DNA of 64,000 bases, from NCBI RefSeq assembly GCF_000473165.1, contig NZ_KI421504.1:372596-436595 (forward strand), written 5' to 3'. Numbering within the stretch: position 1 is the stretch's first letter; each line of letters begins with the position of its first letter. Origin of the DNA: Leisingera aquimarina DSM 24565. GTDB taxonomy: Bacteria > Pseudomonadota > Alphaproteobacteria > Rhodobacterales > Rhodobacteraceae. A model generated the notes under the pieces. It was not told where the DNA came from. It saw only the letters and a program-made list of their open reading frames with translations, and did not search any database. Positions 1-64,000 of this stretch are shown here, piece by piece. A program made the position numbers and the translations under genes.

Positions 1-17
1 ATGTCGCATATCGCCGT

Positions 18-1694
18 TTAGAACAAGCCTTCGATCTGGCCGTCGTCATTCAGACGGATGGTTTCCGACGCCGGTTTGCGCGGCAGGCCCGGCATGGTCA
101 TGATCTCGCCGCAGACCGCGACGATGAAGCCGGCACCCGCTGACAGGCGGACCTCACGCACCGGAACCGAATGGCCGGTGGGTGCGCCGCGCAGGGACGG
201 GTCGGTCGAGAAGGAATACTGGGTCTTCGCCATGCAGACCGGCAGGTTGCCGTAGCCCGCATCTTCCCATTCCTTCAGCTGGTTGCGGATCTTGTTGTCC
301 GCCAGCACCTCGTCGGCGCGGTAGATGCGCTTGGCGATGGTGTCGATCTTGTCGAACAGCGACATCTCGTCCGGGTAGATCGGCGCAAAGTTGGCCTGGC
401 CTGCATCGACGATTTCCACAACCTTCTCGGCCAGCGGAGCAGAACCTTCCGAGCCCAGCTCCCAGTGGCGCGACAGAACCGCCTCGACGCCATGGGTGGC
501 GGCGTAGGCTTTGACAGCGTCCACTTCGGCATCAGTGTCGGTGACAAAGTGGTTGATCGCAACCACCACCGGCACCCCGAAGGATTTGATGTTCTCGATG
601 TGGCGGCCGAGGTTGGCACAGCCTGCGTTGACCGCGTCGACGTTCTCGGCGCCGAGGTCCGCCTTGGCCACGCCGCCGTTCATTTTCATCGCCCGCACGG
701 TGGCAACCAGAACCACTGCCGAAGGAGCAATGCCTGCCTTGCGGCATTTGATGTTCATGAACTTCTCGGCACCCAGATCGGCGCCAAAGCCTGCCTCAGT
801 CACCACATAGTCAGCGACTTTCAGCGCGGTCTTGGTGGCAATAACCGAGTTGCAGCCGTGGGCGATGTTGGCAAACGGGCCGCCATGCACAAACGCCGGG
901 TTGTTTTCCAGGGTCTGCACCAGGTTCGGCTGCATCGCGTCCTTCAGCAGAACGGTCATTGCGCCCTCTGCCTTGATGTCGCGGCAGTAGACCGGAGTCT
1001 TGTCGCGGCGGTAGGCCACGATGATGTCGCCCAGGCGTTTTTCCAGGTCCTTGAGGTCGTTCGCGAGGCACAGGATCGCCATCACTTCCGAGGCCACGGT
1101 GATGTCAAAACCGGCTTCGCGCGGGAACCCGTTGGAGACGCCGCCCAGGGACGCGGTGATGGTGCGCAGGGCGCGGTCGTTCATGTCGACCACACGGCGC
1201 CATGCGACGCGGCGGGTGTCGATCTCGCACTCATTGCCCCAGTAGATGTGATTGTCGATCATTGCCGACAGCAGCGAATGCGCCGAGGTGATGGCGTGGA
1301 AGTCGCCGGTGAAGTGGAGGTTCATTTCCTCCATCGGCACCACTTGCGCATAACCGCCGCCGGCCGCGCCGCCCTTCATGCCGAAGTTCGGGCCCAAGGA
1401 CGCCTCGCGGATACAGATCATCGCGTTCTTGCCGATCCGGTTCAGACCGTCGCCCAGACCCACGGTGGTGGTGGTCTTGCCTTCGCCCGCAGGAGTCGGG
1501 TTGATCGCAGTCACCAGGATCAGCTTGCCGTCTTCTTTGCCCTGCACCGAGTTGATGAAGGACTGAGACACCTTTGCCTTGTCGTGGCCGTAGGGCAGCA
1601 GATCGCTGTCCGAAATCCCGATCTTCGCACCAATCTCTTGGATCGGCTTCTTCTGCGCTTCACGCGCAATCTCGATGTCACTCTTGTAGCTCAT
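18..1694 (-). CDS. fhs: Formate--tetrahydrofolate ligase
   Basis: Cytosolic enzyme joining formate to tetrahydrofolate with ATP to give 10-formyl-THF. The 558-residue protein has the usual family length and carries the ATP-binding motif TPAGEGKT at residues 67-74. The ATG at 1694 is preceded by a good Shine-Dalgarno (AAGGGAGA). It lies downstream of gmaS on the same strand, separated by a strong terminator, so it probably has its own promoter. In methylated-amine users, C1 units released by demethylation are moved on tetrahydrofolate, and Fhs links them to formate. The stop lies close to the window edge but the gene is complete. Confidence 0.97.
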
Positions 1695-1768
1695 GGCTAT
1701 CTCCCTTTTGCCGTCTGTTCTGGCAGAAATCCCGCGGCGGGTGCCCTAGCGGGGCGCTATATATTCCT

Positions 1769-1797
1769 ATTACTCAAATTATTTTCCTGCACGTCAA
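1769..1797 (-). promoter_or_regulatory. Candidate fhs promoter
   Basis: On the minus strand a TTGACG -35 box (1792-1797) is followed, after 17 bases, by AGTAAT (1769-1774) as a possible -10. It lies about 75 bases upstream of the fhs start in an AT-rich pocket. The -10 match is weak, so the site is only a candidate. Confidence 0.35.
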
Positions 1798-1919
1798 CAC
1801 TTTCTTGGCTATATTTGCCTGAAAAACAGGGCATTCCCAGTGTTTCGGGCGCCCATCGGAAACTGACGGAATTTCACCCCGGGTGAAAACGGCGCATATG
1901 CGGCAAGCGCTGCCGCAAA

Positions 1920-1948
1920 CAAAAAGGGCCCGGGCAATGCCCGGGCCG
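1920..1948 (-). terminator. Rho-independent terminator of the gmaS operon
   Basis: A perfect 9-bp stem, GGCCCGGGC (1927-1935) and GCCCGGGCC (1939-1947), with a 3-base loop. Read on the minus strand it is followed by a short T run (complement of the A run at 1921-1925). It lies about 45 bases past the gmaS stop. Confidence 0.85.
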
Positions 1949-1993
1949 TGCAGGGTCCGGCCCGAAGGCCAGACGGGGGAATCACTGCCGGGA

Positions 1994-3325
1994 TCAGATA
2001 TCCAGCGTGTTGTCCTTTTCCCAGCGGGAGAAATGATTGACGAAAGAGTTCCACTCCTGCTGCTTCATCTTCAGATAAGCAGCGGAAAATTCCTCGCCCA
2101 TCATCGCCTTCAGGCCGTCGTCCTTGTCGTAGAACCGCAGTGCATCCAGCATGTTGAGCGGCAGCTTCGGCGCGTCGGTGATGGTGTGGCCTTCGGCGTA
2201 CATGTCGATGTCATGGCGCGGGCCGGGATCCGCCTTGGCGCGCACACCCGAGAGGCCGGCTGCAATGATCACCGCCTGCAGCAGGTAGGGGTTCACCGCA
2301 CCGTCAGGCAGGCGCAGCTCAAACCGGCCAGGGCCCGGGACGCGCACCATGTGGGTACGGTTGTTGCCGGTCCAGGTGACAGTGTTCGGCGCCCAGGTGG
2401 CACCCGACATGGTGCGCGGCGCGTTGATTCGCTTGTAGGAATTCACCGTCGGATTGGTGATCGCCGCCAGGGCTGATGCGTGCTTCATGATGCCGCCCAG
2501 GAACCAGCCACCCTGTTCGGACAGACCCAGCTCGGCGATATCACCTGTACCTTTGTCTGCGGCAAAGACGTTGTTGCGCGAATCCGCGCCCGGCGCGTCC
2601 CAGACCGAGATATGCGCATGGCAGCCGTTGCCGGTAAGGCCCTCTACCGGTTTCGGCATGAAAGTCGCACGGAAGCCGTGCTTTTCCGCCACCGATTTTG
2701 CCATGAATTTGAAGAAGCTGTGTTTGTCAGCGGTCGCCAGGGCATCATCGAAATCCCAGTTCATTTCCCACTGGCCGTTGGCGTCCTCATGATCATTCTG
2801 ATACGCGCCCCAGCCCAGTTCCAGCATGTAATCGCTGATTTCCCGGATCACATCCAAGCGGCGCATCATCGCCTGCTGATCGTAGCACGGCTTTTCAGCG
2901 TTATCGAAGGGGTCCGAAATTTCCTCGCCGTCGGGTGTCAGCAGGAAGAATTCGGCCTCAATGCCGGTTTTCACATGCAGGCCTTCGTCCGCGGCCTCCT
3001 TGATCAGACGGCGCAGCACGTTGCGCGGCGCTTGGGCGACGTCTTCGCCCTCCATCACGCAATTGCCTGGAACCCAGGCGATTTCCTTGTTCCAAGGCAG
3101 TTGGATCACGGCGTCGGGATCCGGCACCGCCAGCATGTCGGGATGCGCCGGTGTCAGGTCAAGCCATGTGGCGAAACCGGCAAATCCTGCGCCGTCTTCC
3201 TGCATATCTGCGATCGCCCGCGCCGGCACCAGTTTGGCGCGCTGGCCACCGAACAAGTCGGTGAAGGAGATCATGAAATACTTAACGCCTTTTTCTTTTG
3301 CGAAAGCAGCCAGATCTGTCGTCAT
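1994..3325 (-). CDS. gmaS: Gamma-glutamylmethylamide synthetase (glutamine synthetase-like)
   Basis: A 443-residue glutamine-synthetase-fold protein that would ligate methylamine to glutamate with ATP, giving gamma-glutamylmethylamide, the first step of the N-methylglutamate route. The sequence shows the GS catalytic layout: GIEAEFF in the first third, an NDHEDANGQWE block, then GNGCHAHIS and a C-terminal NRTHMVRVPGPGRFELR block. The ATG at 3325 is chosen because AAAGGGAGTG lies just upstream; an in-frame extension to 3448 has no such site. It is cotranscribed with mgsC, mgsB and mgsA, which argues strongly for GmaS over ordinary GlnA or GlnT, but specificity is inferred from context. Confidence 0.9.
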   Translation of the reverse strand: MTTDLAAFAKEKGVKYFMISFTDLFGGQRAKLVPARAIADMQEDGAGFAGFATWLDLTPAHPDMLAVPDPDAVIQLPWNKEIAWVPGNCVMEGEDVAQAPRNVLRRLIKEAADEGLHVKTGIEAEFFLLTPDGEEISDPFDNAEKPCYDQQAMMRRLDVIREISDYMLELGWGAYQNDHEDANGQWEMNWDFDDALATADKHSFFKFMAKSVAEKHGFRATFMPKPVEGLTGNGCHAHISVWDAPGADSRNNVFAADKGTGDIAELGLSEQGGWFLGGIMKHASALAAITNPTVNSYKRINAPRTMSGATWAPNTVTWTGNNRTHMVRVPGPGRFELRLPDGAVNPYLLQAVIIAAGLSGVRAKADPGPRHDIDMYAEGHTITDAPKLPLNMLDALRFYDKDDGLKAMMGEEFSAAYLKMKQQEWNSFVNHFSRWEKDNTLDI

Positions 3326-3398
3326 GGTCCCACTCCCTTTCCCTGTTGAACGTGTTTTGAAAAAGGCGCGGCCATTGCCTGGCCGCACCTGCCAATCA

Positions 3399-4730
3399 TC
3401 AGAACCCTGCTTTGCCAGGATACCAGTCGGTACCGGCCAGAGGCACACGCGCCATGGCGGCGGCCTCCATTGTCAGGGCGCACAGATCCTCAGGCTCGAG
3501 GTTGTGCAAATGGTTGTGGCCGCAAGCGCGCGCAATGGTTTGCGCTTCCAGCGTCATTACCTTGAGATAATTGCGCAGGCGGCGGCCGGCTTCAACCGGA
3601 TCGACGCGCTTCATCAGCTCGGGATCCTGGGTGGTGATACCCGCCGGGTCCATACCTTCGTGCCAGTCGTCATAGGCGCCAGTGGTGGTGCCCAGCTTCT
3701 GGTACTCGCTCTCCCATTTCGGATCGTTGTCGCCCAGCGCGATCAGCGCTGCGGTGCCGATGGCCACCGCGTCAGCGCCCAGCGCCATTGCCTTGGCCAC
3801 ATCTGCGCCAGTGCGGATGCCGCCGGAGACGACCAGCTGCACTTCGCGGTGCACGCCCAGATCCTGCAGCGCCTGCACGGCGGGTCGGATACAGGCCAGT
3901 GTCGGCAGACCGACATGTTCGATGAATACGTCCTGGGTTGCGGCGGTGCCGCCCTGCATGCCGTCCAAAACCACAACGTCAGCCCCGGCCTTTACCGCCA
4001 GCGCGGTGTCGTAATAGGGGCGGGTGCCGCCGACCTTGATGTAAATCGGCACCTGCCAATCGGTGATCTCGCGCAGTTCCAGGATCTTGATTTCCAGGTC
4101 ATCCGGGCCGGTCCAGTCCGGGTGGCGGCAGGCGGAACGCTGGTCGATGCCTTTCGGCAGGGTCCGCATTTCCGCAACCCGGTCCGAAATTTTCTGGCCC
4201 AACAGCATGCCGCCGCCGCCGGGCTTGGCGCCCTGGCCGACCACAACTTCAATCGCATCCGCTTTGCGCAGATCGTCCGGGTTCATGCCGTAACGCGACG
4301 GCAGGTACTGGTAGACCAGCTTGCTGGAATGGCCGCGCTCTTCCGGGGTCATGCCGCCGTCACCAGTGGTGGTCGAGGTCCCGGCAGCGGACGCACCGCG
4401 GCCAAGAGCCTCCTTGGCCGGACCGGACAGCGCGCCAAAGCTCATGCCTGCGATGGTAACCGGAATATCCAGCTCAATCGGTTTTTTGGCAAAGCGGGTG
4501 CCAAGGGTCACCTTGGTCTCGCATTTCTCGCGGTAGCCCTCCAGCGGGTAGCGCGAGATCGAGGCGCCAAGGAACAGCAGATCATCGAAATGCGGCACCT
4601 TGCGCTTGGCGCCACCGCCGCGGATGTCATAGATTCCGGTAGCTGCCGCGCGGCGGATTTCCGCGTTGATCGGATTGGAGAAAGTCGCCGACTGGATCGG
4701 GACCGTACGGGGGATGTTATTGCTATCCAT
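3399..4730 (-). CDS. mgsC: N-methylglutamate synthase FMN-domain subunit (GltB2-like)
   Basis: A 443-residue protein matching the FMN-binding TIM-barrel domain of glutamate synthase, as a separate subunit. It shows glycine-rich FMN-domain motifs (GQGAKPGGGG, VDVVVLDGMQGG-type and VVSGGIRTGADVAKA segments) and a cysteine-containing C-terminal stretch (ACGHNHLHNLEPEDLCAL). In the N-methylglutamate pathway this subunit forms N-methylglutamate from gamma-glutamylmethylamide or methylamine. The start at 4730 (ATG, MDSNNIPRTV) leaves 19 bases after mgsB; a longer frame to 4775 would overlap mgsB. Subunit lettering in the literature varies. Confidence 0.88.
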   Translation of the reverse strand: MDSNNIPRTVPIQSATFSNPINAEIRRAAATGIYDIRGGGAKRKVPHFDDLLFLGASISRYPLEGYREKCETKVTLGTRFAKKPIELDIPVTIAGMSFGALSGPAKEALGRGASAAGTSTTTGDGGMTPEERGHSSKLVYQYLPSRYGMNPDDLRKADAIEVVVGQGAKPGGGGMLLGQKISDRVAEMRTLPKGIDQRSACRHPDWTGPDDLEIKILELREITDWQVPIYIKVGGTRPYYDTALAVKAGADVVVLDGMQGGTAATQDVFIEHVGLPTLACIRPAVQALQDLGVHREVQLVVSGGIRTGADVAKAMALGADAVAIGTAALIALGDNDPKWESEYQKLGTTTGAYDDWHEGMDPAGITTQDPELMKRVDPVEAGRRLRNYLKVMTLEAQTIARACGHNHLHNLEPEDLCALTMEAAAMARVPLAGTDWYPGKAGF

Positions 4731-4749
4731 ATCTTTTTGATCCCTGTCC

Positions 4750-5433
4750 TTAGTACGCTTGCGCGTTATCGACATCGAAGTTGTAGAGCTGACGGGCGGA
4801 GCCGTAGCGCTTGAACTCCTCCGGCTTGGCGTCTGCGCCGGCGCGGGCCAGCAGATCCTTCAGGATCTCTATGTGCTCCGGCCGCATCTCCTTTTCGATG
4901 CAGTCGGCGCCCAGGCTCTTGACCGAACCGCGCACAAAAAACCGCGCCTCGTAGCAGCTGTCGCCCAGCGCATCACCGGCGTCACCGAGCACAACCAGAT
5001 TACCGGACTGCCCCATGAAGGCACACATGTGGCCAATGTTGCCATGCACGACAATGTCGATGCCTTTCATCGAGATGCCGCAGCGCGAGGACGCGTTGCC
5101 CTTGATCACCAGTAACCCGCCATGGCCGGTGGCGCCGGCATACTGGCTGGCGTCGCCTTCGACGATCACGGTGCCGGACATCATGTTCTCCGCCACACCA
5201 GGGCCGACCGAGCCTTCGACCTTGACGGTCGCCTGCTGGTTCATGCCGGCGCAGTAGTAACCGGTGGACCCTTTGACAGTGACTTCAATCGGCGAGTTCA
5301 GACCCACGGCAATCGCATGGCTGCCCTTGGCATTCACAATTTCCCAGGCGGTTTTGTTGGTGCCGCCATTCTGTTCCTGCAGGGCCGAGTTCAGACCGCG
5401 CAGGCCATTTGCTTCAAGATCATATGTCTGCAT
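4750..5433 (-). CDS. mgsB: N-methylglutamate synthase GXGXG-domain subunit (GltB3-like)
   Basis: A 227-residue protein resembling the C-terminal GXGXG beta-helix domain of glutamate synthase. The diagnostic glycine-repeat pattern is visible in segments such as GVAENMMSGTVIVEGDAS, GATGHGGLLVIKGNASSR and GDAGDALGDSCYEARFFVRG. It begins one base after the mgsA stop and ends 19 bases before mgsC, so the three subunits are expected to be made together. It is probably a structural and inter-subunit communication part of the synthase. Confidence 0.88.
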   Translation of the reverse strand: MQTYDLEANGLRGLNSALQEQNGGTNKTAWEIVNAKGSHAIAVGLNSPIEVTVKGSTGYYCAGMNQQATVKVEGSVGPGVAENMMSGTVIVEGDASQYAGATGHGGLLVIKGNASSRCGISMKGIDIVVHGNIGHMCAFMGQSGNLVVLGDAGDALGDSCYEARFFVRGSVKSLGADCIEKEMRPEHIEILKDLLARAGADAKPEEFKRYGSARQLYNFDVDNAQAY

Positions 5434-5434
5434 C

Positions 5435-6331
5435 TTAGTGGTTCCAGAAGTAAACGGTTGCGGGTTCGGGCTCCCAGACCTTGGCGTCTTCGATGCCCGG
5501 CAGGTTCACCAGCGCGCGGTATTCGCTGCCGAACGCCACATACTGGTCGGTTTCTGCCATCACGGCCGGCTTGCAGGCAATCGGGTCGCGGACCACGCCA
5601 AAGCCGTCCTTGGTGCCCACCACGAAGTTGAAGAAGCCGTCAAGGTCTTCCAGCGTGCCTTCCAGCGCTTCGCCGAGGGTGGCGCCGTTCTGCATCTTCC
5701 AGGTCAGATAGGCCGCACCGACTTCGGTGTCGTTCTGGCTTTCGATCCGCACCCCGTCACGGCGCAGCTTGCGGCGCAGAGAGTTGTGGTTCGACAGCGA
5801 GCCGTTGTGCACCAGGCACTGGTCCGACCCGGTGGAGAACGGATGCGCGCCTTCGGTGGTCACAGCGGATTCGGTGGCCATACGGGTGTGGCCGATGCCA
5901 TGGGTGCCGCCCATGCCGCGCACGTCGAAACGCTCGGCAACTTTCTCGGGCAGACCCACCTCCTTGTAGATCTCGATGGCATCGCCTGCGCTCATGACGC
6001 GCATGCCAGGACGCAGCTCGGCCAGCGCGCTGCGGGCCTCCTCTGCCTTGCCCGCGGGCACATCCAGCACCGCGTGGGTATCGATCACCCGGATCGACAC
6101 ATCGGTGCTCAGCGCTTCGGCAAGCGCGCCGTCCAGCCCGTCAAAGGCTTCCTCCGGCGCATCGGACTGAACGGTGAGCTTGGTGCGCCCGTCCGCCTCG
6201 GATCCGTAGATTGCAATGCCCGCGCTGTCCGGACCGCGGTCCGTCATAGTGATGAGCATATCGGTGAGCATATCGCCTAATTTCGGCTCAAGTGATTTGT
6301 CTTTTAGAAAAAGACCGACAATCCCGCACAT
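5435..6331 (-). CDS. mgsA: N-methylglutamate synthase amidotransferase subunit (class II GATase)
   Basis: A 298-residue Ntn-type glutamine amidotransferase. It begins MCGIVGLF, so removal of Met1 exposes the catalytic Cys2 typical of class II amidotransferases, and it carries RGPDSAGI and the H-N-G-S-L-S-N-H block of the family. It is the first gene of mgsABC-gmaS and has a strong ribosome binding site (AGGAGG). In the pathway it would handle the gamma-glutamyl amide substrate and pass methylamine to the synthase domain. Confidence 0.9.
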   Translation of the reverse strand: MCGIVGLFLKDKSLEPKLGDMLTDMLITMTDRGPDSAGIAIYGSEADGRTKLTVQSDAPEEAFDGLDGALAEALSTDVSIRVIDTHAVLDVPAGKAEEARSALAELRPGMRVMSAGDAIEIYKEVGLPEKVAERFDVRGMGGTHGIGHTRMATESAVTTEGAHPFSTGSDQCLVHNGSLSNHNSLRRKLRRDGVRIESQNDTEVGAAYLTWKMQNGATLGEALEGTLEDLDGFFNFVVGTKDGFGVVRDPIACKPAVMAETDQYVAFGSEYRALVNLPGIEDAKVWEPEPATVYFWNH

Positions 6332-6360
6332 GGGTAAGCCTCCTGCTTTTCATCTCGAAT

Positions 6361-6400
6361 CAACGCTAGCAGTTTGCGATCTGCCGTTCAACTCTTGTGA
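6361..6400 (-). promoter_or_regulatory. Candidate promoter of mgsA-mgsB-mgsC-gmaS
   Basis: On the minus strand a TTGAAC hexamer and a TAGCGT hexamer are separated by 17 bases, about 35-65 bases upstream of mgsA. The -10 match is poor. It is the best sigma-70-like pair in the intergenic region between the Amt operon and mgsA. Confidence 0.3.
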
Positions 6401-6420
6401 AACTTTTTTTCCTAACAAGT

Positions 6421-6451
6421 AAAAATGAGGCGCACCGCACTGGCGCGCCTC
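6421..6451 (-). terminator. Rho-independent terminator of the amt operon
   Basis: Inverted repeat GAGGCGC (6427-6433) and GCGCCTC (6445-6451), followed on the minus strand by ATTTTTAC. It lies just past the stop of the small membrane protein gene. Confidence 0.7.
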
Positions 6452-6465
6452 TCGATGCACTCAGG

Positions 6466-6681
6466 TCAGTATTTTTCGAGCAAGGAGTTTATTTTATCCC
6501 TATCTCCAATGCGCTTAGCCTTTTCCAGATGTGCGCCTTCGCGAACAAATTGGATCCGGTGCCAGCCAATCCAGAAGATCACGCCCAGGACAACCATCAG
6601 CCCTTCGGATCCTTGGAAAGGATACACTGCCCCAACCTCTGCCAGGTCCACCGCCCAGCTGTCGTAACCGATCGTAGACAT
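6466..6681 (-). CDS. Small single-pass membrane protein downstream of Amt
   Basis: A 71-residue protein with one predicted transmembrane helix at about residues 29-47 (GLMVVLGVIFWIGWHRIQF) and a charged C-terminal tail (KAKRIGDRDKINSLLEKY). The start codon follows AGGAG. It begins 11 bases after the amt stop and precedes a terminator, so it is the second gene of a two-gene operon. I do not recognise a named family. GlnK usually holds this place next to amtB, so the protein may be an accessory of this transporter; that is inference from position. Confidence 0.75.
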   Translation of the reverse strand: MSTIGYDSWAVDLAEVGAVYPFQGSEGLMVVLGVIFWIGWHRIQFVREGAHLEKAKRIGDRDKINSLLEKY

Positions 6682-6692
6682 TTTAGTTCTCC

Positions 6693-8066
6693 TTATTCAG
6701 CTGGAACACTGCCGCCGTCCAGCGCAGCCTTGTCGGCTTCAATGATTGCGGCTTTCGCGTCTTCGTAGGCATGGTGTTCGGCGTAATCGAGACCTTGCAG
6801 TTCGACCTCAACCGGGATGCGCAGAACCCCCATCGCCGCCTGGATTTTGGAAATCACAAAGGCAGGCAGGAAGCCGAGCACGAAGAACATGATCACGGCG
6901 CCGATGGTCTGGCCAACCGGGTTGACGGTGGCATAGCCCTCATACGGCGAGCTCGGCGCGCCCCACAGCAGGAAACCGGCGAGGATCAGACCCACGATGC
7001 CCGAATAACCGTGCACGGCAACTGCGCCAACCGCATCGTCGATCTTGAAGGTACGCTCGACCCAATAGTGCAGCTTGTAAACGATCACGACGCCAACAGC
7101 ACCAACCAGCATCGCCTGGATCGGGTGATACAGGTCATTGCCCGCAGATGCGGTGATGATTCCGGCCAGACCGCCGGAGAACGTCCAGAACGCATCGCCC
7201 TTGGACACCACATATGCTGCCATCAGACCGCCGGATAGAGACATCAGGAAGTTGAAGGTGATCGCAGACAGCGAGGTCGGCGCCAGATAGATATTGGTGG
7301 CCGTCCAGGTTTCACCGGTCAGCAGGCCGCCGATACCCTCGGGCGAGATTACCGGAATGTTGCAAGCCGCGTAAAAGCCCCAGAACCCTGAATAGATCAG
7401 GAAAATCCCGATGGTCAGCATCCAAGGGTTATGCGGCGGAATGTCCCGCGGCGTGCCGTCGGCGGCAAACTTGCCGATCCGCGGACCCAGCACCATGATC
7501 ACGCCCAGCGCATAACCGCCGGCAATCGCGTGGATCACTCCGGACGCATAGGCGTCGTGATAGCCAAGGTATTTCACCATCCAGCCCTCGGCATGCCAGC
7601 CCCAGGCCGCGTCGATGATCCAGAACACCGAGCCAATCATCACCGCGTGCAGCCACAAGGCGGACGAGCGGATCCGTTCGATCACAGCCCCTGACACGAT
7701 CGAGGCTGCGGTCCAGGAAAACAGCAGGAACGCTGCCCAGAACACACCGGTGATCCGGTCCGAGAGGTTGGTGCCCATGTTCTGCGACCACGGCAGGTTT
7801 GCGGCACCTGCGTCGTGATTTAAGCCCCCGAAGAACGGGAAGCTGGGAAAGGCCCAGTAGATCCACCAGCCGAAGAAGAAGAATGTCACCGTGACCAGCG
7901 GAATGATCATGATGTTCTTCATTAATGTATGCATGTGGTTGCGGTGGCGGCTGGCGCCGACCTCATACATACAGAACCCCACGTGTATGAGGAACATGAA
8001 GACAACGGTCACCCAGTAGTAGAACTCGGTGAACACCGTTGTTAACGCGTTCAGATTTCCATCCAA
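6693..8066 (-). CDS. amtB: Ammonium/methylammonium transporter (Amt family)
   Basis: A 457-residue polytopic inner-membrane protein of the Amt/Mep/Rh family with about eleven hydrophobic helices. The two pore histidines appear in VIHAIAGG and AVHGYSG. The start is a TTG at 8066: a near-perfect AGGAGGG lies upstream, and the protein then begins with an initiator followed by DGNLNALTTVF. The frame extends to 8129 but that start lacks a ribosome site. Given its place between mgsA and dmmD, it may import methylammonium or recapture ammonium released by methylamine catabolism. Confidence 0.92.
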   Translation of the reverse strand: MDGNLNALTTVFTEFYYWVTVVFMFLIHVGFCMYEVGASRHRNHMHTLMKNIMIIPLVTVTFFFFGWWIYWAFPSFPFFGGLNHDAGAANLPWSQNMGTNLSDRITGVFWAAFLLFSWTAASIVSGAVIERIRSSALWLHAVMIGSVFWIIDAAWGWHAEGWMVKYLGYHDAYASGVIHAIAGGYALGVIMVLGPRIGKFAADGTPRDIPPHNPWMLTIGIFLIYSGFWGFYAACNIPVISPEGIGGLLTGETWTATNIYLAPTSLSAITFNFLMSLSGGLMAAYVVSKGDAFWTFSGGLAGIITASAGNDLYHPIQAMLVGAVGVVIVYKLHYWVERTFKIDDAVGAVAVHGYSGIVGLILAGFLLWGAPSSPYEGYATVNPVGQTIGAVIMFFVLGFLPAFVISKIQAAMGVLRIPVEVELQGLDYAEHHAYEDAKAAIIEADKAALDGGSVPAE

Positions 8067-8133
8067 TGTTTTGCCCTCCTGTTGGCAGTTCTCCCGGGCT
8101 TTTTTGCCTCTTGGGAATATTATTTTCATTTAT

Positions 8134-8162
8134 TATTGTGTCTCAGGAGGCCAAGCTGTCAA
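8134..8162 (-). promoter_or_regulatory. Promoter of the amt operon
   Basis: On the minus strand a consensus TTGACA -35 box (8157-8162) is followed after 17 bases by ACAATA (8134-8139). This lies about 70 bases upstream of the TTG start and looks like a good sigma-70 promoter. Confidence 0.6.
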
Positions 8163-8527
8163 TAATCATGTGAAAGTTTGTTCACCCCCAGAAAAGCTCA
8201 AACTGCCATCCAAACGCCTTTACTCCACTCCTGCGGGCAGCCTAAAGCCCACCCTCCCAAGGGCTTAAGGCGTTCTGCCCGCATCCCCCTCCCAGCTTCT
8301 CCCCAGACCCCAGGCTTTAGGCAAAGGCGTGGATCAATCGTGGATTTGCGACAGAATCAAGCGAATCTCCGGCACCGGAAGGGGCGATTCTCCCCTGAAA
8401 CGGGGCACTCTGCGGCTGTCTCAACCACAAGCAGCCTCCCGAAAAGACCATTTCCGGCCAGCCGATGCCGCAAACCCGTCCGAAATCGGCCTTTTAAGCA
8501 AAATCTTTTTCCTGCTAGGAATAATCG
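8163..8527. other. Non-coding region with alternative hairpins between amt and dmmD
   Basis: No convincing gene. The stretch 8235-8280 folds into a long hairpin: GGGCAG pairs with CTGCCC, and inside it CCTAAAGCCC (8241-8250) pairs with GGGCTTAAGG (8261-8270) with one mismatch. The same left arm, GCCTAAAGCC (8240-8249), is perfectly complementary to GGCTTTAGGC at 8313-8322, so two folds compete. Further short inverted repeats occur near 8364-8400. No T run follows either fold. Confidence 0.55.
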
Positions 8528-8593
8528 TTGACACAGCGCCCCCTCTTTTGGCTAACTGGACCGGACCAATGGAACCAAATCAAGAAATTTGGT
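8528..8593 (+). promoter_or_regulatory. dmmD promoter and operator
   Basis: TTGACA (8528-8533) and GCTAAC (8551-8556) are 17 bases apart. The block after the -10, TGGACCGGACCAA, and the following perfect inverted repeat ACCAAAT-6-ATTTGGT (8574-8593) closely match the region upstream of tmm. The half-sites TTGGT/ACCAA resemble those recognised by FadR-subfamily GntR regulators such as PdhR. Confidence 0.65.
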
Positions 8594-8620
8594 CCACCAC
8601 TATTCAGGGAGACACAGACG

Positions 8621-9766
8621 ATGGCCATTATCTGGCGGACCTCAGCACTGGCACAGCGGCACAAAGAAATCGGCGGCGAGCTGGAAGATTGGAACGGCAT
8701 GGGAACCGCCTGGTTCTATGACCACACACCCGAACGCGCCAAGGCCGACTATGAGGCGGTCCGCACCAAAGCGGGCCTGATGGACGTGTCGGGCCTCAAG
8801 AAAGTCCACGTCGTGGGTGAACACGCAGCCCAGGTCATCGACCGGGTCACCACCCGCAACGTCGAAAAGATCATGCCGGGCCGCTCCACCTACGCCTCGA
8901 TCCTCAACGATCAGGGCAAATTCGTGGACGATTGCATCATCTACCGCCTGTCGGTGAACAGCTGGATGGTTGTGCATGGCACCGGCACCGGCATGGAGCA
9001 GCTGAATACCGTTGCAGCGGGCAAGAACTGCTCGGTGATCTTCGACGACAATCTGCACGACATGTCGCTGCAGGGCCCCGTCGCAGTGGATTTCCTGGCC
9101 GAATACGTCCCAGGCATCCGCGATCTGGCCTATTTCGGCATTATCCAGACCAAGCTGTTCGGCTGCCCCGTGATGATCTCGCGCACCGGCTACACCGGCG
9201 AGCGCGGCTATGAGATCTTCTGCCAGGCCAAGGACGCGGTTCACCTGTGGGACAGCATCCTGAAAGAGGGCAAAGGCTTGGGCATCGTGCCGGTGCAGTT
9301 CTCGACGCTCGACCTGCTGCGCACCGAAAGCTACCTGCTGTTTTACCCGGGCGACAACTCCGAGACCTATCCGTTCAACGACGAAACCTGCGGCGACACC
9401 CTGTGGGAGCTGGGACTGGAGTTCACTGTTTCTCCGGGCAAGACAGGCTTCATCGGCGCCGAAAACCACTATGCCGCTGAAGGCAAGGAGCGGTTCAAGA
9501 TCTACGGTGTCGTGCTGGAAGGCACCACCCCAGCGGACGAAGGCGCAGACCTGCTGCAAAACGGCGAAAAAGTCGGCGTTGTCACTTACGGGATGTATTC
9601 CGACGTCAACAAGCACAACGTGGGAATTGCCCGGATGCCGGTGGCCTGCGCCAAGCCGGGCACCGAGCTGACAGTCCGCAATGGTGATGGCATCGAGATT
9701 GCCGCCACCGCCGAAGAAATGCCCTTCTACGACAAGGACAAATCGATCCGCACCGCAAAGGGCTGA
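8621..9766 (+). CDS. dmmD: GcvT-like aminomethyltransferase of dimethylamine degradation
   Basis: A 381-residue protein of the glycine-cleavage T-protein/aminomethyltransferase fold, with the family segments TRNV, DDCIIYRL, SRTGYTGERGYEIF and the C-terminal barrel. In Roseobacters the dmmDABC cluster is needed for growth on dimethylamine; DmmD is thought to receive the one-carbon unit on tetrahydrofolate as the monooxygenase releases it. The ATG at 8621 is chosen for CAGGGAGA upstream; longer in-frame starts run into the promoter. It is the first gene of the dmm operon, with the operator block directly upstream. Confidence 0.88.
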   Translation: MAIIWRTSALAQRHKEIGGELEDWNGMGTAWFYDHTPERAKADYEAVRTKAGLMDVSGLKKVHVVGEHAAQVIDRVTTRNVEKIMPGRSTYASILNDQGKFVDDCIIYRLSVNSWMVVHGTGTGMEQLNTVAAGKNCSVIFDDNLHDMSLQGPVAVDFLAEYVPGIRDLAYFGIIQTKLFGCPVMISRTGYTGERGYEIFCQAKDAVHLWDSILKEGKGLGIVPVQFSTLDLLRTESYLLFYPGDNSETYPFNDETCGDTLWELGLEFTVSPGKTGFIGAENHYAAEGKERFKIYGVVLEGTTPADEGADLLQNGEKVGVVTYGMYSDVNKHNVGIARMPVACAKPGTELTVRNGDGIEIAATAEEMPFYDKDKSIRTAKG

Positions 9767-9777
9767 TCCGGATCCCG

Positions 9778-9800
9778 GGCGCCCCCCGGTTGGGGGCGCC
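9778..9800 (+). terminator. Hairpin between dmmD and dmmA
   Basis: A perfect 9-bp stem, GGCGCCCCC (9778-9786) and GGGGGCGCC (9792-9800), with a 5-base loop, but followed only by TGCTTTCGTT. It may be a partial terminator or an RNA-stability element that sets different levels of DmmD and DmmABC. Confidence 0.5.
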
Positions 9801-9838
9801 TGCTTTCGTTCACCCGGACTGCAGGAAAAGCGACCCAC

Positions 9839-10450
9839 ATGTCTAAGACCGTATTCCCCCCTTCCATCAATAGCCGCCCCGTCTATGGCGAGCTTGAGGC
9901 CCGTCCCGGCAGCGGCCACCTGATGATTGCCGACGCCGAAGGTGCAGAGGCGATCCTTGACCTGGCCAAAGCCACAGACAAGGATTTCTGGGCCAAGGCC
10001 CACGTCATCTATATCCCCAAGAACACCGGCACCAAATACAGCAGCCAGCTGGAAAAGCTGGGTGCTGGCCAGTATTACGCCGGTCCCTCCTATGAAGCCG
10101 CGCAAAGCCGCATCCGCCGCGCCCTGCAGGACTGCCATATGGGCACCCAGGTCTATCTGACCGGCACCGAAAGCCTGATGGGCCAGGCCATGGCCGAGGC
10201 CACCGCGGCCGGCATTCCGCATACCGCGATCCAGACTGAGCACCGCGGCTCCACCGCACGCCGCATGCAATGCGTGCACTGCAAGGGCATCACCGAGGAC
10301 GTCACCACCGACCCCTTTGAATGCAGCCACTGCGGCCTCAGCCTGTTCGTGCGCGATCACTATTCGCGCCGCCTTGCGGCCTTCCAGGGGGTGCGGGTAG
10401 ATGCCGAGGATCCGGGCAACATCCCCAAAAAAGTGGAGCTGTTCAAATGA
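9839..10450 (+). CDS. dmmA: Dimethylamine monooxygenase subunit DmmA-like
   Basis: A 203-residue protein with a C-terminal cysteine knuckle: CVHC at about 145-148 and CSHC at about 162-165, suggesting a bound metal such as zinc or a rubredoxin-like iron. This arrangement matches the DmmA-like family of the three-part dimethylamine monooxygenase, which oxidises dimethylamine to methylamine and formaldehyde with oxygen and a reduced pyridine nucleotide. The stop overlaps the dmmB start (ATGA), indicating translational coupling. Its exact job in the complex is not evident from the sequence. Confidence 0.85.
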   Translation: MSKTVFPPSINSRPVYGELEARPGSGHLMIADAEGAEAILDLAKATDKDFWAKAHVIYIPKNTGTKYSSQLEKLGAGQYYAGPSYEAAQSRIRRALQDCHMGTQVYLTGTESLMGQAMAEATAAGIPHTAIQTEHRGSTARRMQCVHCKGITEDVTTDPFECSHCGLSLFVRDHYSRRLAAFQGVRVDAEDPGNIPKKVELFK

Positions 10451-11412
10451 GTGCTGGCACCGCAAAACTGAATGTCACCGTGGCTGAAGTCAAACCGATC
10501 AACGATCTCGTCACCCGATTCAAATTTGTCCGCACCGGCGGCGGCGACCTGCCCACCTTTTCGGGCGGCGCCCATACCGTGGTCGAGATGCAGGACGGCG
10601 ATATCACCCGGCTCAATGCCTATTCGCTGATGTCCAACCCGGCCGACCGCGGCGCCTATACCATCTCCGTGCGGCGCGATGACGAAGGCCGCGGCGGCTC
10701 CAAATTCATGCACAGCCAGGTGAAAGAGGGCATGGAGATGGTGATCTCCAACCCTGTGAATCTGTTCTCGCTGGATCTGCGCGCCAAGAAACACCTGATG
10801 CTGGCCGGCGGCATCGGCATCACGCCTTTCATGGCGCAAATGCATCAGCTCACCATGATGGGGGGCCAGTTCGAGCTGCACTACTCGGTGCGCAACGCCT
10901 CGCTTGGCACCTACGCCGAGGAGCTGAAAGCAAAATATCCGGGCAAGGTGCATATCTATCATGACGACCAGGACGAGGCGATCGACCTCAATACCCTGAT
11001 CGCCACTCAGCCACTGGGCACCCATGTGTATGTCTGCGGCCCCAAGGGCATGATCAACTGGGTACACGGCACCGCCGAGGACATGGGATGGCCGCGTGAG
11101 GCGGTGCACTCCGAGGAATTCCTGGCCCCGGCCTCCGGCAAGCCGTTTGAGGTAAAGCTGGCGGTCTCAGGCAAGGTGATCCAGGTCGGCGAACATCAGT
11201 CACTGCTCGAAGCCATCGAAGCAGCGGGCGTTGACGCCCCCTATCTCTGCCGCGGCGGTGCCTGCGGCCAGTGCGAAACCAATGTCGTCGGTTATGATGG
11301 CAAGTTTCTGCACTACGATCACTGGCTCGACGACGAACAAAAGGCCGGCGGCAAACACATCATGCCCTGCGTCTCACGTTTCGAGGGCAAGACCCTGGTT
11401 CTGGATCGCTGA
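10447..11412 (+). CDS. dmmB: Dimethylamine monooxygenase reductase subunit (flavin/2Fe-2S)
   Basis: A 321-residue phthalate-dioxygenase-reductase-like protein. The N-terminal flavin domain is followed by an NAD(P)-binding domain (LAGGIGITPF; CGPKGM) and a C-terminal plant-type 2Fe-2S ferredoxin with cysteines at about 268, 273, 276 and 308. It would pass electrons from NAD(P)H to the heme subunit encoded next. The ATG at 10447 overlaps the dmmA stop. Confidence 0.92.
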   Translation: MSAGTAKLNVTVAEVKPINDLVTRFKFVRTGGGDLPTFSGGAHTVVEMQDGDITRLNAYSLMSNPADRGAYTISVRRDDEGRGGSKFMHSQVKEGMEMVISNPVNLFSLDLRAKKHLMLAGGIGITPFMAQMHQLTMMGGQFELHYSVRNASLGTYAEELKAKYPGKVHIYHDDQDEAIDLNTLIATQPLGTHVYVCGPKGMINWVHGTAEDMGWPREAVHSEEFLAPASGKPFEVKLAVSGKVIQVGEHQSLLEAIEAAGVDAPYLCRGGACGQCETNVVGYDGKFLHYDHWLDDEQKAGGKHIMPCVSRFEGKTLVLDR

Positions 11413-11422
11413 GGAAAAGAAA

Positions 11423-12466
11423 ATGACCATTCAATTCAACGACGAAACCTTCTACGGCGATTTCACCTTCAAGAACTCGGACTGGGCCATCAAACGTTTC
11501 CCCTTCCCGTTCCACGAAGACAGCTACATGTATTCGGTGAACATGGAGCCGCATAAATCTTACCGGCCAGGCTCGGTGTTCGAACGCACCTTTGACGTGG
11601 ACGAACATTATGTCGCGGAAATGAAGGACCGTGCCCGCGTGCTGGCCAACGACCCGCTGCGCTGTCAGTCACTGCCGCATATGACACTGGCCGGCTGGGA
11701 CCTGGTCGAGCTGATCATGGAGGCCAAGGCGGCCGAATACCCGGATCTGTTCGAACTGCATAAGGACGGCAACCGCTGGCGCTGGGTGAACAAACCGCTG
11801 GGCATTGACGATACCTTCACCTTCCTCGACGAAAGCACCCTGCCATACGGTCCGATGGAATACATTACCCGTCAGACCCAGGGCGACTTTGCGGTACTGG
11901 ACCAGCGCGACGACAACCTGTGGATGGACGCCGGCATGGTCACCACCCAGGCGGACTGGAGCCTCGATTTCGACATCGGCATGAATTTCTTTGAATGGCA
12001 CGCTCCGGTGCCCAAGGCGAACGAAATGGGCATCTTTGTGCGCGCGCTGAAGTTCCTGTTGAACATTCAGCAGGGCCAGCCGGCCCGGCGCCTGAATTGG
12101 ACGATGACCGTCAATCCGCTGCTCGACACCTCGCCTGAGAACTACCACAAATGGGGCACCATGAAGCAGGGGCTGACGATGGAGAACATCGGCGAAAAGC
12201 AGCACCTGCGGGTCGAGCTGCAGACCTTCTTCCGACTACCCCGCTCCAATGCGCTGGTGTTCCCGATCCGCTGCTACCTGATCCGGTTTGAGGATCTGGT
12301 CACAGTGCCGAAATGGGCCCGCCGCCTGCACCGGGTGATCCGCGACCTGCCCGAGGAACTGGCCACTTACAAAGGCTTCATCGACAACCGCCCGCTGATG
12401 GTGGAATACCTGTCGCAGTTCGACGATGGCAGCCCGACCTCGGATGGTATCTGGGCAGACGACTGA
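11423..12466 (+). CDS. dmmC: Heme-dependent oxidative N-demethylase subunit (DUF3445)
   Basis: A 347-residue protein of the DUF3445/heme-dependent oxidative N-demethylase family, the catalytic oxygenase part of dimethylamine monooxygenase. Family features include aromatic-rich blocks around FPFPFHED, the LRVELQTFFRLPRSNALVFPIRCYL stretch and the C-terminal YKGFIDNRPLMVEYLSQFDDGS. The heme ligand cannot be assigned by eye. Start at 11423 follows GAGGAAAAG and lies 10 bases after the dmmB stop. Confidence 0.9.
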   Translation: MTIQFNDETFYGDFTFKNSDWAIKRFPFPFHEDSYMYSVNMEPHKSYRPGSVFERTFDVDEHYVAEMKDRARVLANDPLRCQSLPHMTLAGWDLVELIMEAKAAEYPDLFELHKDGNRWRWVNKPLGIDDTFTFLDESTLPYGPMEYITRQTQGDFAVLDQRDDNLWMDAGMVTTQADWSLDFDIGMNFFEWHAPVPKANEMGIFVRALKFLLNIQQGQPARRLNWTMTVNPLLDTSPENYHKWGTMKQGLTMENIGEKQHLRVELQTFFRLPRSNALVFPIRCYLIRFEDLVTVPKWARRLHRVIRDLPEELATYKGFIDNRPLMVEYLSQFDDGSPTSDGIWADD

Positions 12467-12771
12467 TTCCGAAAGCTTCCGGCGGGCCGTCCCTACCCCC
12501 TGTCAATCAGGCCCGCCTCACTGACTGCCGCCGCCTCTGGCCCGGCAGTTTCTTTTTGTCTAGAGATAAGTGGTGTTGCACTCCCGCCCCTGCAGCAGAA
12601 GGCAGGCTCCGCCTACCCTTGCGCAGCGTTGGGCCGGGCAGCGCGCTGCGGGCAGTTTCGGCAACATCAGCTCCAGAACGCAACCGGGCCGCGCATCGCG
12701 CGGCGCCACGCCCAACTGTGCAGGGACATCTTCAGGTGTTCCGCAGCAGGCGGGAGCGCTCCGGCTGCGGC
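12467..12771. repeat. Intergenic repeat between convergent dmmC and the XRE regulator
   Basis: No gene seen. Just after dmmC is an 8-bp inverted repeat, GGCGGGCC (12481-12488) and GGCCCGCC (12510-12517), that may end transcription although no T run follows. From about 12627 to 12770 is a copy of a dispersed element: a GTTGGGC...GCAGCGC part, a CCGCGC-ATC-GCGCGG hairpin, then GCCACGCCCAAC (12705-12716) and GGCGGGAGCGCTCC (12749-12762). Related copies lie near 39873-39957 and 53300-53546. Confidence 0.6.
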
Positions 12772-13428
12772 TCAGCTCGACTGCGGATACGAAATGATTG
12801 ACAGATAGCGTGCGGGCAGCTTGATCAGCTGTTCCGGCCCATGCGGCGCGTCGGCATCAAAAAACAGCGTGTCTCCAGGCTTCAACGGAAAGACCTTGTC
12901 GCCATGCCGGTAATCCACCTCACCTTCCAGCATATAGAGCATTTCAACGCCATCATGCTGGAAGGTCGGGAAGACATCCGACTCTTCGGTCAGGGAGATC
13001 ATGTAAGGCTCCACCAATACACCCGAGGCATTGGCACCCAGATGCCCCAGCAACTGATACTGATGGCCCGCCCGCGTTCCAGCACGCTCGGTCTCGACGC
13101 CTTCACCCGACCTGGTATGCACCGCTTCGCGGGTTTCTTCAAAACGGCGGAAGAAAGACGTGATCGGAACGCTCAGCGCGTTGGCCAGCAATTGCAGCGT
13201 AGTCAGAGACGGGGATGTATTGCCGTTCTCGATCTTTGACAGCATTCCGATCGACAGCCCGGTCAGCGTGGCCAGATCGGCCACAGTGATCCCCTGCTGG
13301 CGCCGGAACGACCGGACCTCGCGGCCAATGGCCACTTCGAGAACTTTTTCCGCGCCGTCGCGGACCCGGTGCGGATCTTGAGAAAGGTTATTTGCCACTG
13401 CGTCGCTATCGTCTTTGGGTTTAGCCAC
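12772..13428 (-). CDS. XRE-family regulator with C-terminal cupin domain
   Basis: A 218-residue cytosolic regulator. The N-terminal half has a helix-turn-helix of the XRE type (VADLATLTGLSIGMLSKIEN; SLTTLQLLANAL), and the C-terminal third is a cupin sensor (MLYMLEGEVDYRHGDKVFPL; GDTLFFDADAPHG). The start is taken as GTG at 13428 because AAGGAAG lies upstream; the frame runs on to 13509 without a comparable site. It is convergent with dmmC. Position makes it a candidate regulator of the dmm or liv operon, but nothing in the sequence shows its target. Confidence 0.88.
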   Translation of the reverse strand: MAKPKDDSDAVANNLSQDPHRVRDGAEKVLEVAIGREVRSFRRQQGITVADLATLTGLSIGMLSKIENGNTSPSLTTLQLLANALSVPITSFFRRFEETREAVHTRSGEGVETERAGTRAGHQYQLLGHLGANASGVLVEPYMISLTEESDVFPTFQHDGVEMLYMLEGEVDYRHGDKVFPLKPGDTLFFDADAPHGPEQLIKLPARYLSIISYPQSS

Positions 13429-13609
13429 TGTGTTATCTTCCTTATGGACGGCTTCTGACAAGCGCGCAGCGGGCGATACGTAAAATCTTTTCCGGACGCA
13501 AGAAACCACGCGAAAATTATTTTACTGGCATTACCACTTTTTCCCAAGCCCTCACCGCCACAGGAAAGAAATTTGTTGCCGTTCCGTCAGCCCGGCAGGA
13601 GCGCAGACA

Positions 13610-13639
13610 AGAAACCCGGACCATCTGGCCCGGGTTTCT
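13610..13639 (-). terminator. Hairpin terminator of the liv operon
   Basis: AGAAACCCGG (13610-13619) and CCGGGTTTCT (13630-13639) form a perfect 10-bp stem with a 10-base loop, about 30 bases past the last gene of the operon on the minus strand. The T run is short. Confidence 0.6.
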
Positions 13640-13668
13640 GCATGCCGGCATTATTGGCTTGGGTACAC

Positions 13669-14277
13669 TCAGTCATCCAGCAGCAGCAAGCAGGCGCCAA
13701 GAACTTTGCGCGTGCCATCAAACACCACTGGTTTTTCGCCGCGCCAGCGGCTGGCATGTCGGTGGCCGACCGGCCAGCCGGAAGTCAGGCTGCGCAGGGT
13801 CTCACCAGTCTCTGCTGCGATCCTGCCCACCCGGGTTTTCAAATTGGCATGAAAAGTATCCCGGTGCAGTGCTTCCATCCGCAAATGAAACAGCGATGAC
13901 CGGCTGCGCGGTGCGATCTGCATCTGCTCCACCTGCTCTGCCGCTCCGGCCCAGATCCGCAATGCGCGGGCTTGCAACTTTTCCGCCTCCGCCAACGCCC
14001 CGGCACGAAACTGCAGCCTTGCCAGATTGGCCGGTGTTGCTGCCCGGCGCAGATCCGTCGCCGGAAAAACAACCCGCGCCAGCAGGTCCGCCAGCCGGAA
14101 CAACCGCATCGCATTGCGCGGACGGTCACGTCCAGCCGCAGCCAGCGCCCGTTCCATCAACCGCTCCCAAGCCAGATCAGCGCGGGACCAGCCGGCCTCG
14201 CGCGCGACCCGCATTTCCGCATCGGCCTTAAAGCCCCAGATACGCGGCGCGGACGTGTTCGTTTCCGTGAAGCTCAT
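13669..14277 (-). CDS. Protein of unknown function, last gene of the liv operon
   Basis: A 202-residue, mostly helical and arginine-rich protein with TPR-like repeats of small and hydrophobic residues (for example RLFRLADLLARVVFP and LQARALRIWAGAAEQVEQM). No signal peptide or membrane segment. I do not recognise the family. The ATG at 14277 lies 50 bases inside livF, so it is translationally coupled to the transporter ATPase, and a terminator follows. Its conservation with the ABC genes would show whether it serves the transporter. Confidence 0.72.
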   Translation of the reverse strand: MSFTETNTSAPRIWGFKADAEMRVAREAGWSRADLAWERLMERALAAAGRDRPRNAMRLFRLADLLARVVFPATDLRRAATPANLARLQFRAGALAEAEKLQARALRIWAGAAEQVEQMQIAPRSRSSLFHLRMEALHRDTFHANLKTRVGRIAAETGETLRSLTSGWPVGHRHASRWRGEKPVVFDGTRKVLGACLLLLDD

Positions 14278-14935
14278 CTGCAGGACCCTCCATTGCTGCA
14301 TTTCCAGTTTCCAAAACATAAGCGTAATCGGCCAGTTCCAGTGCCAGCTCGGCATTTTGCTCGACCAGCACCACCGACAGCCCGTTGGCGTTGATCTCCT
14401 CGACGATCCGGGCGATTTCCTCGACGATCACCGGCGCCAGCCCCATCGATGGCTCATCCATCAGCAACAGCCGCGGTTTGGACATCAGCGCCCGTCCTAT
14501 CGCTAGCATCTGCTGCTCGCCGCCCGACATCGTCTTGGCCATCTGGGTGCGCCGCTCGCGCAGGCGCGGGAAGCGGGTGAAGACATCCTCCAGATCGTCT
14601 TCGATGGCGTCTTTATTTCTCCGCAGAAACGCTCCGGTGCGCAGGTTCTCCTCCACCGTCATGTCGGGGAAGATCCGCCGCCCTTCGGGCACATGGGCGA
14701 TGCCATTGGCCACCACCTTATGCGCTGGCAGATGGTCAATCCGCTTGCCCTCGAATGTGATCTCACCCTCAGTGATTGGCAGCATCCCCGACATCGCCCG
14801 CAACGTGGTGGTCTTGCCCGCCCCGTTGCCGCCGATGATGGTGACGATCTTGCCCTCAGGCACCGCGACCGAGATGTTCCGGATCGCGTTGATCTTGCCG
14901 TAGTTGACGGCGATGTTCTTCATCTCAAGCAACAT
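14228..14935 (-). CDS. livF: Branched-chain/amide-type ABC transporter ATP-binding protein LivF
   Basis: A 235-residue ABC ATPase with Walker A GGNGAGKTTT, signature SGGEQQ and Walker B LLLMDEPSMGL, of the LivF type. The start is ATG at 14935, eight bases after GGAGG; an in-frame TTG at 14950 is less likely. It overlaps the livG end by 11 bases. With LivG it powers the importer encoded by this operon. The substrate is unknown; the receptor resembles urea/short-chain-amide binders, and the context points to a methylated amine or related N-compound. Confidence 0.93.
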   Translation of the reverse strand: MLLEMKNIAVNYGKINAIRNISVAVPEGKIVTIIGGNGAGKTTTLRAMSGMLPITEGEITFEGKRIDHLPAHKVVANGIAHVPEGRRIFPDMTVEENLRTGAFLRRNKDAIEDDLEDVFTRFPRLRERRTQMAKTMSGGEQQMLAIGRALMSKPRLLLMDEPSMGLAPVIVEEIARIVEEINANGLSVVLVEQNAELALELADYAYVLETGNAAMEGPADELHGNEHVRAAYLGL

Positions 14936-15692
14936 GGCGCGCGCCTCCAAGATAGGCCTCGATCACCGCCGGATGATTGCGGATCTCCTGCGGTCCGCCT
15001 TCGGCCAGGAACTTACCAAAACTCATGCAGGTGATGGTGTCGCACAGTCCCATGATCGCCTGCATGTCATGCTCGACAATCAGGATGGTGATCCCGTCCG
15101 CCTTCAGCCGCTCCATCAGATCCATCATCTGCCGGGTCTCTTCCGGGTTCATGCCGGTAAAGGGCTCGTCCAGCAGGATCACATCCGGGTGGCTGGCATA
15201 GGCCACCGCCATGCCCAGCGCCCGCTGGTGGCCGTGGCTCAGATCGCCTGCCCGTTCCTGCATCACATGGTCCAGGCCAAAGAACTCCAGCGCTTCCTTG
15301 GCCCGCGCCTCAGCCCCGCTGCGGTCCTCGCTGTCCCAGCCGATGATCGCGGCAAAGATATTGGGGCGGAACGGCATATGGGTGCCAACCAGCGCGTTCT
15401 CCAGCACGGTCAGCTCGGCAAACAGTGTCGAGTGCTGGAACGTCCGCACCACCCCGCGCCGGGCCACCTCATGCATCTGCAGGCCGGAGATATCCTCACC
15501 GCGCAGCAGCACCTGCCCCTCGGTGGGCTTGTAGAAGCCCGAGATCATGTTGAAGGTCGTAGTCTTGCCCGCCCCGTTAGGGCCGATCAAACCGTGAATG
15601 GACCCATGCGCCACCTTGAACGACAGGCTGTCCACCGCCGTCAGGCCGCCAAACTGCATGGTCAGGTCTTTGACTTCAAGAAAATCGGTCAT
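14925..15692 (-). CDS. livG: Branched-chain/amide-type ABC transporter ATP-binding protein LivG
   Basis: A 255-residue ABC ATPase with Walker A GPNGAGKTTT, signature LSHGHQRALGMAVA and Walker B VILLDEPFTGMNPEE. LivG-type proteins carry the longer insert seen here after the Walker A region. It overlaps livM by four bases, a sign of coupled translation. Confidence 0.93.
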   Translation of the reverse strand: MTDFLEVKDLTMQFGGLTAVDSLSFKVAHGSIHGLIGPNGAGKTTTFNMISGFYKPTEGQVLLRGEDISGLQMHEVARRGVVRTFQHSTLFAELTVLENALVGTHMPFRPNIFAAIIGWDSEDRSGAEARAKEALEFFGLDHVMQERAGDLSHGHQRALGMAVAYASHPDVILLDEPFTGMNPEETRQMMDLMERLKADGITILIVEHDMQAIMGLCDTITCMSFGKFLAEGGPQEIRNHPAVIEAYLGGARHVA

Positions 15693-16669
15693 TCTGCCGG
15701 CCTCCGTTCCGGCGCACCCTCAGCAGCGCGTCTTTTGGTGAATTTCTGCACGATGCTTTCCAGCCCGTTAGGCAGGAACAGGATCGACAGGATCATGATG
15801 GCGCCATAGATCAGCGGCCGCATCTGCTCGAGACCCAGCTCACGCAGCACAATCTCGTTGATGACGGTGAGAACCACACAGCCCAGGATCGGGCCGTAAA
15901 AGGTAGCGGTGCCGCCAACGATCGCCCAGGTCAGCACATAAACCATCAGGTCGATATCAAAGGCGTTGGGGTTAATGGTGCCAATGTAATGCGCGAGCAA
16001 AGCGCCGGAAATCCCGGCAAAGCCCGAGGCAATGGCAAAGGCAAGCGTACGGTAAGCCCGCACATTCACGCCAGAGGCCTGCGCCAGCTTGTCCTGCCAA
16101 TGCACCGCATGGAAGGTCAGGCCAACCGGAGATTTCTCGATACGCCACAGGATCCACAGGCACACAGCGACAATGATCCCTGCAAAATAGTAGTAGGACG
16201 TCGGCTCGAAGAAATCGAACTGGTAGAATCCGACCGAGAAATCCGGCATCGGGTCGATCCCCTTGATCCCCTTGGCGCCGCCAAACGGGTCACGGAACCG
16301 CTTCCACAGCAGGCGGATGATCTCGCCGGCGGCAAAAGAGCCGATCAGGAAATAGAACCCTTTCATCCGGAACAGCGGGAAAGACAGCAGTACCGCAATC
16401 AGCGCCGCAATCACCCCGCCCAGCAGCATCGAAATAGGAACATAGACTCCAAGTTTTTTGGTCAGTAGGGCCGAGGAATAGGCCCCCACCCCCATGATCA
16501 CCACATGGCCCAGCGACCATTCGCCGGTCAGAGTCAGCAACCGGTAGCTGGCCACCAGCAGCACGTTGATGGTCAGGAACACCAGGATTTCCTGCTGCGA
16601 AAAGCTGAGCCCATGCGGCAGGGCGATCAATGCGGCCAGCGCCGCGATCCAAATCAGGAACTTAGGCAC
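15689..16669 (-). CDS. livM: Branched-chain/amide-type ABC transporter permease LivM
   Basis: A 326-residue inner-membrane permease with eight to ten hydrophobic helices and the LivM-type cytosolic loop (TFHAVHWQDKLAQASGVNV). The start is taken as GTG at 16669, which overlaps the livH stop and follows GGGAG by about ten bases; TTG at 16684 is a weaker choice. Confidence 0.92.
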   Translation of the reverse strand: MPKFLIWIAALAALIALPHGLSFSQQEILVFLTINVLLVASYRLLTLTGEWSLGHVVIMGVGAYSSALLTKKLGVYVPISMLLGGVIAALIAVLLSFPLFRMKGFYFLIGSFAAGEIIRLLWKRFRDPFGGAKGIKGIDPMPDFSVGFYQFDFFEPTSYYYFAGIIVAVCLWILWRIEKSPVGLTFHAVHWQDKLAQASGVNVRAYRTLAFAIASGFAGISGALLAHYIGTINPNAFDIDLMVYVLTWAIVGGTATFYGPILGCVVLTVINEIVLRELGLEQMRPLIYGAIMILSILFLPNGLESIVQKFTKRRAAEGAPERRPAE

Positions 16670-17531
16670 GGTCGGCACTCCCAAACAGGCCGGTCGGCTT
16701 CACAATCAGCACAACCAGCATCAGCGACAGCCCGACGATGTCAGCCAGCACGCCATCATAGAAAGTGGTCACAAAGGTATGCACTAGCGCATAGGCGACC
16801 GAGGCCACGATGGCCCCCTCCAGCGAGCCGACCCCGCCCACGATGATGACGATAAAGGCGGTGACAATCACCGAATGCCCCATATGCGGGTTGACCGAGA
16901 CCAGCGGCGCAGTCAGCGCCCCGGCGATCCCGGCCAGACCGGCGCCGATGAACATGGCAATCCGCGCGGTCATGGTGATTGAAATCCCCTGCAGCGCTGC
17001 CGCCTCAGGATCCTGCGCCGAGGCGCGCAGCGCCCAGCCGAATTTGGTCCGCTTCAAAAAGTACCAAAGCGCCGACAGCAGTACGATTGCGGCGATGATC
17101 ACATAAAGCCGCGCCACTGGCAGCCGCACCTTCTCCGTGAACACAATGACTTCTTGCGTCACTGGCGGGATATGCACCATCCGCACGCCGAATCCCATAA
17201 CCGCCAGCGCCTGCAGGATCATCAGAAACCCGATCGAAGCGACCAGCCCGCCAAGTGGATTGTCCTTCAAAGGCCTGAACAGCGCCTTTTCCATCAACAG
17301 GCCCAGACAACCGACAAACAACAGGCCAATGGCAACAGCGACAAAGAACGGCAGGTGCAGCTCTGCATAGAGCGCCACAATCGCATAGGCGCCCGCCATG
17401 AACAGTTCGCCATGGGCAAAGTTGATCACGCCCATGACACCAAAAATCAGCACAAGCCCCACAGCAACAAGGGAAATATAGCTCGCAGCATACACGGCGT
17501 TAAGGCCGGTCTGCGCCAGAAGGTCCAGCAT
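16662..17531 (-). CDS. livH: Branched-chain/amide-type ABC transporter permease LivH
   Basis: A 289-residue inner-membrane permease of the LivH family. It shows the family motif GVMGVINFAHGELFMAGAY near residues 30-48 and the EAA-like loop RASAQDPEAAALQGI. It follows the substrate-binding protein gene by 75 bases and overlaps livM. Confidence 0.93.
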   Translation of the reverse strand: MLDLLAQTGLNAVYAASYISLVAVGLVLIFGVMGVINFAHGELFMAGAYAIVALYAELHLPFFVAVAIGLLFVGCLGLLMEKALFRPLKDNPLGGLVASIGFLMILQALAVMGFGVRMVHIPPVTQEVIVFTEKVRLPVARLYVIIAAIVLLSALWYFLKRTKFGWALRASAQDPEAAALQGISITMTARIAMFIGAGLAGIAGALTAPLVSVNPHMGHSVIVTAFIVIIVGGVGSLEGAIVASVAYALVHTFVTTFYDGVLADIVGLSLMLVVLIVKPTGLFGSADRA

Positions 17532-17606
17532 CGGATTGTCTCTTTATTCAATCGGTCTGCGGCGCAAAGAATTAACTCCGCGCCGCGAGTTTGCCTGCCT
17601 GACAGG

Positions 17607-18896
17607 TCAGCTGCGCTGATTCCACATCTGATCATAGGCCTGCATGTGCTTGATCAGCAGATCACCGTGTTTCGCATACCAGTCAGGAATCGAACGGAAG
17701 TCCTTGATCCTGGCCTTACCGCTTTCGATCGCCACCACCGGCCAGTCGCCGACCAGCGCATTGTCGATGCCAAACAGTTCGGTGCCCCACCAATCCGCGT
17801 CACCAAAGGCATGCTTGCCCTTACCCTCTTTCATCGCAGCTGCCACCGCATCCGGGCTAGCCGATCCAGCTTTCTCCGCTGCTGCCTTCCACAGATCCAT
17901 GATCGAGGCATATTCCCAGCTCACCGCGCCCCATTGGCCCGGGTGGCGGGTATTGAACGCCTCATAAAACCCGTTCGGATCGGTGAAATTGATGTTATCG
18001 CCGTTCAGCGCCGGATCATCGAAATCCGGGAACTGGAAGACGAAACCTTCCATAAACTCTTCCGAGGTTTTGGCGATCATCTGATCATAGAAATCCGCGG
18101 TGCAGGAGATGATCTGCCCGGTGAAGCCCTGCTGGAACAGCTGTTCGGCAATCGGATGCACATAGTCACTGTAGCAGGTATCGAGACAGACAATGTCCGG
18201 GCTCTTGCTGATCAGCCGGGTGACAACCGGTGCAAAATCAGTGGTTGCCGGGTCAAACAGCAGCGGCGCGTCCAGCATCTCGATCCCTGCCGCCTCAAAG
18301 GCCGCCAGATAGGTCGCGACCGAGGGCAGGCCAAGCGCATCATCCTGGGCGCACATCACCGCGGTCTTCAGCTCCGGTTTGTTCTCGGCCAGCCACTCCA
18401 CACCGGTCACATTGTAGATCGGGTGCACCTCGGCCGGTGCGATCAGCGTATTGGTATCGGGTGACAGGTCCGACGGCAGCAGGGTGGAGAACAGCATGCC
18501 GGTCTTGTCCGCCACCGGCTGCACGCCGGGCCAGGTGTCACCGCCCAGCATCATGATAAAGCTCACACCGTCCTCGCGGATCAGCTTGGTGGCCCCGGTG
18601 CGCGCCTTGGCCGGATCGTATTCGTTGTCATAAGACACGAACTCGACGTCATAGCTGCCATCGCCCAGCTTGATGCCGCCCGCGGCATTCACCCGCTCGG
18701 CCCAGATCTGGCAACCGTCCAGCCCGGGCTTGCCCCAGGCCGCCACCGCGCCGGTTAATGGCGCCAGAAAGCCGATCCTGATTGTATTGCCCGCCGCCAG
18801 TGACGCGGCCGGCAGCCCGGCACTCATCGCGGTGACCGCTGTCGACTTGAGGAACGTCCTCCGGGTCAGCCCCGATTTCACGATCTTGGAAATCAT
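17607..18896 (-). CDS. ABC transporter substrate-binding protein (urea/amide type), Tat-exported
   Basis: A 429-residue periplasmic binding protein of the type 1 fold, with a twin-arginine signal (LTRRTFLKS) and a hydrophobic segment ending near ASLAAG. The mature part begins IRIGFLAPLTG and resembles urea and short-chain amide receptors. It is the first gene of the liv operon and divides the promoter region with the divergent GntR gene. Its promoter carries CCTAATTGGTTCAG, nearly identical to the tmm promoter core, which ties uptake to methylamine catabolism. Ligand unknown. Confidence 0.92.
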   Translation of the reverse strand: MISKIVKSGLTRRTFLKSTAVTAMSAGLPAASLAAGNTIRIGFLAPLTGAVAAWGKPGLDGCQIWAERVNAAGGIKLGDGSYDVEFVSYDNEYDPAKARTGATKLIREDGVSFIMMLGGDTWPGVQPVADKTGMLFSTLLPSDLSPDTNTLIAPAEVHPIYNVTGVEWLAENKPELKTAVMCAQDDALGLPSVATYLAAFEAAGIEMLDAPLLFDPATTDFAPVVTRLISKSPDIVCLDTCYSDYVHPIAEQLFQQGFTGQIISCTADFYDQMIAKTSEEFMEGFVFQFPDFDDPALNGDNINFTDPNGFYEAFNTRHPGQWGAVSWEYASIMDLWKAAAEKAGSASPDAVAAAMKEGKGKHAFGDADWWGTELFGIDNALVGDWPVVAIESGKARIKDFRSIPDWYAKHGDLLIKHMQAYDQMWNQRS

Positions 18897-19373
18897 CTTC
18901 TTCTCCCATGTTGGACCCGCCTGTTTTGCGGCGGTGTGTTCTGCAGGATGCGGTCTCTGTCTTTCGCGCCCCTTGGTTTCAACTCAACACAACTGAACCA
19001 ATTAGGGTAAATTGGCCCCATCCTGAACCAAGGCTAGCAGCGAGCTGGTTCACCGCAAAGAAATTTTCTTTCATTCAGCGAACCAAAAAGGCACCAATAC
19101 AGGACCATTCATCCAGAAATGCGGCAAAACCAACCCGCAAAACGGCATAAAAACATGATCTTGCGGCGCATATTATCCAAACACCCCCGCAACCAATTTA
19201 AGAACCAATTTTTTTCAACTTTCTTGCCGCCGGGCAGAAGAATCGTTAGCCTTAAGACCAATCCCAGCTGTGTCAGACGGTTGCATTGAGGCCGCCAAAA
19301 CGGGTAACTGCACATCTGTCACAGCGATCAGGCGCAGGGGATTCCCCCGCCCATCCGACCCGGAAAACAGACC
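18897..19373. promoter_or_regulatory. Divergent control region of the liv operon and gntR
   Basis: This 477-base region has no gene and is rich in AACCAA/TTGGTT half-sites. A perfect inverted repeat CCAATT-6-AATTGG lies at 18998-19015 and TGAACCA-15-TGGTTCA at 19024-19052; further copies occur near 19081 and 19189-19207. On the minus strand CCTAATTGGTTCAG matches the tmm promoter core and could hold the -10 of the liv operon. The dense sites suggest autoregulation by the GntR protein and control of the transporter. Confidence 0.6.
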
Positions 19374-20099
19374 ATGAGCTCAGCGGAAGACACCACCTCG
19401 CAAATCCTGACCACCCATTCGGTTGGCGCTACAGTGCAAGTCGTGATCGACACGCTGTTCGCCCGGATCAAGGCGGGCACCTACCCGGTGGACACCCGGC
19501 TGCCGTCAGAACGCACGCTGGCCTCGGAGCTGGGCGTCGCCCGCAACACCGTGCGCGAAGCCTTGGACGTGCTGACAGGCCAGGACGTGATCCATCGCCG
19601 ACCCGGGTCAGGCAGTTTTGTCAAATTCCGCTCTGATCCCAAACCCGAAACATCCTATTCTTCACTGGCCAAAGAAGTTTCGCCGCTGGATCATTTGGTG
19701 GTACGCGGCATTCTGGAGCCAGAACTGGTGCGCCTTGCAGTGATCAACATGACTCCGCGCCAGATCGAAGAACTGGACCAGATCCTCTCCCGCGTCGAAG
19801 CTGTGCGCACTGATCCCGGGGAATTCATCGAGGCTGAGGAAGATCTCTACCGCAAGATTGCCGAGGGCACCGGCAACCCGCTGCTGCACTCCTGCTATGA
19901 GTTGACAATCGAGGCCTGCCGCCTGTCCTACCGCACTGCGCTGCGCCGCCGCCACCTGACGCCGCAGCGGATGCAGGAATACCAGAAACGCTACAACACG
20001 CTGTTCAACGCCATCGCCTCACGCGATGTGGAATCCGCGATGGAATTCATCAAACTGCATTTGATTGACGAGCAGAATCTGCTGCTGCAGGAGGTCTGA
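19374..20099 (+). CDS. GntR-family transcriptional regulator, FadR subfamily
   Basis: A 241-residue regulator. The N-terminal winged helix shows the GntR pattern (DTRLPSERTLASELGVARNTVREAL at about 43-67, then GQDVIHRRPGSGSFV), and the C-terminal helical FCD-type domain has the acidic/His positions expected for a metal-bound ligand pocket. It faces the liv operon across a half-site-rich region. Operators of the FadR subfamily (for example PdhR) are TTGGT/ACCAA palindromes, the type found in front of dmmD, tmm and the receptor gene, so this is the leading candidate for their regulator. Confidence 0.9.
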   Translation: MSSAEDTTSQILTTHSVGATVQVVIDTLFARIKAGTYPVDTRLPSERTLASELGVARNTVREALDVLTGQDVIHRRPGSGSFVKFRSDPKPETSYSSLAKEVSPLDHLVVRGILEPELVRLAVINMTPRQIEELDQILSRVEAVRTDPGEFIEAEEDLYRKIAEGTGNPLLHSCYELTIEACRLSYRTALRRRHLTPQRMQEYQKRYNTLFNAIASRDVESAMEFIKLHLIDEQNLLLQEV

Positions 20100-20120
20100 G
20101 CCCGGCCGGGCCACGCCCGC

Positions 20121-21422
20121 TCAGCCTTTCACCGCGCGCGAACTAACCTCGCTGCCAGGCGCACCGCTTTCCAGCCGCTGGTGCCACAACTGCCCCAATG
20201 CCGCCATTTCGGATTTCAGCAATGCGGAATGCTGCGCCAGCCAGCCAGGTATCGACTTAAAACCGGCAATCCGCGCCTTGCCTTCCTGGATGATCACGAC
20301 AGGCCAGTCACCGACCAAGGCATTGGAAATACCGAAAATATCCTCGCCCCACCACTCCGCATGGCCGAACGCGTGGGTGACATGGCCCAACTGTTTCATC
20401 GCTGCCAGCACCGATGGAGGTTCGACAGAACCTGCCTTCTCCACCGCGCTGTGCCAGATGTCGAGGATCGCCACATACTCCCAGCTTACTGCCGACCAGC
20501 TGCCTGGGAAGCGGCGGTTGTATTCCTCGTAAAACACATGCGGGCGGTTAAAGAAAAACGCCTTTTCCCGCAGCAGCGGATCGTCAAAATCCGGAAACTG
20601 AAAAACCACGCCCTCCATGAATTCGGGCGAAGTCCGCTCCACCAGCTGATCATAGCCATCCATGGTGCAGCTGATGATCTGCCCCTTAAATCCTTTGGCA
20701 TAGGCATATTCCGTCATCGCATGCACCATAGGCGCATAGGACGAACACCAGCACAGGATATCGGCACCGCTCTCCAGCATCGGGTCCACCACCGGCCCCG
20801 GATCGCTGGAACCCGGATCATACTCCACCTCGCGCAGGATCGTTTTGCCTGCGGCCTTAAACGCCGCGCGGTAAACCGCCCGCGACGGCATCCCAAGCAG
20901 ATCTGCTTGGCTGCATAAAGCTACGGTTTTCAAACCCGGCTTGTTTTCCGCCAGCCAGGCCACGCCAGTCACGTTCTGGATCGGGTGCGCTTCGCTCGGC
21001 GCGATCAGATAGGGCGTATCGGGCGACAAATCGGATGGCAGCAGGGTCGAAGTCAGCACCTTGTTGCGCATCAGAAAATCGCGCACCGGCGCAAAGGTAT
21101 CGCCACCCAGCATCAGCATCAGCTTGACTTTATGCTTCTGCGCCAGCTCCACCGCGCCCTCCAGCGAGCGTTCCGGATCATAGCCGCAATCATAGGAATG
21201 GATGCGGATCGGGTAGCGGCGGCCGCCAATCAGCACCCCGCCGGCCTTGTTCAGCCCGTCTTCCCAGATCCGGCAGCCGTTCAATCCAGGCAGCCCCCAG
21301 CTCTCCACCGGGCCCGAAAGCGGGCCAAGAAAGCCGATATTCACTGATTCTGTCATTCCCACCGACAACCGCGGCAGCGCCGCGCGGGCCGTCAGCTGGT
21401 GTACAAAACTGGTCGTCTTCAT
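20121..21422 (-). CDS. Substrate-binding-like protein without clear signal peptide
   Basis: A 433-residue paralogue of the receptor at 17607-18896, aligned along its whole length (IGFLGPLSGPVESWG; LMLMLGGDTF; TLLPSDLSPDTPYLIAPSEAHPI; EFMEGVVFQFPDFDDP). In place of a Tat or Sec signal it starts with MKTTSFVHQLTARAALPRL, which lacks a hydrophobic core. ATG 21422 has TTAGGA upstream; the alternative at 21356 would also give a leaderless protein. It is convergent with gntR and divergent from tmm. A cytosolic ligand sensor, as AmiC is for amides, is possible; an unexported remnant is the alternative. Confidence 0.85.
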   Translation of the reverse strand: MKTTSFVHQLTARAALPRLSVGMTESVNIGFLGPLSGPVESWGLPGLNGCRIWEDGLNKAGGVLIGGRRYPIRIHSYDCGYDPERSLEGAVELAQKHKVKLMLMLGGDTFAPVRDFLMRNKVLTSTLLPSDLSPDTPYLIAPSEAHPIQNVTGVAWLAENKPGLKTVALCSQADLLGMPSRAVYRAAFKAAGKTILREVEYDPGSSDPGPVVDPMLESGADILCWCSSYAPMVHAMTEYAYAKGFKGQIISCTMDGYDQLVERTSPEFMEGVVFQFPDFDDPLLREKAFFFNRPHVFYEEYNRRFPGSWSAVSWEYVAILDIWHSAVEKAGSVEPPSVLAAMKQLGHVTHAFGHAEWWGEDIFGISNALVGDWPVVIIQEGKARIAGFKSIPGWLAQHSALLKSEMAALGQLWHQRLESGAPGSEVSSRAVKG

Positions 21423-21498
21423 GGCTTGAATCCTAACAACAATTCTCTGCCCCGCCAGTCCAATCAGTGAAAAATCTTATTCCTTCCGTGAAAATATG

Positions 21499-21574
21499 TT
21501 GACTCTGCGGTGCAATTTTGGACCTAATTGGATCAGACCAAAAGAACCAAATGCTAATATTGGTCCGTACCAAT
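21499..21574 (+). promoter_or_regulatory. tmm promoter and operator
   Basis: TTGACT (21499-21504) and CCTAAT (21523-21528) form a sigma-70-like pair 18 bases apart. Downstream are TTGGATCAGACCAA, ACCAA-9-TTGGT (21546-21564) and ATTGGT-4-ACCAAT (21559-21574), the last ending 11 bases before the start codon. The whole block aligns with the dmmD promoter. Confidence 0.65.
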
Positions 21575-21585
21575 GGGAGAGCCAC

Positions 21586-22932
21586 ATGACCAAGAAACGA
21601 ATTGCCATCATCGGCGCCGGCCCCTCTGGCCTGGCGCAGCTGCGCGCATTCCAATCCGCCGCCAACAAAGGTGAAGAAATCCCGGAAATCGTCTGCTTTG
21701 AAAAGCAGGACAATTGGGGCGGTTTGTGGAACTACACCTGGCGCACCGGCCTGGATGAAAACGGCGAGCCTGTGCATTGCTCGATGTACCGCTATCTGTG
21801 GTCCAACGGCCCCAAGGAAGGCCTTGAATTTGCCGACTATTCCTTTGAAGAGCACTTCGGCAAGCAAATCGCATCCTACCCGCCGCGCGCGGTGCTGTTC
21901 GACTATATCGAAGGCCGGGTGAAAAAGGCCGACGTGCGCAAGTGGATCCGCTTCAACTCAGCCATCCGCTGGGTCGAATACAACGAGGACGCCGGCAACT
22001 TCACTATTACCGTGCACGACCACGCCAAGGACAGCACCTACAAGGAAGACTTCGACCACGTGATCTGCGCCTCGGGCCATTTCTCCACCCCGAACGTGCC
22101 GTTCTACCCCGGTTTCGACACGTTCAACGGCCGCGTCCTGCACGCCCATGACTTCCGCGACGCCCGCGAATTCGCCGGCAAGGACATCCTGATCCTCGGC
22201 GCCTCCTACTCGGCCGAAGACATTGGCTCGCAATGCTGGAAATACGGCGCCAAGTCGATCACCACCTCCTACCGCTCTGCTCCGATGGGCTTCAAATGGC
22301 CGGACAACTGGGACGAAGTGCCGGCGCTGGAGTCGGTCAACGGCAACACCGCAACTTTCGCGGACGGCACCCGAAAGGAAGTTGACGCAATTATCCTTTG
22401 CACCGGCTACAAGCATTTCTTCAGCTTCCTGCCCGACGAATTGCGCCTGAAAACCGCCAACCGCCTTGCCTCGGCTGATCTGTATAAGGGCGTGGTTTTC
22501 GCCCATAATCCCAAGATGTTCTATCTGGGCATGCAGGATCAGTGGTTCACTTTCAACATGTTCGACGCCCAGGCCTGGTGGGTCCGAGACGCGATCATGG
22601 GCAAGATTGAAATCCCCGCAGACAAGAACACCCTGCTTGCCGACGTGAAGGAACGTGAAGCGCGCGAAGAGGCCTCGGATGACGTCAAATATGCGATCAA
22701 ATACCAGGGCGACTATGTGCTGGAACTGATCGAAGAGACCGACTACCCGACCTTCGACGTGGCCGGCGCCTGCCAGGCGTTCTATGAATGGAAGGGCCAC
22801 AAGGCCCAGGACATCATGGCCTTCCGCAACAACTCCTACAAATCGGTTATCACAGGCACCATGGCGCCTGTCCATCACACCCCGTGGAAAGACGCCCTGG
22901 ATGACTCGCTGGAGGCCTACCTGCAGAACTAG
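21586..22932 (+). CDS. tmm: Trimethylamine monooxygenase
   Basis: A 448-residue class B flavin monooxygenase that converts trimethylamine to trimethylamine N-oxide with NADPH and oxygen. FAD-binding GAGPSG is at residues 10-15, the NADPH-binding motif GASYSAED near 204-211, and the late motif CTGYKHFF near 288. The N-terminal [13 protein letters not shown] and the [13 protein letters not shown] stretch are characteristic of bacterial Tmm. Start at 21586 (ATG) follows GGGAGA. TMAO demethylase, the next enzyme, is not within the window. Confidence 0.95.
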
Positions 22933-23037
22933 GATCTGCCTGCTTTGGCAGATCCGCCTGCGCCGTTTTCCTTCCTGGGCGGCGCAGGCACCTTTCGCCG
23001 CTGTGCGAATCCCTCTTCGCAAGCTAATATCCACTTT

Positions 23038-24042
23038 ATGCAGCGCGATAACACCATGACACTTGGCTTCCTGATTTTTCCGGGCTTTCCAATGGCCTGC
23101 CTAACCTCGGCGATCGAACCTTTGCGGGCCGCAAATGAAATTGCCGGCACTGAAACCTTTCACTGGAAACTGGTCTCGGAAACCGGCGCCAGCGTGAATG
23201 CCTCTGCCAATGTGGCCTTTCAGCCTGACTGCGCCCTGGATCAGGCCGAGGACATCGACACGCTGTTTCTGCTGTCCAGTCCGCAAGGCAAGTTTGAAGA
23301 CCCCAAGGGCTCCAATGGCAAGCTGCGCCACCTGGCCCGCCACGGCACCACCATGGGTGCGGTTTCCGGCGGGGTGTTTCCGCTCGCCCGTTCTGGCCTG
23401 CTCGACGGGCATAGCTGCTCGGTCCACTGGTGCTACAAGGCCGCCTTCAGCGCCGAATTCCCCTCGCTCGCCACTGTCGACGATGTAATCGTTCTGGACC
23501 GCCGCCGCTTTACCGCCAGCGGTGCTGCGGCAATGTTCGACCTTTCGCTCAAACTGATCGAGCAAACCATGGGCGACGCGGTGATGACCGAGGTTGCCTG
23601 CTGGTTCCAGCACCCGATGGTCCGGGCCGAGGGCGTGCGTCAGAAGATCCCCGCCTTCAAGACTGACAGCACCGCTGACAGCCTGCCGCCACCAGTGGCC
23701 AAGGCGGTGGAGCTTTTTGCAGACAATCTGGAGCATCCGGTGTCGATCCGCGACGCCGCCAGCGAAATCGGCGTCTCTCCGCGGCAGTTGGAACGCAGCT
23801 TCAAATCCGCCACCGGGCAAAGCCCGGCAATCTATTACCGCACACTGCGGATGAACGCGGCCCGGCAGCTGGTGATGTACTCCCGGGATTCCATCACCTC
23901 GATCGCCAATGCAGTTGGCTATGCCACATCCTCAACCTTATCGCAGCACTACCGCGACAGTTTTGGCGTCACCCCGCAGGAAGAGCGCCGCAAGGTGAAC
24001 CTGTTCCGGGTCCAGGACAACCGCCCAATTCCTTCAGCATGA
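23038..24042 (+). CDS. GlxA-type regulator (amidotransferase-like domain plus AraC HTH)
   Basis: A 334-residue regulator. Residues about 1-200 resemble the DJ-1/PfpI amidotransferase-like sensor domain (GFLIFPGFPMACLTSAIEPLRAAN), and the last 110 carry two helix-turn-helices of the AraC type (VSIRDAASEIGVSPRQLERSFK; ITSIANAVGYATSSTLSQHYRDSFGVTP). Relatives such as GbdR respond to methylated glycines and betaines. The ATG at 23038 is used; an ATG at 23056 is possible, and neither has a strong ribosome site. It follows tmm by 105 bases and could regulate it or the neighbouring sox-like operon. Confidence 0.88.
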   Translation: MQRDNTMTLGFLIFPGFPMACLTSAIEPLRAANEIAGTETFHWKLVSETGASVNASANVAFQPDCALDQAEDIDTLFLLSSPQGKFEDPKGSNGKLRHLARHGTTMGAVSGGVFPLARSGLLDGHSCSVHWCYKAAFSAEFPSLATVDDVIVLDRRRFTASGAAAMFDLSLKLIEQTMGDAVMTEVACWFQHPMVRAEGVRQKIPAFKTDSTADSLPPPVAKAVELFADNLEHPVSIRDAASEIGVSPRQLERSFKSATGQSPAIYYRTLRMNAARQLVMYSRDSITSIANAVGYATSSTLSQHYRDSFGVTPQEERRKVNLFRVQDNRPIPSA

Positions 24043-24049
24043 GGCGGAA

Positions 24050-24781
24050 ATGCGATTTCTGGTTTTTCAGCACCTCAATTGCGAGCACCCCGGATCTTTC
24101 CGCGGCATGATGCGCGAAGCGGGCATTGACTGGACAACGATTGAGCTGGACCAAGACCAACCTATCCCGGACCGGGAACAGCTAGCCGCTTTTGACGCCT
24201 TGTGGGTCATGGGCGGTCCAATGGATGTCTGGGACGTAGCCGAGCACCCTTGGCTTGCTGCCGAAAAGCAGGCCATACGCTTTTGGGTACAAGAATTGCA
24301 GAAACCTTACCTCGGCCTGTGCCTTGGACATCAGCTTTTGGCAGATGCGCTTGGCGGCACTTGCGGACCCTTGCGTCCAACGGCTGATGTCGGTGTGACA
24401 CAGGTTGAACTGACCCCATCCGGATTGATGGATCCCTTGCTCAAGAGCCTGCCGAACAGCCTTCCGGTTCTGCAATGGCATGGCGTTGAAGTTGCACAAC
24501 CACCCGAGAGCGCAACTGTTCTTGTCAGTTCTCCCAGGTGCGCGGTCGAAGCCATGCGCATCAATTCGAATGCCTGGTCAATGCAATTCCATATTGAAGC
24601 CGAAGCAGACACCATCAGGAACTGGAACGCGATTCCGGCCTACCGCAACGCACTTGTCGCAGCTTTGGGCGAAGACGGGGTGGACAGGTTCCAATCCAGA
24701 TTTGATACTATCCAAGGCGCTATGCATGAAAACGCCCGCCAAGTGTTTGCGAACTTCTTGGACACCGTTCAGCCCGGCTGA
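24050..24781 (+). CDS. Class I glutamine amidotransferase-like protein
   Basis: A 243-residue stand-alone GMP-synthase-like amidotransferase. The triad is visible as Cys91 (GLCLGHQ), His181 and Glu183 (FHIEAE). It follows the AraC-type regulator by seven bases and so may be cotranscribed with it. Such proteins hydrolyse gamma-glutamyl amides; given the island, a gamma-glutamyl-(methyl)amide substrate is conceivable but unproven. Its third positions look somewhat more AT-rich than those of its neighbours. The 3' end overlaps the convergent sterol-desaturase-like gene by 13 bases. Confidence 0.82.
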   Translation: MRFLVFQHLNCEHPGSFRGMMREAGIDWTTIELDQDQPIPDREQLAAFDALWVMGGPMDVWDVAEHPWLAAEKQAIRFWVQELQKPYLGLCLGHQLLADALGGTCGPLRPTADVGVTQVELTPSGLMDPLLKSLPNSLPVLQWHGVEVAQPPESATVLVSSPRCAVEAMRINSNAWSMQFHIEAEADTIRNWNAIPAYRNALVAALGEDGVDRFQSRFDTIQGAMHENARQVFANFLDTVQPG

Positions 24782-25758
24782 TCAGCCATGATCTGTTTAC
24801 GTCTCTCCTTCATAACCGCATCCGCCTCCACCGTGCCATCATGGAACGAGCCGAAAACCTTATCCCAGGGAACCTCCAGCGAGCCGTAATTGCACTCGAA
24901 ATAGCGGTGGTGCATCTGGTGATGAAAGGTGCCCAGGCTCAGCCGGTTCCTGCCCTTCATCAGCAGCCCCTCGAACCCGGTATGGGTGGTCGCTGCGGTC
25001 AGCACGTTGAACTGCAGGTGATACAGGATATGCACCGGATGCGCCGCTACCACCCAGTGGATCAGCACCGAGCCGAGGAAAATCAGATGCTCCACCGGAT
25101 GCATCGACATGCCGGACCAGGGGCCGACGTTGATGTTGCGGTGATGCAGCGCGTGCACGCGTTTGAAAAAGAACGGCACATGCAGCAGCCGGTGGATCCA
25201 GTAGAAATAGAAGCTCTCCCAGATCGGGATCAGCCAGAACAGCGCCACAAACCAGACCGGATGCGCCGCCCAGGTAATCATCGGAGCATAGCCATTGGCC
25301 ATCGCCCAGAACATCAGCACCTCATAGGCGGTCCAGAAGAACACTCCGCTGGTCATGGTCCAGAACACATTGTCCCGGATCTGGCCCCCCAGCGTGAACT
25401 GTCGGCCATTCTTCATCAGCGGCCGGGGATCATACCTTAGCCGCTTCCCTTGCACGGTAAACGTGTAGAAATAGAGATGCAGCAGCCCGGCCACCGCGCC
25501 CATCAGCACCAGATTGCGCAGGTACATCGGGGCAATCCAGCTGAGCGACAAGCTCTGGCTTTCTTCCAGCGGCGGCTGAAACCAGTGGAACGAGATCAGT
25601 GCAATCGCCGCGATGATCAGCTTTTCCGAGATCAGGAACCAGCCGTTCAGCCACCACTTCAGCGCTGCCACCGGGCGCGGCGGCCATTGAAACAGCGGCG
25701 AGGTTTGCAACGGCAACGGTGGAAGGTGGTTCCAGCCCTTCAGCTCTTTTTCAGGCAT
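24769..25758 (-). CDS. Sterol desaturase/fatty acid hydroxylase family membrane protein
   Basis: A 329-residue integral-membrane di-iron enzyme candidate with about four hydrophobic helices and the histidine boxes of the family: HRLLH, HALHH and HHQMHH. The second ATG (25758) is used because AAGGATG lies seven bases upstream; the ATG at 25773 has no ribosome site. It is divergent from a LysR regulator that probably controls it. Its substrate and any link to amine metabolism are unknown; related bacterial proteins hydroxylate lipids. Confidence 0.87.
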   Translation of the reverse strand: MPEKELKGWNHLPPLPLQTSPLFQWPPRPVAALKWWLNGWFLISEKLIIAAIALISFHWFQPPLEESQSLSLSWIAPMYLRNLVLMGAVAGLLHLYFYTFTVQGKRLRYDPRPLMKNGRQFTLGGQIRDNVFWTMTSGVFFWTAYEVLMFWAMANGYAPMITWAAHPVWFVALFWLIPIWESFYFYWIHRLLHVPFFFKRVHALHHRNINVGPWSGMSMHPVEHLIFLGSVLIHWVVAAHPVHILYHLQFNVLTAATTHTGFEGLLMKGRNRLSLGTFHHQMHHRYFECNYGSLEVPWDKVFGSFHDGTVEADAVMKERRKQIMADQPG

Positions 25759-25833
25759 CTGTGCATCCTTCATTCAGGTCTGCCTTAAGGTGCCGCGGTT
25801 TTTCATCTTTGAAAAACAGAATATTTCGCTAAC

Positions 25834-25856
25834 CTTCCTCTGAAAATCAGAGGAAG
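25834..25856 (+). promoter_or_regulatory. Palindrome covering the ribosome site of lysR
   Basis: CTTCCTCTGA (25834-25843) and TCAGAGGAAG (25847-25856) form a perfect 10-bp inverted repeat with a 3-base centre. The right arm contains the AGGAAG ribosome site of the LysR gene. It may be an operator for autorepression or an RNA hairpin that hides the site. Confidence 0.6.
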
Positions 25857-25858
25857 AG

Positions 25859-26803
25859 ATGCCCGTTACCCTCAAAGCCATGCGCTATTTCACCGCTGCC
25901 CTGCAGCACGGCAGCATCAGCGGCGCCGCGGAGGAGCTGCATGTGGCGGCCTCGGCCATTTCCGCGGCCATCAGCCAGATCGAGGCGCAGTTTCAGCTGC
26001 AGCTCATCACCCGCCACCGTGCCCGCGGTATCGAACCCACCCGCGCAGGCCGGGACATGGCCCGCAAGTTCACCCGCCTCTTGGAAGATTATGACACCCT
26101 CCTGGCCGAAGGCGCCGAGCTGAAGCAGGAGTTCACCGGCAGCTTCCGCCTGGGCTACTACGCACCCGTGGCCCCCGGCTTTCTGCCGCAAATCCTCGCA
26201 CCCTTCCTGGCGCCGCGCCATCAGATCACTCTGGAGCTGGAGGAATGCCACAACGATGCCGCACAGGCCGGCTTGCAGGACGGCCGCTATGACGCCGTCC
26301 TGTTTGTTCCGGACGGGAGCCACCCGCATATCGACTACGACATGCTGCTGCAGGCACCGCCTTACGCGCTGCTCCACCCCGCCCATCCGCTGGCGGAAAG
26401 CGAAGTCCTCAGCCTCGCCGATCTGGCCGCCGAACCGCTGATCGCCCTGAACCGCCCGATGGTCACCGACTACCAGTTGCGCCTGTTTGCCGGCCTCACC
26501 CGCCGCCCCGAGACTATCGTGCAGGCCAATACCACCGAGATGGTCCGCGCCATGGTGGCGGCCGGCCACGGCTGCGCCATCCTGAACATGTGCCCCGCCA
26601 CCGATCTCAGCTATGGCGGCCAGCCGCTGGCGGTGCGGCCCATTGCGGACGGCGGCACCCCGCTGTCGCTGGCGGTGGGCTACAACCGCAGCAACCCGCG
26701 CCGCATCACCAGCGCCTTTGCCCAGGCCTGCCAGAATTGGGCCGCCAGCCCTGCCGCCGCCGAGTTCATCGTGCTGCCGCCAAAGAAAACAGGCGCCCCG
26801 TAA
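25859..26803 (+). CDS. LysR-family transcriptional regulator
   Basis: A 314-residue regulator with an N-terminal winged HTH (MRYFTAALQHGSISGAAEELHVAASAISAAISQIEAQF) and a C-terminal substrate-binding-like effector domain. Start at 25859, with AGGAAG in the upstream palindrome. It is divergent from the sterol-desaturase-like gene, as usual for a LysR protein and its target. Confidence 0.92.
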   Translation: MPVTLKAMRYFTAALQHGSISGAAEELHVAASAISAAISQIEAQFQLQLITRHRARGIEPTRAGRDMARKFTRLLEDYDTLLAEGAELKQEFTGSFRLGYYAPVAPGFLPQILAPFLAPRHQITLELEECHNDAAQAGLQDGRYDAVLFVPDGSHPHIDYDMLLQAPPYALLHPAHPLAESEVLSLADLAAEPLIALNRPMVTDYQLRLFAGLTRRPETIVQANTTEMVRAMVAAGHGCAILNMCPATDLSYGGQPLAVRPIADGGTPLSLAVGYNRSNPRRITSAFAQACQNWAASPAAAEFIVLPPKKTGAP

Positions 26804-26838
26804 CTCGGAGCGCCTGCCAATTTCACCTATTTGGAGCC

Positions 26839-27420
26839 TTAAATCGCCGATTGCGCCGCCCCCACCAGCGCGTGATGCAGCGACCCGGCAGAGCTGCGCG
26901 GCCCCACGATCGAGTATTTCTGCCCCGCCTCATGGCACAGCAAGAAGACGCCCAGATGCTCCATGGAGGTGCGGGTGGCATCGCCCGGCTTGCCCGCGCG
27001 GATATCGGCATTGCACAGCCGTTCCAGCACGTCAAAGCAACGGCCCCCTTCCATGTCGAAACGGCACCAGCCGTCGGTCTGCTCCACCACGGAACCGGCC
27101 TCACCAACCGCGTCCTTCAGCTCAGCCGCCAGCAGCTCGTGGCTATCATGCGGGGCTGAGACCATCCACAGATCCGGCCCCATCCACCAGGCGGCAAACT
27201 CACCGTTTGCGTTCCAGCTCGCAGGCTCAGGCAGAGCCCCGCCCAGATAGGACGCCGCCGCGGATTTCACCGCGTCTTCACCGCCTTGGCGCGCACTCAA
27301 GGAGGCCAACGCCCGGTCCGTCACCTCGCGGATCAAGAGGCCCGCAAAGGCATCCACCTGCGGCTCAGACCCGCCCAGGGGAGAGACCGCATTCAGACCA
27401 TGATTATCGAACTTACCCAC
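26839..27420 (-). CDS. soxG: Sarcosine oxidase / N-methylglutamate dehydrogenase gamma-type subunit
   Basis: A 193-residue protein of the SoxG family, the small gamma subunit of heterotetrameric sarcosine oxidase, or MgdD of N-methylglutamate dehydrogenase. It has a GcvT-like fold, with characteristic segments DLWMVSAP and CRFDMEGGRCFDVLERLC. The start is GTG at 27420, which overlaps the alpha-subunit stop by eight bases; an ATG at 27462 would overlap far more. It ends the operon. Confidence 0.85.
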   Translation of the reverse strand: MGKFDNHGLNAVSPLGGSEPQVDAFAGLLIREVTDRALASLSARQGGEDAVKSAAASYLGGALPEPASWNANGEFAAWWMGPDLWMVSAPHDSHELLAAELKDAVGEAGSVVEQTDGWCRFDMEGGRCFDVLERLCNADIRAGKPGDATRTSMEHLGVFLLCHEAGQKYSIVGPRSSAGSLHHALVGAAQSAI

Positions 27421-30400
27421 GGAGACGCTCCCCTTCCGGATCCACAAAATGCGCGCTGACAACTTCGACTTGGACTTCCTTGCCCTCCAGCGGGTTGACC
27501 GCGCGGATCACCTCGCCCTTGCGGGCGTCGCCGCGCTTCAGGAAGCCGATCCCGATCGAACAGCCCAGCACCGGCGAATAGGCGGCAGAGGTGATATAGC
27601 CCTGATCGGTGGCCGCGCTGACCTCGCCATCGGCATTCATCAGATGCGACCCGGCCGGCACTGGATCGGCAGCATTCACCGGCTTGAAGCCCACCAGCTT
27701 CAGCGCATCCTCCTGGTTCATGCCTTCGCGTTCGCTCAGTTTATTGCCGATACAGTCCTTTTTCTTGCTGACCATCCGGCCCATGCCAAGGTTCAGCGCC
27801 GAAGTCGTCCCGTTCAGCTCGTTGCCCGCCGCATGGCCCTTTTCGATCCGCATCACGCCCAGCGCCTCGGTGCCATAGGGCACCGCGCCGAACTCCTCGC
27901 CCGCTTCCATCAGCTTGCGGATCATCGCATCGCCGTAACGGGTCGGAACCGCAATCTCATAGGCCAGCTCGCCCGAGAAGGAGATCCGGAACAGCCGCGC
28001 CCGGCAGCCGCCCGCGACGGTGACTTCACCGCAGCCCATGAACGGAAACGCTTCGTTCGAAATGTTGAACTCCGGGTCTACGACCTTTTGCAGCAGCTTG
28101 CGGGCATTAGGACCGGCCACCGCGAACTGCGCCCATGCCTCGGTGGTCGAGATCAGCTGCACATCCATGTCAGGGAACAGGCACTGGCGCGCAAATTCCA
28201 TGTTGCGGTAGACCAGAACTGCGTTGGCGGTGGTGGTGGTCACCACGAAATGATCCTCGGCAAAGCGCGCCGCGGTGCCGTCGTCATAGGCGATGCCGTC
28301 CTCGCGCAGCATCAGCCCGTAGCGGACCTTGCCCACCGGCAGCTTGGCAAAGGCATTGGCATACATCTTGTTCAGAAATGCAGCGGCATCCTTGCCCTGC
28401 ACGTCGATCTTGCCCAGCGTGGTCACGTCGCAGATGCCGACCGAATTCCGGGTCTGTAGCACCTCGCGGTCCACCGACTGGCGCCAATGGGTTTCGCCCG
28501 CCTTGGGGAACCACTGGGCGCGCAGCCACTGGCCCACCTCAACAAACTCCGCACCCTGCTCCTCGGCCCATTTGTGGCTGGGGGTCTTACGGGTGGGGCG
28601 GAATTCCTCGCCGACCGAGCGGCCTGCCATCACGCCGAAGGACACCGGCGTATAAGGCGGACGGAACATGGTGGTGCCGACCTCGGGGATCTGCTTGCCC
28701 GCCAGTTCGGCCATGATCGCCAGACCGCCCATGTTGGAGGTCTTGCCCTGATCAGTTGCCATGCCAAGGGTGGTGTAGCGCTTCAGATGCTCGACCGAGC
28801 GGAAGTTCTCCTGATGCGCCAGCTTGACGTCCTTGACGGTCACGTCGTTCTGCTGGTCCAGCCAAGCGCGGCCCTTGCCTTCCTTGACATACCAGAAGGG
28901 GGTCACGTTGATGGGCGCATCCTCGGCCTCGGGCAGATCGGCGGTTTTTGCCGTGATCCCCAGTTCCGACAGCGCAGCCACGGCGCCCTCGGCACCGGCG
29001 CGCAGGGCGGCAGCGGTGGAGAAATCGCCGTTCGCAGCACCGGCCACGGACATATTTTGCGGCAGTGTCCCCGCGGGGACAAAGGCGGCAATGTCTTCAC
29101 GCCAGGCCGGGCGGCCGCGCTGGTGGCAGGTCAGATGCACGTTCGGGTTCCAGCCGCCCGAGACCGCCAGCGCGCCGCAATGCACGTCGCGGGTGGTTCC
29201 ATTGGCCAAACGCAGCTGCACCGACTCCAGACCCAGCCGACCCTTGGTATCGACCACCTGCGCACCGGCAAACAGCTCCGCCCCGTCAACCTGTGGCGCA
29301 TCGGCACGGGTGTCGATCACTGCAGTGACCTTCACACCTTTGGCAATCAGGTCAGCGGCAGTGCGATGACCGTCGTCGTTGTTGGTAAAGACCGCAACCG
29401 TCTGATCCGGCGTCGCCGCCCAGCGGTTGGCATAGGCGCGCACGGCCCCCGCCAGCATCACGCCGGGCCGGTCATTGTTCTCAAACGCGATCGGGCGCTC
29501 GGTCGCCCCCGCCGCCAGCATCGCCCGCTTGGAGTAGATCCGCCACAGGATCTGCCGCGGCTTGCCCGCTTCCGGCGCCAGCACGTGGTCGGACACCCGC
29601 TCGACCGCGCCATAGATACCGTGGTCAAACGCCCCGATGATGGTGGTGCGCGGCATCACCCGCACATTCGGCATCGCTGCCAGCTCCGCCTGCACCTGCT
29701 CCACCCAGGCTGAACCGGTCAGATCGCCAATGCCAAAGGTTTCCGCATTCAGGCGCCCGCCCAGCAGGAAGTCCTCATCCGCAATGATCACCTGCGCGCC
29801 GGACCGGCCCGCAGTCAGCGCCGCCATCAGGCCCGTGGGACCGGCACCGATCACCAAAAGATCGCAATGCAGGAAGCCCTTGTCATAGGCGTCCGGGTCA
29901 TCCTCAAAGCTGATGCTGCCCAGTCCCGCCGCCTTGCGGATGATCGGTTCGTAAATCTTCTCCCAGAACGCCGCAGGCCACATGAAGGTCTTGTAGTAAA
30001 AACCAGCCGTCAGGAAATTCGAGAACCGGTCGTTCACCGCCATGAAGTCATGCTGCAACGACGGCCAGCGGTTCTGCGAGTTCGCCTCCAGTCCGTCATA
30101 CAGCTCCGCCGTGGTGGCGCGGGTGTTCGGCTCCTGCCGCCCGCCGCTGCGCAGCTCGACCAGTGCATTGGGTTCTTCCGAACCGGAGGTCAGCACCCCC
30201 CGCGGACGGTGGTATTTGAACGAGCGGCCCATCAGCCGCACGCCGTTGGCCAGAAGGGCCGAGGCCAGCGTGTCGCCCTCAAACCCCGTGTAGCGCTTGC
30301 CGTCAAAGGAGAAAGTCAGCGCCTTGCTGCCCTTGATCAGCCCGCCGTCCAGGCGGTTCACCTGTACCCCCTTGCGGGCGCCGGTGCTGCCGTCGGCCTG

Positions 30401-30439
30401 GAACGCAACGGTTCCGGTATTCATTACTGCATCAGTCAT
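27413..30439 (-). CDS. soxA: Sarcosine oxidase / N-methylglutamate dehydrogenase alpha-type subunit
   Basis: A 1008-residue subunit with three parts: an N-terminal 2Fe-2S-like/ferredoxin-fold segment (TFSFDGKRYTGFEGDTLASALLANGV), a central FAD/NAD-binding oxidoreductase domain (LLVIGAGPTGLMAALTAG), and a C-terminal GcvT-like folate domain (SFSGELAYEIAVP; GTEALGVMRIEKGHA). It oxidises the N-methyl group of an N-methylated amino acid and passes the methylene unit to tetrahydrofolate. Context with gmaS and mgsABC favours N-methylglutamate as substrate (MgdC), but the family alone cannot decide. The start ATG overlaps the delta stop. Confidence 0.92.
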   Translation of the reverse strand: MTDAVMNTGTVAFQADGSTGARKGVQVNRLDGGLIKGSKALTFSFDGKRYTGFEGDTLASALLANGVRLMGRSFKYHRPRGVLTSGSEEPNALVELRSGGRQEPNTRATTAELYDGLEANSQNRWPSLQHDFMAVNDRFSNFLTAGFYYKTFMWPAAFWEKIYEPIIRKAAGLGSISFEDDPDAYDKGFLHCDLLVIGAGPTGLMAALTAGRSGAQVIIADEDFLLGGRLNAETFGIGDLTGSAWVEQVQAELAAMPNVRVMPRTTIIGAFDHGIYGAVERVSDHVLAPEAGKPRQILWRIYSKRAMLAAGATERPIAFENNDRPGVMLAGAVRAYANRWAATPDQTVAVFTNNDDGHRTAADLIAKGVKVTAVIDTRADAPQVDGAELFAGAQVVDTKGRLGLESVQLRLANGTTRDVHCGALAVSGGWNPNVHLTCHQRGRPAWREDIAAFVPAGTLPQNMSVAGAANGDFSTAAALRAGAEGAVAALSELGITAKTADLPEAEDAPINVTPFWYVKEGKGRAWLDQQNDVTVKDVKLAHQENFRSVEHLKRYTTLGMATDQGKTSNMGGLAIMAELAGKQIPEVGTTMFRPPYTPVSFGVMAGRSVGEEFRPTRKTPSHKWAEEQGAEFVEVGQWLRAQWFPKAGETHWRQSVDREVLQTRNSVGICDVTTLGKIDVQGKDAAAFLNKMYANAFAKLPVGKVRYGLMLREDGIAYDDGTAARFAEDHFVVTTTTANAVLVYRNMEFARQCLFPDMDVQLISTTEAWAQFAVAGPNARKLLQKVVDPEFNISNEAFPFMGCGEVTVAGGCRARLFRISFSGELAYEIAVPTRYGDAMIRKLMEAGEEFGAVPYGTEALGVMRIEKGHAAGNELNGTTSALNLGMGRMVSKKKDCIGNKLSEREGMNQEDALKLVGFKPVNAADPVPAGSHLMNADGEVSAATDQGYITSAAYSPVLGCSIGIGFLKRGDARKGEVIRAVNPLEGKEVQVEVVSAHFVDPEGERLRG

Positions 30440-30723
30440 TTGCTGCGCCCCCTCGTCCGGGCCACATCGCGGGCCAGTTCGACAGTCAGGATTTCATGGG
30501 TCACGGTGTTGCGGGTCACCACCAGCCAGGAGCGGTCGCCCTGCTCGTGGAACCACAGTTCGCGGTGTTCGCCCGCCGGGTTGTCGCGCAGGTACAGGTA
30601 GTCGTGAAACTGATCCGCCGCGTCTTCGGCCTGCCAGTCAGGCCGGTCGATCAGGGTTGCGTCGCCAAGATAAGTGAATTCCTGGCTGTCCCGCGGCCCG
30701 AGGATCGGATGGTTGATAATCAT
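30436..30723 (-). CDS. soxD: Sarcosine oxidase / N-methylglutamate dehydrogenase delta-type subunit
   Basis: A 95-residue SoxD-family protein, the small zinc-binding delta subunit (MgdB in the N-methylglutamate nomenclature). It starts MIINHPILGPRDSQEFTYLG and has the family's DYLYLRDNPAGEHRELWFHEQGD stretch. The ATG at 30723 follows GAGGAAAGGAAAA; the frame continues to 30780 inside the beta gene but that start is not needed. Confidence 0.92.
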   Translation of the reverse strand: MIINHPILGPRDSQEFTYLGDATLIDRPDWQAEDAADQFHDYLYLRDNPAGEHRELWFHEQGDRSWLVVTRNTVTHEILTVELARDVARTRGRSK

Positions 30724-30739
30724 CGCCTTTTTCCTTTCC

Positions 30740-31990
30740 TCAGTGCAGGTTCGGCTGGGCGCCCTGGCCCTTTTCATCAATCATGCAGCCCTTGCGGAAC
30801 CGGTCGAGCCGGTACGCCGCCGCTGTCTTGTGCGGGGTGCCGGTGGCCAGCAGATGCGCATAGCACCAGCCCGAGGCCGGGGTCGCCTTGAACCCGCCAT
30901 AGCACCAGCCGCCGTTGAAATAGAGCCCGTCCACATGGGTCTTGTCGATGTAGGGAGAGCCGTCCATCGACATGTCCATAATGCCGCCCCAGCTGCGCAG
31001 CATCCGCACCCGGCCCAGTGCCGGGATCAGCGCCATGCCGCCTTCCATCACGTCTTCGACAACCGGCAGATTGCCGCGCTGCGCATAGGAATTGTACATG
31101 TCCAGATCGCCGCCAAAGACCAGGCCGCCCTTGTCCGACTGGCTGCAATAGAAATGACCGGCGCCAAAGGTGATGACCCCGTCCAGAACAGGTTTCAGCC
31201 CCTCGGACACAAACGCCTGCAGCACATGGCTTTCGATCGGCAGACGCATGCCCGCCTTCTCCATCACCCGGCTCGACGACCCAGCAACGCAGCTTGCGAC
31301 CTTGTTGGCGCCGATGAATCCCTTGGTGGTCTCCACACCAAGGCACTTGCCGTTCTCGATCTTGAAACCGGTGACTTCGCAGTTCTGGATGATGTCGACG
31401 CCGCGCAGATCGGCGCCACGGGCATAACCCCAGGCCACCGCATCATGGCGCACGGTGCCTCCGCGGCGGTGCAGCAGACCGCCCTTGATCGGGAAGCGCG
31501 CGTTGTTGAAATTCAGGAACGGATACATCGCCCGCACGCCGTCAACATCCAGCAGCTCCGCGTCCGACCCGTTCAGGATCATCGCATTGCCCCGGCGCCG
31601 CGCCGCATCGCGCTGCGCATCGGTATGCACCAGGTTCAGAATGCCGCGCTGACTGACCATGGCATTGTAGTTGAAGTCCTGCTCCAGCCCTTCCCACAGC
31701 TTCAGCGACAGCTCGTAAAACGGCTCGTTGCCATCCAGCAGGTAGTTGGAGCGGATGATGGTGGTGTTGCGGCCCACGTTGCCGCCGCCGATCCAGCCCT
31801 TCTCGATCACTGCCACATTGGTGATGCCGTGTTCCTTGGCTAGGTAATAGGCCGTCGCCAGCCCATGACCGCCGCCGCCGATGATCACCACATCGTAGCT
31901 TTTCTTGGGTTCCGGATCGCGCCAGGTGGGGCGCCATCCCTTGTGGCCCGTCAGGGCCTCCTTGATCACTTTCAGGCCGGAGTACCGCAT
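30740..31990 (-). CDS. soxB: Sarcosine oxidase / N-methylglutamate dehydrogenase beta-type subunit
   Basis: A 416-residue FAD-dependent oxidoreductase of the DAO/SoxB family, the usual length for the beta subunit (MgdA). It carries the dinucleotide motif VVIIGGGGHGLATAYYLA near residues 34-51 and GGTVRHDAVAWGYAR, whose histidine corresponds to the covalent FMN attachment site in this family. The ATG at 31990 (MRYSGLKVIKEAL) follows TGAGGA; the longer frame to 32038 is less likely. It is the first gene of the soxB-D-A-G operon. Confidence 0.93.
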   Translation of the reverse strand: MRYSGLKVIKEALTGHKGWRPTWRDPEPKKSYDVVIIGGGGHGLATAYYLAKEHGITNVAVIEKGWIGGGNVGRNTTIIRSNYLLDGNEPFYELSLKLWEGLEQDFNYNAMVSQRGILNLVHTDAQRDAARRRGNAMILNGSDAELLDVDGVRAMYPFLNFNNARFPIKGGLLHRRGGTVRHDAVAWGYARGADLRGVDIIQNCEVTGFKIENGKCLGVETTKGFIGANKVASCVAGSSSRVMEKAGMRLPIESHVLQAFVSEGLKPVLDGVITFGAGHFYCSQSDKGGLVFGGDLDMYNSYAQRGNLPVVEDVMEGGMALIPALGRVRMLRSWGGIMDMSMDGSPYIDKTHVDGLYFNGGWCYGGFKATPASGWCYAHLLATGTPHKTAAAYRLDRFRKGCMIDEKGQGAQPNLH

Positions 31991-32281
31991 GCTGTCCTCA
32001 TCAACTGTCCCCGGCAGATTGAGTGAGAAATGCGGCACATCACAGGGGGATTTCGGACACCGGCAGCGCTATATGCGTCATTGGCGGAAAATCACCTTTG
32101 CGCACGCAGCATCAAGCATGTTGCCAAGGCGGCCACTTTTCAAGTATATATGATTGATATCAAACAAAAATTACAGCCAACCGCGACCTTGCGTCTCAAA
32201 CACGTCAACTGGTCCGTTTGCGTCACACACCCCGGCATCCGCGCCAAATGCGGCAAATGCGGCAAATGCGGCAAAGCCGAC
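31991..32281. other. Intergenic region between soxB and hpaR with tandem repeats
   Basis: No gene seen. An AT-rich part near 32140-32175 is the probable soxB promoter region on the minus strand and holds the 10-base palindrome TTGATATCAA. Nine-base repeats AAATGCGGC occur three times in tandem at 32246-32272, just past the hpaR stop. Confidence 0.5.
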
Positions 32282-32722
32282 TCACTCGGACAGTTCGATC
32301 TCGTCCAGCTCGTTCAGCAGGTCCAGCAGCGCCTCATACCGCTCCACACCCATCTTACGGCGGGTCTGCTCCATCAGCTCCAGACTGGCCTCCAGATTAT
32401 CGGCAATGACCCTCTCCCCTGCAGCCGCAATCCGCACCACCTGGCGGCGGCGATCTTCGTTGTCGCGCTGCCGGCTGATCAGCTGCTTCTCTTCCAGCTT
32501 CTGCAGGATCCGTGTCAGGCTGGGCAGCAGCAGGCAGGCCTTGTCTGCGATCTGGGTCGGATCTATCGGCCCGCTCTCCTGCACCACCCGCAGCACGCGC
32601 CATTGCTGCTCGGTCAGGCCCGCACCGCTCAGCAGGGCACGGATCGGTCCCATCACACGCTCCCGCGCCCTGAGAAGGGCAATCGGCAGCGAACGGTCGG
32701 TGGAGGGCATCATCCTGGTCAT
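32282..32722 (-). CDS. hpaR: Homoprotocatechuate operon regulator HpaR (MarR family)
   Basis: A 146-residue MarR-type winged-helix repressor. It has the family helices (LTEQQWRVLRVV; IADKACLLLPSLTRILQKLEEKQLISRQRDNEDRR) and is divergent from the hpa operon. HpaR proteins repress homoprotocatechuate catabolic genes and are released by the aromatic substrate. The ATG at 32722 is used; ATGs at 32713 and 32710 are also possible. Confidence 0.9.
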   Translation of the reverse strand: MTRMMPSTDRSLPIALLRARERVMGPIRALLSGAGLTEQQWRVLRVVQESGPIDPTQIADKACLLLPSLTRILQKLEEKQLISRQRDNEDRRRQVVRIAAAGERVIADNLEASLELMEQTRRKMGVERYEALLDLLNELDEIELSE

Positions 32723-32778
32723 GCCCGATTATCACCCCGCTTCCGGCTAAACGCAATTGCCGCTTGGGTTTCTTCTGC

Positions 32779-32807
32779 TTGACTCACGGCATTGCAATTG
32801 CTACACA
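32779..32807 (+). promoter_or_regulatory. Candidate hpa operon promoter
   Basis: TTGACT (32779-32784) and TACACA (32802-32807) are 17 bases apart and precede hpaF by about 30 bases. The palindromic core GCAATTGC between them could be part of an HpaR operator. Confidence 0.5.
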
Positions 32808-32836
32808 TGTTAAGTAATTTGAGAGAGGAACCGGAC

Positions 32837-33228
32837 ATGCCGCACATCACGCTGGACTACTCGGCCAATATGGAGGCGCGCACAGATATCGCCGCCCTGT
32901 GCCGCCATCTGCGACAGGCCGCAGCGGAGACCGGCGTGTTCCCCCTAGCGGGCCTCCGAGTGCGCGCCTTTGCGGCCAGCCACGTCTCGATTGCCGACGG
33001 GGAGGAGCAGCACGGCTATATCGACATCTCCATCCGGCTGCGGGCCGGCCGCGATCTGAGCACCCGCAAACGCGCCGCACAGATGGTGTTTGATGCGGCC
33101 CAGGCCTTCCTTGCACCGGCCATGCAGCAGCACTCCATCGCGCTGTCGCTGGAGATGCGCGACATCGACCCCGAGCTTTCCCCGAAATGCGGCACCATCC
33201 GCGACCACATGCAAAAGGCGGACCAGTG

Positions 33229-33229
<1 letters not shown>
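32837..33229 (+). CDS. hpaF: 5-carboxymethyl-2-hydroxymuconate delta-isomerase
   Basis: A 130-residue tautomerase-superfamily enzyme that isomerises 5-carboxymethyl-2-hydroxymuconate in homoprotocatechuate breakdown. It starts MPHITLDYSAN, so Pro2 can serve as the catalytic base after Met removal. The ATG at 32837 follows GAGAGGAA. The stop overlaps the hpaE start. Confidence 0.92.
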
Positions 33230-34740
<1,511 letters not shown>

Positions 34741-34751
34741 CCTCTTCCTCT

Positions 34752-34797
34752 TGCCAAAAATATCCCGGGGAGCGCGAGGGGCCGGCCCCTCGCTCCC
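34752..34797. repeat. Palindromic extragenic repeat between hpaE and hpaD
   Basis: TTGCCAAAAATATCCCGGGG leads into a perfect-cored hairpin GAGGGGCCGGCCCCTC with flanking GGGAGC/GCTCCC arms (34768-34797). A related element with TTGCAGAAATACTCCGGGG and a GGGGCTGGCCCC core is at 62139-62180. Confidence 0.6.
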
Positions 34798-34827
34798 GCT
34801 CCTGGCCCCAAGTGAAAGGTTTCGAAC

Positions 34828-35808
34828 ATGCCCGTCCCCGCCCCGAACCTCTATCCGCCCTTCAACATCGTGCGGCTCAGCCACGTCGAATACGCTGTCA
34901 CCGACCTCGCCGCCTCCCGCGCCTTCTATGTGGACACCCTCGGCCTGCAGGTCACGCATGAGGACAACAGCCGCATCTACTTGCGCGCAATGGAGGAACG
35001 CGGGCACCATTGCGTCGTGCTGGTTCAGGCGGGCACAGCCTCTGTCGGGGTTCTGGGCTTCAAGCTTTTTGACGAACCGGACCTCGATAAGGCAGCAGAA
35101 TTCTTTGCCTCCAAGGACCTGCCTGTCGAATGGGTAGTTCGCCCCCACATGGGCAAAACCTTACGAACCCGCGACCCCTGGGGCATTCCGCTGGAGTTCT
35201 ATGTGAAAATGGACCGGCTGGAGCCGATTCATCAGAAATACAGGCTCTACAATGGGGTAAAACCCCTGCGCATCGACCATTTCAACATGTTCAGCGCGGA
35301 TGTGGACGCTTCGGTCGCCTTCTATAACGAGATGGGCTTCCGCGTCACCGAATTCACCGAGGACGACGGAAGCGGCAAGATCTGGGCTGCCTGGATGCAC
35401 CGCAAGGGCGGCGTGCACGATGTGGCCTTCACCAACGGCCTTGGGCCGCGTCTGCACCACACCGCCTTCTGGGTGCCGACGCCTTTGAACATCATCGACC
35501 TTTTGGATCTGATGTCGACCACCGGCTACGTCGATAACATCGAGCGCGGCCCCGGCCGCCATGGCATCTCCAACGCCTTTTTCCTCTATGTGCGCGACCC
35601 CGACGGCCACCGGATTGAGATCTACTGCTCCGACTACCAGACCGTCGACCCGGATCTGGAGCCGATCAAATGGTCGCTCACCGACCCGCAGCGCCAGACC
35701 CTCTGGGGCGCCCCAGCGCCGCTCAGCTGGTTCGAGGAAGGCTCCGTTTTCGAAGGCGCCACACCAAAACCCAGCACCTTGAACGCGCAGCCGATTATTG
35801 CTCCCTAG
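34828..35808 (+). CDS. hpaD: 3,4-dihydroxyphenylacetate 2,3-dioxygenase
   Basis: A 326-residue extradiol ring-cleavage dioxygenase of the vicinal oxygen chelate fold, with two repeated domains. The metal site of the type I enzymes is visible as His in RIDHFNMF, His in LHHTAFWV and Glu in HRIEIYCSDY. It opens the homoprotocatechuate ring next to the hydroxyl groups. The ATG at 34828 follows GTGAAAGG; an upstream hairpin may lower read-through from hpaE. Confidence 0.94.
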   Translation: MPVPAPNLYPPFNIVRLSHVEYAVTDLAASRAFYVDTLGLQVTHEDNSRIYLRAMEERGHHCVVLVQAGTASVGVLGFKLFDEPDLDKAAEFFASKDLPVEWVVRPHMGKTLRTRDPWGIPLEFYVKMDRLEPIHQKYRLYNGVKPLRIDHFNMFSADVDASVAFYNEMGFRVTEFTEDDGSGKIWAAWMHRKGGVHDVAFTNGLGPRLHHTAFWVPTPLNIIDLLDLMSTTGYVDNIERGPGRHGISNAFFLYVRDPDGHRIEIYCSDYQTVDPDLEPIKWSLTDPQRQTLWGAPAPLSWFEEGSVFEGATPKPSTLNAQPIIAP

Positions 35809-35821
35809 CGAAACACAACGA

Positions 35822-35909
35822 CAGTGCCCGGACCGAAGGGCGGGCGTGAAGCGCCCTCCCGATTTTGCCGGAGGCAAACCTTCGATTTGACGGGTCGGTC
35901 CGGGCGCTG
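35822..35909. repeat. Long inverted repeat between hpaD and the decarboxylase
   Basis: CAGTGCCCGGACCGA (35822-35836) and TCGGTCCGGGCGCTG (35895-35909) are complementary at 14 of 15 positions and enclose 58 bases that hold their own hairpin AGGGCG...CGCCCT. It interrupts the operon. Confidence 0.6.
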
Positions 35910-35943
35910 TCCGTGCCTCCAGCACAGACTTAAGGAAAACAAA

Positions 35944-37356
35944 ATGAAATGGGATGAATTCTCCGAATGGGGCCACCGGGTTGCCGATTGGGCGCAGGAC
36001 TACCACCTGACCGTGGGCGAGCGCCCCGTGCGCGCCCGGACCCAGCCCGGCGAGGTGCTGCACGCCCTGCCCCAGACCCCGCCTGAAAACGGCGTCGGCA
36101 TGGAGGCAATCTTTGCCGATTTTGAGGACATCGTGATGCCCGGCATCACCCATTGGCAGCACCCCCGCTTCTTTGCCTATTTCAACTCCAACGCCGCCGC
36201 GCCCTCAGTACTGGCCGAGTTCCTCGCCTCCGCCATCGCGCCGCAATGCATGCTGTGGCAGACCTCTCCGGCGGCAACCGAAATGGAGACCCGGATGATG
36301 GATTGGCTGCGCCAGGCGCTGGACCTGCCGGAGCCGTTTCAGGGCGTGATCCAGGACAGCGCGTCTTCCGCCACCCTCGCAGCCGTCCTGACCATGCGCG
36401 AGAAAGCGTTGAACTGGCAGGGCAACCAACAGGGGCTGTTCGGGCAAAAGGCCATGCGCATCTACTGCTCGTCCGAGGTCCACACTTCCATCGACCGCGC
36501 CATCTGGGTTGCGGGCATCGGTCAGCAGAACCTGATCCGCGTGCCCATCAAGGGCGACTGGCGCGGCATGGACTCGGCTGCGCTGGAAGCCGCAATTCAG
36601 GCCGACCTCGCTGCAGGCCACCAGCCTGCCGGCGTAATCCTTTGCGTCGGCGGCACCGGCACCGGCGCCACCGACCCCGTCGACAAGGTTTTGGACGTGG
36701 CCGAAAGATACGGCCTCTACACCCATGTCGACGCCGCCTGGGCCGGCTCCGCGATGATCTGCCCGGAATACCGCCATTACTGGCCGGGGGTAGAGCGCGC
36801 CGACAGCATCGTCTTCAACCCGCATAAATGGCTGGGCGTGCAGTTCGACTGCTCCGCCCATTTCCTGAAGAACCCCGATGATCTGGTGCAGACCCTCGCC
36901 ATCAGCCCGGAGTATCTGAAGACCCACGGCCACGACGGCATCATCAATTACTCCGAATGGTCGGTGCCGCTGGGCCGCCGCTTCCGCGCGCTGAAGATCT
37001 GGTTCCTGATCCGCACCTACGGCCTCGAAGGACTGCGCCGGCGCCTGAGGAATCACATCATCTGGTCGGCTCAACTGCACGAAAAACTTAAGTTAGAGCC
37101 TGATTTCGAGATTACCACGCCGCCGATGTGGTCGCTCTGGACCTTCCGCTATACACCGGAAGGCGCCACCGATCTGGACAATCTGAACCTCGCGTTAGTC
37201 AACGCGATCAACGACGACGGCCGCATCTACCTGACCCAGACCCGCGTCGATGGCCAGCTGGTGATCCGCTTCCAGGGCGGCCAGTTTGAGACCACCGAAG
37301 CAGACGTGATGATGGCCTATGATGTCATCACCGAAATCGCAAGGACCCTGCCATGA
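35944..37356 (+). CDS. Aromatic amino acid decarboxylase (PLP, group II)
   Basis: A 470-residue PLP-dependent decarboxylase of the tyrosine/DOPA/tryptophan type. The PLP lysine lies in FNPHKWLGV near residue 295, with HVDAAWAGSA about 45 residues before it and VHTSIDRA earlier. Its stop overlaps the hpaG start, so it is an integral part of the hpa operon. Decarboxylating tyrosine or DOPA gives tyramine or dopamine, which can be oxidised to (hydroxy)phenylacetates, the substrates of this pathway. The exact substrate is inferred from context. The ATG at 35944 follows AAGGAAAAC. Confidence 0.88.
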   Translation: MKWDEFSEWGHRVADWAQDYHLTVGERPVRARTQPGEVLHALPQTPPENGVGMEAIFADFEDIVMPGITHWQHPRFFAYFNSNAAAPSVLAEFLASAIAPQCMLWQTSPAATEMETRMMDWLRQALDLPEPFQGVIQDSASSATLAAVLTMREKALNWQGNQQGLFGQKAMRIYCSSEVHTSIDRAIWVAGIGQQNLIRVPIKGDWRGMDSAALEAAIQADLAAGHQPAGVILCVGGTGTGATDPVDKVLDVAERYGLYTHVDAAWAGSAMICPEYRHYWPGVERADSIVFNPHKWLGVQFDCSAHFLKNPDDLVQTLAISPEYLKTHGHDGIINYSEWSVPLGRRFRALKIWFLIRTYGLEGLRRRLRNHIIWSAQLHEKLKLEPDFEITTPPMWSLWTFRYTPEGATDLDNLNLALVNAINDDGRIYLTQTRVDGQLVIRFQGGQFETTEADVMMAYDVITEIARTLP

Positions 37357-38207
37357 CGCGCTTTGCCACCTACTCCGCCGATGGCGAGATCTTCTATGGC
37401 GCGGCAACAGACGCCGGCATGATCGCCCTGTCGCTGCGGTTCCCCGACTGGCCCACTATGCGCGAGGTAATCGCTGCGGACGGCCTGCCCGCGCTGGCCA
37501 AGGCCGCCGCAGGCAAACCCGTCACCCACACCGATTTCACCTATGAAATCCCGATTCCCAACCCGGAAAAGATCCTCTGCGTCGGCGTCAACTTCCCGGA
37601 CCGCAACGCGGAATACAAGGACGGGTCTTCCTTGCCCAAACACATGTCCCTGTTCCCCCGCTTCCCGCGCTCCTTCACCGGTGCCGAGCAACCGCTGATC
37701 CGCCCGCCGGAAAACCACACGCTGGATTACGAGGGCGAGGTCGCCGTGGTGATCGGCAAACCGGGCCGCCGGATCAAACCGGAAGATGCCTATGATCATA
37801 TCGCGGCTCTAACACTGGCAAATGAAGGCACAATCCGCGACTGGGTCCGCCACGCGAAATTCAATGTCACCCAGGGCAAGAACTGGGACAACTCGGGCTC
37901 CATCGGCCCCTGGCTGGTGCCCTTCATCGACGCTTCCCAGCTGGACGGCGCCCGCATCCTCACCCGCGTGAACGGAGAGATCCGCCAGGACGACACCCTC
38001 AGCCGGATGATGTTCCCGATCCGCGAGGAGATCGCCTATATCTCCACCTTCACCACCCTGCAGCCCGGCGACGTGATCATCACCGGCACCCCGACCGGTG
38101 CAGGCGCCCGGTTCGATCCGCCGAAATACCTGGTCCCCGGCGATGTGGTTGAGGTTGAGGTCGAGGGCATCGGCATCCTGCGCAACACCGTAGAGGACGA
38201 GGGATGA
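37353..38207 (+). CDS. hpaG: Homoprotocatechuate pathway decarboxylase/isomerase (FAH family)
   Basis: A 284-residue fumarylacetoacetate-hydrolase-family protein. It shows the family's NFPDRNAEYK, LDYEGEVAVVIG metal-binding segment and GDVIITGTPTGAG. It would decarboxylate 5-oxopent-3-ene-1,2,5-tricarboxylate and isomerise 2-hydroxyhepta-2,4-diene-1,7-dioate. In enterobacteria HpaG is a duplicated protein of twice this length; here only one copy of the domain is present. ATGA overlaps at both ends couple it to its neighbours. Confidence 0.9.
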   Translation: MTRFATYSADGEIFYGAATDAGMIALSLRFPDWPTMREVIAADGLPALAKAAAGKPVTHTDFTYEIPIPNPEKILCVGVNFPDRNAEYKDGSSLPKHMSLFPRFPRSFTGAEQPLIRPPENHTLDYEGEVAVVIGKPGRRIKPEDAYDHIAALTLANEGTIRDWVRHAKFNVTQGKNWDNSGSIGPWLVPFIDASQLDGARILTRVNGEIRQDDTLSRMMFPIREEIAYISTFTTLQPGDVIITGTPTGAGARFDPPKYLVPGDVVEVEVEGIGILRNTVEDEG

Positions 38208-39004
38208 CCCCCGAGCAGCACCAGGACGCCGCCGAAACGCTCTTCAAGGCCGAGCAGACCGGCCAGCAATGCGGCCTGCTCTCTCTGGCCTACCCCGGCA
38301 TGACACTGGACGACGCCTATGCGGTACAACAGGCTCTGATAGGGCGGAAACTGGCCTCAGGGCGCAGGAAAATCGGCTGGAAAATCGGCCTCACCAGCGG
38401 CGCCATGCAACAGGCCCTGAACATCACCACACCCGACAGCGGCGTGCTCTTGGACGACATGGCGTTCGAAAACGGCACCACCGTCCCCGCAGGCCGCTTC
38501 ATCCAGCCGCGGGTGGAGGCAGAGATCGCCTTTGTCATGAAATCCCCCCTCGCAGGCGCCGACTGCACCCGCGAGGAAGTGCTGGCTGCCACGGACTACG
38601 TGGCACCCGCGCTGGAAATCCTCGACACCAGAATCCTGCGGGCCGACCCGGCGACCGGCCAAGCACGCATCATCACCGACACCATCAGCGACAACGCCGC
38701 CAACGCAGGCGTGGTACTGGGTTCGGAACGCCACGCGGTAGACGCCCATAACCTGCGCTGGGTCGGCGCCATCACCGCCCGCAACGGCACGGTCGAGGAA
38801 ACCGGACTCGGCGCCGGCGTGCTCAACGATCCCATCACCTCGGTCCTGTGGCTGGCACGGCGGATGGCGGAATATGGACAACAGATCGAGGCCGGGGATA
38901 TCGTGCTCTCGGGCTCTTTCATCCGCCCCATCGAATGTCCGCCGGGCACGGAGATTGCCGCCGATTTCGGCCCCTTCGGCTCCGTATCCATCAACTTCGC
39001 CTGA
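38204..39004 (+). CDS. hpaH: 2-oxo-hept-4-ene-1,7-dioate hydratase
   Basis: A 266-residue hydratase of the MhpD/4-oxalocrotonate decarboxylase family, which adds water to 2-oxohept-4-ene-1,7-dioate. The conserved KIGLTSGAMQQ, PRVEAEIAFV and NAGVVLGS segments are present. It overlaps hpaG by four bases and precedes hpaI. Confidence 0.93.
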   Translation: MTPEQHQDAAETLFKAEQTGQQCGLLSLAYPGMTLDDAYAVQQALIGRKLASGRRKIGWKIGLTSGAMQQALNITTPDSGVLLDDMAFENGTTVPAGRFIQPRVEAEIAFVMKSPLAGADCTREEVLAATDYVAPALEILDTRILRADPATGQARIITDTISDNAANAGVVLGSERHAVDAHNLRWVGAITARNGTVEETGLGAGVLNDPITSVLWLARRMAEYGQQIEAGDIVLSGSFIRPIECPPGTEIAADFGPFGSVSINFA

Positions 39005-39020
39005 ACAAGAGGTCCAGCAC

Positions 39021-39791
39021 ATGCCCGCGCCCAAGAACAGCTTCAAACAAGCCCTTGCCGATGGCCAGCGCCAAATCGGCTGCTGGATGAGCTTTGCCGA
39101 CTGCCAGATCGCCGAAATCATGGGCACCTGCGGTTTCGACTGGCTGGTGATCGACGGCGAGCATGCGCCCAATGATATCCGCTCGATCCGCGATCAGCTG
39201 ATGGCGCTGGCGTCCTCCCCCAGCCACCCCGTGGTGCGGGTGCCGGTTGGCGAGACCTGGATGATCAAGCAGGTGCTGGATGCCGGCGCCCAAACAGTGC
39301 TGGTGCCGATTGTCGAAAGCGCCGATCAGGCCCGCGAACTGGTCCGTGCCTGCCATTACCCGCCCAAGGGCGTACGCGGGGTCGGTGCCACGGCGGCCCG
39401 CGCCACCATGTTCGGCTCGGTCACTGAGTACATCCAGACCGCCGACCAGGAGGTCTGCCTGCTGGTGCAGGTGGAAAACCGCGCCGGGATGGCCGCACTG
39501 GACGAGATCCTGCAAGTCGAGGGCATCGACGGCGTCTTCATCGGCCCGGCGGACCTGTCGACAGACATGGGCCACCAGGGCAACTCCGCCCACCCAGAGG
39601 TGCGCGCGGCAATTGCCGATGCCATCCGCCGTATCAAATCCGCAGGCCTCGCCCCGGGCATCCTCGGCACCACGGATGAGGCGACCCAGGTCTACGCAGA
39701 CATGGGGGCACAATTTCTGGCCGTTGGCATCGACGTGATGGTGCTTGCCCGCAACGCCCGCGAGTTGGCGGCGCGCTGGAAGACGGAGTAA
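39021..39791 (+). CDS. hpaI: 4-hydroxy-2-oxoheptanedioate aldolase
   Basis: A 256-residue class II pyruvate aldolase of the HpcH/HpaI family, which splits 4-hydroxy-2-oxoheptanedioate to pyruvate and succinate semialdehyde. The segments FDWLVIDGEHAPND, VRVPVGE, GVRGVGATAARATMFG and GIDGVFIGPADLSTDMG hold the metal-binding Glu/Asp and the catalytic Arg of the family. It is the last gene of the hpa operon. A monooxygenase (hpaBC) making homoprotocatechuate is not in the window. Confidence 0.94.
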   Translation: MPAPKNSFKQALADGQRQIGCWMSFADCQIAEIMGTCGFDWLVIDGEHAPNDIRSIRDQLMALASSPSHPVVRVPVGETWMIKQVLDAGAQTVLVPIVESADQARELVRACHYPPKGVRGVGATAARATMFGSVTEYIQTADQEVCLLVQVENRAGMAALDEILQVEGIDGVFIGPADLSTDMGHQGNSAHPEVRAAIADAIRRIKSAGLAPGILGTTDEATQVYADMGAQFLAVGIDVMVLARNARELAARWKTE

Positions 39792-39872
39792 CACCGTCCT
39801 TCAGACCTTCAAAAGCGAAGCTCTGCCGCGCCCGCCCGCCGCCCTGGCAAAGCCAGAGCAACGGCAGCGGCC

Positions 39873-39957
39873 TTGGGCGTGGCACCGCGCTCGGCGCGGT
39901 GCCACGCCCAACGGGAGGAAGGTATTTTCAATGCCTGACGACGGGCGGGAGTACTCC
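39873..39957. repeat. Hairpin repeat between hpaI and the DUF4139 gene
   Basis: An 18-bp perfect stem (TTGGGCGTGGCACCGCGC at 39873-39890, its complement at 39894-39911) with loop TCG, followed by GGCGGGAGTACTCC (39944-39957). It lies between convergent genes and may end transcription from both sides. It is a copy of the element also seen near 12705 and 53491. Confidence 0.7.
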
Positions 39958-39967
39958 TTTCAATCCC

Positions 39968-41638
39968 TCAGCGCAGGATCATGCCCTCAGGCCAGCTCAG
40001 CGTGCTATCCAGCCGGATTTTCCGGGCCTCACCCGCAGCAATCTCCATATCCCAGGCCAGGATGCCGCGCTGCCTTTCAACGTTCTCCCCAGTGGGCCGC
40101 GGATTGGCACTCCACTTGATCTCAAGGTCGTCCTGCTGCGAGTAAGGCACCCGGTCCAGAACACGCACGGTCCAATCCTGGCCGGTCAGGTTCTCCACCT
40201 CGATTTCCACCTGCCGCACCTGTTCATTGCTGCGCGAGATCAGCCCCTGGCCGCCTTCGCTCTGCCGCAGCATATCGCGGCGCAGCCGCAACCCTTCAAC
40301 CGGGCCGAAACCCGCCTTCATCTCCGCACCCGGTGCCAGTCCGGCAAAGGCCTCAAAAGCAACCAGCTTGCCGTCGGCAAACCGCGGCACCTCATCCGAG
40401 GCCAGCAGCTGCTCGCCGAAACTGTTGGTGAACCTCACCACCCTGTAGGCAGTCTCATCGCGATGCGGCACCGCCACCGCCTTCACTTCGGCTACGGCCG
40501 TCAGCGCATCCATTTCCAGCCTCAGGAAATCGGCACCGGAGGCGACCGAAACCGGCAGGCCGAACCTGTAAGTCGCAGCGGCACCTTCCAGATTTGCGGC
40601 CCATCCGCCCAGCGCGTCTTCCACAACGGCCTGGGGCTCAAACACCGGTTCCGAATGCGCAGACATTTCCGCCACATCCAAACCAAAAGATTTCTGCGCG
40701 CGCGGAGGCTCAGGCGTTTCAATCCGGCGCAGCCAAGGGTGCAAGGCAGACGGGCTGCCCTGCCCCGATGGTTTTGCCGTGGACAGCGTCAGTGCCACAT
40801 CCTGCCAGTTCTCGCCGGTATCCTGAACCAGCGTAACCGCGCGTTTCAGGGTAACCTCGACCGCATCCCCTGTGCTGAGATGCATTTCATAAGACGGCTG
40901 CCAGCCGATCTTGCCGCCTCCGGCGGTGAAATAGCTAAGCATTACCACGCCTTCGCCCGCCTGTTCTGCCTCAACGTCCACCGCAATGTGCAGCCGGTCC
41001 CTGTCCTCCAGTGCGATGGCCGCCAGTGCCGCGCGGGCCGCTGCCAGGTCTGCGTCCAGCGATTCCAGACGCAGCTCAATCCGGCGTGCCCCGGCTTCAG
41101 CCTCCACGGCAGCTTGGCTCGCCTTGCCGGCCTCCTGGGAGATCATCCGCGCAATTTCGCTCAAAGCCGATGCATCCGCCTGGGCCAGGCCCTCATTGCC
41201 GCCAAGCTGCTGCAGGAACCCGATTGAGGCCTCTGCCGCCCGTACCCCGGCGCGGGCGCCCGCAGCTTCATCCCGGACCGAGGCAACTTGGGCCTCAAGA
41301 TCGCGGATCCGCGCTTCGGCGGCCTCTATCTCCGGGTCTTCCGCATCCCGCGGCGGCACGTAATCCTCGCGCAGCAAGGTGGCGATGCGGCGGGCGCCGG
41401 TGATTTCAACCTGCAGGGTCTCCAGCAGCGCAGACTTCGGAACATTCTGCAGGATCAGCCGGTGCCGCCCTTCAGGCAGCGTGACCGCAGCGCGCCGGGT
41501 CACCTCGGCAAGGCCGGGATAGAGTGTCACTTCGGACACCCGGCTGCTGACGGAAAGGGTATCGGCCGCAGCAACGGATGCCGCAGTCTGAACAAATGAA
41601 CAAACGGCAAATGCCATCAAGGAAATTCTCATTGGCAT
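39968..41638 (-). CDS. DUF4139 domain-containing protein (MuiA-like)
   Basis: A 556-residue exported protein with a Sec signal (MRISLMAFAVCSFVQTAASVAAA). The N-terminal beta part (RVSEVTLYPGLAEVTRRA) is followed by a coiled-coil helical hairpin at about 95-225, then the C-terminal DUF4139 domain (GWQPSYEMHL; LQRAVTLVQDTGENWQDVALTLSTA). Proteins of this group are called mucoidy-inhibitor MuiA-like but have no proven biochemical role. It stands alone and is convergent with hpaI. Confidence 0.85.
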   Translation of the reverse strand: MPMRISLMAFAVCSFVQTAASVAAADTLSVSSRVSEVTLYPGLAEVTRRAAVTLPEGRHRLILQNVPKSALLETLQVEITGARRIATLLREDYVPPRDAEDPEIEAAEARIRDLEAQVASVRDEAAGARAGVRAAEASIGFLQQLGGNEGLAQADASALSEIARMISQEAGKASQAAVEAEAGARRIELRLESLDADLAAARAALAAIALEDRDRLHIAVDVEAEQAGEGVVMLSYFTAGGGKIGWQPSYEMHLSTGDAVEVTLKRAVTLVQDTGENWQDVALTLSTAKPSGQGSPSALHPWLRRIETPEPPRAQKSFGLDVAEMSAHSEPVFEPQAVVEDALGGWAANLEGAAATYRFGLPVSVASGADFLRLEMDALTAVAEVKAVAVPHRDETAYRVVRFTNSFGEQLLASDEVPRFADGKLVAFEAFAGLAPGAEMKAGFGPVEGLRLRRDMLRQSEGGQGLISRSNEQVRQVEIEVENLTGQDWTVRVLDRVPYSQQDDLEIKWSANPRPTGENVERQRGILAWDMEIAAGEARKIRLDSTLSWPEGMILR

Positions 41639-41720
41639 CTCTCAATTAATTAGGATGGCGGGCCGGAACTGCCCGCCTGATGCCGAACCTATCCTTCAGC
41701 CTGCGGCGTGACCAGCACGC

Positions 41721-42068
41721 TCAGGCTCCATGCGCGGCGGCCTGCTGCGGCTGCGACGGGCCAAAACGCAGTTCCAGTTCATCTGTGTCAATCCCCAGAT
41801 CCTCGCAGGAGGAGATCGCCGCCAGGCTCAACGCGTCATAGACCCACAGATCGCCTTCACGCATCCGCAGGCAAATGCCCTTGCGGCGCAGGCCCCGGCA
41901 CAGGGTGAACCAGTCGCCGGACGCTGCGAAATCCGCCGCCAACTGCTGCCTCAACTCTGCCGCCGATGCGCAGTTCAGCATGGGCTGCGCTGGAACTGCC
42001 GTCACAGTGCCAAAAGGCAGAGTGGTGGAAACGGGGGCGGCGCGGCTGAAATCCTGCAGTGCGATCAT
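41721..42068 (-). CDS. Hypothetical protein
   Basis: A 115-residue soluble protein with no recognised domain. It has an N-terminal low-complexity stretch, then a compact part (LRRKGICLRMREGDLWVYDALSLAAISSC) and a Gln/Ala-rich tail. The ATG follows AGAGGATC. A 7-bp hairpin (GCTGCCT/AGGCAGC, 42121-42140) lies upstream. Coding likelihood is supported by the ribosome site and codon use only. Confidence 0.6.
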   Translation of the reverse strand: MIALQDFSRAAPVSTTLPFGTVTAVPAQPMLNCASAAELRQQLAADFAASGDWFTLCRGLRRKGICLRMREGDLWVYDALSLAAISSCEDLGIDTDELELRFGPSQPQQAAAHGA

Positions 42069-42144
42069 GGGTTTGATCCTCTTTGTCTGGTGTTTCTTCT
42101 GTCCTCCTCAACCTACCGGAGCTGCCTGCCCCGAGGCAGCCGTG

Positions 42145-42180
42145 CAAAAGAAAAGGGGCCGCCTCTTCCGAAGCAGCCCC
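42145..42180 (-). terminator. Rho-independent terminator of asd
   Basis: On the minus strand GGGGCTGC and GCGGCCCC form a stem with one mismatch and a 10-base loop, followed by TTTTCTTTT. It lies about 20 bases past the asd stop. Confidence 0.8.
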
Positions 42181-42201
42181 CTCACCAAAAGGATATAAGG
42201 C

Positions 42202-43224
42202 TTAGCCTTTCTTCAGAACCTCACGGCCCAGCAGCTCAGCGATCTGCACCGCATTCAGGGCCGCGCCCTTGCGCAGGTTGTCGCTGACGCACCACAGGTT
42301 CAGGCCGTTCTCGATGGTCGAGTCCTGGCGGATCCGGCTGATGAAAGTGGCGAAATCGCCCACACATTCGATCGGGGTCACGTAGCCGCCGGCTTCCCGC
42401 TTGTCGATCACCATGACGCCCGGCGCCTCGCGCAGGATGTCGCGGGCTTCGTCCTCGTCCAGGAACTCCTCGAACTCGATGTTCACGGCTTCCGAGTGAC
42501 CGACAAACACCGGCACGCGGACGCAGGTCGCGGTGACCTTGATCGCCGGATCGACGATCTTCTTGGTCTCCACAACCATCTTCCACTCTTCTTTGGTGGT
42601 GCCGTCCTCCATGAAGACGTCGATCTGCGGGATGACGTTAAACGCGATCTGCTTCTGGAATTTGTTCGGCGGTACATCAGTGGTCGGATTATAGATCGAC
42701 TTGGTCTGGTCCCACAGCTCGTCGGCACCCTCTTTGCCCGCGCCTGACACCGACTGATAGGTCGAGACGACGACGCGCTTGATCGTGGCGCGGTCGTGCA
42801 GCGGCTTCAGCGCCACAACCATCTGCGCGGTCGAGCAGTTGGGGTTGGCGATGATGTTCTTCTTGGCGTAATCGTGGATCGCTTCCGGGTTCACCTCCGG
42901 CACGATCAGCGGAATGTCCGGATCGTAGCGGTACAGCGACGAGTTATCGATCACGGTGCAGCCAGCGGCAGCTGCTTTGGGCGCGTAATCCTTGGTCGCG
43001 GCGGACCCCACGGCAAACAGCGCCATGTCCCAGCCGGTGAAATCGAAGGTATCCAGATCCTGGGTCTTCAGTGTCTTATCGCCAAAGCTGACTTCGGTGC
43101 CGAGAGATTTGCGGCTGGCCAGCACAGCGATCTCATCCACAGGGAACTGGCGCTCGGCCAGGATGTTCAGCATTTCGCGGCCCACGTTGCCAGTGGCGCC
43201 AACGACGACGATGCGGTAACCCAT
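42202..43224 (-). CDS. asd: Aspartate-semialdehyde dehydrogenase
   Basis: A 340-residue NADPH-dependent enzyme of the lysine, threonine, methionine and diaminopimelate pathway. The N-terminal VVVGATGNVGREML binds NADP; the catalytic cysteine is in NPNCSTAQMV near residue 132. Length and motifs are normal. It is a single-gene unit with a strong terminator. Confidence 0.97.
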   Translation of the reverse strand: MGYRIVVVGATGNVGREMLNILAERQFPVDEIAVLASRKSLGTEVSFGDKTLKTQDLDTFDFTGWDMALFAVGSAATKDYAPKAAAAGCTVIDNSSLYRYDPDIPLIVPEVNPEAIHDYAKKNIIANPNCSTAQMVVALKPLHDRATIKRVVVSTYQSVSGAGKEGADELWDQTKSIYNPTTDVPPNKFQKQIAFNVIPQIDVFMEDGTTKEEWKMVVETKKIVDPAIKVTATCVRVPVFVGHSEAVNIEFEEFLDEDEARDILREAPGVMVIDKREAGGYVTPIECVGDFATFISRIRQDSTIENGLNLWCVSDNLRKGAALNAVQIAELLGREVLKKG

Positions 43225-43306
43225 TTGTCTGTTTCTCCAGTAATACCCGGCCCCATGGCCGGCGCCGGAGTGATAAAGCCTCCGGGGACAAGTTTAAAGT
43301 CCCGGA

Positions 43307-44479
43307 TCAGTCCATGCTGTCGCGGCTGAGCAGATAAATTGCGCATCCCGCCGCAAGACAGACCAAAAAGAAGGTGAAAATCCCCGTGTAGGGCAAGGAT
43401 GGGTCCGGCCCGGCCATATTTGCATGAATACGGCCGGTGGCAAACTGCATGATTCCCACCCCGCCGATGCCGAAGAAATTCAGCAACGTGACCCCGCGCC
43501 CGGCCAGATGCGGCGGCACAAAGGCGCGGCCATGCGCCATAATCACCGGAAAGGAGGCGCCAAAGAACCCGACCGCCGCCATCAGCACGACCGGTATCCA
43601 GACCGGCGTGCCCGCCGCCAGAATCAATCCGCCCAACGCCAGGCACGCAAGCAGGTTGCCGCCCAGGATTACCCATTTGCGGGTGCCCAGCATCCGGTCC
43701 AGCGGCCCATAAGCAAAGGTGCCGGCTATCATCGCCGCGCCCATTACCAGCGTCGCCAGCCCCACCTGCTGGGTGCTGAGCCCGTAGAGGTCATTCAGAT
43801 AAGGCCCGATCCACAGCCCCCGCAGCGCCCCCGACGGCGCATAAGCCACCAGCATCAGCGGGAAAATCGCCCACATTACCGGCATTTTGAGCAGGTCGAG
43901 TACCGATCCCTTGTGCTCGCCCTCCGGCTTGTCCGGGTCCGCGACAGTCAGAAAGATCCCTGCCGCAACCACCACGGAAACCACTGCCAGCCCCGCCAGC
44001 GTCTGCCGCCAGCCGAACAGATCCACCGCCAGTGCGGTCGGGTAGGACGCCACCAGATTGCCCGCCGACCCCACCCCCAGCATCAGCGCGGCGAGGGTGG
44101 CAAAGCGGGCAGGCGGGTACTGGCGCGCAAAGATGTAATATGAGGCCATCAGCACCGGCGAACAGCCGATGCCGATCAGGAACATCGCGATACTGACATG
44201 CAAGGGCCCGGTGGCCGCAGCAAACAGCGCAGCCCCGCCGCCGCCGCCCAGCAACAGCAGCAGCGCCGCGGTCCGGCGCGGTCCCGCATGGTCCAGCGCC
44301 CAGCCCACCGGCAGCTGCATTGCGGCAAAAGACAGGAACCACATGCCCGACGCAAAGGCGAGATCATCCGGCGCCGCGCCGATATCCTGCCCCAGCACGC
44401 CGGAGAGCACCGCCAGGAAAGCACGGAAAAACTGGCTCAGCACATAAGCCAAGCACAATAAGGCCAATCCTGCCTGCAT
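43307..44479 (-). CDS. Major facilitator superfamily permease
   Basis: A 390-residue integral-membrane protein with about twelve hydrophobic helices and the MFS loop pattern (GWALDHAGPRRTA between helices 2 and 3; GPLDRMLGTRKW in the second half). The ATG at 44479 follows GGGGACGGGAA; a frame reaching 44869 lacks support. Substrate unknown. Confidence 0.9.
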   Translation of the reverse strand: MQAGLALLCLAYVLSQFFRAFLAVLSGVLGQDIGAAPDDLAFASGMWFLSFAAMQLPVGWALDHAGPRRTAALLLLLGGGGGAALFAAATGPLHVSIAMFLIGIGCSPVLMASYYIFARQYPPARFATLAALMLGVGSAGNLVASYPTALAVDLFGWRQTLAGLAVVSVVVAAGIFLTVADPDKPEGEHKGSVLDLLKMPVMWAIFPLMLVAYAPSGALRGLWIGPYLNDLYGLSTQQVGLATLVMGAAMIAGTFAYGPLDRMLGTRKWVILGGNLLACLALGGLILAAGTPVWIPVVLMAAVGFFGASFPVIMAHGRAFVPPHLAGRGVTLLNFFGIGGVGIMQFATGRIHANMAGPDPSLPYTGIFTFFLVCLAAGCAIYLLSRDSMD

Positions 44480-44596
44480 TTCCCGTCCCCCCGGTTTTCT
44501 GTTTCCGCGGCTCAGCTTGCATGTTTGGCCCCGGCACACAATTCGTTTAGGTAGAAACGGCAGGTCGCTAGGACAGGATACTGGGGCGGTAACGGA

Positions 44597-45760
44597 ATGA
44601 CGACAGACACTTTCTATTCCGGCCTGCCAAGCACCCGGTCCTTCGACAGCCTTGCCGCGCCAGAGGCCTTTGTACCGCTGCCGCCGGACTGGCACCTGTG
44701 CTGCACCGATATCGTCAACTCCACCGGGCTGGTGGCTGCGGGCCGCTACAAGACCGTCAACATGATCGGCGCGGCGGTGATCGCAGCCATGCGCAACGCG
44801 CTTGAGGGCGAGGCTTTCCCCTATGTTTTCGGCGGTGATGGCGCCTCCTTTGCGGTGCCGTCCCGGCACAAAGACACCGCCTCAGAAGTGCTGGCGGGTT
44901 TGCGCAGCTGGACCGAAGCAGAGTACGGCGTCAGCCTGCGGGCGGCGATGCTGCCGATGGGCTGGATTCGCGCCGAAGGGCTGGACGTCCGGATCGCCCG
45001 CTATGCCGTGTCGGACCATGCGGATTTCGCCATGTTCAACGGCGGTGGCCTAGCCTGGGCCGAAGCACAGATGAAAGCCGGTGCCTTTGAAGTGCCAGCC
45101 GCCCCGCAGGCAGAACCGCCCGACCTCAGCGGCCTGTCCTGCCGCTGGAGCAATACACCCGCACGCAACGGCATTATCCTGTCGGTGGTTGCCCAGCCCG
45201 CGCCAGGCACCAGCCCGCGGGCCTTTGCACGGCTCTCGGCTGAACTGCTGGATCTGGCTTCCGAGCTTGCCGAAGACGGTCACCCGGTGCCCGATGCCGG
45301 CCCCAAACTGCGCTTTCCGCCCGCCGGGCTGACGCTCGAAGCACAGGCCTCGCGCGGCAAACTGCCCCTGTTTTTGCGAAAGCTTTATCTATTAGGCCAC
45401 TGCGCCTTTGCCGCCTGGATATTTATCGGCAAACGGCGTGTGGGCGCGTTTGACGCGGTGCACTACCTGTCAATGCTCAAAGCCCATTCGGATTTTCGAA
45501 AATTCGACGACGGGCTGAAGATGACGCTGGATTGCACCCCGGCCATCAGCATCCGGATCCGCGACCGCCTGCAGCAAGCTGCCGCGGCGGGGCTGGTGCA
45601 TTTCGGCCTGCATGAACAGGACGCCGCCATGGTCACCTGCATCGTGCCCTCGCCGGTTGAGGACGATCACATCCACTTTGTCGATGGGGCCGATGGCGGC
45701 TATACGCAAGCAGCCGCCAATCTGGCGACTGCCTTTGGTGCCGGCAAAAATCCGGCATGA
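44597..45760 (+). CDS. DUF3095 domain-containing protein (adenylate-cyclase-like)
   Basis: A 387-residue soluble protein of the DUF3095 family, whose N-terminal half resembles a class III nucleotide cyclase domain (CCTDIVNSTGLVAAGRYKTVN; FPYVFGGDGASFAVP with the Gly-Gly-Asp-Gly turn). It is divergent from the MFS gene and convergent with the carbonic anhydrase gene, its stop ending three bases before that gene. Whether it makes a cyclic nucleotide is not known. Confidence 0.85.
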   Translation: MTTDTFYSGLPSTRSFDSLAAPEAFVPLPPDWHLCCTDIVNSTGLVAAGRYKTVNMIGAAVIAAMRNALEGEAFPYVFGGDGASFAVPSRHKDTASEVLAGLRSWTEAEYGVSLRAAMLPMGWIRAEGLDVRIARYAVSDHADFAMFNGGGLAWAEAQMKAGAFEVPAAPQAEPPDLSGLSCRWSNTPARNGIILSVVAQPAPGTSPRAFARLSAELLDLASELAEDGHPVPDAGPKLRFPPAGLTLEAQASRGKLPLFLRKLYLLGHCAFAAWIFIGKRRVGAFDAVHYLSMLKAHSDFRKFDDGLKMTLDCTPAISIRIRDRLQQAAAAGLVHFGLHEQDAAMVTCIVPSPVEDDHIHFVDGADGGYTQAAANLATAFGAGKNPA

Positions 45761-45763
45761 TGG

Positions 45764-46414
45764 TCAGACAGGCGCAAACACGCCCGTTTTGGGATCATAA
45801 CATTCCAGGCCGCCCTCGCCGATATCGGTCCACAGACCGTGTAGGCTAAGCTGCCCGGCCTTCACCGACGATTCGATAAAAGGAAAGGTCATCAGGTTTT
45901 CCAATGAGGCAACAACAGCTTGGCGCTCGAACTGGCGCGCTTGCAGTTCCGGATCTTCAATTCCTGAAACGCCTTCGAACTTGGGCTTCAGAATATCCAT
46001 CCAGCGGCCGACAAAGCTGGTCTTTTCTTCCAGCTGCGGCGCGTTACCCTTGCACATGTCGATACAACCCTGAACGCCGCCGCATTGCGAATGGCCCAGC
46101 ACGATCAGATGTGAAACCTTCAGCGCGGTCACCGCGTATTCCACTGCTGCCGAGGTGCCGTGATGGTCGCCATCGGGCGCAAAAGGCGGCACCAGGTTGG
46201 CGATATTGCGGTGAATAAAGAACTCGCCCTGGTCGGCGCCGAAGATCGAGGTCACATGCACCCGGCTGTCGCAGCAGGAGATCACCATCGCCCGCGGGCG
46301 CTGACCTTCGGTCGCTAGGCGGCGGTACCAGCCCTGGTTTTCTTCATAAGATGTGGCCTTCCAGCCGTGATAGCGGGTCACCAGATAACTGGGGAGAGGT
46401 TTGGCAAAGTCCAT
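45764..46414 (-). CDS. Beta-carbonic anhydrase
   Basis: A 216-residue beta-class enzyme interconverting CO2 and bicarbonate. The zinc ligands are seen in CCDSRV and GHSQCGG (His and Cys), with the Asp-Arg dyad in the first motif. The ATG at 46414 follows CGGAGGA; the frame runs to 46552 without a comparable site. Confidence 0.95.
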   Translation of the reverse strand: MDFAKPLPSYLVTRYHGWKATSYEENQGWYRRLATEGQRPRAMVISCCDSRVHVTSIFGADQGEFFIHRNIANLVPPFAPDGDHHGTSAAVEYAVTALKVSHLIVLGHSQCGGVQGCIDMCKGNAPQLEEKTSFVGRWMDILKPKFEGVSGIEDPELQARQFERQAVVASLENLMTFPFIESSVKAGQLSLHGLWTDIGEGGLECYDPKTGVFAPV

Positions 46415-46591
46415 TGTCGAATCCTCCGATCGTTGCACGTTGCCGGACGTGTTACCCTGCATTGTCCGCAAATTCGAGCGATTTGAGCTCCCTGCAGAAA
46501 CCTTTTGAAAACTTGTGGGCTTCAAGTTGGCAGTTGTGCCGTGGGGGTACATAGAATTTGGGTGAACGTGGTGGCCAATATACTAACAGTA

Positions 46592-46951
46592 ATGCGCTCG
46601 GAAACAGTGCGCTTGGATCCAGACAAACTCTCCGCGCTGTATGAGCAGCTCGGCGAAACCGGTGCCGAAGATGTCGTGTGCCGGGCGGTTGAAGAAATGG
46701 CAGTGCGCCTGACGCATTGCGAGCGCCTGTGGCGGCAGGATGACATGATGAACCTGCGCAAAAGCGCCCGGTCGCTGATTGCGATTGCCGATCAGATCGG
46801 CATGACAGCCTTGGCAGCCATTGCCAGGGATGCGACCGTAGCCATTGATGCCGAGGACGCTCCGGCGGTAGCCGCGATCCTGTTCCGGCTGATGCGGGTT
46901 GGCGAACGCTCGCTGACCGCGGTCTGGGATCAGCAGGACATGACGATCTGA
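46592..46951 (+). CDS. Small helical protein resembling an Hpt domain without histidine
   Basis: A 119-residue helical protein. Segments LYEQLGETGAEDVVCRAVEEMAVRL and LRKSARSLIAIADQIGMTALAAIA resemble the helical bundle of histidine phosphotransfer domains (pattern A-H-x-L-K-G-x-A), but the position of the phosphorylated histidine is occupied by other residues. It may be a degenerate Hpt-like or regulatory protein. The start is uncertain: ATG 46592 is used; GTG 46571 is an alternative. Confidence 0.65.
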   Translation: MRSETVRLDPDKLSALYEQLGETGAEDVVCRAVEEMAVRLTHCERLWRQDDMMNLRKSARSLIAIADQIGMTALAAIARDATVAIDAEDAPAVAAILFRLMRVGERSLTAVWDQQDMTI

Positions 46952-47030
46952 TGTTTCCGCGGCCTGCAGGGCTTGCAGGCGGCGCTGCGGCGGCTACTCT
47001 GACGGATCATTACTGATCCGCAACCGGAGT

Positions 47031-48419
47031 ATGCCCATGCCGCCCGTCTTTGCCGCGCCCAGCCGGGACGCCTGTCCTGTGCATGTTATCGCAAGCGACA
47101 TTCTTGACAGCTGGCTTTCGGGCCAGCCGCAGCGCGTTCAGACCTGGGTTTCGGCCCAGGGCTTTACCGGCGCCTGCGGCCAGGCTTTGGCAGTGCCGGC
47201 GACGGATGGCACATTTGAAATGGCCCTGGCCGGCTATGGCAGCACCGCCACGCGCGCGCGCCGCCGCTTTGTGCTGGCCGAGGCCGCCGCGAAACTGCCC
47301 GCCGGGACCTACCGGATCGCCTCCGGCCTGCCGGAAGAAGCTGCCGCCACAGAAACGCTGGGCTGGCTGCTGACTGCCTACCGCTTTGACCGGTATAAGA
47401 AAAGCGCAGCACAGACCGCTTCACTGGTTGCGCCGGAAGGCCTGAACGCAAGCGCCGTAGAATCACTGGCTGCCGCCGAATGCCTGACCCGCGACCTGAT
47501 CAACACGCCTGCCTCTGACATGGGCCCGCAAGAGCTTCAGGCTGCTGCCGAAGCCCTGGCCGAGGAGTTCGGCGCCGACTGTTCTGTGATCACCGGCGAG
47601 GATCTGCTGCAGAAGAACTTCCCGCTCATCCACACCGTGGGCCGCGCCTCGGACCGCGCGCCGCGGCTGATCGATATCGGTTGGGGCACGTCCGGCCCCC
47701 GGCTCACCCTGGTGGGCAAGGGCGTCTGTTTCGACACCGGCGGGTTGAACCTCAAACCCGGCAACAGCATGGCGCTGATGAAAAAAGACATGGGGGGGGC
47801 AGCCAATGTCCTGGGGCTGGCGCGGATGATCATGGCCGCTGGCCTGAAACTGCAGCTTCGGGTGCTTATACCGGCAGTGGAGAATGCTGTGTCCGGCCCC
47901 GCCTTCCGACCCGGCGATGTGCTGACGTCCCGCAAGGGGCTAACGGTGGAGAACAACAACACCGACGCCGAGGGCCGCTTGGTACTGGCCGACGCACTGG
48001 CACTGGCGGCCGAAGACACGCCGGATCTGCTGATCTCCATGGCCACTCTCACCGGGGCTGCCCGTGTGGCCGTCGGCCCGGATTTGTCGCCCTTCTATAC
48101 CGACCGCGATGCAGATGCCGCCGCGCTGGCGGCCAGTGCGGCGCGCACCGCTGACCCGGTCTGGCGAATGCCTTTTTATGACCCTTACGAGACAATGATC
48201 GAACCCGGCATTGCCGATCTCGACAATGCGCCCTCCGGCGGTTTTGCAGGGTCGATCACCGCCGCGCTGTTCCTGCGCCGCTTTGCCGGAGACACCCGCT
48301 ACATGCATTTCGACATCTACGGCTGGACCCCCAGCGCCGCACCCGGCCGCCCCAAGGGCGGCGCCTTGCAGGGCGCCCGCGCTCTGTTTTCCGCCCTGCC
48401 GGACATGCTGGAGATCTGA
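47031..48419 (+). CDS. Leucyl aminopeptidase family protein (M17)
   Basis: A 462-residue metallo-aminopeptidase of the M17 family. The metal-binding signature NTDAEGRLVLADAL and the GKGVCFDTGGLNLKP block are intact, so it should be active on peptide N-termini in the cytosol. The gene is followed after four bases by an NlpC/P60 gene, a pairing common in Rhodobacterales, perhaps for recycling of cell-wall peptides. Confidence 0.94.
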   Translation: MPMPPVFAAPSRDACPVHVIASDILDSWLSGQPQRVQTWVSAQGFTGACGQALAVPATDGTFEMALAGYGSTATRARRRFVLAEAAAKLPAGTYRIASGLPEEAAATETLGWLLTAYRFDRYKKSAAQTASLVAPEGLNASAVESLAAAECLTRDLINTPASDMGPQELQAAAEALAEEFGADCSVITGEDLLQKNFPLIHTVGRASDRAPRLIDIGWGTSGPRLTLVGKGVCFDTGGLNLKPGNSMALMKKDMGGAANVLGLARMIMAAGLKLQLRVLIPAVENAVSGPAFRPGDVLTSRKGLTVENNNTDAEGRLVLADALALAAEDTPDLLISMATLTGAARVAVGPDLSPFYTDRDADAAALAASAARTADPVWRMPFYDPYETMIEPGIADLDNAPSGGFAGSITAALFLRRFAGDTRYMHFDIYGWTPSAAPGRPKGGALQGARALFSALPDMLEI

Positions 48420-48423
48420 TTCC

Positions 48424-49248
48424 ATGGCAGACCGCCGCCGTACTCCGGTGAATGACCGCATCGCCGCCACGCATCTTGAGACCGCACCAGAAGGGCTGGC
48501 GCGGGCCGAAGGCACCGCCGCCCGCATCGGTGTAGCCGTTGCGGACCTCCTGCGCGCGCCTGACGGCGCCCGCGACCGCCAGCTTGTCTACGGCGAGCCG
48601 GTCACGGTCTACGAAGACCGCAATGGCTGGTCCTTCCTGCAGGTTGCCAAAGATTCCTACGTGGGCTATCTGCCCAGCGCTTCCCTGACCGCGCCGTTTG
48701 AGGCCACGCACTGGGTCAGTGCCCCAGCCACCCATGCCTATTCCGCCGATGACTTCAAATCACCAGAAACCCATGCCCTCAGCCACGGCAGCCGGGTGCA
48801 GGTCCTGGGCGGCACCGGGCGGTTTCTGCAAACCAACCTCGGATTCATCCCCGCCCGCCACCTGTCGCCGCTGGGCGTCCATGCTGCTGATCCGGTGGCG
48901 GTGGCCGAATTGTTCCTCGGCACACCCTACCTCTGGGGCGGCAACAGCCGGTTCGGCATCGACTGCTCCGGCCTGATGCAAGCGGCTCTGCTGGCCTGCG
49001 GCACCGCCTGCCCCGGCGACAGCGATATGCAGGAGGCGGAACTCGGAGAGTCCGCCCCCGCCGGAGACTGCCAGCGCGGCGACCTGCTGTTCTGGAAGGG
49101 CCATGTGGCCATGGTGCGGGACGCGGAATCCCTGATCCATGCTAATGCCCACGATATGGCTGTGGCGATCGAACCCATCGGCGCGGCAATCGAACGGATC
49201 GCAGCCCAGGGCGACGGCCCGATCACCGCACACAGACGGCTGGCGTAA
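48424..49248 (+). CDS. NlpC/P60 family peptidase with SH3-type domains
   Basis: A 274-residue protein. The N-terminal half has SH3-like segments (LVYGEPVTVYEDRNGWSFLQV; DSYVGYLPSASL) and the C-terminal part is an NlpC/P60 cysteine peptidase with DCSGLMQAAL (catalytic Cys), GHVAM (His) and HAN. No signal peptide is seen, so it may act on muropeptides in the cytosol with the upstream M17 peptidase. ATG at 48424. Confidence 0.9.
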   Translation: MADRRRTPVNDRIAATHLETAPEGLARAEGTAARIGVAVADLLRAPDGARDRQLVYGEPVTVYEDRNGWSFLQVAKDSYVGYLPSASLTAPFEATHWVSAPATHAYSADDFKSPETHALSHGSRVQVLGGTGRFLQTNLGFIPARHLSPLGVHAADPVAVAELFLGTPYLWGGNSRFGIDCSGLMQAALLACGTACPGDSDMQEAELGESAPAGDCQRGDLLFWKGHVAMVRDAESLIHANAHDMAVAIEPIGAAIERIAAQGDGPITAHRRLA

Positions 49249-49257
49249 CCCACGTCC

Positions 49258-49319
49258 GCCGCCACGGACGGCAAAAAAATCTTACGAAGATTTTTGGCCG
49301 GAAAATTCAAATTTTCCGG
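49258..49319. terminator. Tandem hairpins between NlpC/P60 and DUF2794 genes
   Basis: Two perfect AT-rich hairpins: AAAAATCTT-ACG-AAGATTTTT (49275-49295) and CCGGAAAATT-CA-AATTTTCCGG (49298-49319). They lie between convergent genes and probably end transcription in both directions. The second has a close relative at 58556-58576. Confidence 0.7.
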
Positions 49320-49344
49320 TCCCCGCTCCGCGATAGCCCGCAGG

Positions 49345-49689
49345 CTACTCCACGGAGCGGATCAGCTTGCGCTCCAGCACCCTCAGCACGGTCTTCAGAT
49401 CCGTCCCGCGCTTCAGGATATGCCCGTCCATGCCGACCACCGAATACTGCCCCTGCCGCACCCGCAGCTTGGGGCGCTTTTCGATCCGGTAAAGCGGGTG
49501 CTCTGCCGTGCGCCGGAAAACCGAAAACACCGCCAAATCCCGCAGGGAGGCAATTCCGTAATCGCGCCACTCCCCGGCGGCAACCATCCGCCCATAGAGG
49601 GATAGAATGACCGACAGTTCCCGCCGGTCAAACGCGACTTGCTGAGGGTAGGGAGATCCGGGAAAAGGCTGCACCTGATCAAAGCTCAT
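49345..49689 (-). CDS. DUF2794 domain-containing protein
   Basis: A 114-residue protein of the DUF2794 family, common in Alphaproteobacteria and of unknown role. Segments FDRRELSVILSLYGRMVAAGEWRDY and LYRIEKRPKLRVRQGQYSVVG are typical. No membrane or signal segments. Single-gene unit. Confidence 0.88.
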   Translation of the reverse strand: MSFDQVQPFPGSPYPQQVAFDRRELSVILSLYGRMVAAGEWRDYGIASLRDLAVFSVFRRTAEHPLYRIEKRPKLRVRQGQYSVVGMDGHILKRGTDLKTVLRVLERKLIRSVE

Positions 49690-49804
49690 AGTTTAAAGGT
49701 TGCGCCGTTTCCGGGGCAAATCAAGGTTTATCCCCTTCGAATTTTTGTGTGATGCAGAAGGCGCACAGGCTCTGCCCCCTGTTTCCAGGCCGCTCCAGCC
49801 TGCC

Positions 49805-50494
49805 TCAGGCCGCCACCAGCCCGCCGCAGCTGAGGTCCAGAATCTGCTCCAGCGCGCGTGTTCCAGGCGTCGTCAGCATCAGCCCGCGCTTGTGCCGGTG
49901 CCGCTTGACCCAGCCGCTGCCCAGCGCGTGATCCAAGATCAGCCGCCCCATCGGCCCCGCCACATGCAGCTTGCGCTCGGTCCAGTCCAGACAGGGTCGG
50001 GCAAACGGCTGGCGGCCCGGTTTTTCAGGCAGAATGACACCCAGCTTCAGCCACTCCCCGGCCGGAACAGCGCGAAAGGCGCCGTGTTCCTCCTGCAGCA
50101 TCCCACGGTCCAGAAAGGCGCGGGTCATCGCCACTGCCAAAGGCCCGGCCAGATGATCATAACAGCTGCGCACCTGTGCCAGATCCCCCGCTTTGCGCTG
50201 CTGGGCGCGGTGCAGGCTGTCCGCGGGCGCAATCGCCGCCAGCTGCTCCAGCGCATGCGCCACTTCCGCCCCCGCCAACCGGTGGTAAACGCAGCGCCCG
50301 CGTTTTTCGGCCACCACCAGCCCGGCATCCTGCAGCAGCCGCAAATGGGCTGAAGCCGTCTGCGGCGTCACCCCGGCAGCCGCCGCCAGCTCCTTGTTGG
50401 TATAGGCGCGGCCCTCCATCAGCTCGCACAGCATCTGCGTGCGGCTGGCGTCGCTGATGGCCTGGCCCAGAATGTCGAAACGCGGTGTGATCAT
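49805..50494 (-). CDS. ArsR-family transcriptional regulator
   Basis: A 229-residue winged-helix protein with an N-terminal ArsR HTH (LCELMEGRAYTNKELAAAAGVTPQTASAHLRLLQDAGLV) and a longer C-terminal domain than typical metal sensors. No CxC metal motif is seen in the HTH region, so a non-metal signal is likely. The gene lies directly downstream of an imuB remnant on the same strand. Confidence 0.88.
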   Translation of the reverse strand: MITPRFDILGQAISDASRTQMLCELMEGRAYTNKELAAAAGVTPQTASAHLRLLQDAGLVVAEKRGRCVYHRLAGAEVAHALEQLAAIAPADSLHRAQQRKAGDLAQVRSCYDHLAGPLAVAMTRAFLDRGMLQEEHGAFRAVPAGEWLKLGVILPEKPGRQPFARPCLDWTERKLHVAGPMGRLILDHALGSGWVKRHRHKRGLMLTTPGTRALEQILDLSCGGLVAA

Positions 50495-50569
50495 GCCCCC
50501 ACTCTACGCGGTTCCTGCAGGCCGGCCCAAGCAAAACCCTTCGCCGCGCAGCGAACTGTCCGCACCCCG

Positions 50570-50876
50570 TCAAGCAAAGGAGCCATGGCAGAACCAGCCC
50601 GGCGACAGCGCGCCGCTATGGGCAAAGAACAGCCACAGCCGTTCGCCAGCGCGGGTGGTCGCCACCCAGTAATCGCGCACATCGCATGGGCATCACGCAG
50701 CGGCTGGCCCAGCTGCAATCCTGCCGCCGAAGCCACCGTGTTTAACGCGGAAATAACCTGAGTGTTCGACACTTCCCCGGCAACAGCGGCCCGGCACTGC
50801 CGCCGCGCTCTGCCCGCATGATACGTTCGGCACCAAGGCGCGGAAACCAAAGCGATAAAAGGCGACGATGGGGCAT
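50570..50876 (-). pseudogene. imuB: imuB remnant, internally deleted and frameshifted
   Basis: Read on the minus strand from ATG 50876, the peptide RRLLSLWFPRLGAERIMRAER matches the start of the Y-family polymerase-like protein ImuB. A frame change leads to QVISALNTVASAAGLQLGQP and then LRDAHAMC, the next conserved ImuB part. There the sequence jumps, in a third frame, to DYWVATTRAGERLWLFFAHS and SPGWFCHGSFA-stop, the ImuB C-terminus. About 400 residues are missing. No imuA or dnaE2 is nearby in the window. The remnant is too short to work. Confidence 0.8.
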
Positions 50877-50988
50877 GAGCCGATCGGGCAGCACGGGCCG
50901 GCAGACGGCAGATTACAGGAGTTCTTCAGCATATGTTCTTATTTTGTTTTCACCATGCGATTCGGTCAATCCGCCCGAGGGCAGCGTG

Positions 50989-51465
50989 ATGACCCTCCGC
51001 CTGCTCAAAACCATGGCCTTCATGGCCATCCTCGCGGCGCTTGCCATTGGCACCACCGCTCCGGTCACCGCCAAGGACGGCGCCAGCAAGCACGTGACAC
51101 GCAGGATGGCCCTGATGACCTCGCAAAAAGCGGCGATGGATGTGCTCGCCGGCATGATGGCCGGGCGCACATATTTTGACCGGGACAAGGCCCGCACAGC
51201 CCGACGGCAGTTGATCAGATCCACCGGCACAATCCGCAAGCATTTCAAAAAGCCGCAGCTGGATCCGCGCTCCCATGCGCGGCCCTTGATCTGGCACGCC
51301 TGGAAGGATTTCAAAGCCCGTGCAGACACCGCCGAAGCAGCAGCCCGCAATCTCAGCACCCGGTCCCTGCCCGCCCTGCGCCGCACCCTGCCCAGCCTGA
51401 TGCAAAGCTGTCTCAGCTGCCACGAGACCTACCGCAACACGCCCAATAGTTTCACCACGCACTGA
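50989..51465 (+). CDS. Cytochrome c'-like exported heme protein
   Basis: A 158-residue protein with a Sec signal (LKTMAFMAILAALAIGTTAPVTA) and a C-terminal heme-binding motif CLSCH near residues 143-147 in a four-helix-bundle context, as in class II (c') cytochromes. It would act in the periplasm as an electron or gas-binding protein. ATG at 50989 follows GAGGGCAG. It stands alone. Confidence 0.82.
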   Translation: MTLRLLKTMAFMAILAALAIGTTAPVTAKDGASKHVTRRMALMTSQKAAMDVLAGMMAGRTYFDRDKARTARRQLIRSTGTIRKHFKKPQLDPRSHARPLIWHAWKDFKARADTAEAAARNLSTRSLPALRRTLPSLMQSCLSCHETYRNTPNSFTTH

Positions 51466-51528
51466 TGCCCGGCAGGCATTAGCTGGCACGCACAAGCCGG
51501 CATGCACGGGCCGGAACGCCCGCAGCCG

Positions 51529-52146
51529 TCAGGTGCCGAACCGCGCCATAAAGGTCTCGATTGCGCCGGCGATCACCCGCTCGCGTTCGGCCTCGGTAAA
51601 ATGTTCGTCGATTTTGAACAGGAATCGCAGGAAGATATCCGCCTTGCACAGCTCGATGAATTGCGCGGCGGCCAGGTCCGCATCCGGAATAGCCAGCTCG
51701 CCCCGCTCTGCGGCGATCTTCAGGTAATCGCGAATCTGCCCGTGCAATACCATCGGGCCGCTTTCATAGAACATCGGCCCCAACTCAGGGAAACGGTCGG
51801 CCTCGGCCACAAAGATGCGGAACAGCTGCAGGCTGAGACCGCCTATAAGCACCGCGTGCACATGTTCCGCCGCCACCCGCAGCACCTCGCGCGGGCCGCA
51901 GCTGCCTGCTGCCAGATCAAGCGACGCTTCAGACTGCTGCACACAGACCGACCGCACCACCTCCATAAACAGCACCCGCTTGTCGGGGAAATAACTGTAC
52001 AGCGTCGCCTTGGACACGCCGGCCGCCTTGGCAATATTGTCGACGCTCGCGCCCTCAAACCCGTCGGCCAGGAAAACCTCGCGGGCCCCTGCCAGGACCT
52101 GATCGAATTTCCGGCCTGTACGCAGGACGCTGGCTTGCTGGTTCAT
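51529..52146 (-). CDS. TetR-family transcriptional regulator
   Basis: A 205-residue regulator with the TetR HTH (AREVFLADGFEGASVDNIAKAAGVSKATLYSYFPDKRVLF) and a helical ligand domain. ATG at 52146; the frame runs to 52377 but this ATG fits the family length. It is divergent from mbfA. Confidence 0.9.
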   Translation of the reverse strand: MNQQASVLRTGRKFDQVLAGAREVFLADGFEGASVDNIAKAAGVSKATLYSYFPDKRVLFMEVVRSVCVQQSEASLDLAAGSCGPREVLRVAAEHVHAVLIGGLSLQLFRIFVAEADRFPELGPMFYESGPMVLHGQIRDYLKIAAERGELAIPDADLAAAQFIELCKADIFLRFLFKIDEHFTEAERERVIAGAIETFMARFGT

Positions 52147-52252
52147 GCGGGTTCCTTTGGCTGCCTGCGGGTCTGGGCCTAGTGTAGCCTCTGCTGCCGC
52201 AATGCAACAGCATAACCCGCGCCGTCTTGCAGTCCCTCGCGGAAGCGTTATG

Positions 52253-52269
52253 TTTAGAATTATTCTAAA
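52253..52269. promoter_or_regulatory. Irr-type iron control element upstream of mbfA
   Basis: A perfect palindrome TTTAGAATTATTCTAAA, 13 bases before the mbfA start, extended to 19 bases by a further G-C pair. It fits the Iron Control Element (TTTAGAA-3-TTCTAAA) bound by Irr in Rhizobiales and Rhodobacterales. The position suggests that Irr represses mbfA when iron is scarce. Confidence 0.85.
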
Positions 52270-52282
52270 CTGAGGGCGGCAG

Positions 52283-53257
52283 ATGCATTTTTTCACCCAA
52301 CGCAAACGGTTTGCGGAGCTGACCGGGCAGGAAATCCTCGCCCTCGCAATCTCCTCTGAGGAAGACGATGCGCGCATCTACCGCGGCTACGCCGAACGGC
52401 TGCGCGCCGAATACCCGGCCTCTGCGGCGATGTTCGACGGCATGGCCGCAGAGGAAGACGAACACCGCGCACAGCTGATCACCCTGCACCAGGCACGCTT
52501 CGGGCCGGCAATTCCGCTGATCCGGCGCGAGCATGTGGCGGGCTATTATGCCCGCCGCCCCATTTGGCTGATGGAAAACCTGAGCCTGGACCGCATCCGC
52601 GACGAAGCCCGCGCGATGGAGCGCGACGCCGAACGCTTCTACACCGCTGCCGCCGCCCGCACCAGCGATGCCGCCACCCGCAAGCTGCTGGGGGATCTGG
52701 CCGCAGCCGAGGCCGGGCATCAGGCGCGCGCCGGCGAATTGCAGGACACGCATCTGGACGCGAACACCCGCGAAGATGAAGACCGCGCCGCCCACCGCCA
52801 GTTCGTGCTGACCTGGGTGCAGCCGGGGCTGTCCGGGCTGATGGACGGTACGGTCTCCACCCTGGCGCCGATCTTTGCCACCGCCTTTGCCACTCAGGAC
52901 ACCTGGACCACGTTTCTGGTAGGCATGGCGGCCTCGGTCGGGGCGGGCATCTCAATGGGCTTCACCGAGGCCGCCTCCGACGACGGCGAACTGTCAGGCC
53001 GCGGCTCACCGCTGAAACGCGGGCTGGCCTCCGGCGTGATGACCACCGTGGGCGGGCTGGGCCACGCCCTGCCCTATCTGATCCCGGAGTTCTGGACTGC
53101 CACCACCCTGGCCCTGCTGATTGTCTTCGTTGAGCTCTGGGCCATCGCCTGGATTCAGAACAGGTTCATGCAAACCCCGTTCTGGCGCGCCACGATGCAA
53201 GTGGTGCTGGGCGGCGCCCTGGTGCTGGGGGCCGGCGCGCTGATCGGCAGCGGTTAG
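52283..53257 (+). CDS. mbfA: Membrane-bound ferritin/iron exporter MbfA
   Basis: A 324-residue protein with two parts: an N-terminal ferritin-like (erythrin) domain with paired Glu/His residues (ISSEEDDARIYRGYAERL; MAAEEDEHRAQLI; ERDAERFYT) and a C-terminal membrane domain of the VIT1/CCC1 type (GLSGLMDGTVSTLAPIFATAFATQ and four or five helices). MbfA exports iron and protects against iron and peroxide stress. The Irr box upstream supports iron control. Confidence 0.93.
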   Translation: MHFFTQRKRFAELTGQEILALAISSEEDDARIYRGYAERLRAEYPASAAMFDGMAAEEDEHRAQLITLHQARFGPAIPLIRREHVAGYYARRPIWLMENLSLDRIRDEARAMERDAERFYTAAAARTSDAATRKLLGDLAAAEAGHQARAGELQDTHLDANTREDEDRAAHRQFVLTWVQPGLSGLMDGTVSTLAPIFATAFATQDTWTTFLVGMAASVGAGISMGFTEAASDDGELSGRGSPLKRGLASGVMTTVGGLGHALPYLIPEFWTATTLALLIVFVELWAIAWIQNRFMQTPFWRATMQVVLGGALVLGAGALIGSG

Positions 53258-53604
53258 GCACGGGCAAAGGAAACCCTCCCGCTCGCTCCGGAGCAGCCAG
53301 AGGCTGCCCCTTCCCGGTTGGGCCCGGCAGCGCTGACGCGCTGCGGGTGCGCCTTTGGTCACGGGGGGGCTTAGGGTCAAGGGCGGAAAAGTCCCCGCGC
53401 CGCAGCGCGGTTTACCTTTGAAGTGCAGAAGTACTGCTCACAATCGAAGCCGCGCTACTCGGGGCACGTCTGCCCTGTGCAACGCACAGGGCCACGCCCA
53501 ACTGTGAAGAGCATTCGCCAGAATGCCCATGAGCAGGCGGGAGCGCGCCCTCTTATGCCAAAAACAGCCCTTGCGAATTGGTCATCTCTTGTTACCAATT
53601 CCCC
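53258..53604. repeat. Non-coding region with dispersed repeat before the AEC gene
   Basis: No gene seen. It has several short hairpins (GCAGCC-AGA-GGCTGC near 53295; GCAGCGC...GCGCTGC near 53325) and a copy of the dispersed element: GTTGGGC...GCTGCGGG, then GCCACGCCCAAC (53491-53502) and GGCGGGAGCGC (53536-53546). Confidence 0.55.
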
Positions 53605-54540
53605 ATGGCCGAGATCTTCTTCCGCACCCTGCCCTTTTTCGCAATCATCGGCCTTGGCTACTGGGCCGGGCGCAGCCGTTTCTTTACTGAGGAGGCCACT
53701 GCCTATCTCACCCGCTTTGTCTTCTACTTCCCGCTGTCGGCGATGATCTTCGGCTTTGCCGCCAACCTCACCTTTGCCGAGGTTTTCGACCCCGCCCTGA
53801 TCCTTGGCTATCTGGGCGGCACCCTGGCGGTCTACCTGCTGGTGACAGCCGTCGCCATGACCCGCGGGCTGGACATGCCGACCGCGGCGGTAGAGGCGCA
53901 ATGCGCCGCCATCGGCAATGTCGGTTTCTTGGGCCTGCCGATGATGGCGATCCTGTTCGGACCTGCCTCCGTCGCACCAATGATGGTGGTGCTCAGCGTC
54001 GATCTGGTGGTGTTTTCCTCGCTGATCGTCATTCTGATCAACGCAGGCCGCGGCCAGGGATCAGGCCTGGGGCTGGCAACCCTGAAACTGGCGGGCCTGG
54101 GCCTGCTGAAAAACCCGATGATTCTGTCCATCGTCGCAGGCCTCGCCTGGTCGGCATCAGAGTTTCCGATTCCTGAGCCGGCAAACGACTTCCTCACCAT
54201 CCTCGGCGGCGCTGCCACCCCCGGAGCCCTCTTTGCCATCGGCGCGTCCCTCGCCTCGAAATCGGCGGAGCGGGTGCAGATCTCCGGCTGGCTCAGCTTT
54301 GCCAAGCTGGTGCTGCACCCGGCCTGCGTGGCCCTCGCAGTGTTGTGGCTGATCCCCGCTGCGCCCTTCTCCGCCGCCGTCGCCATTGCTGCCGCGTCGC
54401 TGCCGGTGGCAGGCAATGTCTACATGCTGGCGCAGCACTACGGCGTGGCGCCGCACCGGGCCTCCGCCGCCATCTTCATCTCCACCGCGCTGTCGATTGT
54501 CACTGTGCCGGCGGTGATCGCTTGGGTCTCTGGCCCCTAA
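53605..54540 (+). CDS. AEC-family (auxin efflux carrier type) permease
   Basis: A 311-residue inner-membrane protein with about ten hydrophobic helices, of the AEC family of organic-acid exporters. The N-terminal FAIIGLGYWAGRSRFF and the repeat AAAPFS/ASLPVAGNVYMLAQ are family-like. ATG 53605 is used; a TTG start at 53578 has no support. The stop overlaps that of the convergent cupin gene. Confidence 0.9.
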   Translation: MAEIFFRTLPFFAIIGLGYWAGRSRFFTEEATAYLTRFVFYFPLSAMIFGFAANLTFAEVFDPALILGYLGGTLAVYLLVTAVAMTRGLDMPTAAVEAQCAAIGNVGFLGLPMMAILFGPASVAPMMVVLSVDLVVFSSLIVILINAGRGQGSGLGLATLKLAGLGLLKNPMILSIVAGLAWSASEFPIPEPANDFLTILGGAATPGALFAIGASLASKSAERVQISGWLSFAKLVLHPACVALAVLWLIPAAPFSAAVAIAAASLPVAGNVYMLAQHYGVAPHRASAAIFISTALSIVTVPAVIAWVSGP

Positions 54541-54878
54541 AGCCGGATCACATAATCCTTGTGGGTCGTCTCAATCACCTCCCAGGTGCCGCTGAAGCCG
54601 GGCCGCAAGATGAAGCTGTCGCCCGCCGCCAGCGGATATTCGGTGCCGTCGTCGCTGGTGATCACCGAACGCCCCTCCAGGATCCGGCAGTATTCCCACT
54701 CGTCATAAGAGATCCGCCACTTGCCCGGTGTCGACTGCCAGATGCCGCAGTAAAGCCCCTCACGCTCCTCCGCGTTCCAGGTGGTGAAAACCGGATCGCC
54801 TGCAATCACCTTCTCCGCCACCGGACGCTCCACCTCCGCCTCCGCGGCCTCCGGTATCAGTCTCAGAAAATCGCTCAT
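54537..54878 (-). CDS. Cupin domain protein
   Basis: A 113-residue single-domain cupin of the ethanolamine-utilisation-like DUF861 type. It has the EYCRILEGRSVITSDDG and GDSFILRPGFSGTWEVIETTHKDYV blocks. Function unknown; small cupins of this type often bind a metabolite. Its end overlaps the AEC gene by four bases. Imperfect GC inverted arms (AGCGGCGG/CCGCCGCT, 54901-54932) are upstream. Confidence 0.85.
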   Translation of the reverse strand: MSDFLRLIPEAAEAEVERPVAEKVIAGDPVFTTWNAEEREGLYCGIWQSTPGKWRISYDEWEYCRILEGRSVITSDDGTEYPLAAGDSFILRPGFSGTWEVIETTHKDYVIRL

Positions 54879-55104
54879 GCCTCTCGCTCCCTCTGCTTCC
54901 AGCGGCGGACTGTCCCGGTTTTTACCGCCGCTGTCCAGCACCCGCCTGCGCAAATGCGGCAACCACCCCGCGACCAAACCCCCGGATGTTTGCGATTTCG
55001 CAAGCCTTGTGCCGCAAAAACAAGCATTGCTGCCGCCCATCCGCTGGACGCTGAGGCCATCTGCGGATAGCGATAGGGCTAACAAATTTTGAGGAGCCTT
55101 ACCC

Positions 55105-55938
55105 ATGGAAACCGTTTCCGAGAACCGCGCCTTTGGCGGCACTCAGGGCGTTTACAAACACGCCAGCAGCGCCACCGGCGGCGACATGACCTTTGGCCTG
55201 TTCCTGCCGGAGGAGGCCAAAGACGGCCCGGTGCCGGTGCTGTGGTACCTCTCGGGCCTGACCTGCACCCATGAAAACGCCATGACCAAAGCCGGCGCCC
55301 AGGCCTGGTGCGCCGAGCAGGGCATCGCCATCGTCTTCCCCGACACCTCGCCGCGCGGCGAAGGCGTGGCCGACGATGACGCCTATGACCTGGGCCAGGG
55401 CGCAGGCTTCTACGTCAATGCCACGCAAGAGCCCTGGGCGCCGCATTTCCGCATGTGGGACTATCTGGCCGAAGAACTGCCGGCACTGCTGGGCGAAAAA
55501 TTTGCCATCGATCTGGACCGCCAGGCGATTACTGGCCATTCCATGGGCGGCCACGGCGCACTAACACTGGCGATGAACCTGCCGGGCCGCTACAAATCGG
55601 TCTCCGCCTTTGCGCCGATCTCCAACCCCACCGCCTCGGACTGGGGCCGCAAGCAGCTGAGCGCCTATCTGGGCGATGGTGAGCCCGCCTGGGCCAAACA
55701 TGACGCCACCCTGCTGATGCGCGAGAAAGGCTTCGACGGCCCGATCCTGATCGACACCGGCACCTCCGATCAATTCATAGACCTGCTGAAGCCCGAAGCG
55801 CTGGCCCACGCGGTGGCCGAACGCCGACAGCAGGCCACCCTGCGGATGCAGCCGGGCTATGACCACAGCTATTTCTTCGTGTCGACCTTCATGGAGGAGC
55901 ATGTCTCCTTCCATGCCGACGCGCTGTACCAGAACTAA
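55105..55938 (+). CDS. fghA: S-formylglutathione hydrolase
   Basis: A 277-residue serine hydrolase of the esterase D type that releases formate from S-formylglutathione in glutathione-dependent formaldehyde oxidation. The nucleophile elbow is GHSMGGHGAL; Asp and His complete the triad near the C-terminus (SDQFID; YDHSYFF). Good ribosome site GAGGAG. Amine demethylation releases formaldehyde, so the product connects to formate and Fhs. The dehydrogenase partner is not in the window. Confidence 0.95.
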   Translation: METVSENRAFGGTQGVYKHASSATGGDMTFGLFLPEEAKDGPVPVLWYLSGLTCTHENAMTKAGAQAWCAEQGIAIVFPDTSPRGEGVADDDAYDLGQGAGFYVNATQEPWAPHFRMWDYLAEELPALLGEKFAIDLDRQAITGHSMGGHGALTLAMNLPGRYKSVSAFAPISNPTASDWGRKQLSAYLGDGEPAWAKHDATLLMREKGFDGPILIDTGTSDQFIDLLKPEALAHAVAERRQQATLRMQPGYDHSYFFVSTFMEEHVSFHADALYQN

Positions 55939-55956
55939 AAAGCAAAGGACGCGGCC

Positions 55957-57453
55957 ATGAGTGAAGACTTTGATTATGACCTGATCATCATCGGCTCCGG
56001 CCCCTCGGGCCGCGCCGCTGCCATTCAGGCAGGCAAGCTGCACCGCCGGGTGCTGGTGATCGACCGCAAAGACCGGCTGGGGGGCGTGTCGGTGCACACC
56101 GGCACCATCCCGTCGAAAACCCTGCGTGAAACCGTGCTGAACCTCTCGGGCTGGCGCGAACGCAGCTTTTACGGCCGCTCCTACCGGGTGAAGGATGATA
56201 TCCTTGCCGAGGACCTGAAAGCGCGCCTGCACAAGACCCTCGACCACGAGGTCGACGTGCTGGAGCACCAGTTCAACCGCAACCATGTGGACACGCTGAT
56301 GGGTCTGGCCAAATTCATCGGCCCGAACGAGGTCGAAGTCGCCACCGAGGCCGGCGAAACCACCCGGCTCACGGCAGAGAAGTTCCTGATCTCCACCGGC
56401 ACCCGCACTTACCGGCCGGATTACGTGCCCTTCAATGGCCGCACCGTGGTCGATGGCGATGATTTCCTTGAAATGGCGGATATCCCGCGCTCGCTGGTGG
56501 TGATCGGCGCCGGGGTTATCGGGGTGGAATATGCCACCATGTTCTCCGCCCTCGACGTGCGCGTCACCTTGATCGAGCCGCGCGAGACCTTCCTCGACTT
56601 CATCGACAAGACCCTGATCCAAGAATTCACCCATCAGATCCGCGAAAACGGCGTTGATCTGCGGCTCGGCTCCGCAGTTGAAACCATCGAGGACGCAGGC
56701 GAGCATGTCGAGGTGACCCTGGCCAATGGCCGCCACGTGCGGGCTGAAATGCTGCTGTTTGCGGCCGGGCGCCTGGGCGCCACCGCCTCGCTGAATCTCG
56801 AGGCGACGGGGCTGAGGACCGACCACCGCGGCCGCCTCAGCGTGGACCGCAAGACCTACCAGACCGAGATACCGCATATCTATGCCGCCGGCGATGTGAT
56901 CGGCCACCCGTCGCTCGCCTCCACCTCGCTGCAACAGGGCCGTGTCGCGGCCTGCCATGCGCTCGACACGCCCACCATGCCGGAAAGCCCCTGGTACCCC
57001 TATGGCATCTATTCGGTGCCGGAGATGTCCACCTGCGGCATGTCCGAGGAAGAGCTGCAGGAGCGTGGCATTCCTTACGAGGTCGGCGTCGCCCGTTTCC
57101 GCGAAACCTCCCGCGGCCACATCATGGGGCTGGAGCATGGCATGCTGAAAATGCTGTTCTCGCTGAAAACCCGCCGGGTGCTGGGCGTGCAGATCGTCGG
57201 CGAAGGCGCGACCGAGCTCATTCACATCGCCCAGGCGGTGCTGAACCTCAAGGGCACGGTGGACTACTTCGTGCAGAACACCTTCAACTACCCAACCCTG
57301 GCCGAGGCCTACAAGATCGCCGGGCTCGACGCCTTCAACCGGATGCCGATCCCGGAGGAGTTCAAGGTGAAGAAGCCCGCCCGCAAGGCTAAGGCCAAAC
57401 CCGCCCTCAAGGCAGAGGCAGCCCCCGAGGCCGAGAAGAAGGCAGCAGAGTGA
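55957..57453 (+). CDS. sthA: Si-specific soluble NAD(P) transhydrogenase
   Basis: A 498-residue flavoprotein disulfide reductase-like enzyme that exchanges reducing power between NADPH and NAD. FAD motif [14 protein letters not shown] is at the start, but the redox CxxxxC is replaced ([13 protein letters not shown]), as expected for SthA. A Lys/Ala/Glu-rich tail follows the catalytic domains (residues about 470-498), longer than in enterobacterial SthA. It follows fghA by 18 bases. Confidence 0.94.
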
Positions 57454-57908
57454 CCGCCCTCTACATCGACGCCGACGCCTGCCCGGTGAAGCAGGAGGCC
57501 GAGCGGGTCGCCACCCGACACGGGCTGCGCATGTTCGTGGTTTCCAATGGCGGCTTGCGCCCCTCGCAGAACCCGCTGGTGGAGAATGTGATCGTCTCGG
57601 AAGGTGCCGATGTGGCCGACATGTGGATCGCCGGGCGCTGCGGCGCCGGTGACGTGGTGGTGACCGGGGACATCCCGCTTGCCGCCAAATGCATCGAGGC
57701 AGGCGCCCGAGTTCTGCGCCACAACGGCGAGCGCTTTACCGAAGCCAACATCGGCCAGCAGCTGGCGATGCGCGACCTGATGGCTGATCTCCGCGCCGCC
57801 AACCCGCTGGGCGCCGGCGGCAGCGGCAAAGGTTTCACCAAGTCCGACCGCTCCCGCTTTCTGGACGCGCTGGAGCGCGAGCTGCGTGCGGCCAAGGCGG
57901 GCTGCTAA
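57450..57908 (+). CDS. YaiI/YqxD family protein (UPF0178)
   Basis: A 152-residue protein of the UPF0178 family, which has a PIN-like nuclease fold ([30 protein letters not shown]). The GTG start overlaps the sthA stop. Function unknown. Confidence 0.9.
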
Positions 57909-58243
57909 CCCATCGCGGCCTTCAACGGCGCAAGATCCCCCTCGAGAACGGGGCGCAGGAACGTCCGGTCATAGCGCCGGACAATCCCGTTCTCCCTGGC
58001 GAACCGGAACGCGGCCATGCAATCGGCGTCCTTGAAACTCTTCGCCCGGTAGTCCTCATAAGCAGCCAGAGACGGAAAGGAAAACAACGCTACAGCCGTA
58101 TCATTGGCGCTTTCATGCGGCAGAAAATAGCCGTGATGGGTGCCGCCAAAACGCGCCACCAGCGGGATCCAGGCCTTGGCGTAGACCTCAAAGGCCTCAA
58201 CCTTGTCGGGATGAATTTCATACGTGATGTAACAGGTGATCAT
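57905..58243 (-). CDS. NIPSNAP family protein
   Basis: A 112-residue dimeric alpha/beta-barrel protein of the NIPSNAP group, with segments [31 protein letters not shown] and [25 protein letters not shown]. The ATG at 58243 is used; the frame runs to 58369. It is convergent with the UPF0178 gene, overlapping by four bases. Role unknown. Confidence 0.85.
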
Positions 58244-58645
58244 GGCCGCCTCTATTGCTGGTTCACAGCCGAACCTAGGCGCCTGCACCCGCCATGCCCA
58301 ATGACTTTGCGTGATCCCATTCATCGAAACCGCAAATACCCAGACCAAACAGGCCTGCTCCCGGGTCAAGGCTCCGCGGCAGCGGGTCGTGCGCCTGCGC
58401 GGCTTGGCCTTGACGCAGGGTCAGGCCGAAACAAACTCGGGCAGGCGCGTTCAGGGCAGACCTGCCCCTGAACCGCTTCTCAGCAAGACTCTAGACCTCT
58501 CCCCAAATCCCGCCCCCGCGTTCTGCGATCCAAAATTCCGCCCCGGAATTTTGCCCGGAAAAATTGCATTTTTCCGCCCCGCGCCCCATTGCCCGGCCAG
58601 ATCAATTGCGCCACTGATCAGATGCAGCACACAAAAGAGGGCAAA
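58244..58645. repeat. Non-coding region with tandem hairpins before the EamA gene
   Basis: No convincing gene. Near 58449-58473 an imperfect stem TTCAGGGCA...TGCCCCTGAA is seen. At 58532-58576 two hairpins follow each other: AAAATTCC-GCCCC-GGAATTTT and CGGAAAAAT-TGC-ATTTTTCCG. The second is a relative of the hairpin at 49298-49319. Confidence 0.55.
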
Positions 58646-59608
58646 ATGAGCGCAGAGGTCAAGATCAGCGTCCCCGGCCTGTTTGCCGCCGCCGGTGCGG
58701 GCATTGCTTTTTCCGTCATAGACATGATCTTTAAGTTCCTTTCCGGCGACTACCCGCTGTACGAAGTTGTGCTGTTCCGCTCGATCATCGCGGTCTGCGT
58801 AATGCTCGCCGTCATTGTGCCGTTGGAGGGCGGTTACCATCTCCTGCGCACCCACCAGCCGAAACTGCACTTCGCCCGCTGTTTCGTGGTGTTTTTTGCC
58901 AATATCTGCTTCTTCACCGGCCTCACCCTGCTGCCGCTGGCCGAGGCGGTGGCGATCGCCTTTGCCACGCCATTGATCGTCACCGCCCTGTCGGCGCTGT
59001 TTCTGGGCGAACGCCCCGGACCCTGGCGCTGGGGCGCGGTTTGTGCCGGTTTCCTCGGCGTGCTGATTATCATGCGCCCCGGCGCCGGCACCTTCCAGGC
59101 CGCCGCTATCCTGCCGCTTCTGGGCGCCTGCGGCTATGCCACCCTGCATGTGCTGACCCGCCACGCGGGCGGCAGCGAGGCCGGCGCCACGCTCGCCTTT
59201 TACCCGATGATGGGTTTCCTGATCCTCAGCGCGCTGGCCGGGCTGATCTTCGGCGACGGCCGCTTTGCCACCGGCGGCAGCCCGGCCCTGGACTTCATCC
59301 TTCGCGCCTGGATCTGGCCCGCACCGGAAGACTGGCCCTATCTGATCGGCGTCGGCATCGCGGGCTCCGCCGGCGGCTATCTGGTCAGCCAGGCCTACCG
59401 CATGAACGAGGCGGCGCTGGCGGCACCGTTCGAGTACATCGCCATGCCGATGTCAGTGCTTTGGGGCGTGCTGATCTTCAACGAATGGCCCGACCTGCCG
59501 GTCTGGCTCGGCAGCGGCCTGATCATTGCCTCAGGCCTGGTCTCCGTCTGGCGCGAAACCCGCCGCAACCGCCCCGCCCCGCGGCCCCGCCCGCGCGCAG
59601 AAGGATGA
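58646..59608 (+). CDS. EamA-family (DMT) transporter
   Basis: A 320-residue inner-membrane protein with ten hydrophobic helices in two EamA repeats (LFAAAGAGIAFSVIDMIFK and a second starting GACGYATLHVLTRHAGG). ATG 58646 follows AGAGGGCA. Its stop overlaps the HAD gene start. Substrate unknown; drug/metabolite exporters of this group often carry amino acids or nucleosides. Confidence 0.9.
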   Translation: MSAEVKISVPGLFAAAGAGIAFSVIDMIFKFLSGDYPLYEVVLFRSIIAVCVMLAVIVPLEGGYHLLRTHQPKLHFARCFVVFFANICFFTGLTLLPLAEAVAIAFATPLIVTALSALFLGERPGPWRWGAVCAGFLGVLIIMRPGAGTFQAAAILPLLGACGYATLHVLTRHAGGSEAGATLAFYPMMGFLILSALAGLIFGDGRFATGGSPALDFILRAWIWPAPEDWPYLIGVGIAGSAGGYLVSQAYRMNEAALAAPFEYIAMPMSVLWGVLIFNEWPDLPVWLGSGLIIASGLVSVWRETRRNRPAPRPRPRAEG

Positions 59609-60234
59609 CCCCGATGCCCATTGACGCCGTCGTCTTCGACATTGGCCGCGTGCTGATCGAGTGGCAGCCGAAGCACTTCTATGACAGCCGCATCGGCGCG
59701 GAGCGTCGCCGCAAGCTGTTCGAGCAGGTGCCGCTGCACGAGATGAACCTGAACGTCGACCGCGGCCATCCCTTCCCCGGCAGTGTCTATGCTCTGGCAG
59801 AGCAGCACCCGGACTGGAGCGAAGAAATCCTCTGGTGGCACGACTGCTGGCTGCAGATGGTGCCGCGCGCCATCCCCCGTACCGTCCGCCTGATGCAGGC
59901 CCTGCAGGCCAAGCACATCCCGGTCTTTGCCCTCAGCAACTTCGGTGCGGAGACGTTTGAACTGGCCTGCGGAACCTACCCGTTCCTGCGTGGCTTTGAC
60001 CGCACATTTGTCTCCGCGCATCTGAAATGCATCAAGCCAGAGCCGGAAATCTATGCCATTCTCGAACGCGAAACCGGAGTGGCGCCGCAGCATCTGCTGT
60101 TCACCGACGACCGCCCGGAAAACATCGAGGCCGCCCATGCGCGCGGCTGGCAGACCCATCTGTTCACCGCCCCCGCCCCCTTGGCGGCGCGGCTGGTGCA
60201 GGCCCGGCTGCTGACAGAGCAAGAGGCCGCCTGA
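59605..60234 (+). CDS. HAD-family hydrolase
   Basis: A 209-residue HAD superfamily phosphatase-like protein. The nucleophile aspartate lies in VVFDIGRVLIEW; motif II Ser is in FALSNFG; motif III Lys in KCIKPEPEIY; and motif IV acidic residues in LFTDDRPENIEAA. The first ATG, 59605, overlaps the EamA stop; ATG 59614 is also possible. Substrate unknown. Confidence 0.9.
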   Translation: MTPMPIDAVVFDIGRVLIEWQPKHFYDSRIGAERRRKLFEQVPLHEMNLNVDRGHPFPGSVYALAEQHPDWSEEILWWHDCWLQMVPRAIPRTVRLMQALQAKHIPVFALSNFGAETFELACGTYPFLRGFDRTFVSAHLKCIKPEPEIYAILERETGVAPQHLLFTDDRPENIEAAHARGWQTHLFTAPAPLAARLVQARLLTEQEAA

Positions 60235-60263
60235 GACGGCACACACAGAAGGAAGACAGGCAC

Positions 60264-61181
60264 ATGAGCATCCCAATCATCGGGTTTGACGAGGGCGAGG
60301 CGCTGCTGGACTGGGTCAGCTTCACGGACGCGTTGGCCGCCAGCCACAACCTGCCCAAGGCAGAGATCGGCGATACTTTCCTCTACCGCGACCCAGACAC
60401 GCTGCTCAGCCGCTCTGCCTGGATTGACGGCATGGGTCTGGCGGTGAAGACAGCCAACGTCTTCCCGCGCAACCCCGATGCGGGCAAGCCGATGATCAAC
60501 GGCTCGGTTTGCCTCTACTCCGACCAGGATGGCACCCTTGAGGCATTGGTTGATTTCCACTTGGTCACCAAGTGGAAGACCGCCGGCGACAGCCTGCTCG
60601 GCGCCCTGCGGCTGGCCAACCCCAACGCGCAAGAGGTGCTGATCGTCGGCGCAGGCACCGTCGGCGGCTCCCTGATCGAGACCTTCAGCGCCGGTTTCCC
60701 GCAGGCGCAGATCCGGGTCTGGAACCGCACCGGCTCCAAGGCGGAAGACCTCTGCGCCCAATACCCCGGCACCCTCCCTGCGCCGGATCTGGAACCCGCA
60801 GTGCGCGCCGCTGACATCATTGTCACCTGCACCATGTCCTCTGACCCGGTGATCCACGGAGACTGGCTCCGCCCCGGCCAGCACCTCAACCTGATCGGCG
60901 CCTACCGTCCCGACATGCGCGAGGCCGATGACGCGGCCCTGAGGCGCGCACAGATCTACTGCGACAGTTTTGATACCACGCTGGACCACATCGGTGAATT
61001 CAAGATCCCGCTGACCGCAGGCACCATCCAGCGCAGCGACGTGCTGGCCGATTTCTACAGCCTTGACCGGTTCCCGATCTACGACCCCGCGCAAATCACC
61101 CTGTTCAAAAACGGCGGCGGCGCCCATCTGGACCTGATGACCAGCCACCACATCCTGCAGAAATGGAAGGCCAAGGCATGA
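60264..61181 (+). CDS. Ornithine cyclodeaminase family protein
   Basis: A 305-residue NAD-binding protein of the ornithine cyclodeaminase/mu-crystallin family. The Rossmann motif VLIVGAGTVGGS is at about 128-139; conserved segments KTANVFPRNP and SDPVIHGDWLRPGQHLNLIGAY fit the family. Members act as cyclodeaminases or as ketimine/delta-1-pyrroline reductases; the specific reaction cannot be read here. ATG at 60264 with AGGAAGACAGG upstream. It overlaps the next gene. Confidence 0.9.
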   Translation: MSIPIIGFDEGEALLDWVSFTDALAASHNLPKAEIGDTFLYRDPDTLLSRSAWIDGMGLAVKTANVFPRNPDAGKPMINGSVCLYSDQDGTLEALVDFHLVTKWKTAGDSLLGALRLANPNAQEVLIVGAGTVGGSLIETFSAGFPQAQIRVWNRTGSKAEDLCAQYPGTLPAPDLEPAVRAADIIVTCTMSSDPVIHGDWLRPGQHLNLIGAYRPDMREADDAALRRAQIYCDSFDTTLDHIGEFKIPLTAGTIQRSDVLADFYSLDRFPIYDPAQITLFKNGGGAHLDLMTSHHILQKWKAKA

Positions 61182-62107
61182 TCTGGCTGCTGGTTTTTGT
61201 CGTTTTGCTGATCGCCGCAGCGCCTTTCCTGCGCGAACGCCTGCGCAAACCCATGAACGCCAAGGCCCGGCAAGCCGCCCCCGGCGCCTTCGCGCAGCTC
61301 TCCGGCGGGCTGACCCACTACCGCTGGTCCGGTCCTCTGCGCGGGCCGGTTGCGGTCTGCGTGCATGGCCTCACCACACCATCTTTCGTCTGGGACGGGG
61401 TGGCCCATGGGCTGGCCGTCATGGGCTACCGCGTGCTGAGTTATGATCTTTACGGCCGCGGCTATTCCGACCGGCCTGAAGGGTTGCAAGACAGCAGCTT
61501 TTTCACCACGCAGCTTGAGGATCTGCTGCAGGATCAGGAGGCCGGCGACGATTTCACCCTGATCGGCTATTCGATGGGCGGCGCCATCGCCACCGCCTTT
61601 GCCGCCGCCCACCCAACCCGCCTGCGCGAGCTGATCCTGCTGGCCCCTGCCGGTTTCGGCAGCAGCCCCGGCCGCCTCACCCGGATGATCCGCCAAATCC
61701 CGATGCTTGGCGATTGGCTGATGCACGCACTCTATCCGGCCCTGCACATCCGCGGCACCGAGGCCGAGCGCAACCTGCCGTCCTCGGTGCCCGGCATTGC
61801 CGATCTGCAGCAGCGCGAGTTGGGCTATAAAGGCTTCATTCCCGCGGTTCTTACATCCCTGCGCGGCATCCTGAACGAAGATTTCACCAAAGAACTGCAC
61901 AGCCTGCACAGCAAGGGCGTGCCGACCCTGGCGATCTGGGGCCAGATCGACGCGGTGATTCCGCCAAACTCCGCTGGCCGCCTGGCCGAACGCGCCCGCT
62001 CCGTCCGGCAGGAGGAAATCGCAGGCGCAGGCCACGGCCTGCCTTACACCCATACGGAAGAAGTGCTGCAGATCATCGCCGAAAACAACCGCCGCGGTTT
62101 AATGTAA
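61178..62107 (+). CDS. Alpha/beta hydrolase
   Basis: A 309-residue hydrolase with an N-terminal hydrophobic segment (MIWLLVFVVLLIAAAPFL) that may anchor it. The nucleophile elbow is GYSMGGAIATAF; HG oxyanion block CVHGLTTPSF; a late His follows at GHGLPY. It is coupled to the cyclodeaminase-like gene by an ATGA overlap. Confidence 0.88.
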   Translation: MIWLLVFVVLLIAAAPFLRERLRKPMNAKARQAAPGAFAQLSGGLTHYRWSGPLRGPVAVCVHGLTTPSFVWDGVAHGLAVMGYRVLSYDLYGRGYSDRPEGLQDSSFFTTQLEDLLQDQEAGDDFTLIGYSMGGAIATAFAAAHPTRLRELILLAPAGFGSSPGRLTRMIRQIPMLGDWLMHALYPALHIRGTEAERNLPSSVPGIADLQQRELGYKGFIPAVLTSLRGILNEDFTKELHSLHSKGVPTLAIWGQIDAVIPPNSAGRLAERARSVRQEEIAGAGHGLPYTHTEEVLQIIAENNRRGLM

Positions 62108-62138
62108 CACCCGCGGACCGGCCCCTGCGCCTTCACCT

Positions 62139-62180
62139 TTGCAGAAATACTCCGGGGTCCGGGGCTGGCCCCGGTCCGGT
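62139..62180. repeat. Palindromic extragenic repeat after the alpha/beta hydrolase gene
   Basis: TTTGCAGAAATACTCCGGGG leads into CCGGGGC-TG-GCCCCGG, related to the element at 34752-34797. It lies between convergent genes (hydrolase and MFS). Confidence 0.5.
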
Positions 62181-62205
62181 GCATTCTGCAAACAAACCGT
62201 CGGCG

Positions 62206-63450
62206 TTACGCCACCACCGCCGCAGCCCGCAGCGGGCGCTCCTTCACTGGCAGATGCACGATCGCACTGAACGCTCCGACACCAACGCCGATCCACCAGA
62301 CAAAAGTGTAATCGCCATAGGCGTCATACATCCGCCCGCCCAGCCAGACGCCCAGGAAGCTGCCCAGCTGATGGCTGAAAAACACAATGCCATAAAGCGT
62401 GCCCATATAGCGAAGCCCATAGATATGCGCGACCAGGCCGGAGGTCAGCGGCACTGTCGCCAGCCACAAGGACCCCATAGCAACCGAGAAGATGATCACG
62501 CTCAACGGCGTGATAGGAAAGAGGATGAACGCCGCCGCGGCAATGGTCCGCCCGGTATAAATCGCCGCTAGCAGGTATTTCTTGGAATAGCGCTTGCCCA
62601 GATATCCCGCCAGCAGCGTGCCACCCACATTGGCCGCTCCGATCAGCGAGATCGCCACCGCCCCAAGCGCCGAAGTGGTGGTAATGCCCAATGAATGCAG
62701 CGCCCCGCCCGGCAGGATCGGCCCGCACATCTCGGTCACAAAGGCGGGGAAATGCGCGGTGACAAAGGCCAGCTGATAACCGCAGCTGAAAAACCCGAGG
62801 AAGATCAGCGTGTAAGACGGATCCTTGAACGCCTTCATCAGGATCGCGCCCATGCTCTCTTCCAGCTCAGCCTTGCCGGCCGCCTCCGGTGCGCGCATCA
62901 GCGGCAGCGTGGCAATCAGCGCCAGCACCACACCGGCAAAGATCAGAAAGATCGTCTGCCAGGGCAGGAAGCCCAGCATCCATTCCGCGGTCGGCGCCCC
63001 GAAAATCTGCCCGGCAGAACCCGCAGCGGTGACAACCGCCAGCGACATCGACCGGTTCTCATCCGAACTGGCCCGCCCGACCACCGCCAGAACCACGCCA
63101 AACCCGGTGCCTGCAATGCCAAAGCCCACCAGCCATTCATAGCTTTGCATTTCAAACGGCGTTGTAGCCCAGGAACTCAGCACCAGCCCGGCGGCATAGA
63201 CAATCGCCCCCATGATGATCGCCTTGCGGTCGCCGATCTTCTCGGCAATGGCGCCGAATATGGGCTGCCCGATGCCCCAGGCCAGATTCTGAATGGCAAT
63301 CGCCAGTGAGAACTCCGAGCGCAGCCAGCCGAACTCCTCGGCAATCGGGATCTGGAATACGCCGAACGATGCCCGCACCGCAAAGCTCACCATGATGATG
63401 ATGCAGCCCACGATCAGAACGGGGGTAAACAGCGGCGTGGAACGATCCAT
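62206..63450 (-). CDS. Major facilitator superfamily permease (monocarboxylate/oxalate-like)
   Basis: A 414-residue protein with about twelve hydrophobic helices. The N-terminal half reads FGVFQIPIAEEFGWLRSEFSLA and GIGQPIFGAIAEKIGDRKAI, typical of MFS permeases of the OFA/monocarboxylate group. ATG at 63450 is used, following AGGAGAGACGCC; a frame to 63564 is unsupported. Substrate unknown. Confidence 0.9.
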   Translation of the reverse strand: MDRSTPLFTPVLIVGCIIIMVSFAVRASFGVFQIPIAEEFGWLRSEFSLAIAIQNLAWGIGQPIFGAIAEKIGDRKAIIMGAIVYAAGLVLSSWATTPFEMQSYEWLVGFGIAGTGFGVVLAVVGRASSDENRSMSLAVVTAAGSAGQIFGAPTAEWMLGFLPWQTIFLIFAGVVLALIATLPLMRAPEAAGKAELEESMGAILMKAFKDPSYTLIFLGFFSCGYQLAFVTAHFPAFVTEMCGPILPGGALHSLGITTTSALGAVAISLIGAANVGGTLLAGYLGKRYSKKYLLAAIYTGRTIAAAAFILFPITPLSVIIFSVAMGSLWLATVPLTSGLVAHIYGLRYMGTLYGIVFFSHQLGSFLGVWLGGRMYDAYGDYTFVWWIGVGVGAFSAIVHLPVKERPLRAAAVVA

Positions 63451-63599
63451 GGCGTCTCTCCTGACAAGCTGCGAAACTTTCAGGGAAATTTGCCAGCCGG
63501 TCAAATCAGGAATTTTGCGCGCATCATTAAGAGATTTTGATGTGATAGTGACCGAGGCGCGCAAGAAGTCTGGTGTGAACCGACCTCCAACCCTCGTGC

Positions 63600-63846
63600 C
63601 TAATAGTTGCGTTGGTCAAGCAAGGCCAAAACTATGTTTTGATCATGCTCATCTTTGCCTAAAAAATGCTCGTGGTCCCAATTCCCCCCCCTTCTCAGCC
63701 TCGTTCGCACAATCCAAAACAAAGCGGGCAAAGGCTTGCATCTCCTTGGCGCTTCTAAAGCACAGTGAAACGCCGACGAGTTCTGGAGCAACTTCTTGAA
63801 TGTCACCGCGTGAGCAACCGTAAATCCTGAAATCTGGAGTTGTCAT
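63600..63846 (-). pseudogene. Small unknown gene frameshifted at a poly-C tract
   Basis: From ATG 63846 (ribosome site AGGAAG) the minus strand encodes MTTPDFRIYGCSRGDI and then CFRSAKEMQAFARFVLDCA, but the frame ends at 63649 with the odd tail ELGPRAFFRQR (65 residues). At the run of eight Cs (63684-63691) the next frame continues as NWDHEHFLGKDEHDQNIVLA and LLDQRNY-stop at 63600. Seven Cs would give one intact 81-residue protein. The WDHEHF motif recalls small immunity-type proteins, but I cannot name the family. Sequencing error, phase variation or decay are all possible. Confidence 0.45.
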
Positions 63847-64000
63847 AAGTCTTCCTCGAAAAATCTGTTTTGCTAGGTTCCTGTGAAGCAGTAACGATAC
63901 AAAACCTGAAACCCTTAAAGAGCTGCAACACAAAGTAGCCACACAACCTTGCCGGTTCCACACGCAATCGGAAAGACCCGCTCTCCGCTTCCCATCCCCC

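Follow-up and report, generated by a model that had tools for sequence, protein, structure and literature searches.

A putative TmoR operator block shared by the tmm and dmmD promoters of the Leisingera group

Gene and promoter layout of the locus

The window analysed here, a 64,000-nucleotide stretch of the Leisingera aquimarina DSM 24565 genome, contains the dmmDABC genes, the trimethylamine monooxygenase gene tmm, periplasmic binding protein genes and genes for a GntR-type and an AraC-type regulator (Table 1). The binding protein gene divergent from tmm shares a common intergenic region with it, and this region contains the block described below. In the dmmD -35 box, TGAC is invariant and the preceding T nearly so across the 23-row alignment A1. 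The GntR-type gene is very probably the ortholog of Ruegeria pomeroyi tmoR (SPO1553), which encodes a GntR regulator beside tmm that binds Ptmm and is a reported tmm repressor (PMC13390433). Its product combines a GntR DNA-binding domain with an FCD domain, and a single gene separates it from tmm, an order comparable with that described for SPO1553; in the survey of the same paper, tmoR lies near tmm, in most cases separated from it by a single gene of unknown function (PMC13390433). This assignment is based on domains and gene order. The AraC-type gene directly 3' of tmm is probably tmaR.

Table 1 Genes and promoter features of the window
Feature	Position	Strand	Basis
dmmD (GcvT-like), first gene of dmmDABC	8621..9766	+	NCBIfam matches
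dmmA	9839-10450 (dmmABC span 9839..12466)	+	Pfam; gene letter assigned here
dmmB, reductase	ORF 10321-11412	+	Pfam; start codon unsure; gene letter assigned here
dmmC, HODM-like	ORF 11231-12466	+	Pfam; start codon unsure; gene letter assigned here
Liv-type ABC receptor gene, doubtful regulon member	17607..18896	-	Pfam Peripla_BP_6
tmoR, GntR-FCD regulator, presumed block binder	19374..20099	+	Pfam GntR 4.3e-17, FCD 7.9e-23
Periplasmic binding protein gene, divergent from tmm	20121..21422	-	Pfam Peripla_BP_6
tmm, trimethylamine monooxygenase	21586..22932	+	NCBIfam NF058570, 832 bits (cut-off 675)
AraC-type regulator gene, probable TmaR ortholog, not presumed block binder	22945..24042	+	
dmmD -35 box TTGACA	8528..8533	+	Sequence; alignment A1
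dmmD likely -10 GCTAAC	8551-8556	+	Inference
tmm -35 box TTGACT	21499..21504	+	Sequence
tmm likely -10 CCTAAT	21523-21528	+	Inference
dmmD putative operator site 1, CTGGACCGGACCAA, 9/10 positions of TTGGW-N4-WCCAA	8556..8569	+	
dmmD middle half-site GAACCAAAT	8572..8580	+	Sequence and alignment
dmmD putative operator site 2, altered in the window's species, TTTGGTCCACCA	8588..8599	+	
tmm putative operator site 1, TTGGATCAGACCAA, 10/10	21528..21541	+	
tmm middle half-site GAACCAAAT	21544..21552	+	Sequence and alignment
tmm putative operator site 2, TTGGTCCGTACCAA, 10/10	21560..21573	+	
Receptor-gene TTGG/CCAA half-sites, downstream of presumed promoter; partly conserved; no N4 palindrome	18993..19015	-	

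A block shared by the dmmD and tmm promoters

The original prediction held that dmmD, tmm and the Liv-type receptor gene share a promoter block and make up a TMA/DMA regulon governed by a GntR regulator encoded nearby. The sequences on which it was built are indeed present: CTAACTGGACCGGACCAA is read at 8552-8569 and CTAATTGGATCAGACCAA at 21524-21541, both promoters contain the same middle half-site (Table 1), and inverted repeats lie at 8574-8593, 21559-21574 and 18998-19015. The receptor promoter reads CCTAATTGGTTCAG on the minus strand as described, with its position corrected from 18995-19010 to 18993-19006.

The dmmD and tmm promoters can be aligned over about 120 bp with a local alignment score of 76, whereas 2000 dinucleotide shuffles averaged 19.3 and never scored above 39. 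The composite pattern TGGAYCRGACCAANNGAACCAAAT, which was derived from these same two promoters, matches with up to 3 mismatches at exactly 2 places in the 5.34-Mb genome (control: 0). A sequence model whose training set includes both window promoters picked out these two promoters again (E 7.6e-19 and 1.8e-16), its sole other match up to E 10 being the tmm block on the opposite strand (E 0.10), with 150 of 564 first-look candidates scored. A first pattern, TTGGTCC-N(0-30)-ACCAA, was rejected as too loose (20 genome matches, control 10). On its own, the TTGGW-N4-WCCAA palindrome is no more frequent in the genome than a control pattern (10 sites against 16), and palindrome counts were therefore not used as independent evidence. 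This lack of enrichment is what an origin of the similarity in chance or base composition would have in its favor, but the shuffle scores, the occurrence at just two genomic places and the matches in previously unseen genomes described below leave that explanation a negligible likelihood. The dmmD/tmm half of the three-promoter claim is genuine and, within this genome, the block is restricted to these two promoters.

The receptor promoter is not supported as a full block member. Its best alignments with the dmmD and tmm promoters score 26-27, within the shuffle range (maximum 39), and it is absent from the genome matches of the model, again with 150 of 564 candidates scored. A three-promoter regulon in which the receptor gene is also under TmoR would be compatible with the explanation preferred below. 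It could draw on 9 TTGGT/ACCAA half-sites in 477 bp (shuffle mean 1.69; as many in 0 of 500 shuffles), on a CCAGTT / AAATTGG-like sequence conserved downstream of the presumed -10 in seven aligned loci and on receptor-gene matches that adjoin tmoR or tmm outside Leisingera too (L023, L024, L029/L033). However, pairwise similarity is at chance level, the best palindrome in ten receptor promoters read reaches only 7-9 of 10 positions, and the half-site excess is weak in several relatives, the seven loci compared having 2-9 half-sites with a share of shuffles as high ranging from 0 to 0.41. We thus regard the inclusion of the receptor gene as doubtful.

The tmoR gene had also been placed amid such half-sites; those near 19374 mostly lie on the receptor-promoter side. 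In 36 sequences of 162 nt from upstream of tmoR, each reaching 12 nt into the coding sequence, one or more TTGGT/ACCAA half-sites occur in 13, two or more in 7, and a 9-of-10 palindrome in two (L027, L028). Self-regulation of tmoR thus does not appear to be general, yet may occur.

Co-occurrence of the block with TmoR

Block presence follows TmoR presence among genomes. Of 13 genomes with TmoR, 11 have at least two half-sites in the 120 bp before tmm; the same holds for 1 of 32 genomes that lack TmoR (Fisher p 8.7e-8). The motif measures were picked after viewing the promoters, and one of 33 TmoR-negative genomes was removed as its contig begins within tmm (G102). When 394 genomes were scanned with the model, 16 of 19 matches fell in the intergenic region between a receptor-like gene and tmm, 2 at dmmD and 1 elsewhere. 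TmoR is encoded in 6 of the 8 previously unknown block genomes (58-89% identity), and no block of the newly found genomes exceeds 88% identity to a training row. In G138 and G039, tmoR adjoins amt-dmmD and not tmm; the block is retained at their tmm promoters. The association is incomplete: G195 has a block at tmm, yet its best GntR match is only 36% identical, and the model scan, which was stricter than a locus search, missed 4 of 13 TmoR-bearing genomes, for which the locus search gave E 2.3e-4 (G086), 0.004 (G078), only 0.19 (G134) and nothing (G002). Nor did the locus search give a match in the G053 and G086 dmmD loci, the G039 tmoR-amt-dmmD locus or the G153 amt site. A phylogeny-corrected test on 34 rows, in which TmoR-negative rows were limited to those with full tmm (17 of 32), yielded 3 independent pairs when only well supported branches were counted and 5 when all were; none was contrary, and the numbers are too small for significance. 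The association is partly due to shared descent.

The putative TmoR site mostly takes the form TTGGW-N4-WCCAA. Of 24 selected TmoR-bearing tmm promoters, 15 have an exact match, compared with 0 of the 32 without TmoR; spacing 3 was seen in 2 of the 24 and all other spacings from 0 to 11 in none. The 24 come from 35 available promoters, of which L009, L011-L017 (Leisingera-type rows), L024, L028 and L033 were set aside; L021 has no usable tmm start. The window tmm promoter carries two such palindromes whose starts are 32 bp apart, near the presumed transcription start. The inverted TTGGT/ACCAA-type halves agree with the FadR-type consensus TKGT/ACMA given in PMC4494728, which describes spacings of mostly 3 (as in PdhR) or 2 between GT and AC for FadR-type regulators. 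With a spacing of mostly 4, the block is not filed as a PdhR-type operator; in this respect it departs from the PdhR comparison made in the original prediction, with which its half-sites agree.

Another pathway regulator, above all the AraC-type TmaR, might instead bind the block, since R. pomeroyi TmaR (SPO1584), a master activator, binds both the tmm and dmm promoters (PMC13390433) and a probable TmaR gene lies next to tmm in the window. Yet the 13 genomes with TmoR include 8 with an AraC match of at least 52%, and the 29 searched (of 33) tmm genomes without TmoR include 14. Five TmoR genomes have no such match, and the blocks of three (G039, G138, G153) are clear, those of the other two (G046, G134) weak. 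Taking AraC matches as presumptive TmaR, the block is thus not present wherever TmaR is, and the half-sites are of the FadR type as noted above. TmaR was rejected as the block binder on this distribution, and a site for it or another pathway regulator seems quite improbable.

The dmmD promoter of the Leisingera group

All 14 Leisingera-group dmmD promoters read contain the tmm-type block, 11 of them with the exact N4 palindrome, and it is absent from all 29 other dmmD promoters read. In a comparison covering 6 of the 14 and 15 of the 29, the Leisingera-group promoters reached best scores of 73-102 against 12 outside-group tmm promoters and of 29-41 against other dmmD promoters. They form one group in the best promoter tree (support 73/73; 76% of bootstrap trees), though this is weak evidence given how short the sequences are. 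Upstream of the -35 box, a GGAA element is found in 7 of 9 Leisingera-group dmmD promoters (shuffle maximum 2), 7 of 27 other dmmD promoters (maximum 4) and 9 of 32 tmm promoters without TmoR (maximum 3); in tmm promoters with TmoR it occurs in 3 of 21, not above the shuffle maximum of 3. The alignment scores show a tmm-like ancestry of the Leisingera-group dmmD promoter, read here as promoter capture, probably with a single origin. The block has outlasted exchange of the dmmD coding sequence: L008 and L012 are 70-80% identical within the gene and 82-96% after it, L009 carries the L008 variant (89-94%), and L093 likewise combines the block with an exchanged coding sequence.

It could be argued that TmoR binds the tmm block only and that dmmD captured the promoter for its core elements or an upstream activator element, the operators being relics. 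The dmmD/tmm alignment takes in the -35 box and sequence further upstream as well, the window's species has an altered dmmD site 2, and dmm is unaffected by TmoR in R. pomeroyi, where loss of TmoR leaves tdm and downstream genes unchanged (PMC13390433); the proposed control of dmm in Leisingera is therefore a prediction from sequence. Against relic operators speak the exact palindrome in most of the group, the persistence of the block through coding-sequence exchange and a site upstream of amt-dmmD in a separate genus, and we consider this reading unlikely.

We hypothesize, with fairly good confidence, that the block is the operator of TmoR and that dmmDABC came under TmoR in the Leisingera group when a tmm-type promoter with operators took the place of its former one, probably in a single event. 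TmoR dimers would occupy the two palindromes, which are separated by some three helical turns and flank an extra half-site. At both tmm and dmmD these sites overlie the -10/start region and the first transcribed stretch, so that bound TmoR would block RNA polymerase. DMA and, more weakly, TMAO, reported as the main and minor effectors of R. pomeroyi TmoR (PMC13390433), would release it. As dmmD, the gene with which DMA breakdown begins, appears to carry a copy of the tmm switch, a single repressor encoded nearby probably governs the TMA and the DMA step alike. For tmm and dmmD, the predicted regulon is supported by the tracking of the GntR gene and the TmoR precedent (PMC13390433); membership of the receptor gene is not supported.

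Visual inspection also showed half-sites in the G053 and G086 dmmD promoters; by the measures used for tmm promoters, their half-site counts do not differ from those of G134 and G174. In G138, a perfect palindrome begins 42 nt upstream of amt (model E 0.0013). These sites may represent other routes to a TmoR-dmm link.

We lean towards the broader view that dmmDABC captured a complete tmm promoter with its operators and so came under a DMA-responsive repressor, that the switch outlasted replacement of the gene and that other lineages may link the two otherwise. DMA would then lift repression of the DMA oxidation genes and, in Leisingera unlike in R. pomeroyi, directly induce DMA oxidation via TmoR, in a pathway relevant to marine nitrogen. 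The locus would be a clear case of regulon growth through whole-promoter capture, not slow site appearance. Repression of tmm by TmoR was reportedly described already in Environ Microbiol in 2016.

Among known operators, those of PdhR, LldR and GlcC share the TKGT/ACMA halves of the block, and weaker extra half-sites near the palindrome, as seen here, are described for the FadR subfamily in PMC4494728; the GT-AC spacing of that subfamily is 3 (or 2), in contrast to mostly 4 in the block and usually 4 in the HutC subfamily (PMC4494728). The main text of PMC13390433 describes no TmoR operator or motif and does not mention Leisingera, and the present analysis offers a concrete putative operator with unusual spacing. 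R. pomeroyi TmaR controls the tmm and dmm promoters (PMC13390433) and has a probable ortholog in the window, but the distribution of AraC matches does not parallel that of the block. R. pomeroyi TmoR resembles the window regulator in its GntR family and in the location of its gene near tmm. Repression of tmm by TmoR is already known; what appears new is the block at Leisingera-group dmmD: within the pathway, R. pomeroyi TmoR affects only tmm (PMC13390433), whereas in the window the dmmD promoter also carries the block.

The block shared by the dmmD and tmm promoters

The window (C1:372596-436595) is part of a 5.34 Mb genome close to Leisingera; its GntR protein, very probably a TmoR ortholog, shares 93-95% identity with its counterparts in ten named Leisingera records. 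Aligning the dmmD and tmm promoters gave a score of 76, and 2000 dinucleotide shuffles reached at most 39. The composite block, allowing up to 3 mismatches, occurs at only two places in the genome, namely at dmmD and tmm (control: 0), and a sequence-only model built from 23 promoter rows again identified only these two places, its third and last match being the tmm block in reverse reading (E 0.10). The original prediction had assigned this block to three promoters, and the sequences it gave for dmmD, tmm and the receptor were confirmed; only at the receptor promoter were the coordinates slightly off. Its core is right for tmm and dmmD, and stronger than could be known at first reading, whereas membership of the receptor is unproven. 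The receptor promoter reaches best alignment scores of 26-27 against the dmmD and tmm promoters and was not listed by the block model in the scan of the window genome. It contains 9 half-sites versus 1.69 expected (2 to 5 in six relatives), and because some of these are conserved in a seven-locus alignment, a weaker link to the regulon is possible.

Genes of the window discussed here; the names gmaS, mgs, dmmB and dmmC were assigned in this analysis from family hits
Feature	Position	Strand	Basis
Glutamine-synthetase-like gene, probable gmaS	within 1994-8129	minus	family hits
Three glutamate-synthase-like genes, probable mgs genes	within 1994-8129	minus	family hits
Ammonium transporter gene	within 1994-8129	minus	family hits
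dmmD	8621-9766	plus	
dmmA and two further dmm genes	after dmmD	plus	
Cupin regulator gene	between dmm genes and Liv-type ABC transporter	minus	
Liv-type ABC transporter, including receptor gene	receptor 17607-18896	minus	
GntR-FCD gene (tmoR)	19374-20099	plus	
Second receptor-like gene	20121-21422	minus	
tmm	21586-22932	plus	
AraC-type regulator gene	22945-24042, after tmm		

The two receptor-like proteins are about 53% identical and their ligands could be methylated amines; the receptor gene adjoins transporter genes while the second receptor-like gene has none beside it. In the window and in five compared loci (L010, L011, L018-L020), the Liv-type ABC operon (13669-18896) separates the cupin regulator gene from tmoR; no match to it was found at this position in L008, L009 and L012-L017. 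A second dmmD-like gene (41% identity) is located elsewhere in the window genome (G000:C2:136221-137282).

Distribution of the block and of tmoR in the family

Among 198 sampled family genomes, 46 encode tmm (E 1e-100 or better) and 14 yielded a GntR match (E 1e-35 or better). Thirteen of these matches, counting the window genome, are at least 56% identical and all 13 of these TmoR-bearing genomes carry tmm; the remaining match, in G064, reaches 42% identity, and that genome has no listed tmm match. Promoters of tmm from the 13 were compared with those of 32 of the 33 genomes that have tmm without such a GntR protein, using three measures picked after the promoters had been inspected: two or more TTGGT/ACCAA half-sites within 120 bp (11/13 with TmoR versus 1/32 without, Fisher p 8.7e-8), a best palindrome of at least 9 of 10 (10/13 versus 2/32, p 5e-6) and an outward pair of at least 9 of 10 (8/13 versus 3/32, p 6.6e-4). 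The half-sites thus track the GntR gene, in line with the original prediction. The exception by half-site count is genome G195 (L087/L108), a fragmented assembly in which tmm carries the block and the best GntR match has 36% identity; a contig may be missing, or a different regulator may act there.

The association of block and TmoR is partly shared descent. A tmm tree of 34 rows requires 5 changes of the TmoR label and offers only 3 independent pairs on well supported branches, none of them contrary to the association. In one genome (G010), both tmoR and the block are present, and the eight other rows of its clade have neither. Binding of the block by TmaR, the AraC-type activator, fits less well than binding by TmoR: AraC matches of at least 52% identity are present in 8 of the 13 TmoR-bearing genomes and in 14 of 29 that lack TmoR.

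The block model was further run over 394 family genomes (threshold E 0.001 or better), returning 19 matches in 17 genomes. Sixteen are located in the intergenic region between the receptor-like gene and tmm (in G256 the contig ends ahead of tmm, and in G195 tmm is present and the receptor-like match absent), two at dmmD (window genome and G210) and one at neither gene (G128). Nine of the 17 genomes were previously known as TmoR-bearing, seven of these being in the training set. Six of the eight newly matched genomes (G210, G232, G256, G298, G340, G391) encode a GntR protein with 58-89% identity; no close one was found in G195 and G128. Identity between the new blocks and the training row nearest to each ranges from 64 to 88%. 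In G248, from the genus of the window genome, no block was found at E 0.001 and no GntR match at E 1e-20. Of the 13 TmoR-bearing genomes, four went undetected in the scan; applied to their single loci, the model gave E 2.3e-4 (G086), 0.004 (G078), 0.19 (G134) and nothing (G002).

Probable capture of a tmm-type promoter at dmmD

As used here, the Leisingera group consists of the window together with the named Leisingera records and the closely related genomes and MAGs behind L016, L019 and L020. All 14 dmmD promoters examined from it (window, L008, L009, L012-L015, L017, L088-L093) carry the block, and the model also finds it at dmmD in G210. It is absent from the 29 other dmmD promoters examined, including those of L021, L022 and L030, three loci with GntR proteins 83-88% identical to that of the window. 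At dmmD of G053 and G086, half-sites are visible by eye within an otherwise different promoter but are not outstanding by count. For six dmmD promoters of the Leisingera group, the best scores are 73-102 with twelve non-group tmm promoters and 29-41 with fifteen other dmmD promoters, and a promoter tree places the group's dmmD promoters once, with weak support.

The dmmD coding sequence of L008 is a different variant, 70-80% identical to L012 in DNA windows inside the gene, compared with 84% in the promoter-holding window, 60-72% in the preceding stretch and 82-96% after the gene. L009 carries the L008 variant (89-94% to L008). The block is kept in both loci as well as in L093, where the start of dmmD belongs to the L008 variant. 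Window-by-window identity in L008 and L009 suggests that dmmD was replaced as about the gene alone. The dmmD proteins of L008, L009 and L093 are 66-67% identical to that of the window, in surroundings otherwise of Leisingera type.

In G138 and G039, tmoR adjoins amt-dmmD instead of tmm. A perfect palindrome starts 42 nt before amt in G138, where the model matches with E 0.0013; the G039 region holds scattered half-sites only, without a model match.

Proposed regulation and comparison with known systems

In Ruegeria pomeroyi, TmoR (SPO1553) represses tmm, its DNA-binding domain binds the tmm promoter, its loss leaves tdm and the downstream genes unchanged, and its effectors are mainly DMA and, less so, TMAO, with TmaR acting as master activator (PMC13390433). 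The predicted local GntR regulator is therefore partly published already. The terms binding site, motif, palindrom, operator, consensus and Leisingera do not appear in the main text of that paper, and no other paper on a TmoR operator was among the open-licence matches listed; what is new here is the putative operator, together with the probable capture of a tmm-type promoter by dmmD.

In the window, palindromes ahead of tmm start at 21528 and 21560, 32 bp apart, the first touching the likely -10 box. Based on R. pomeroyi and on sequence, we infer TmoR binding, repression and effector response in the window organism as follows. TmoR dimers would sit on the palindromes, on about the same helix face, covering the start region, so that tmm would not be transcribed, nor, in the Leisingera group, would dmmDABC. 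DMA would release TmoR, which would make dmm directly inducible by its own substrate.

Further candidate sites were observed. In G153 (L039, upstream of 5871), a perfect TTGGTCCGAACCAA starts 21 nt before an ammonium-transporter-family gene near tmm, which may be a further TmoR target; the block model gave no match there. In two Roseovarius records (L027, L028), a 9-of-10 palindrome lies 16 nt before tmoR, making self-regulation possible.

A TTCC/GGAA-like element is located just before the -35 box (about 8500-8533 and 21470-21504) and turns up repeatedly at tmm and dmmD whether or not TmoR is present; by eye, it is also found at mgsA, upstream of 6331. In three of the four promoter groups its count is higher than in any shuffle, and it is possibly an activator (TmaR) site. 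The AraC-type gene of the window is the probable TmaR ortholog. In several genomes a matching gene is found a few kb downstream from dmmD, following a dmmC-like gene in the two examined, and such a position has been reported for SPO1584, the TmaR of R. pomeroyi (PMC13390433). In relatives the matching gene is found downstream of the dmm genes, and in the window it follows tmm; its adjacency to mgd found no confirmation.

An exact TTGGW-N4-WCCAA occurs in 15 of a selection of 24 TmoR-bearing tmm promoters, with spacing 3 in two and none of the other spacings from 0 to 11; the 32 tmm promoters without TmoR show spacing 3 or 4 in none and spacing 11 in one. Sites of the FadR subfamily usually have a spacing of 3 or 2 and most HutC sites one of 4, and additional, weaker half-sites at 7-12 nt from the centre of the palindrome have been described (PMC4494728). 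For a GntR protein that carries an FCD domain, the spacing of 4 in the block is therefore unusual.
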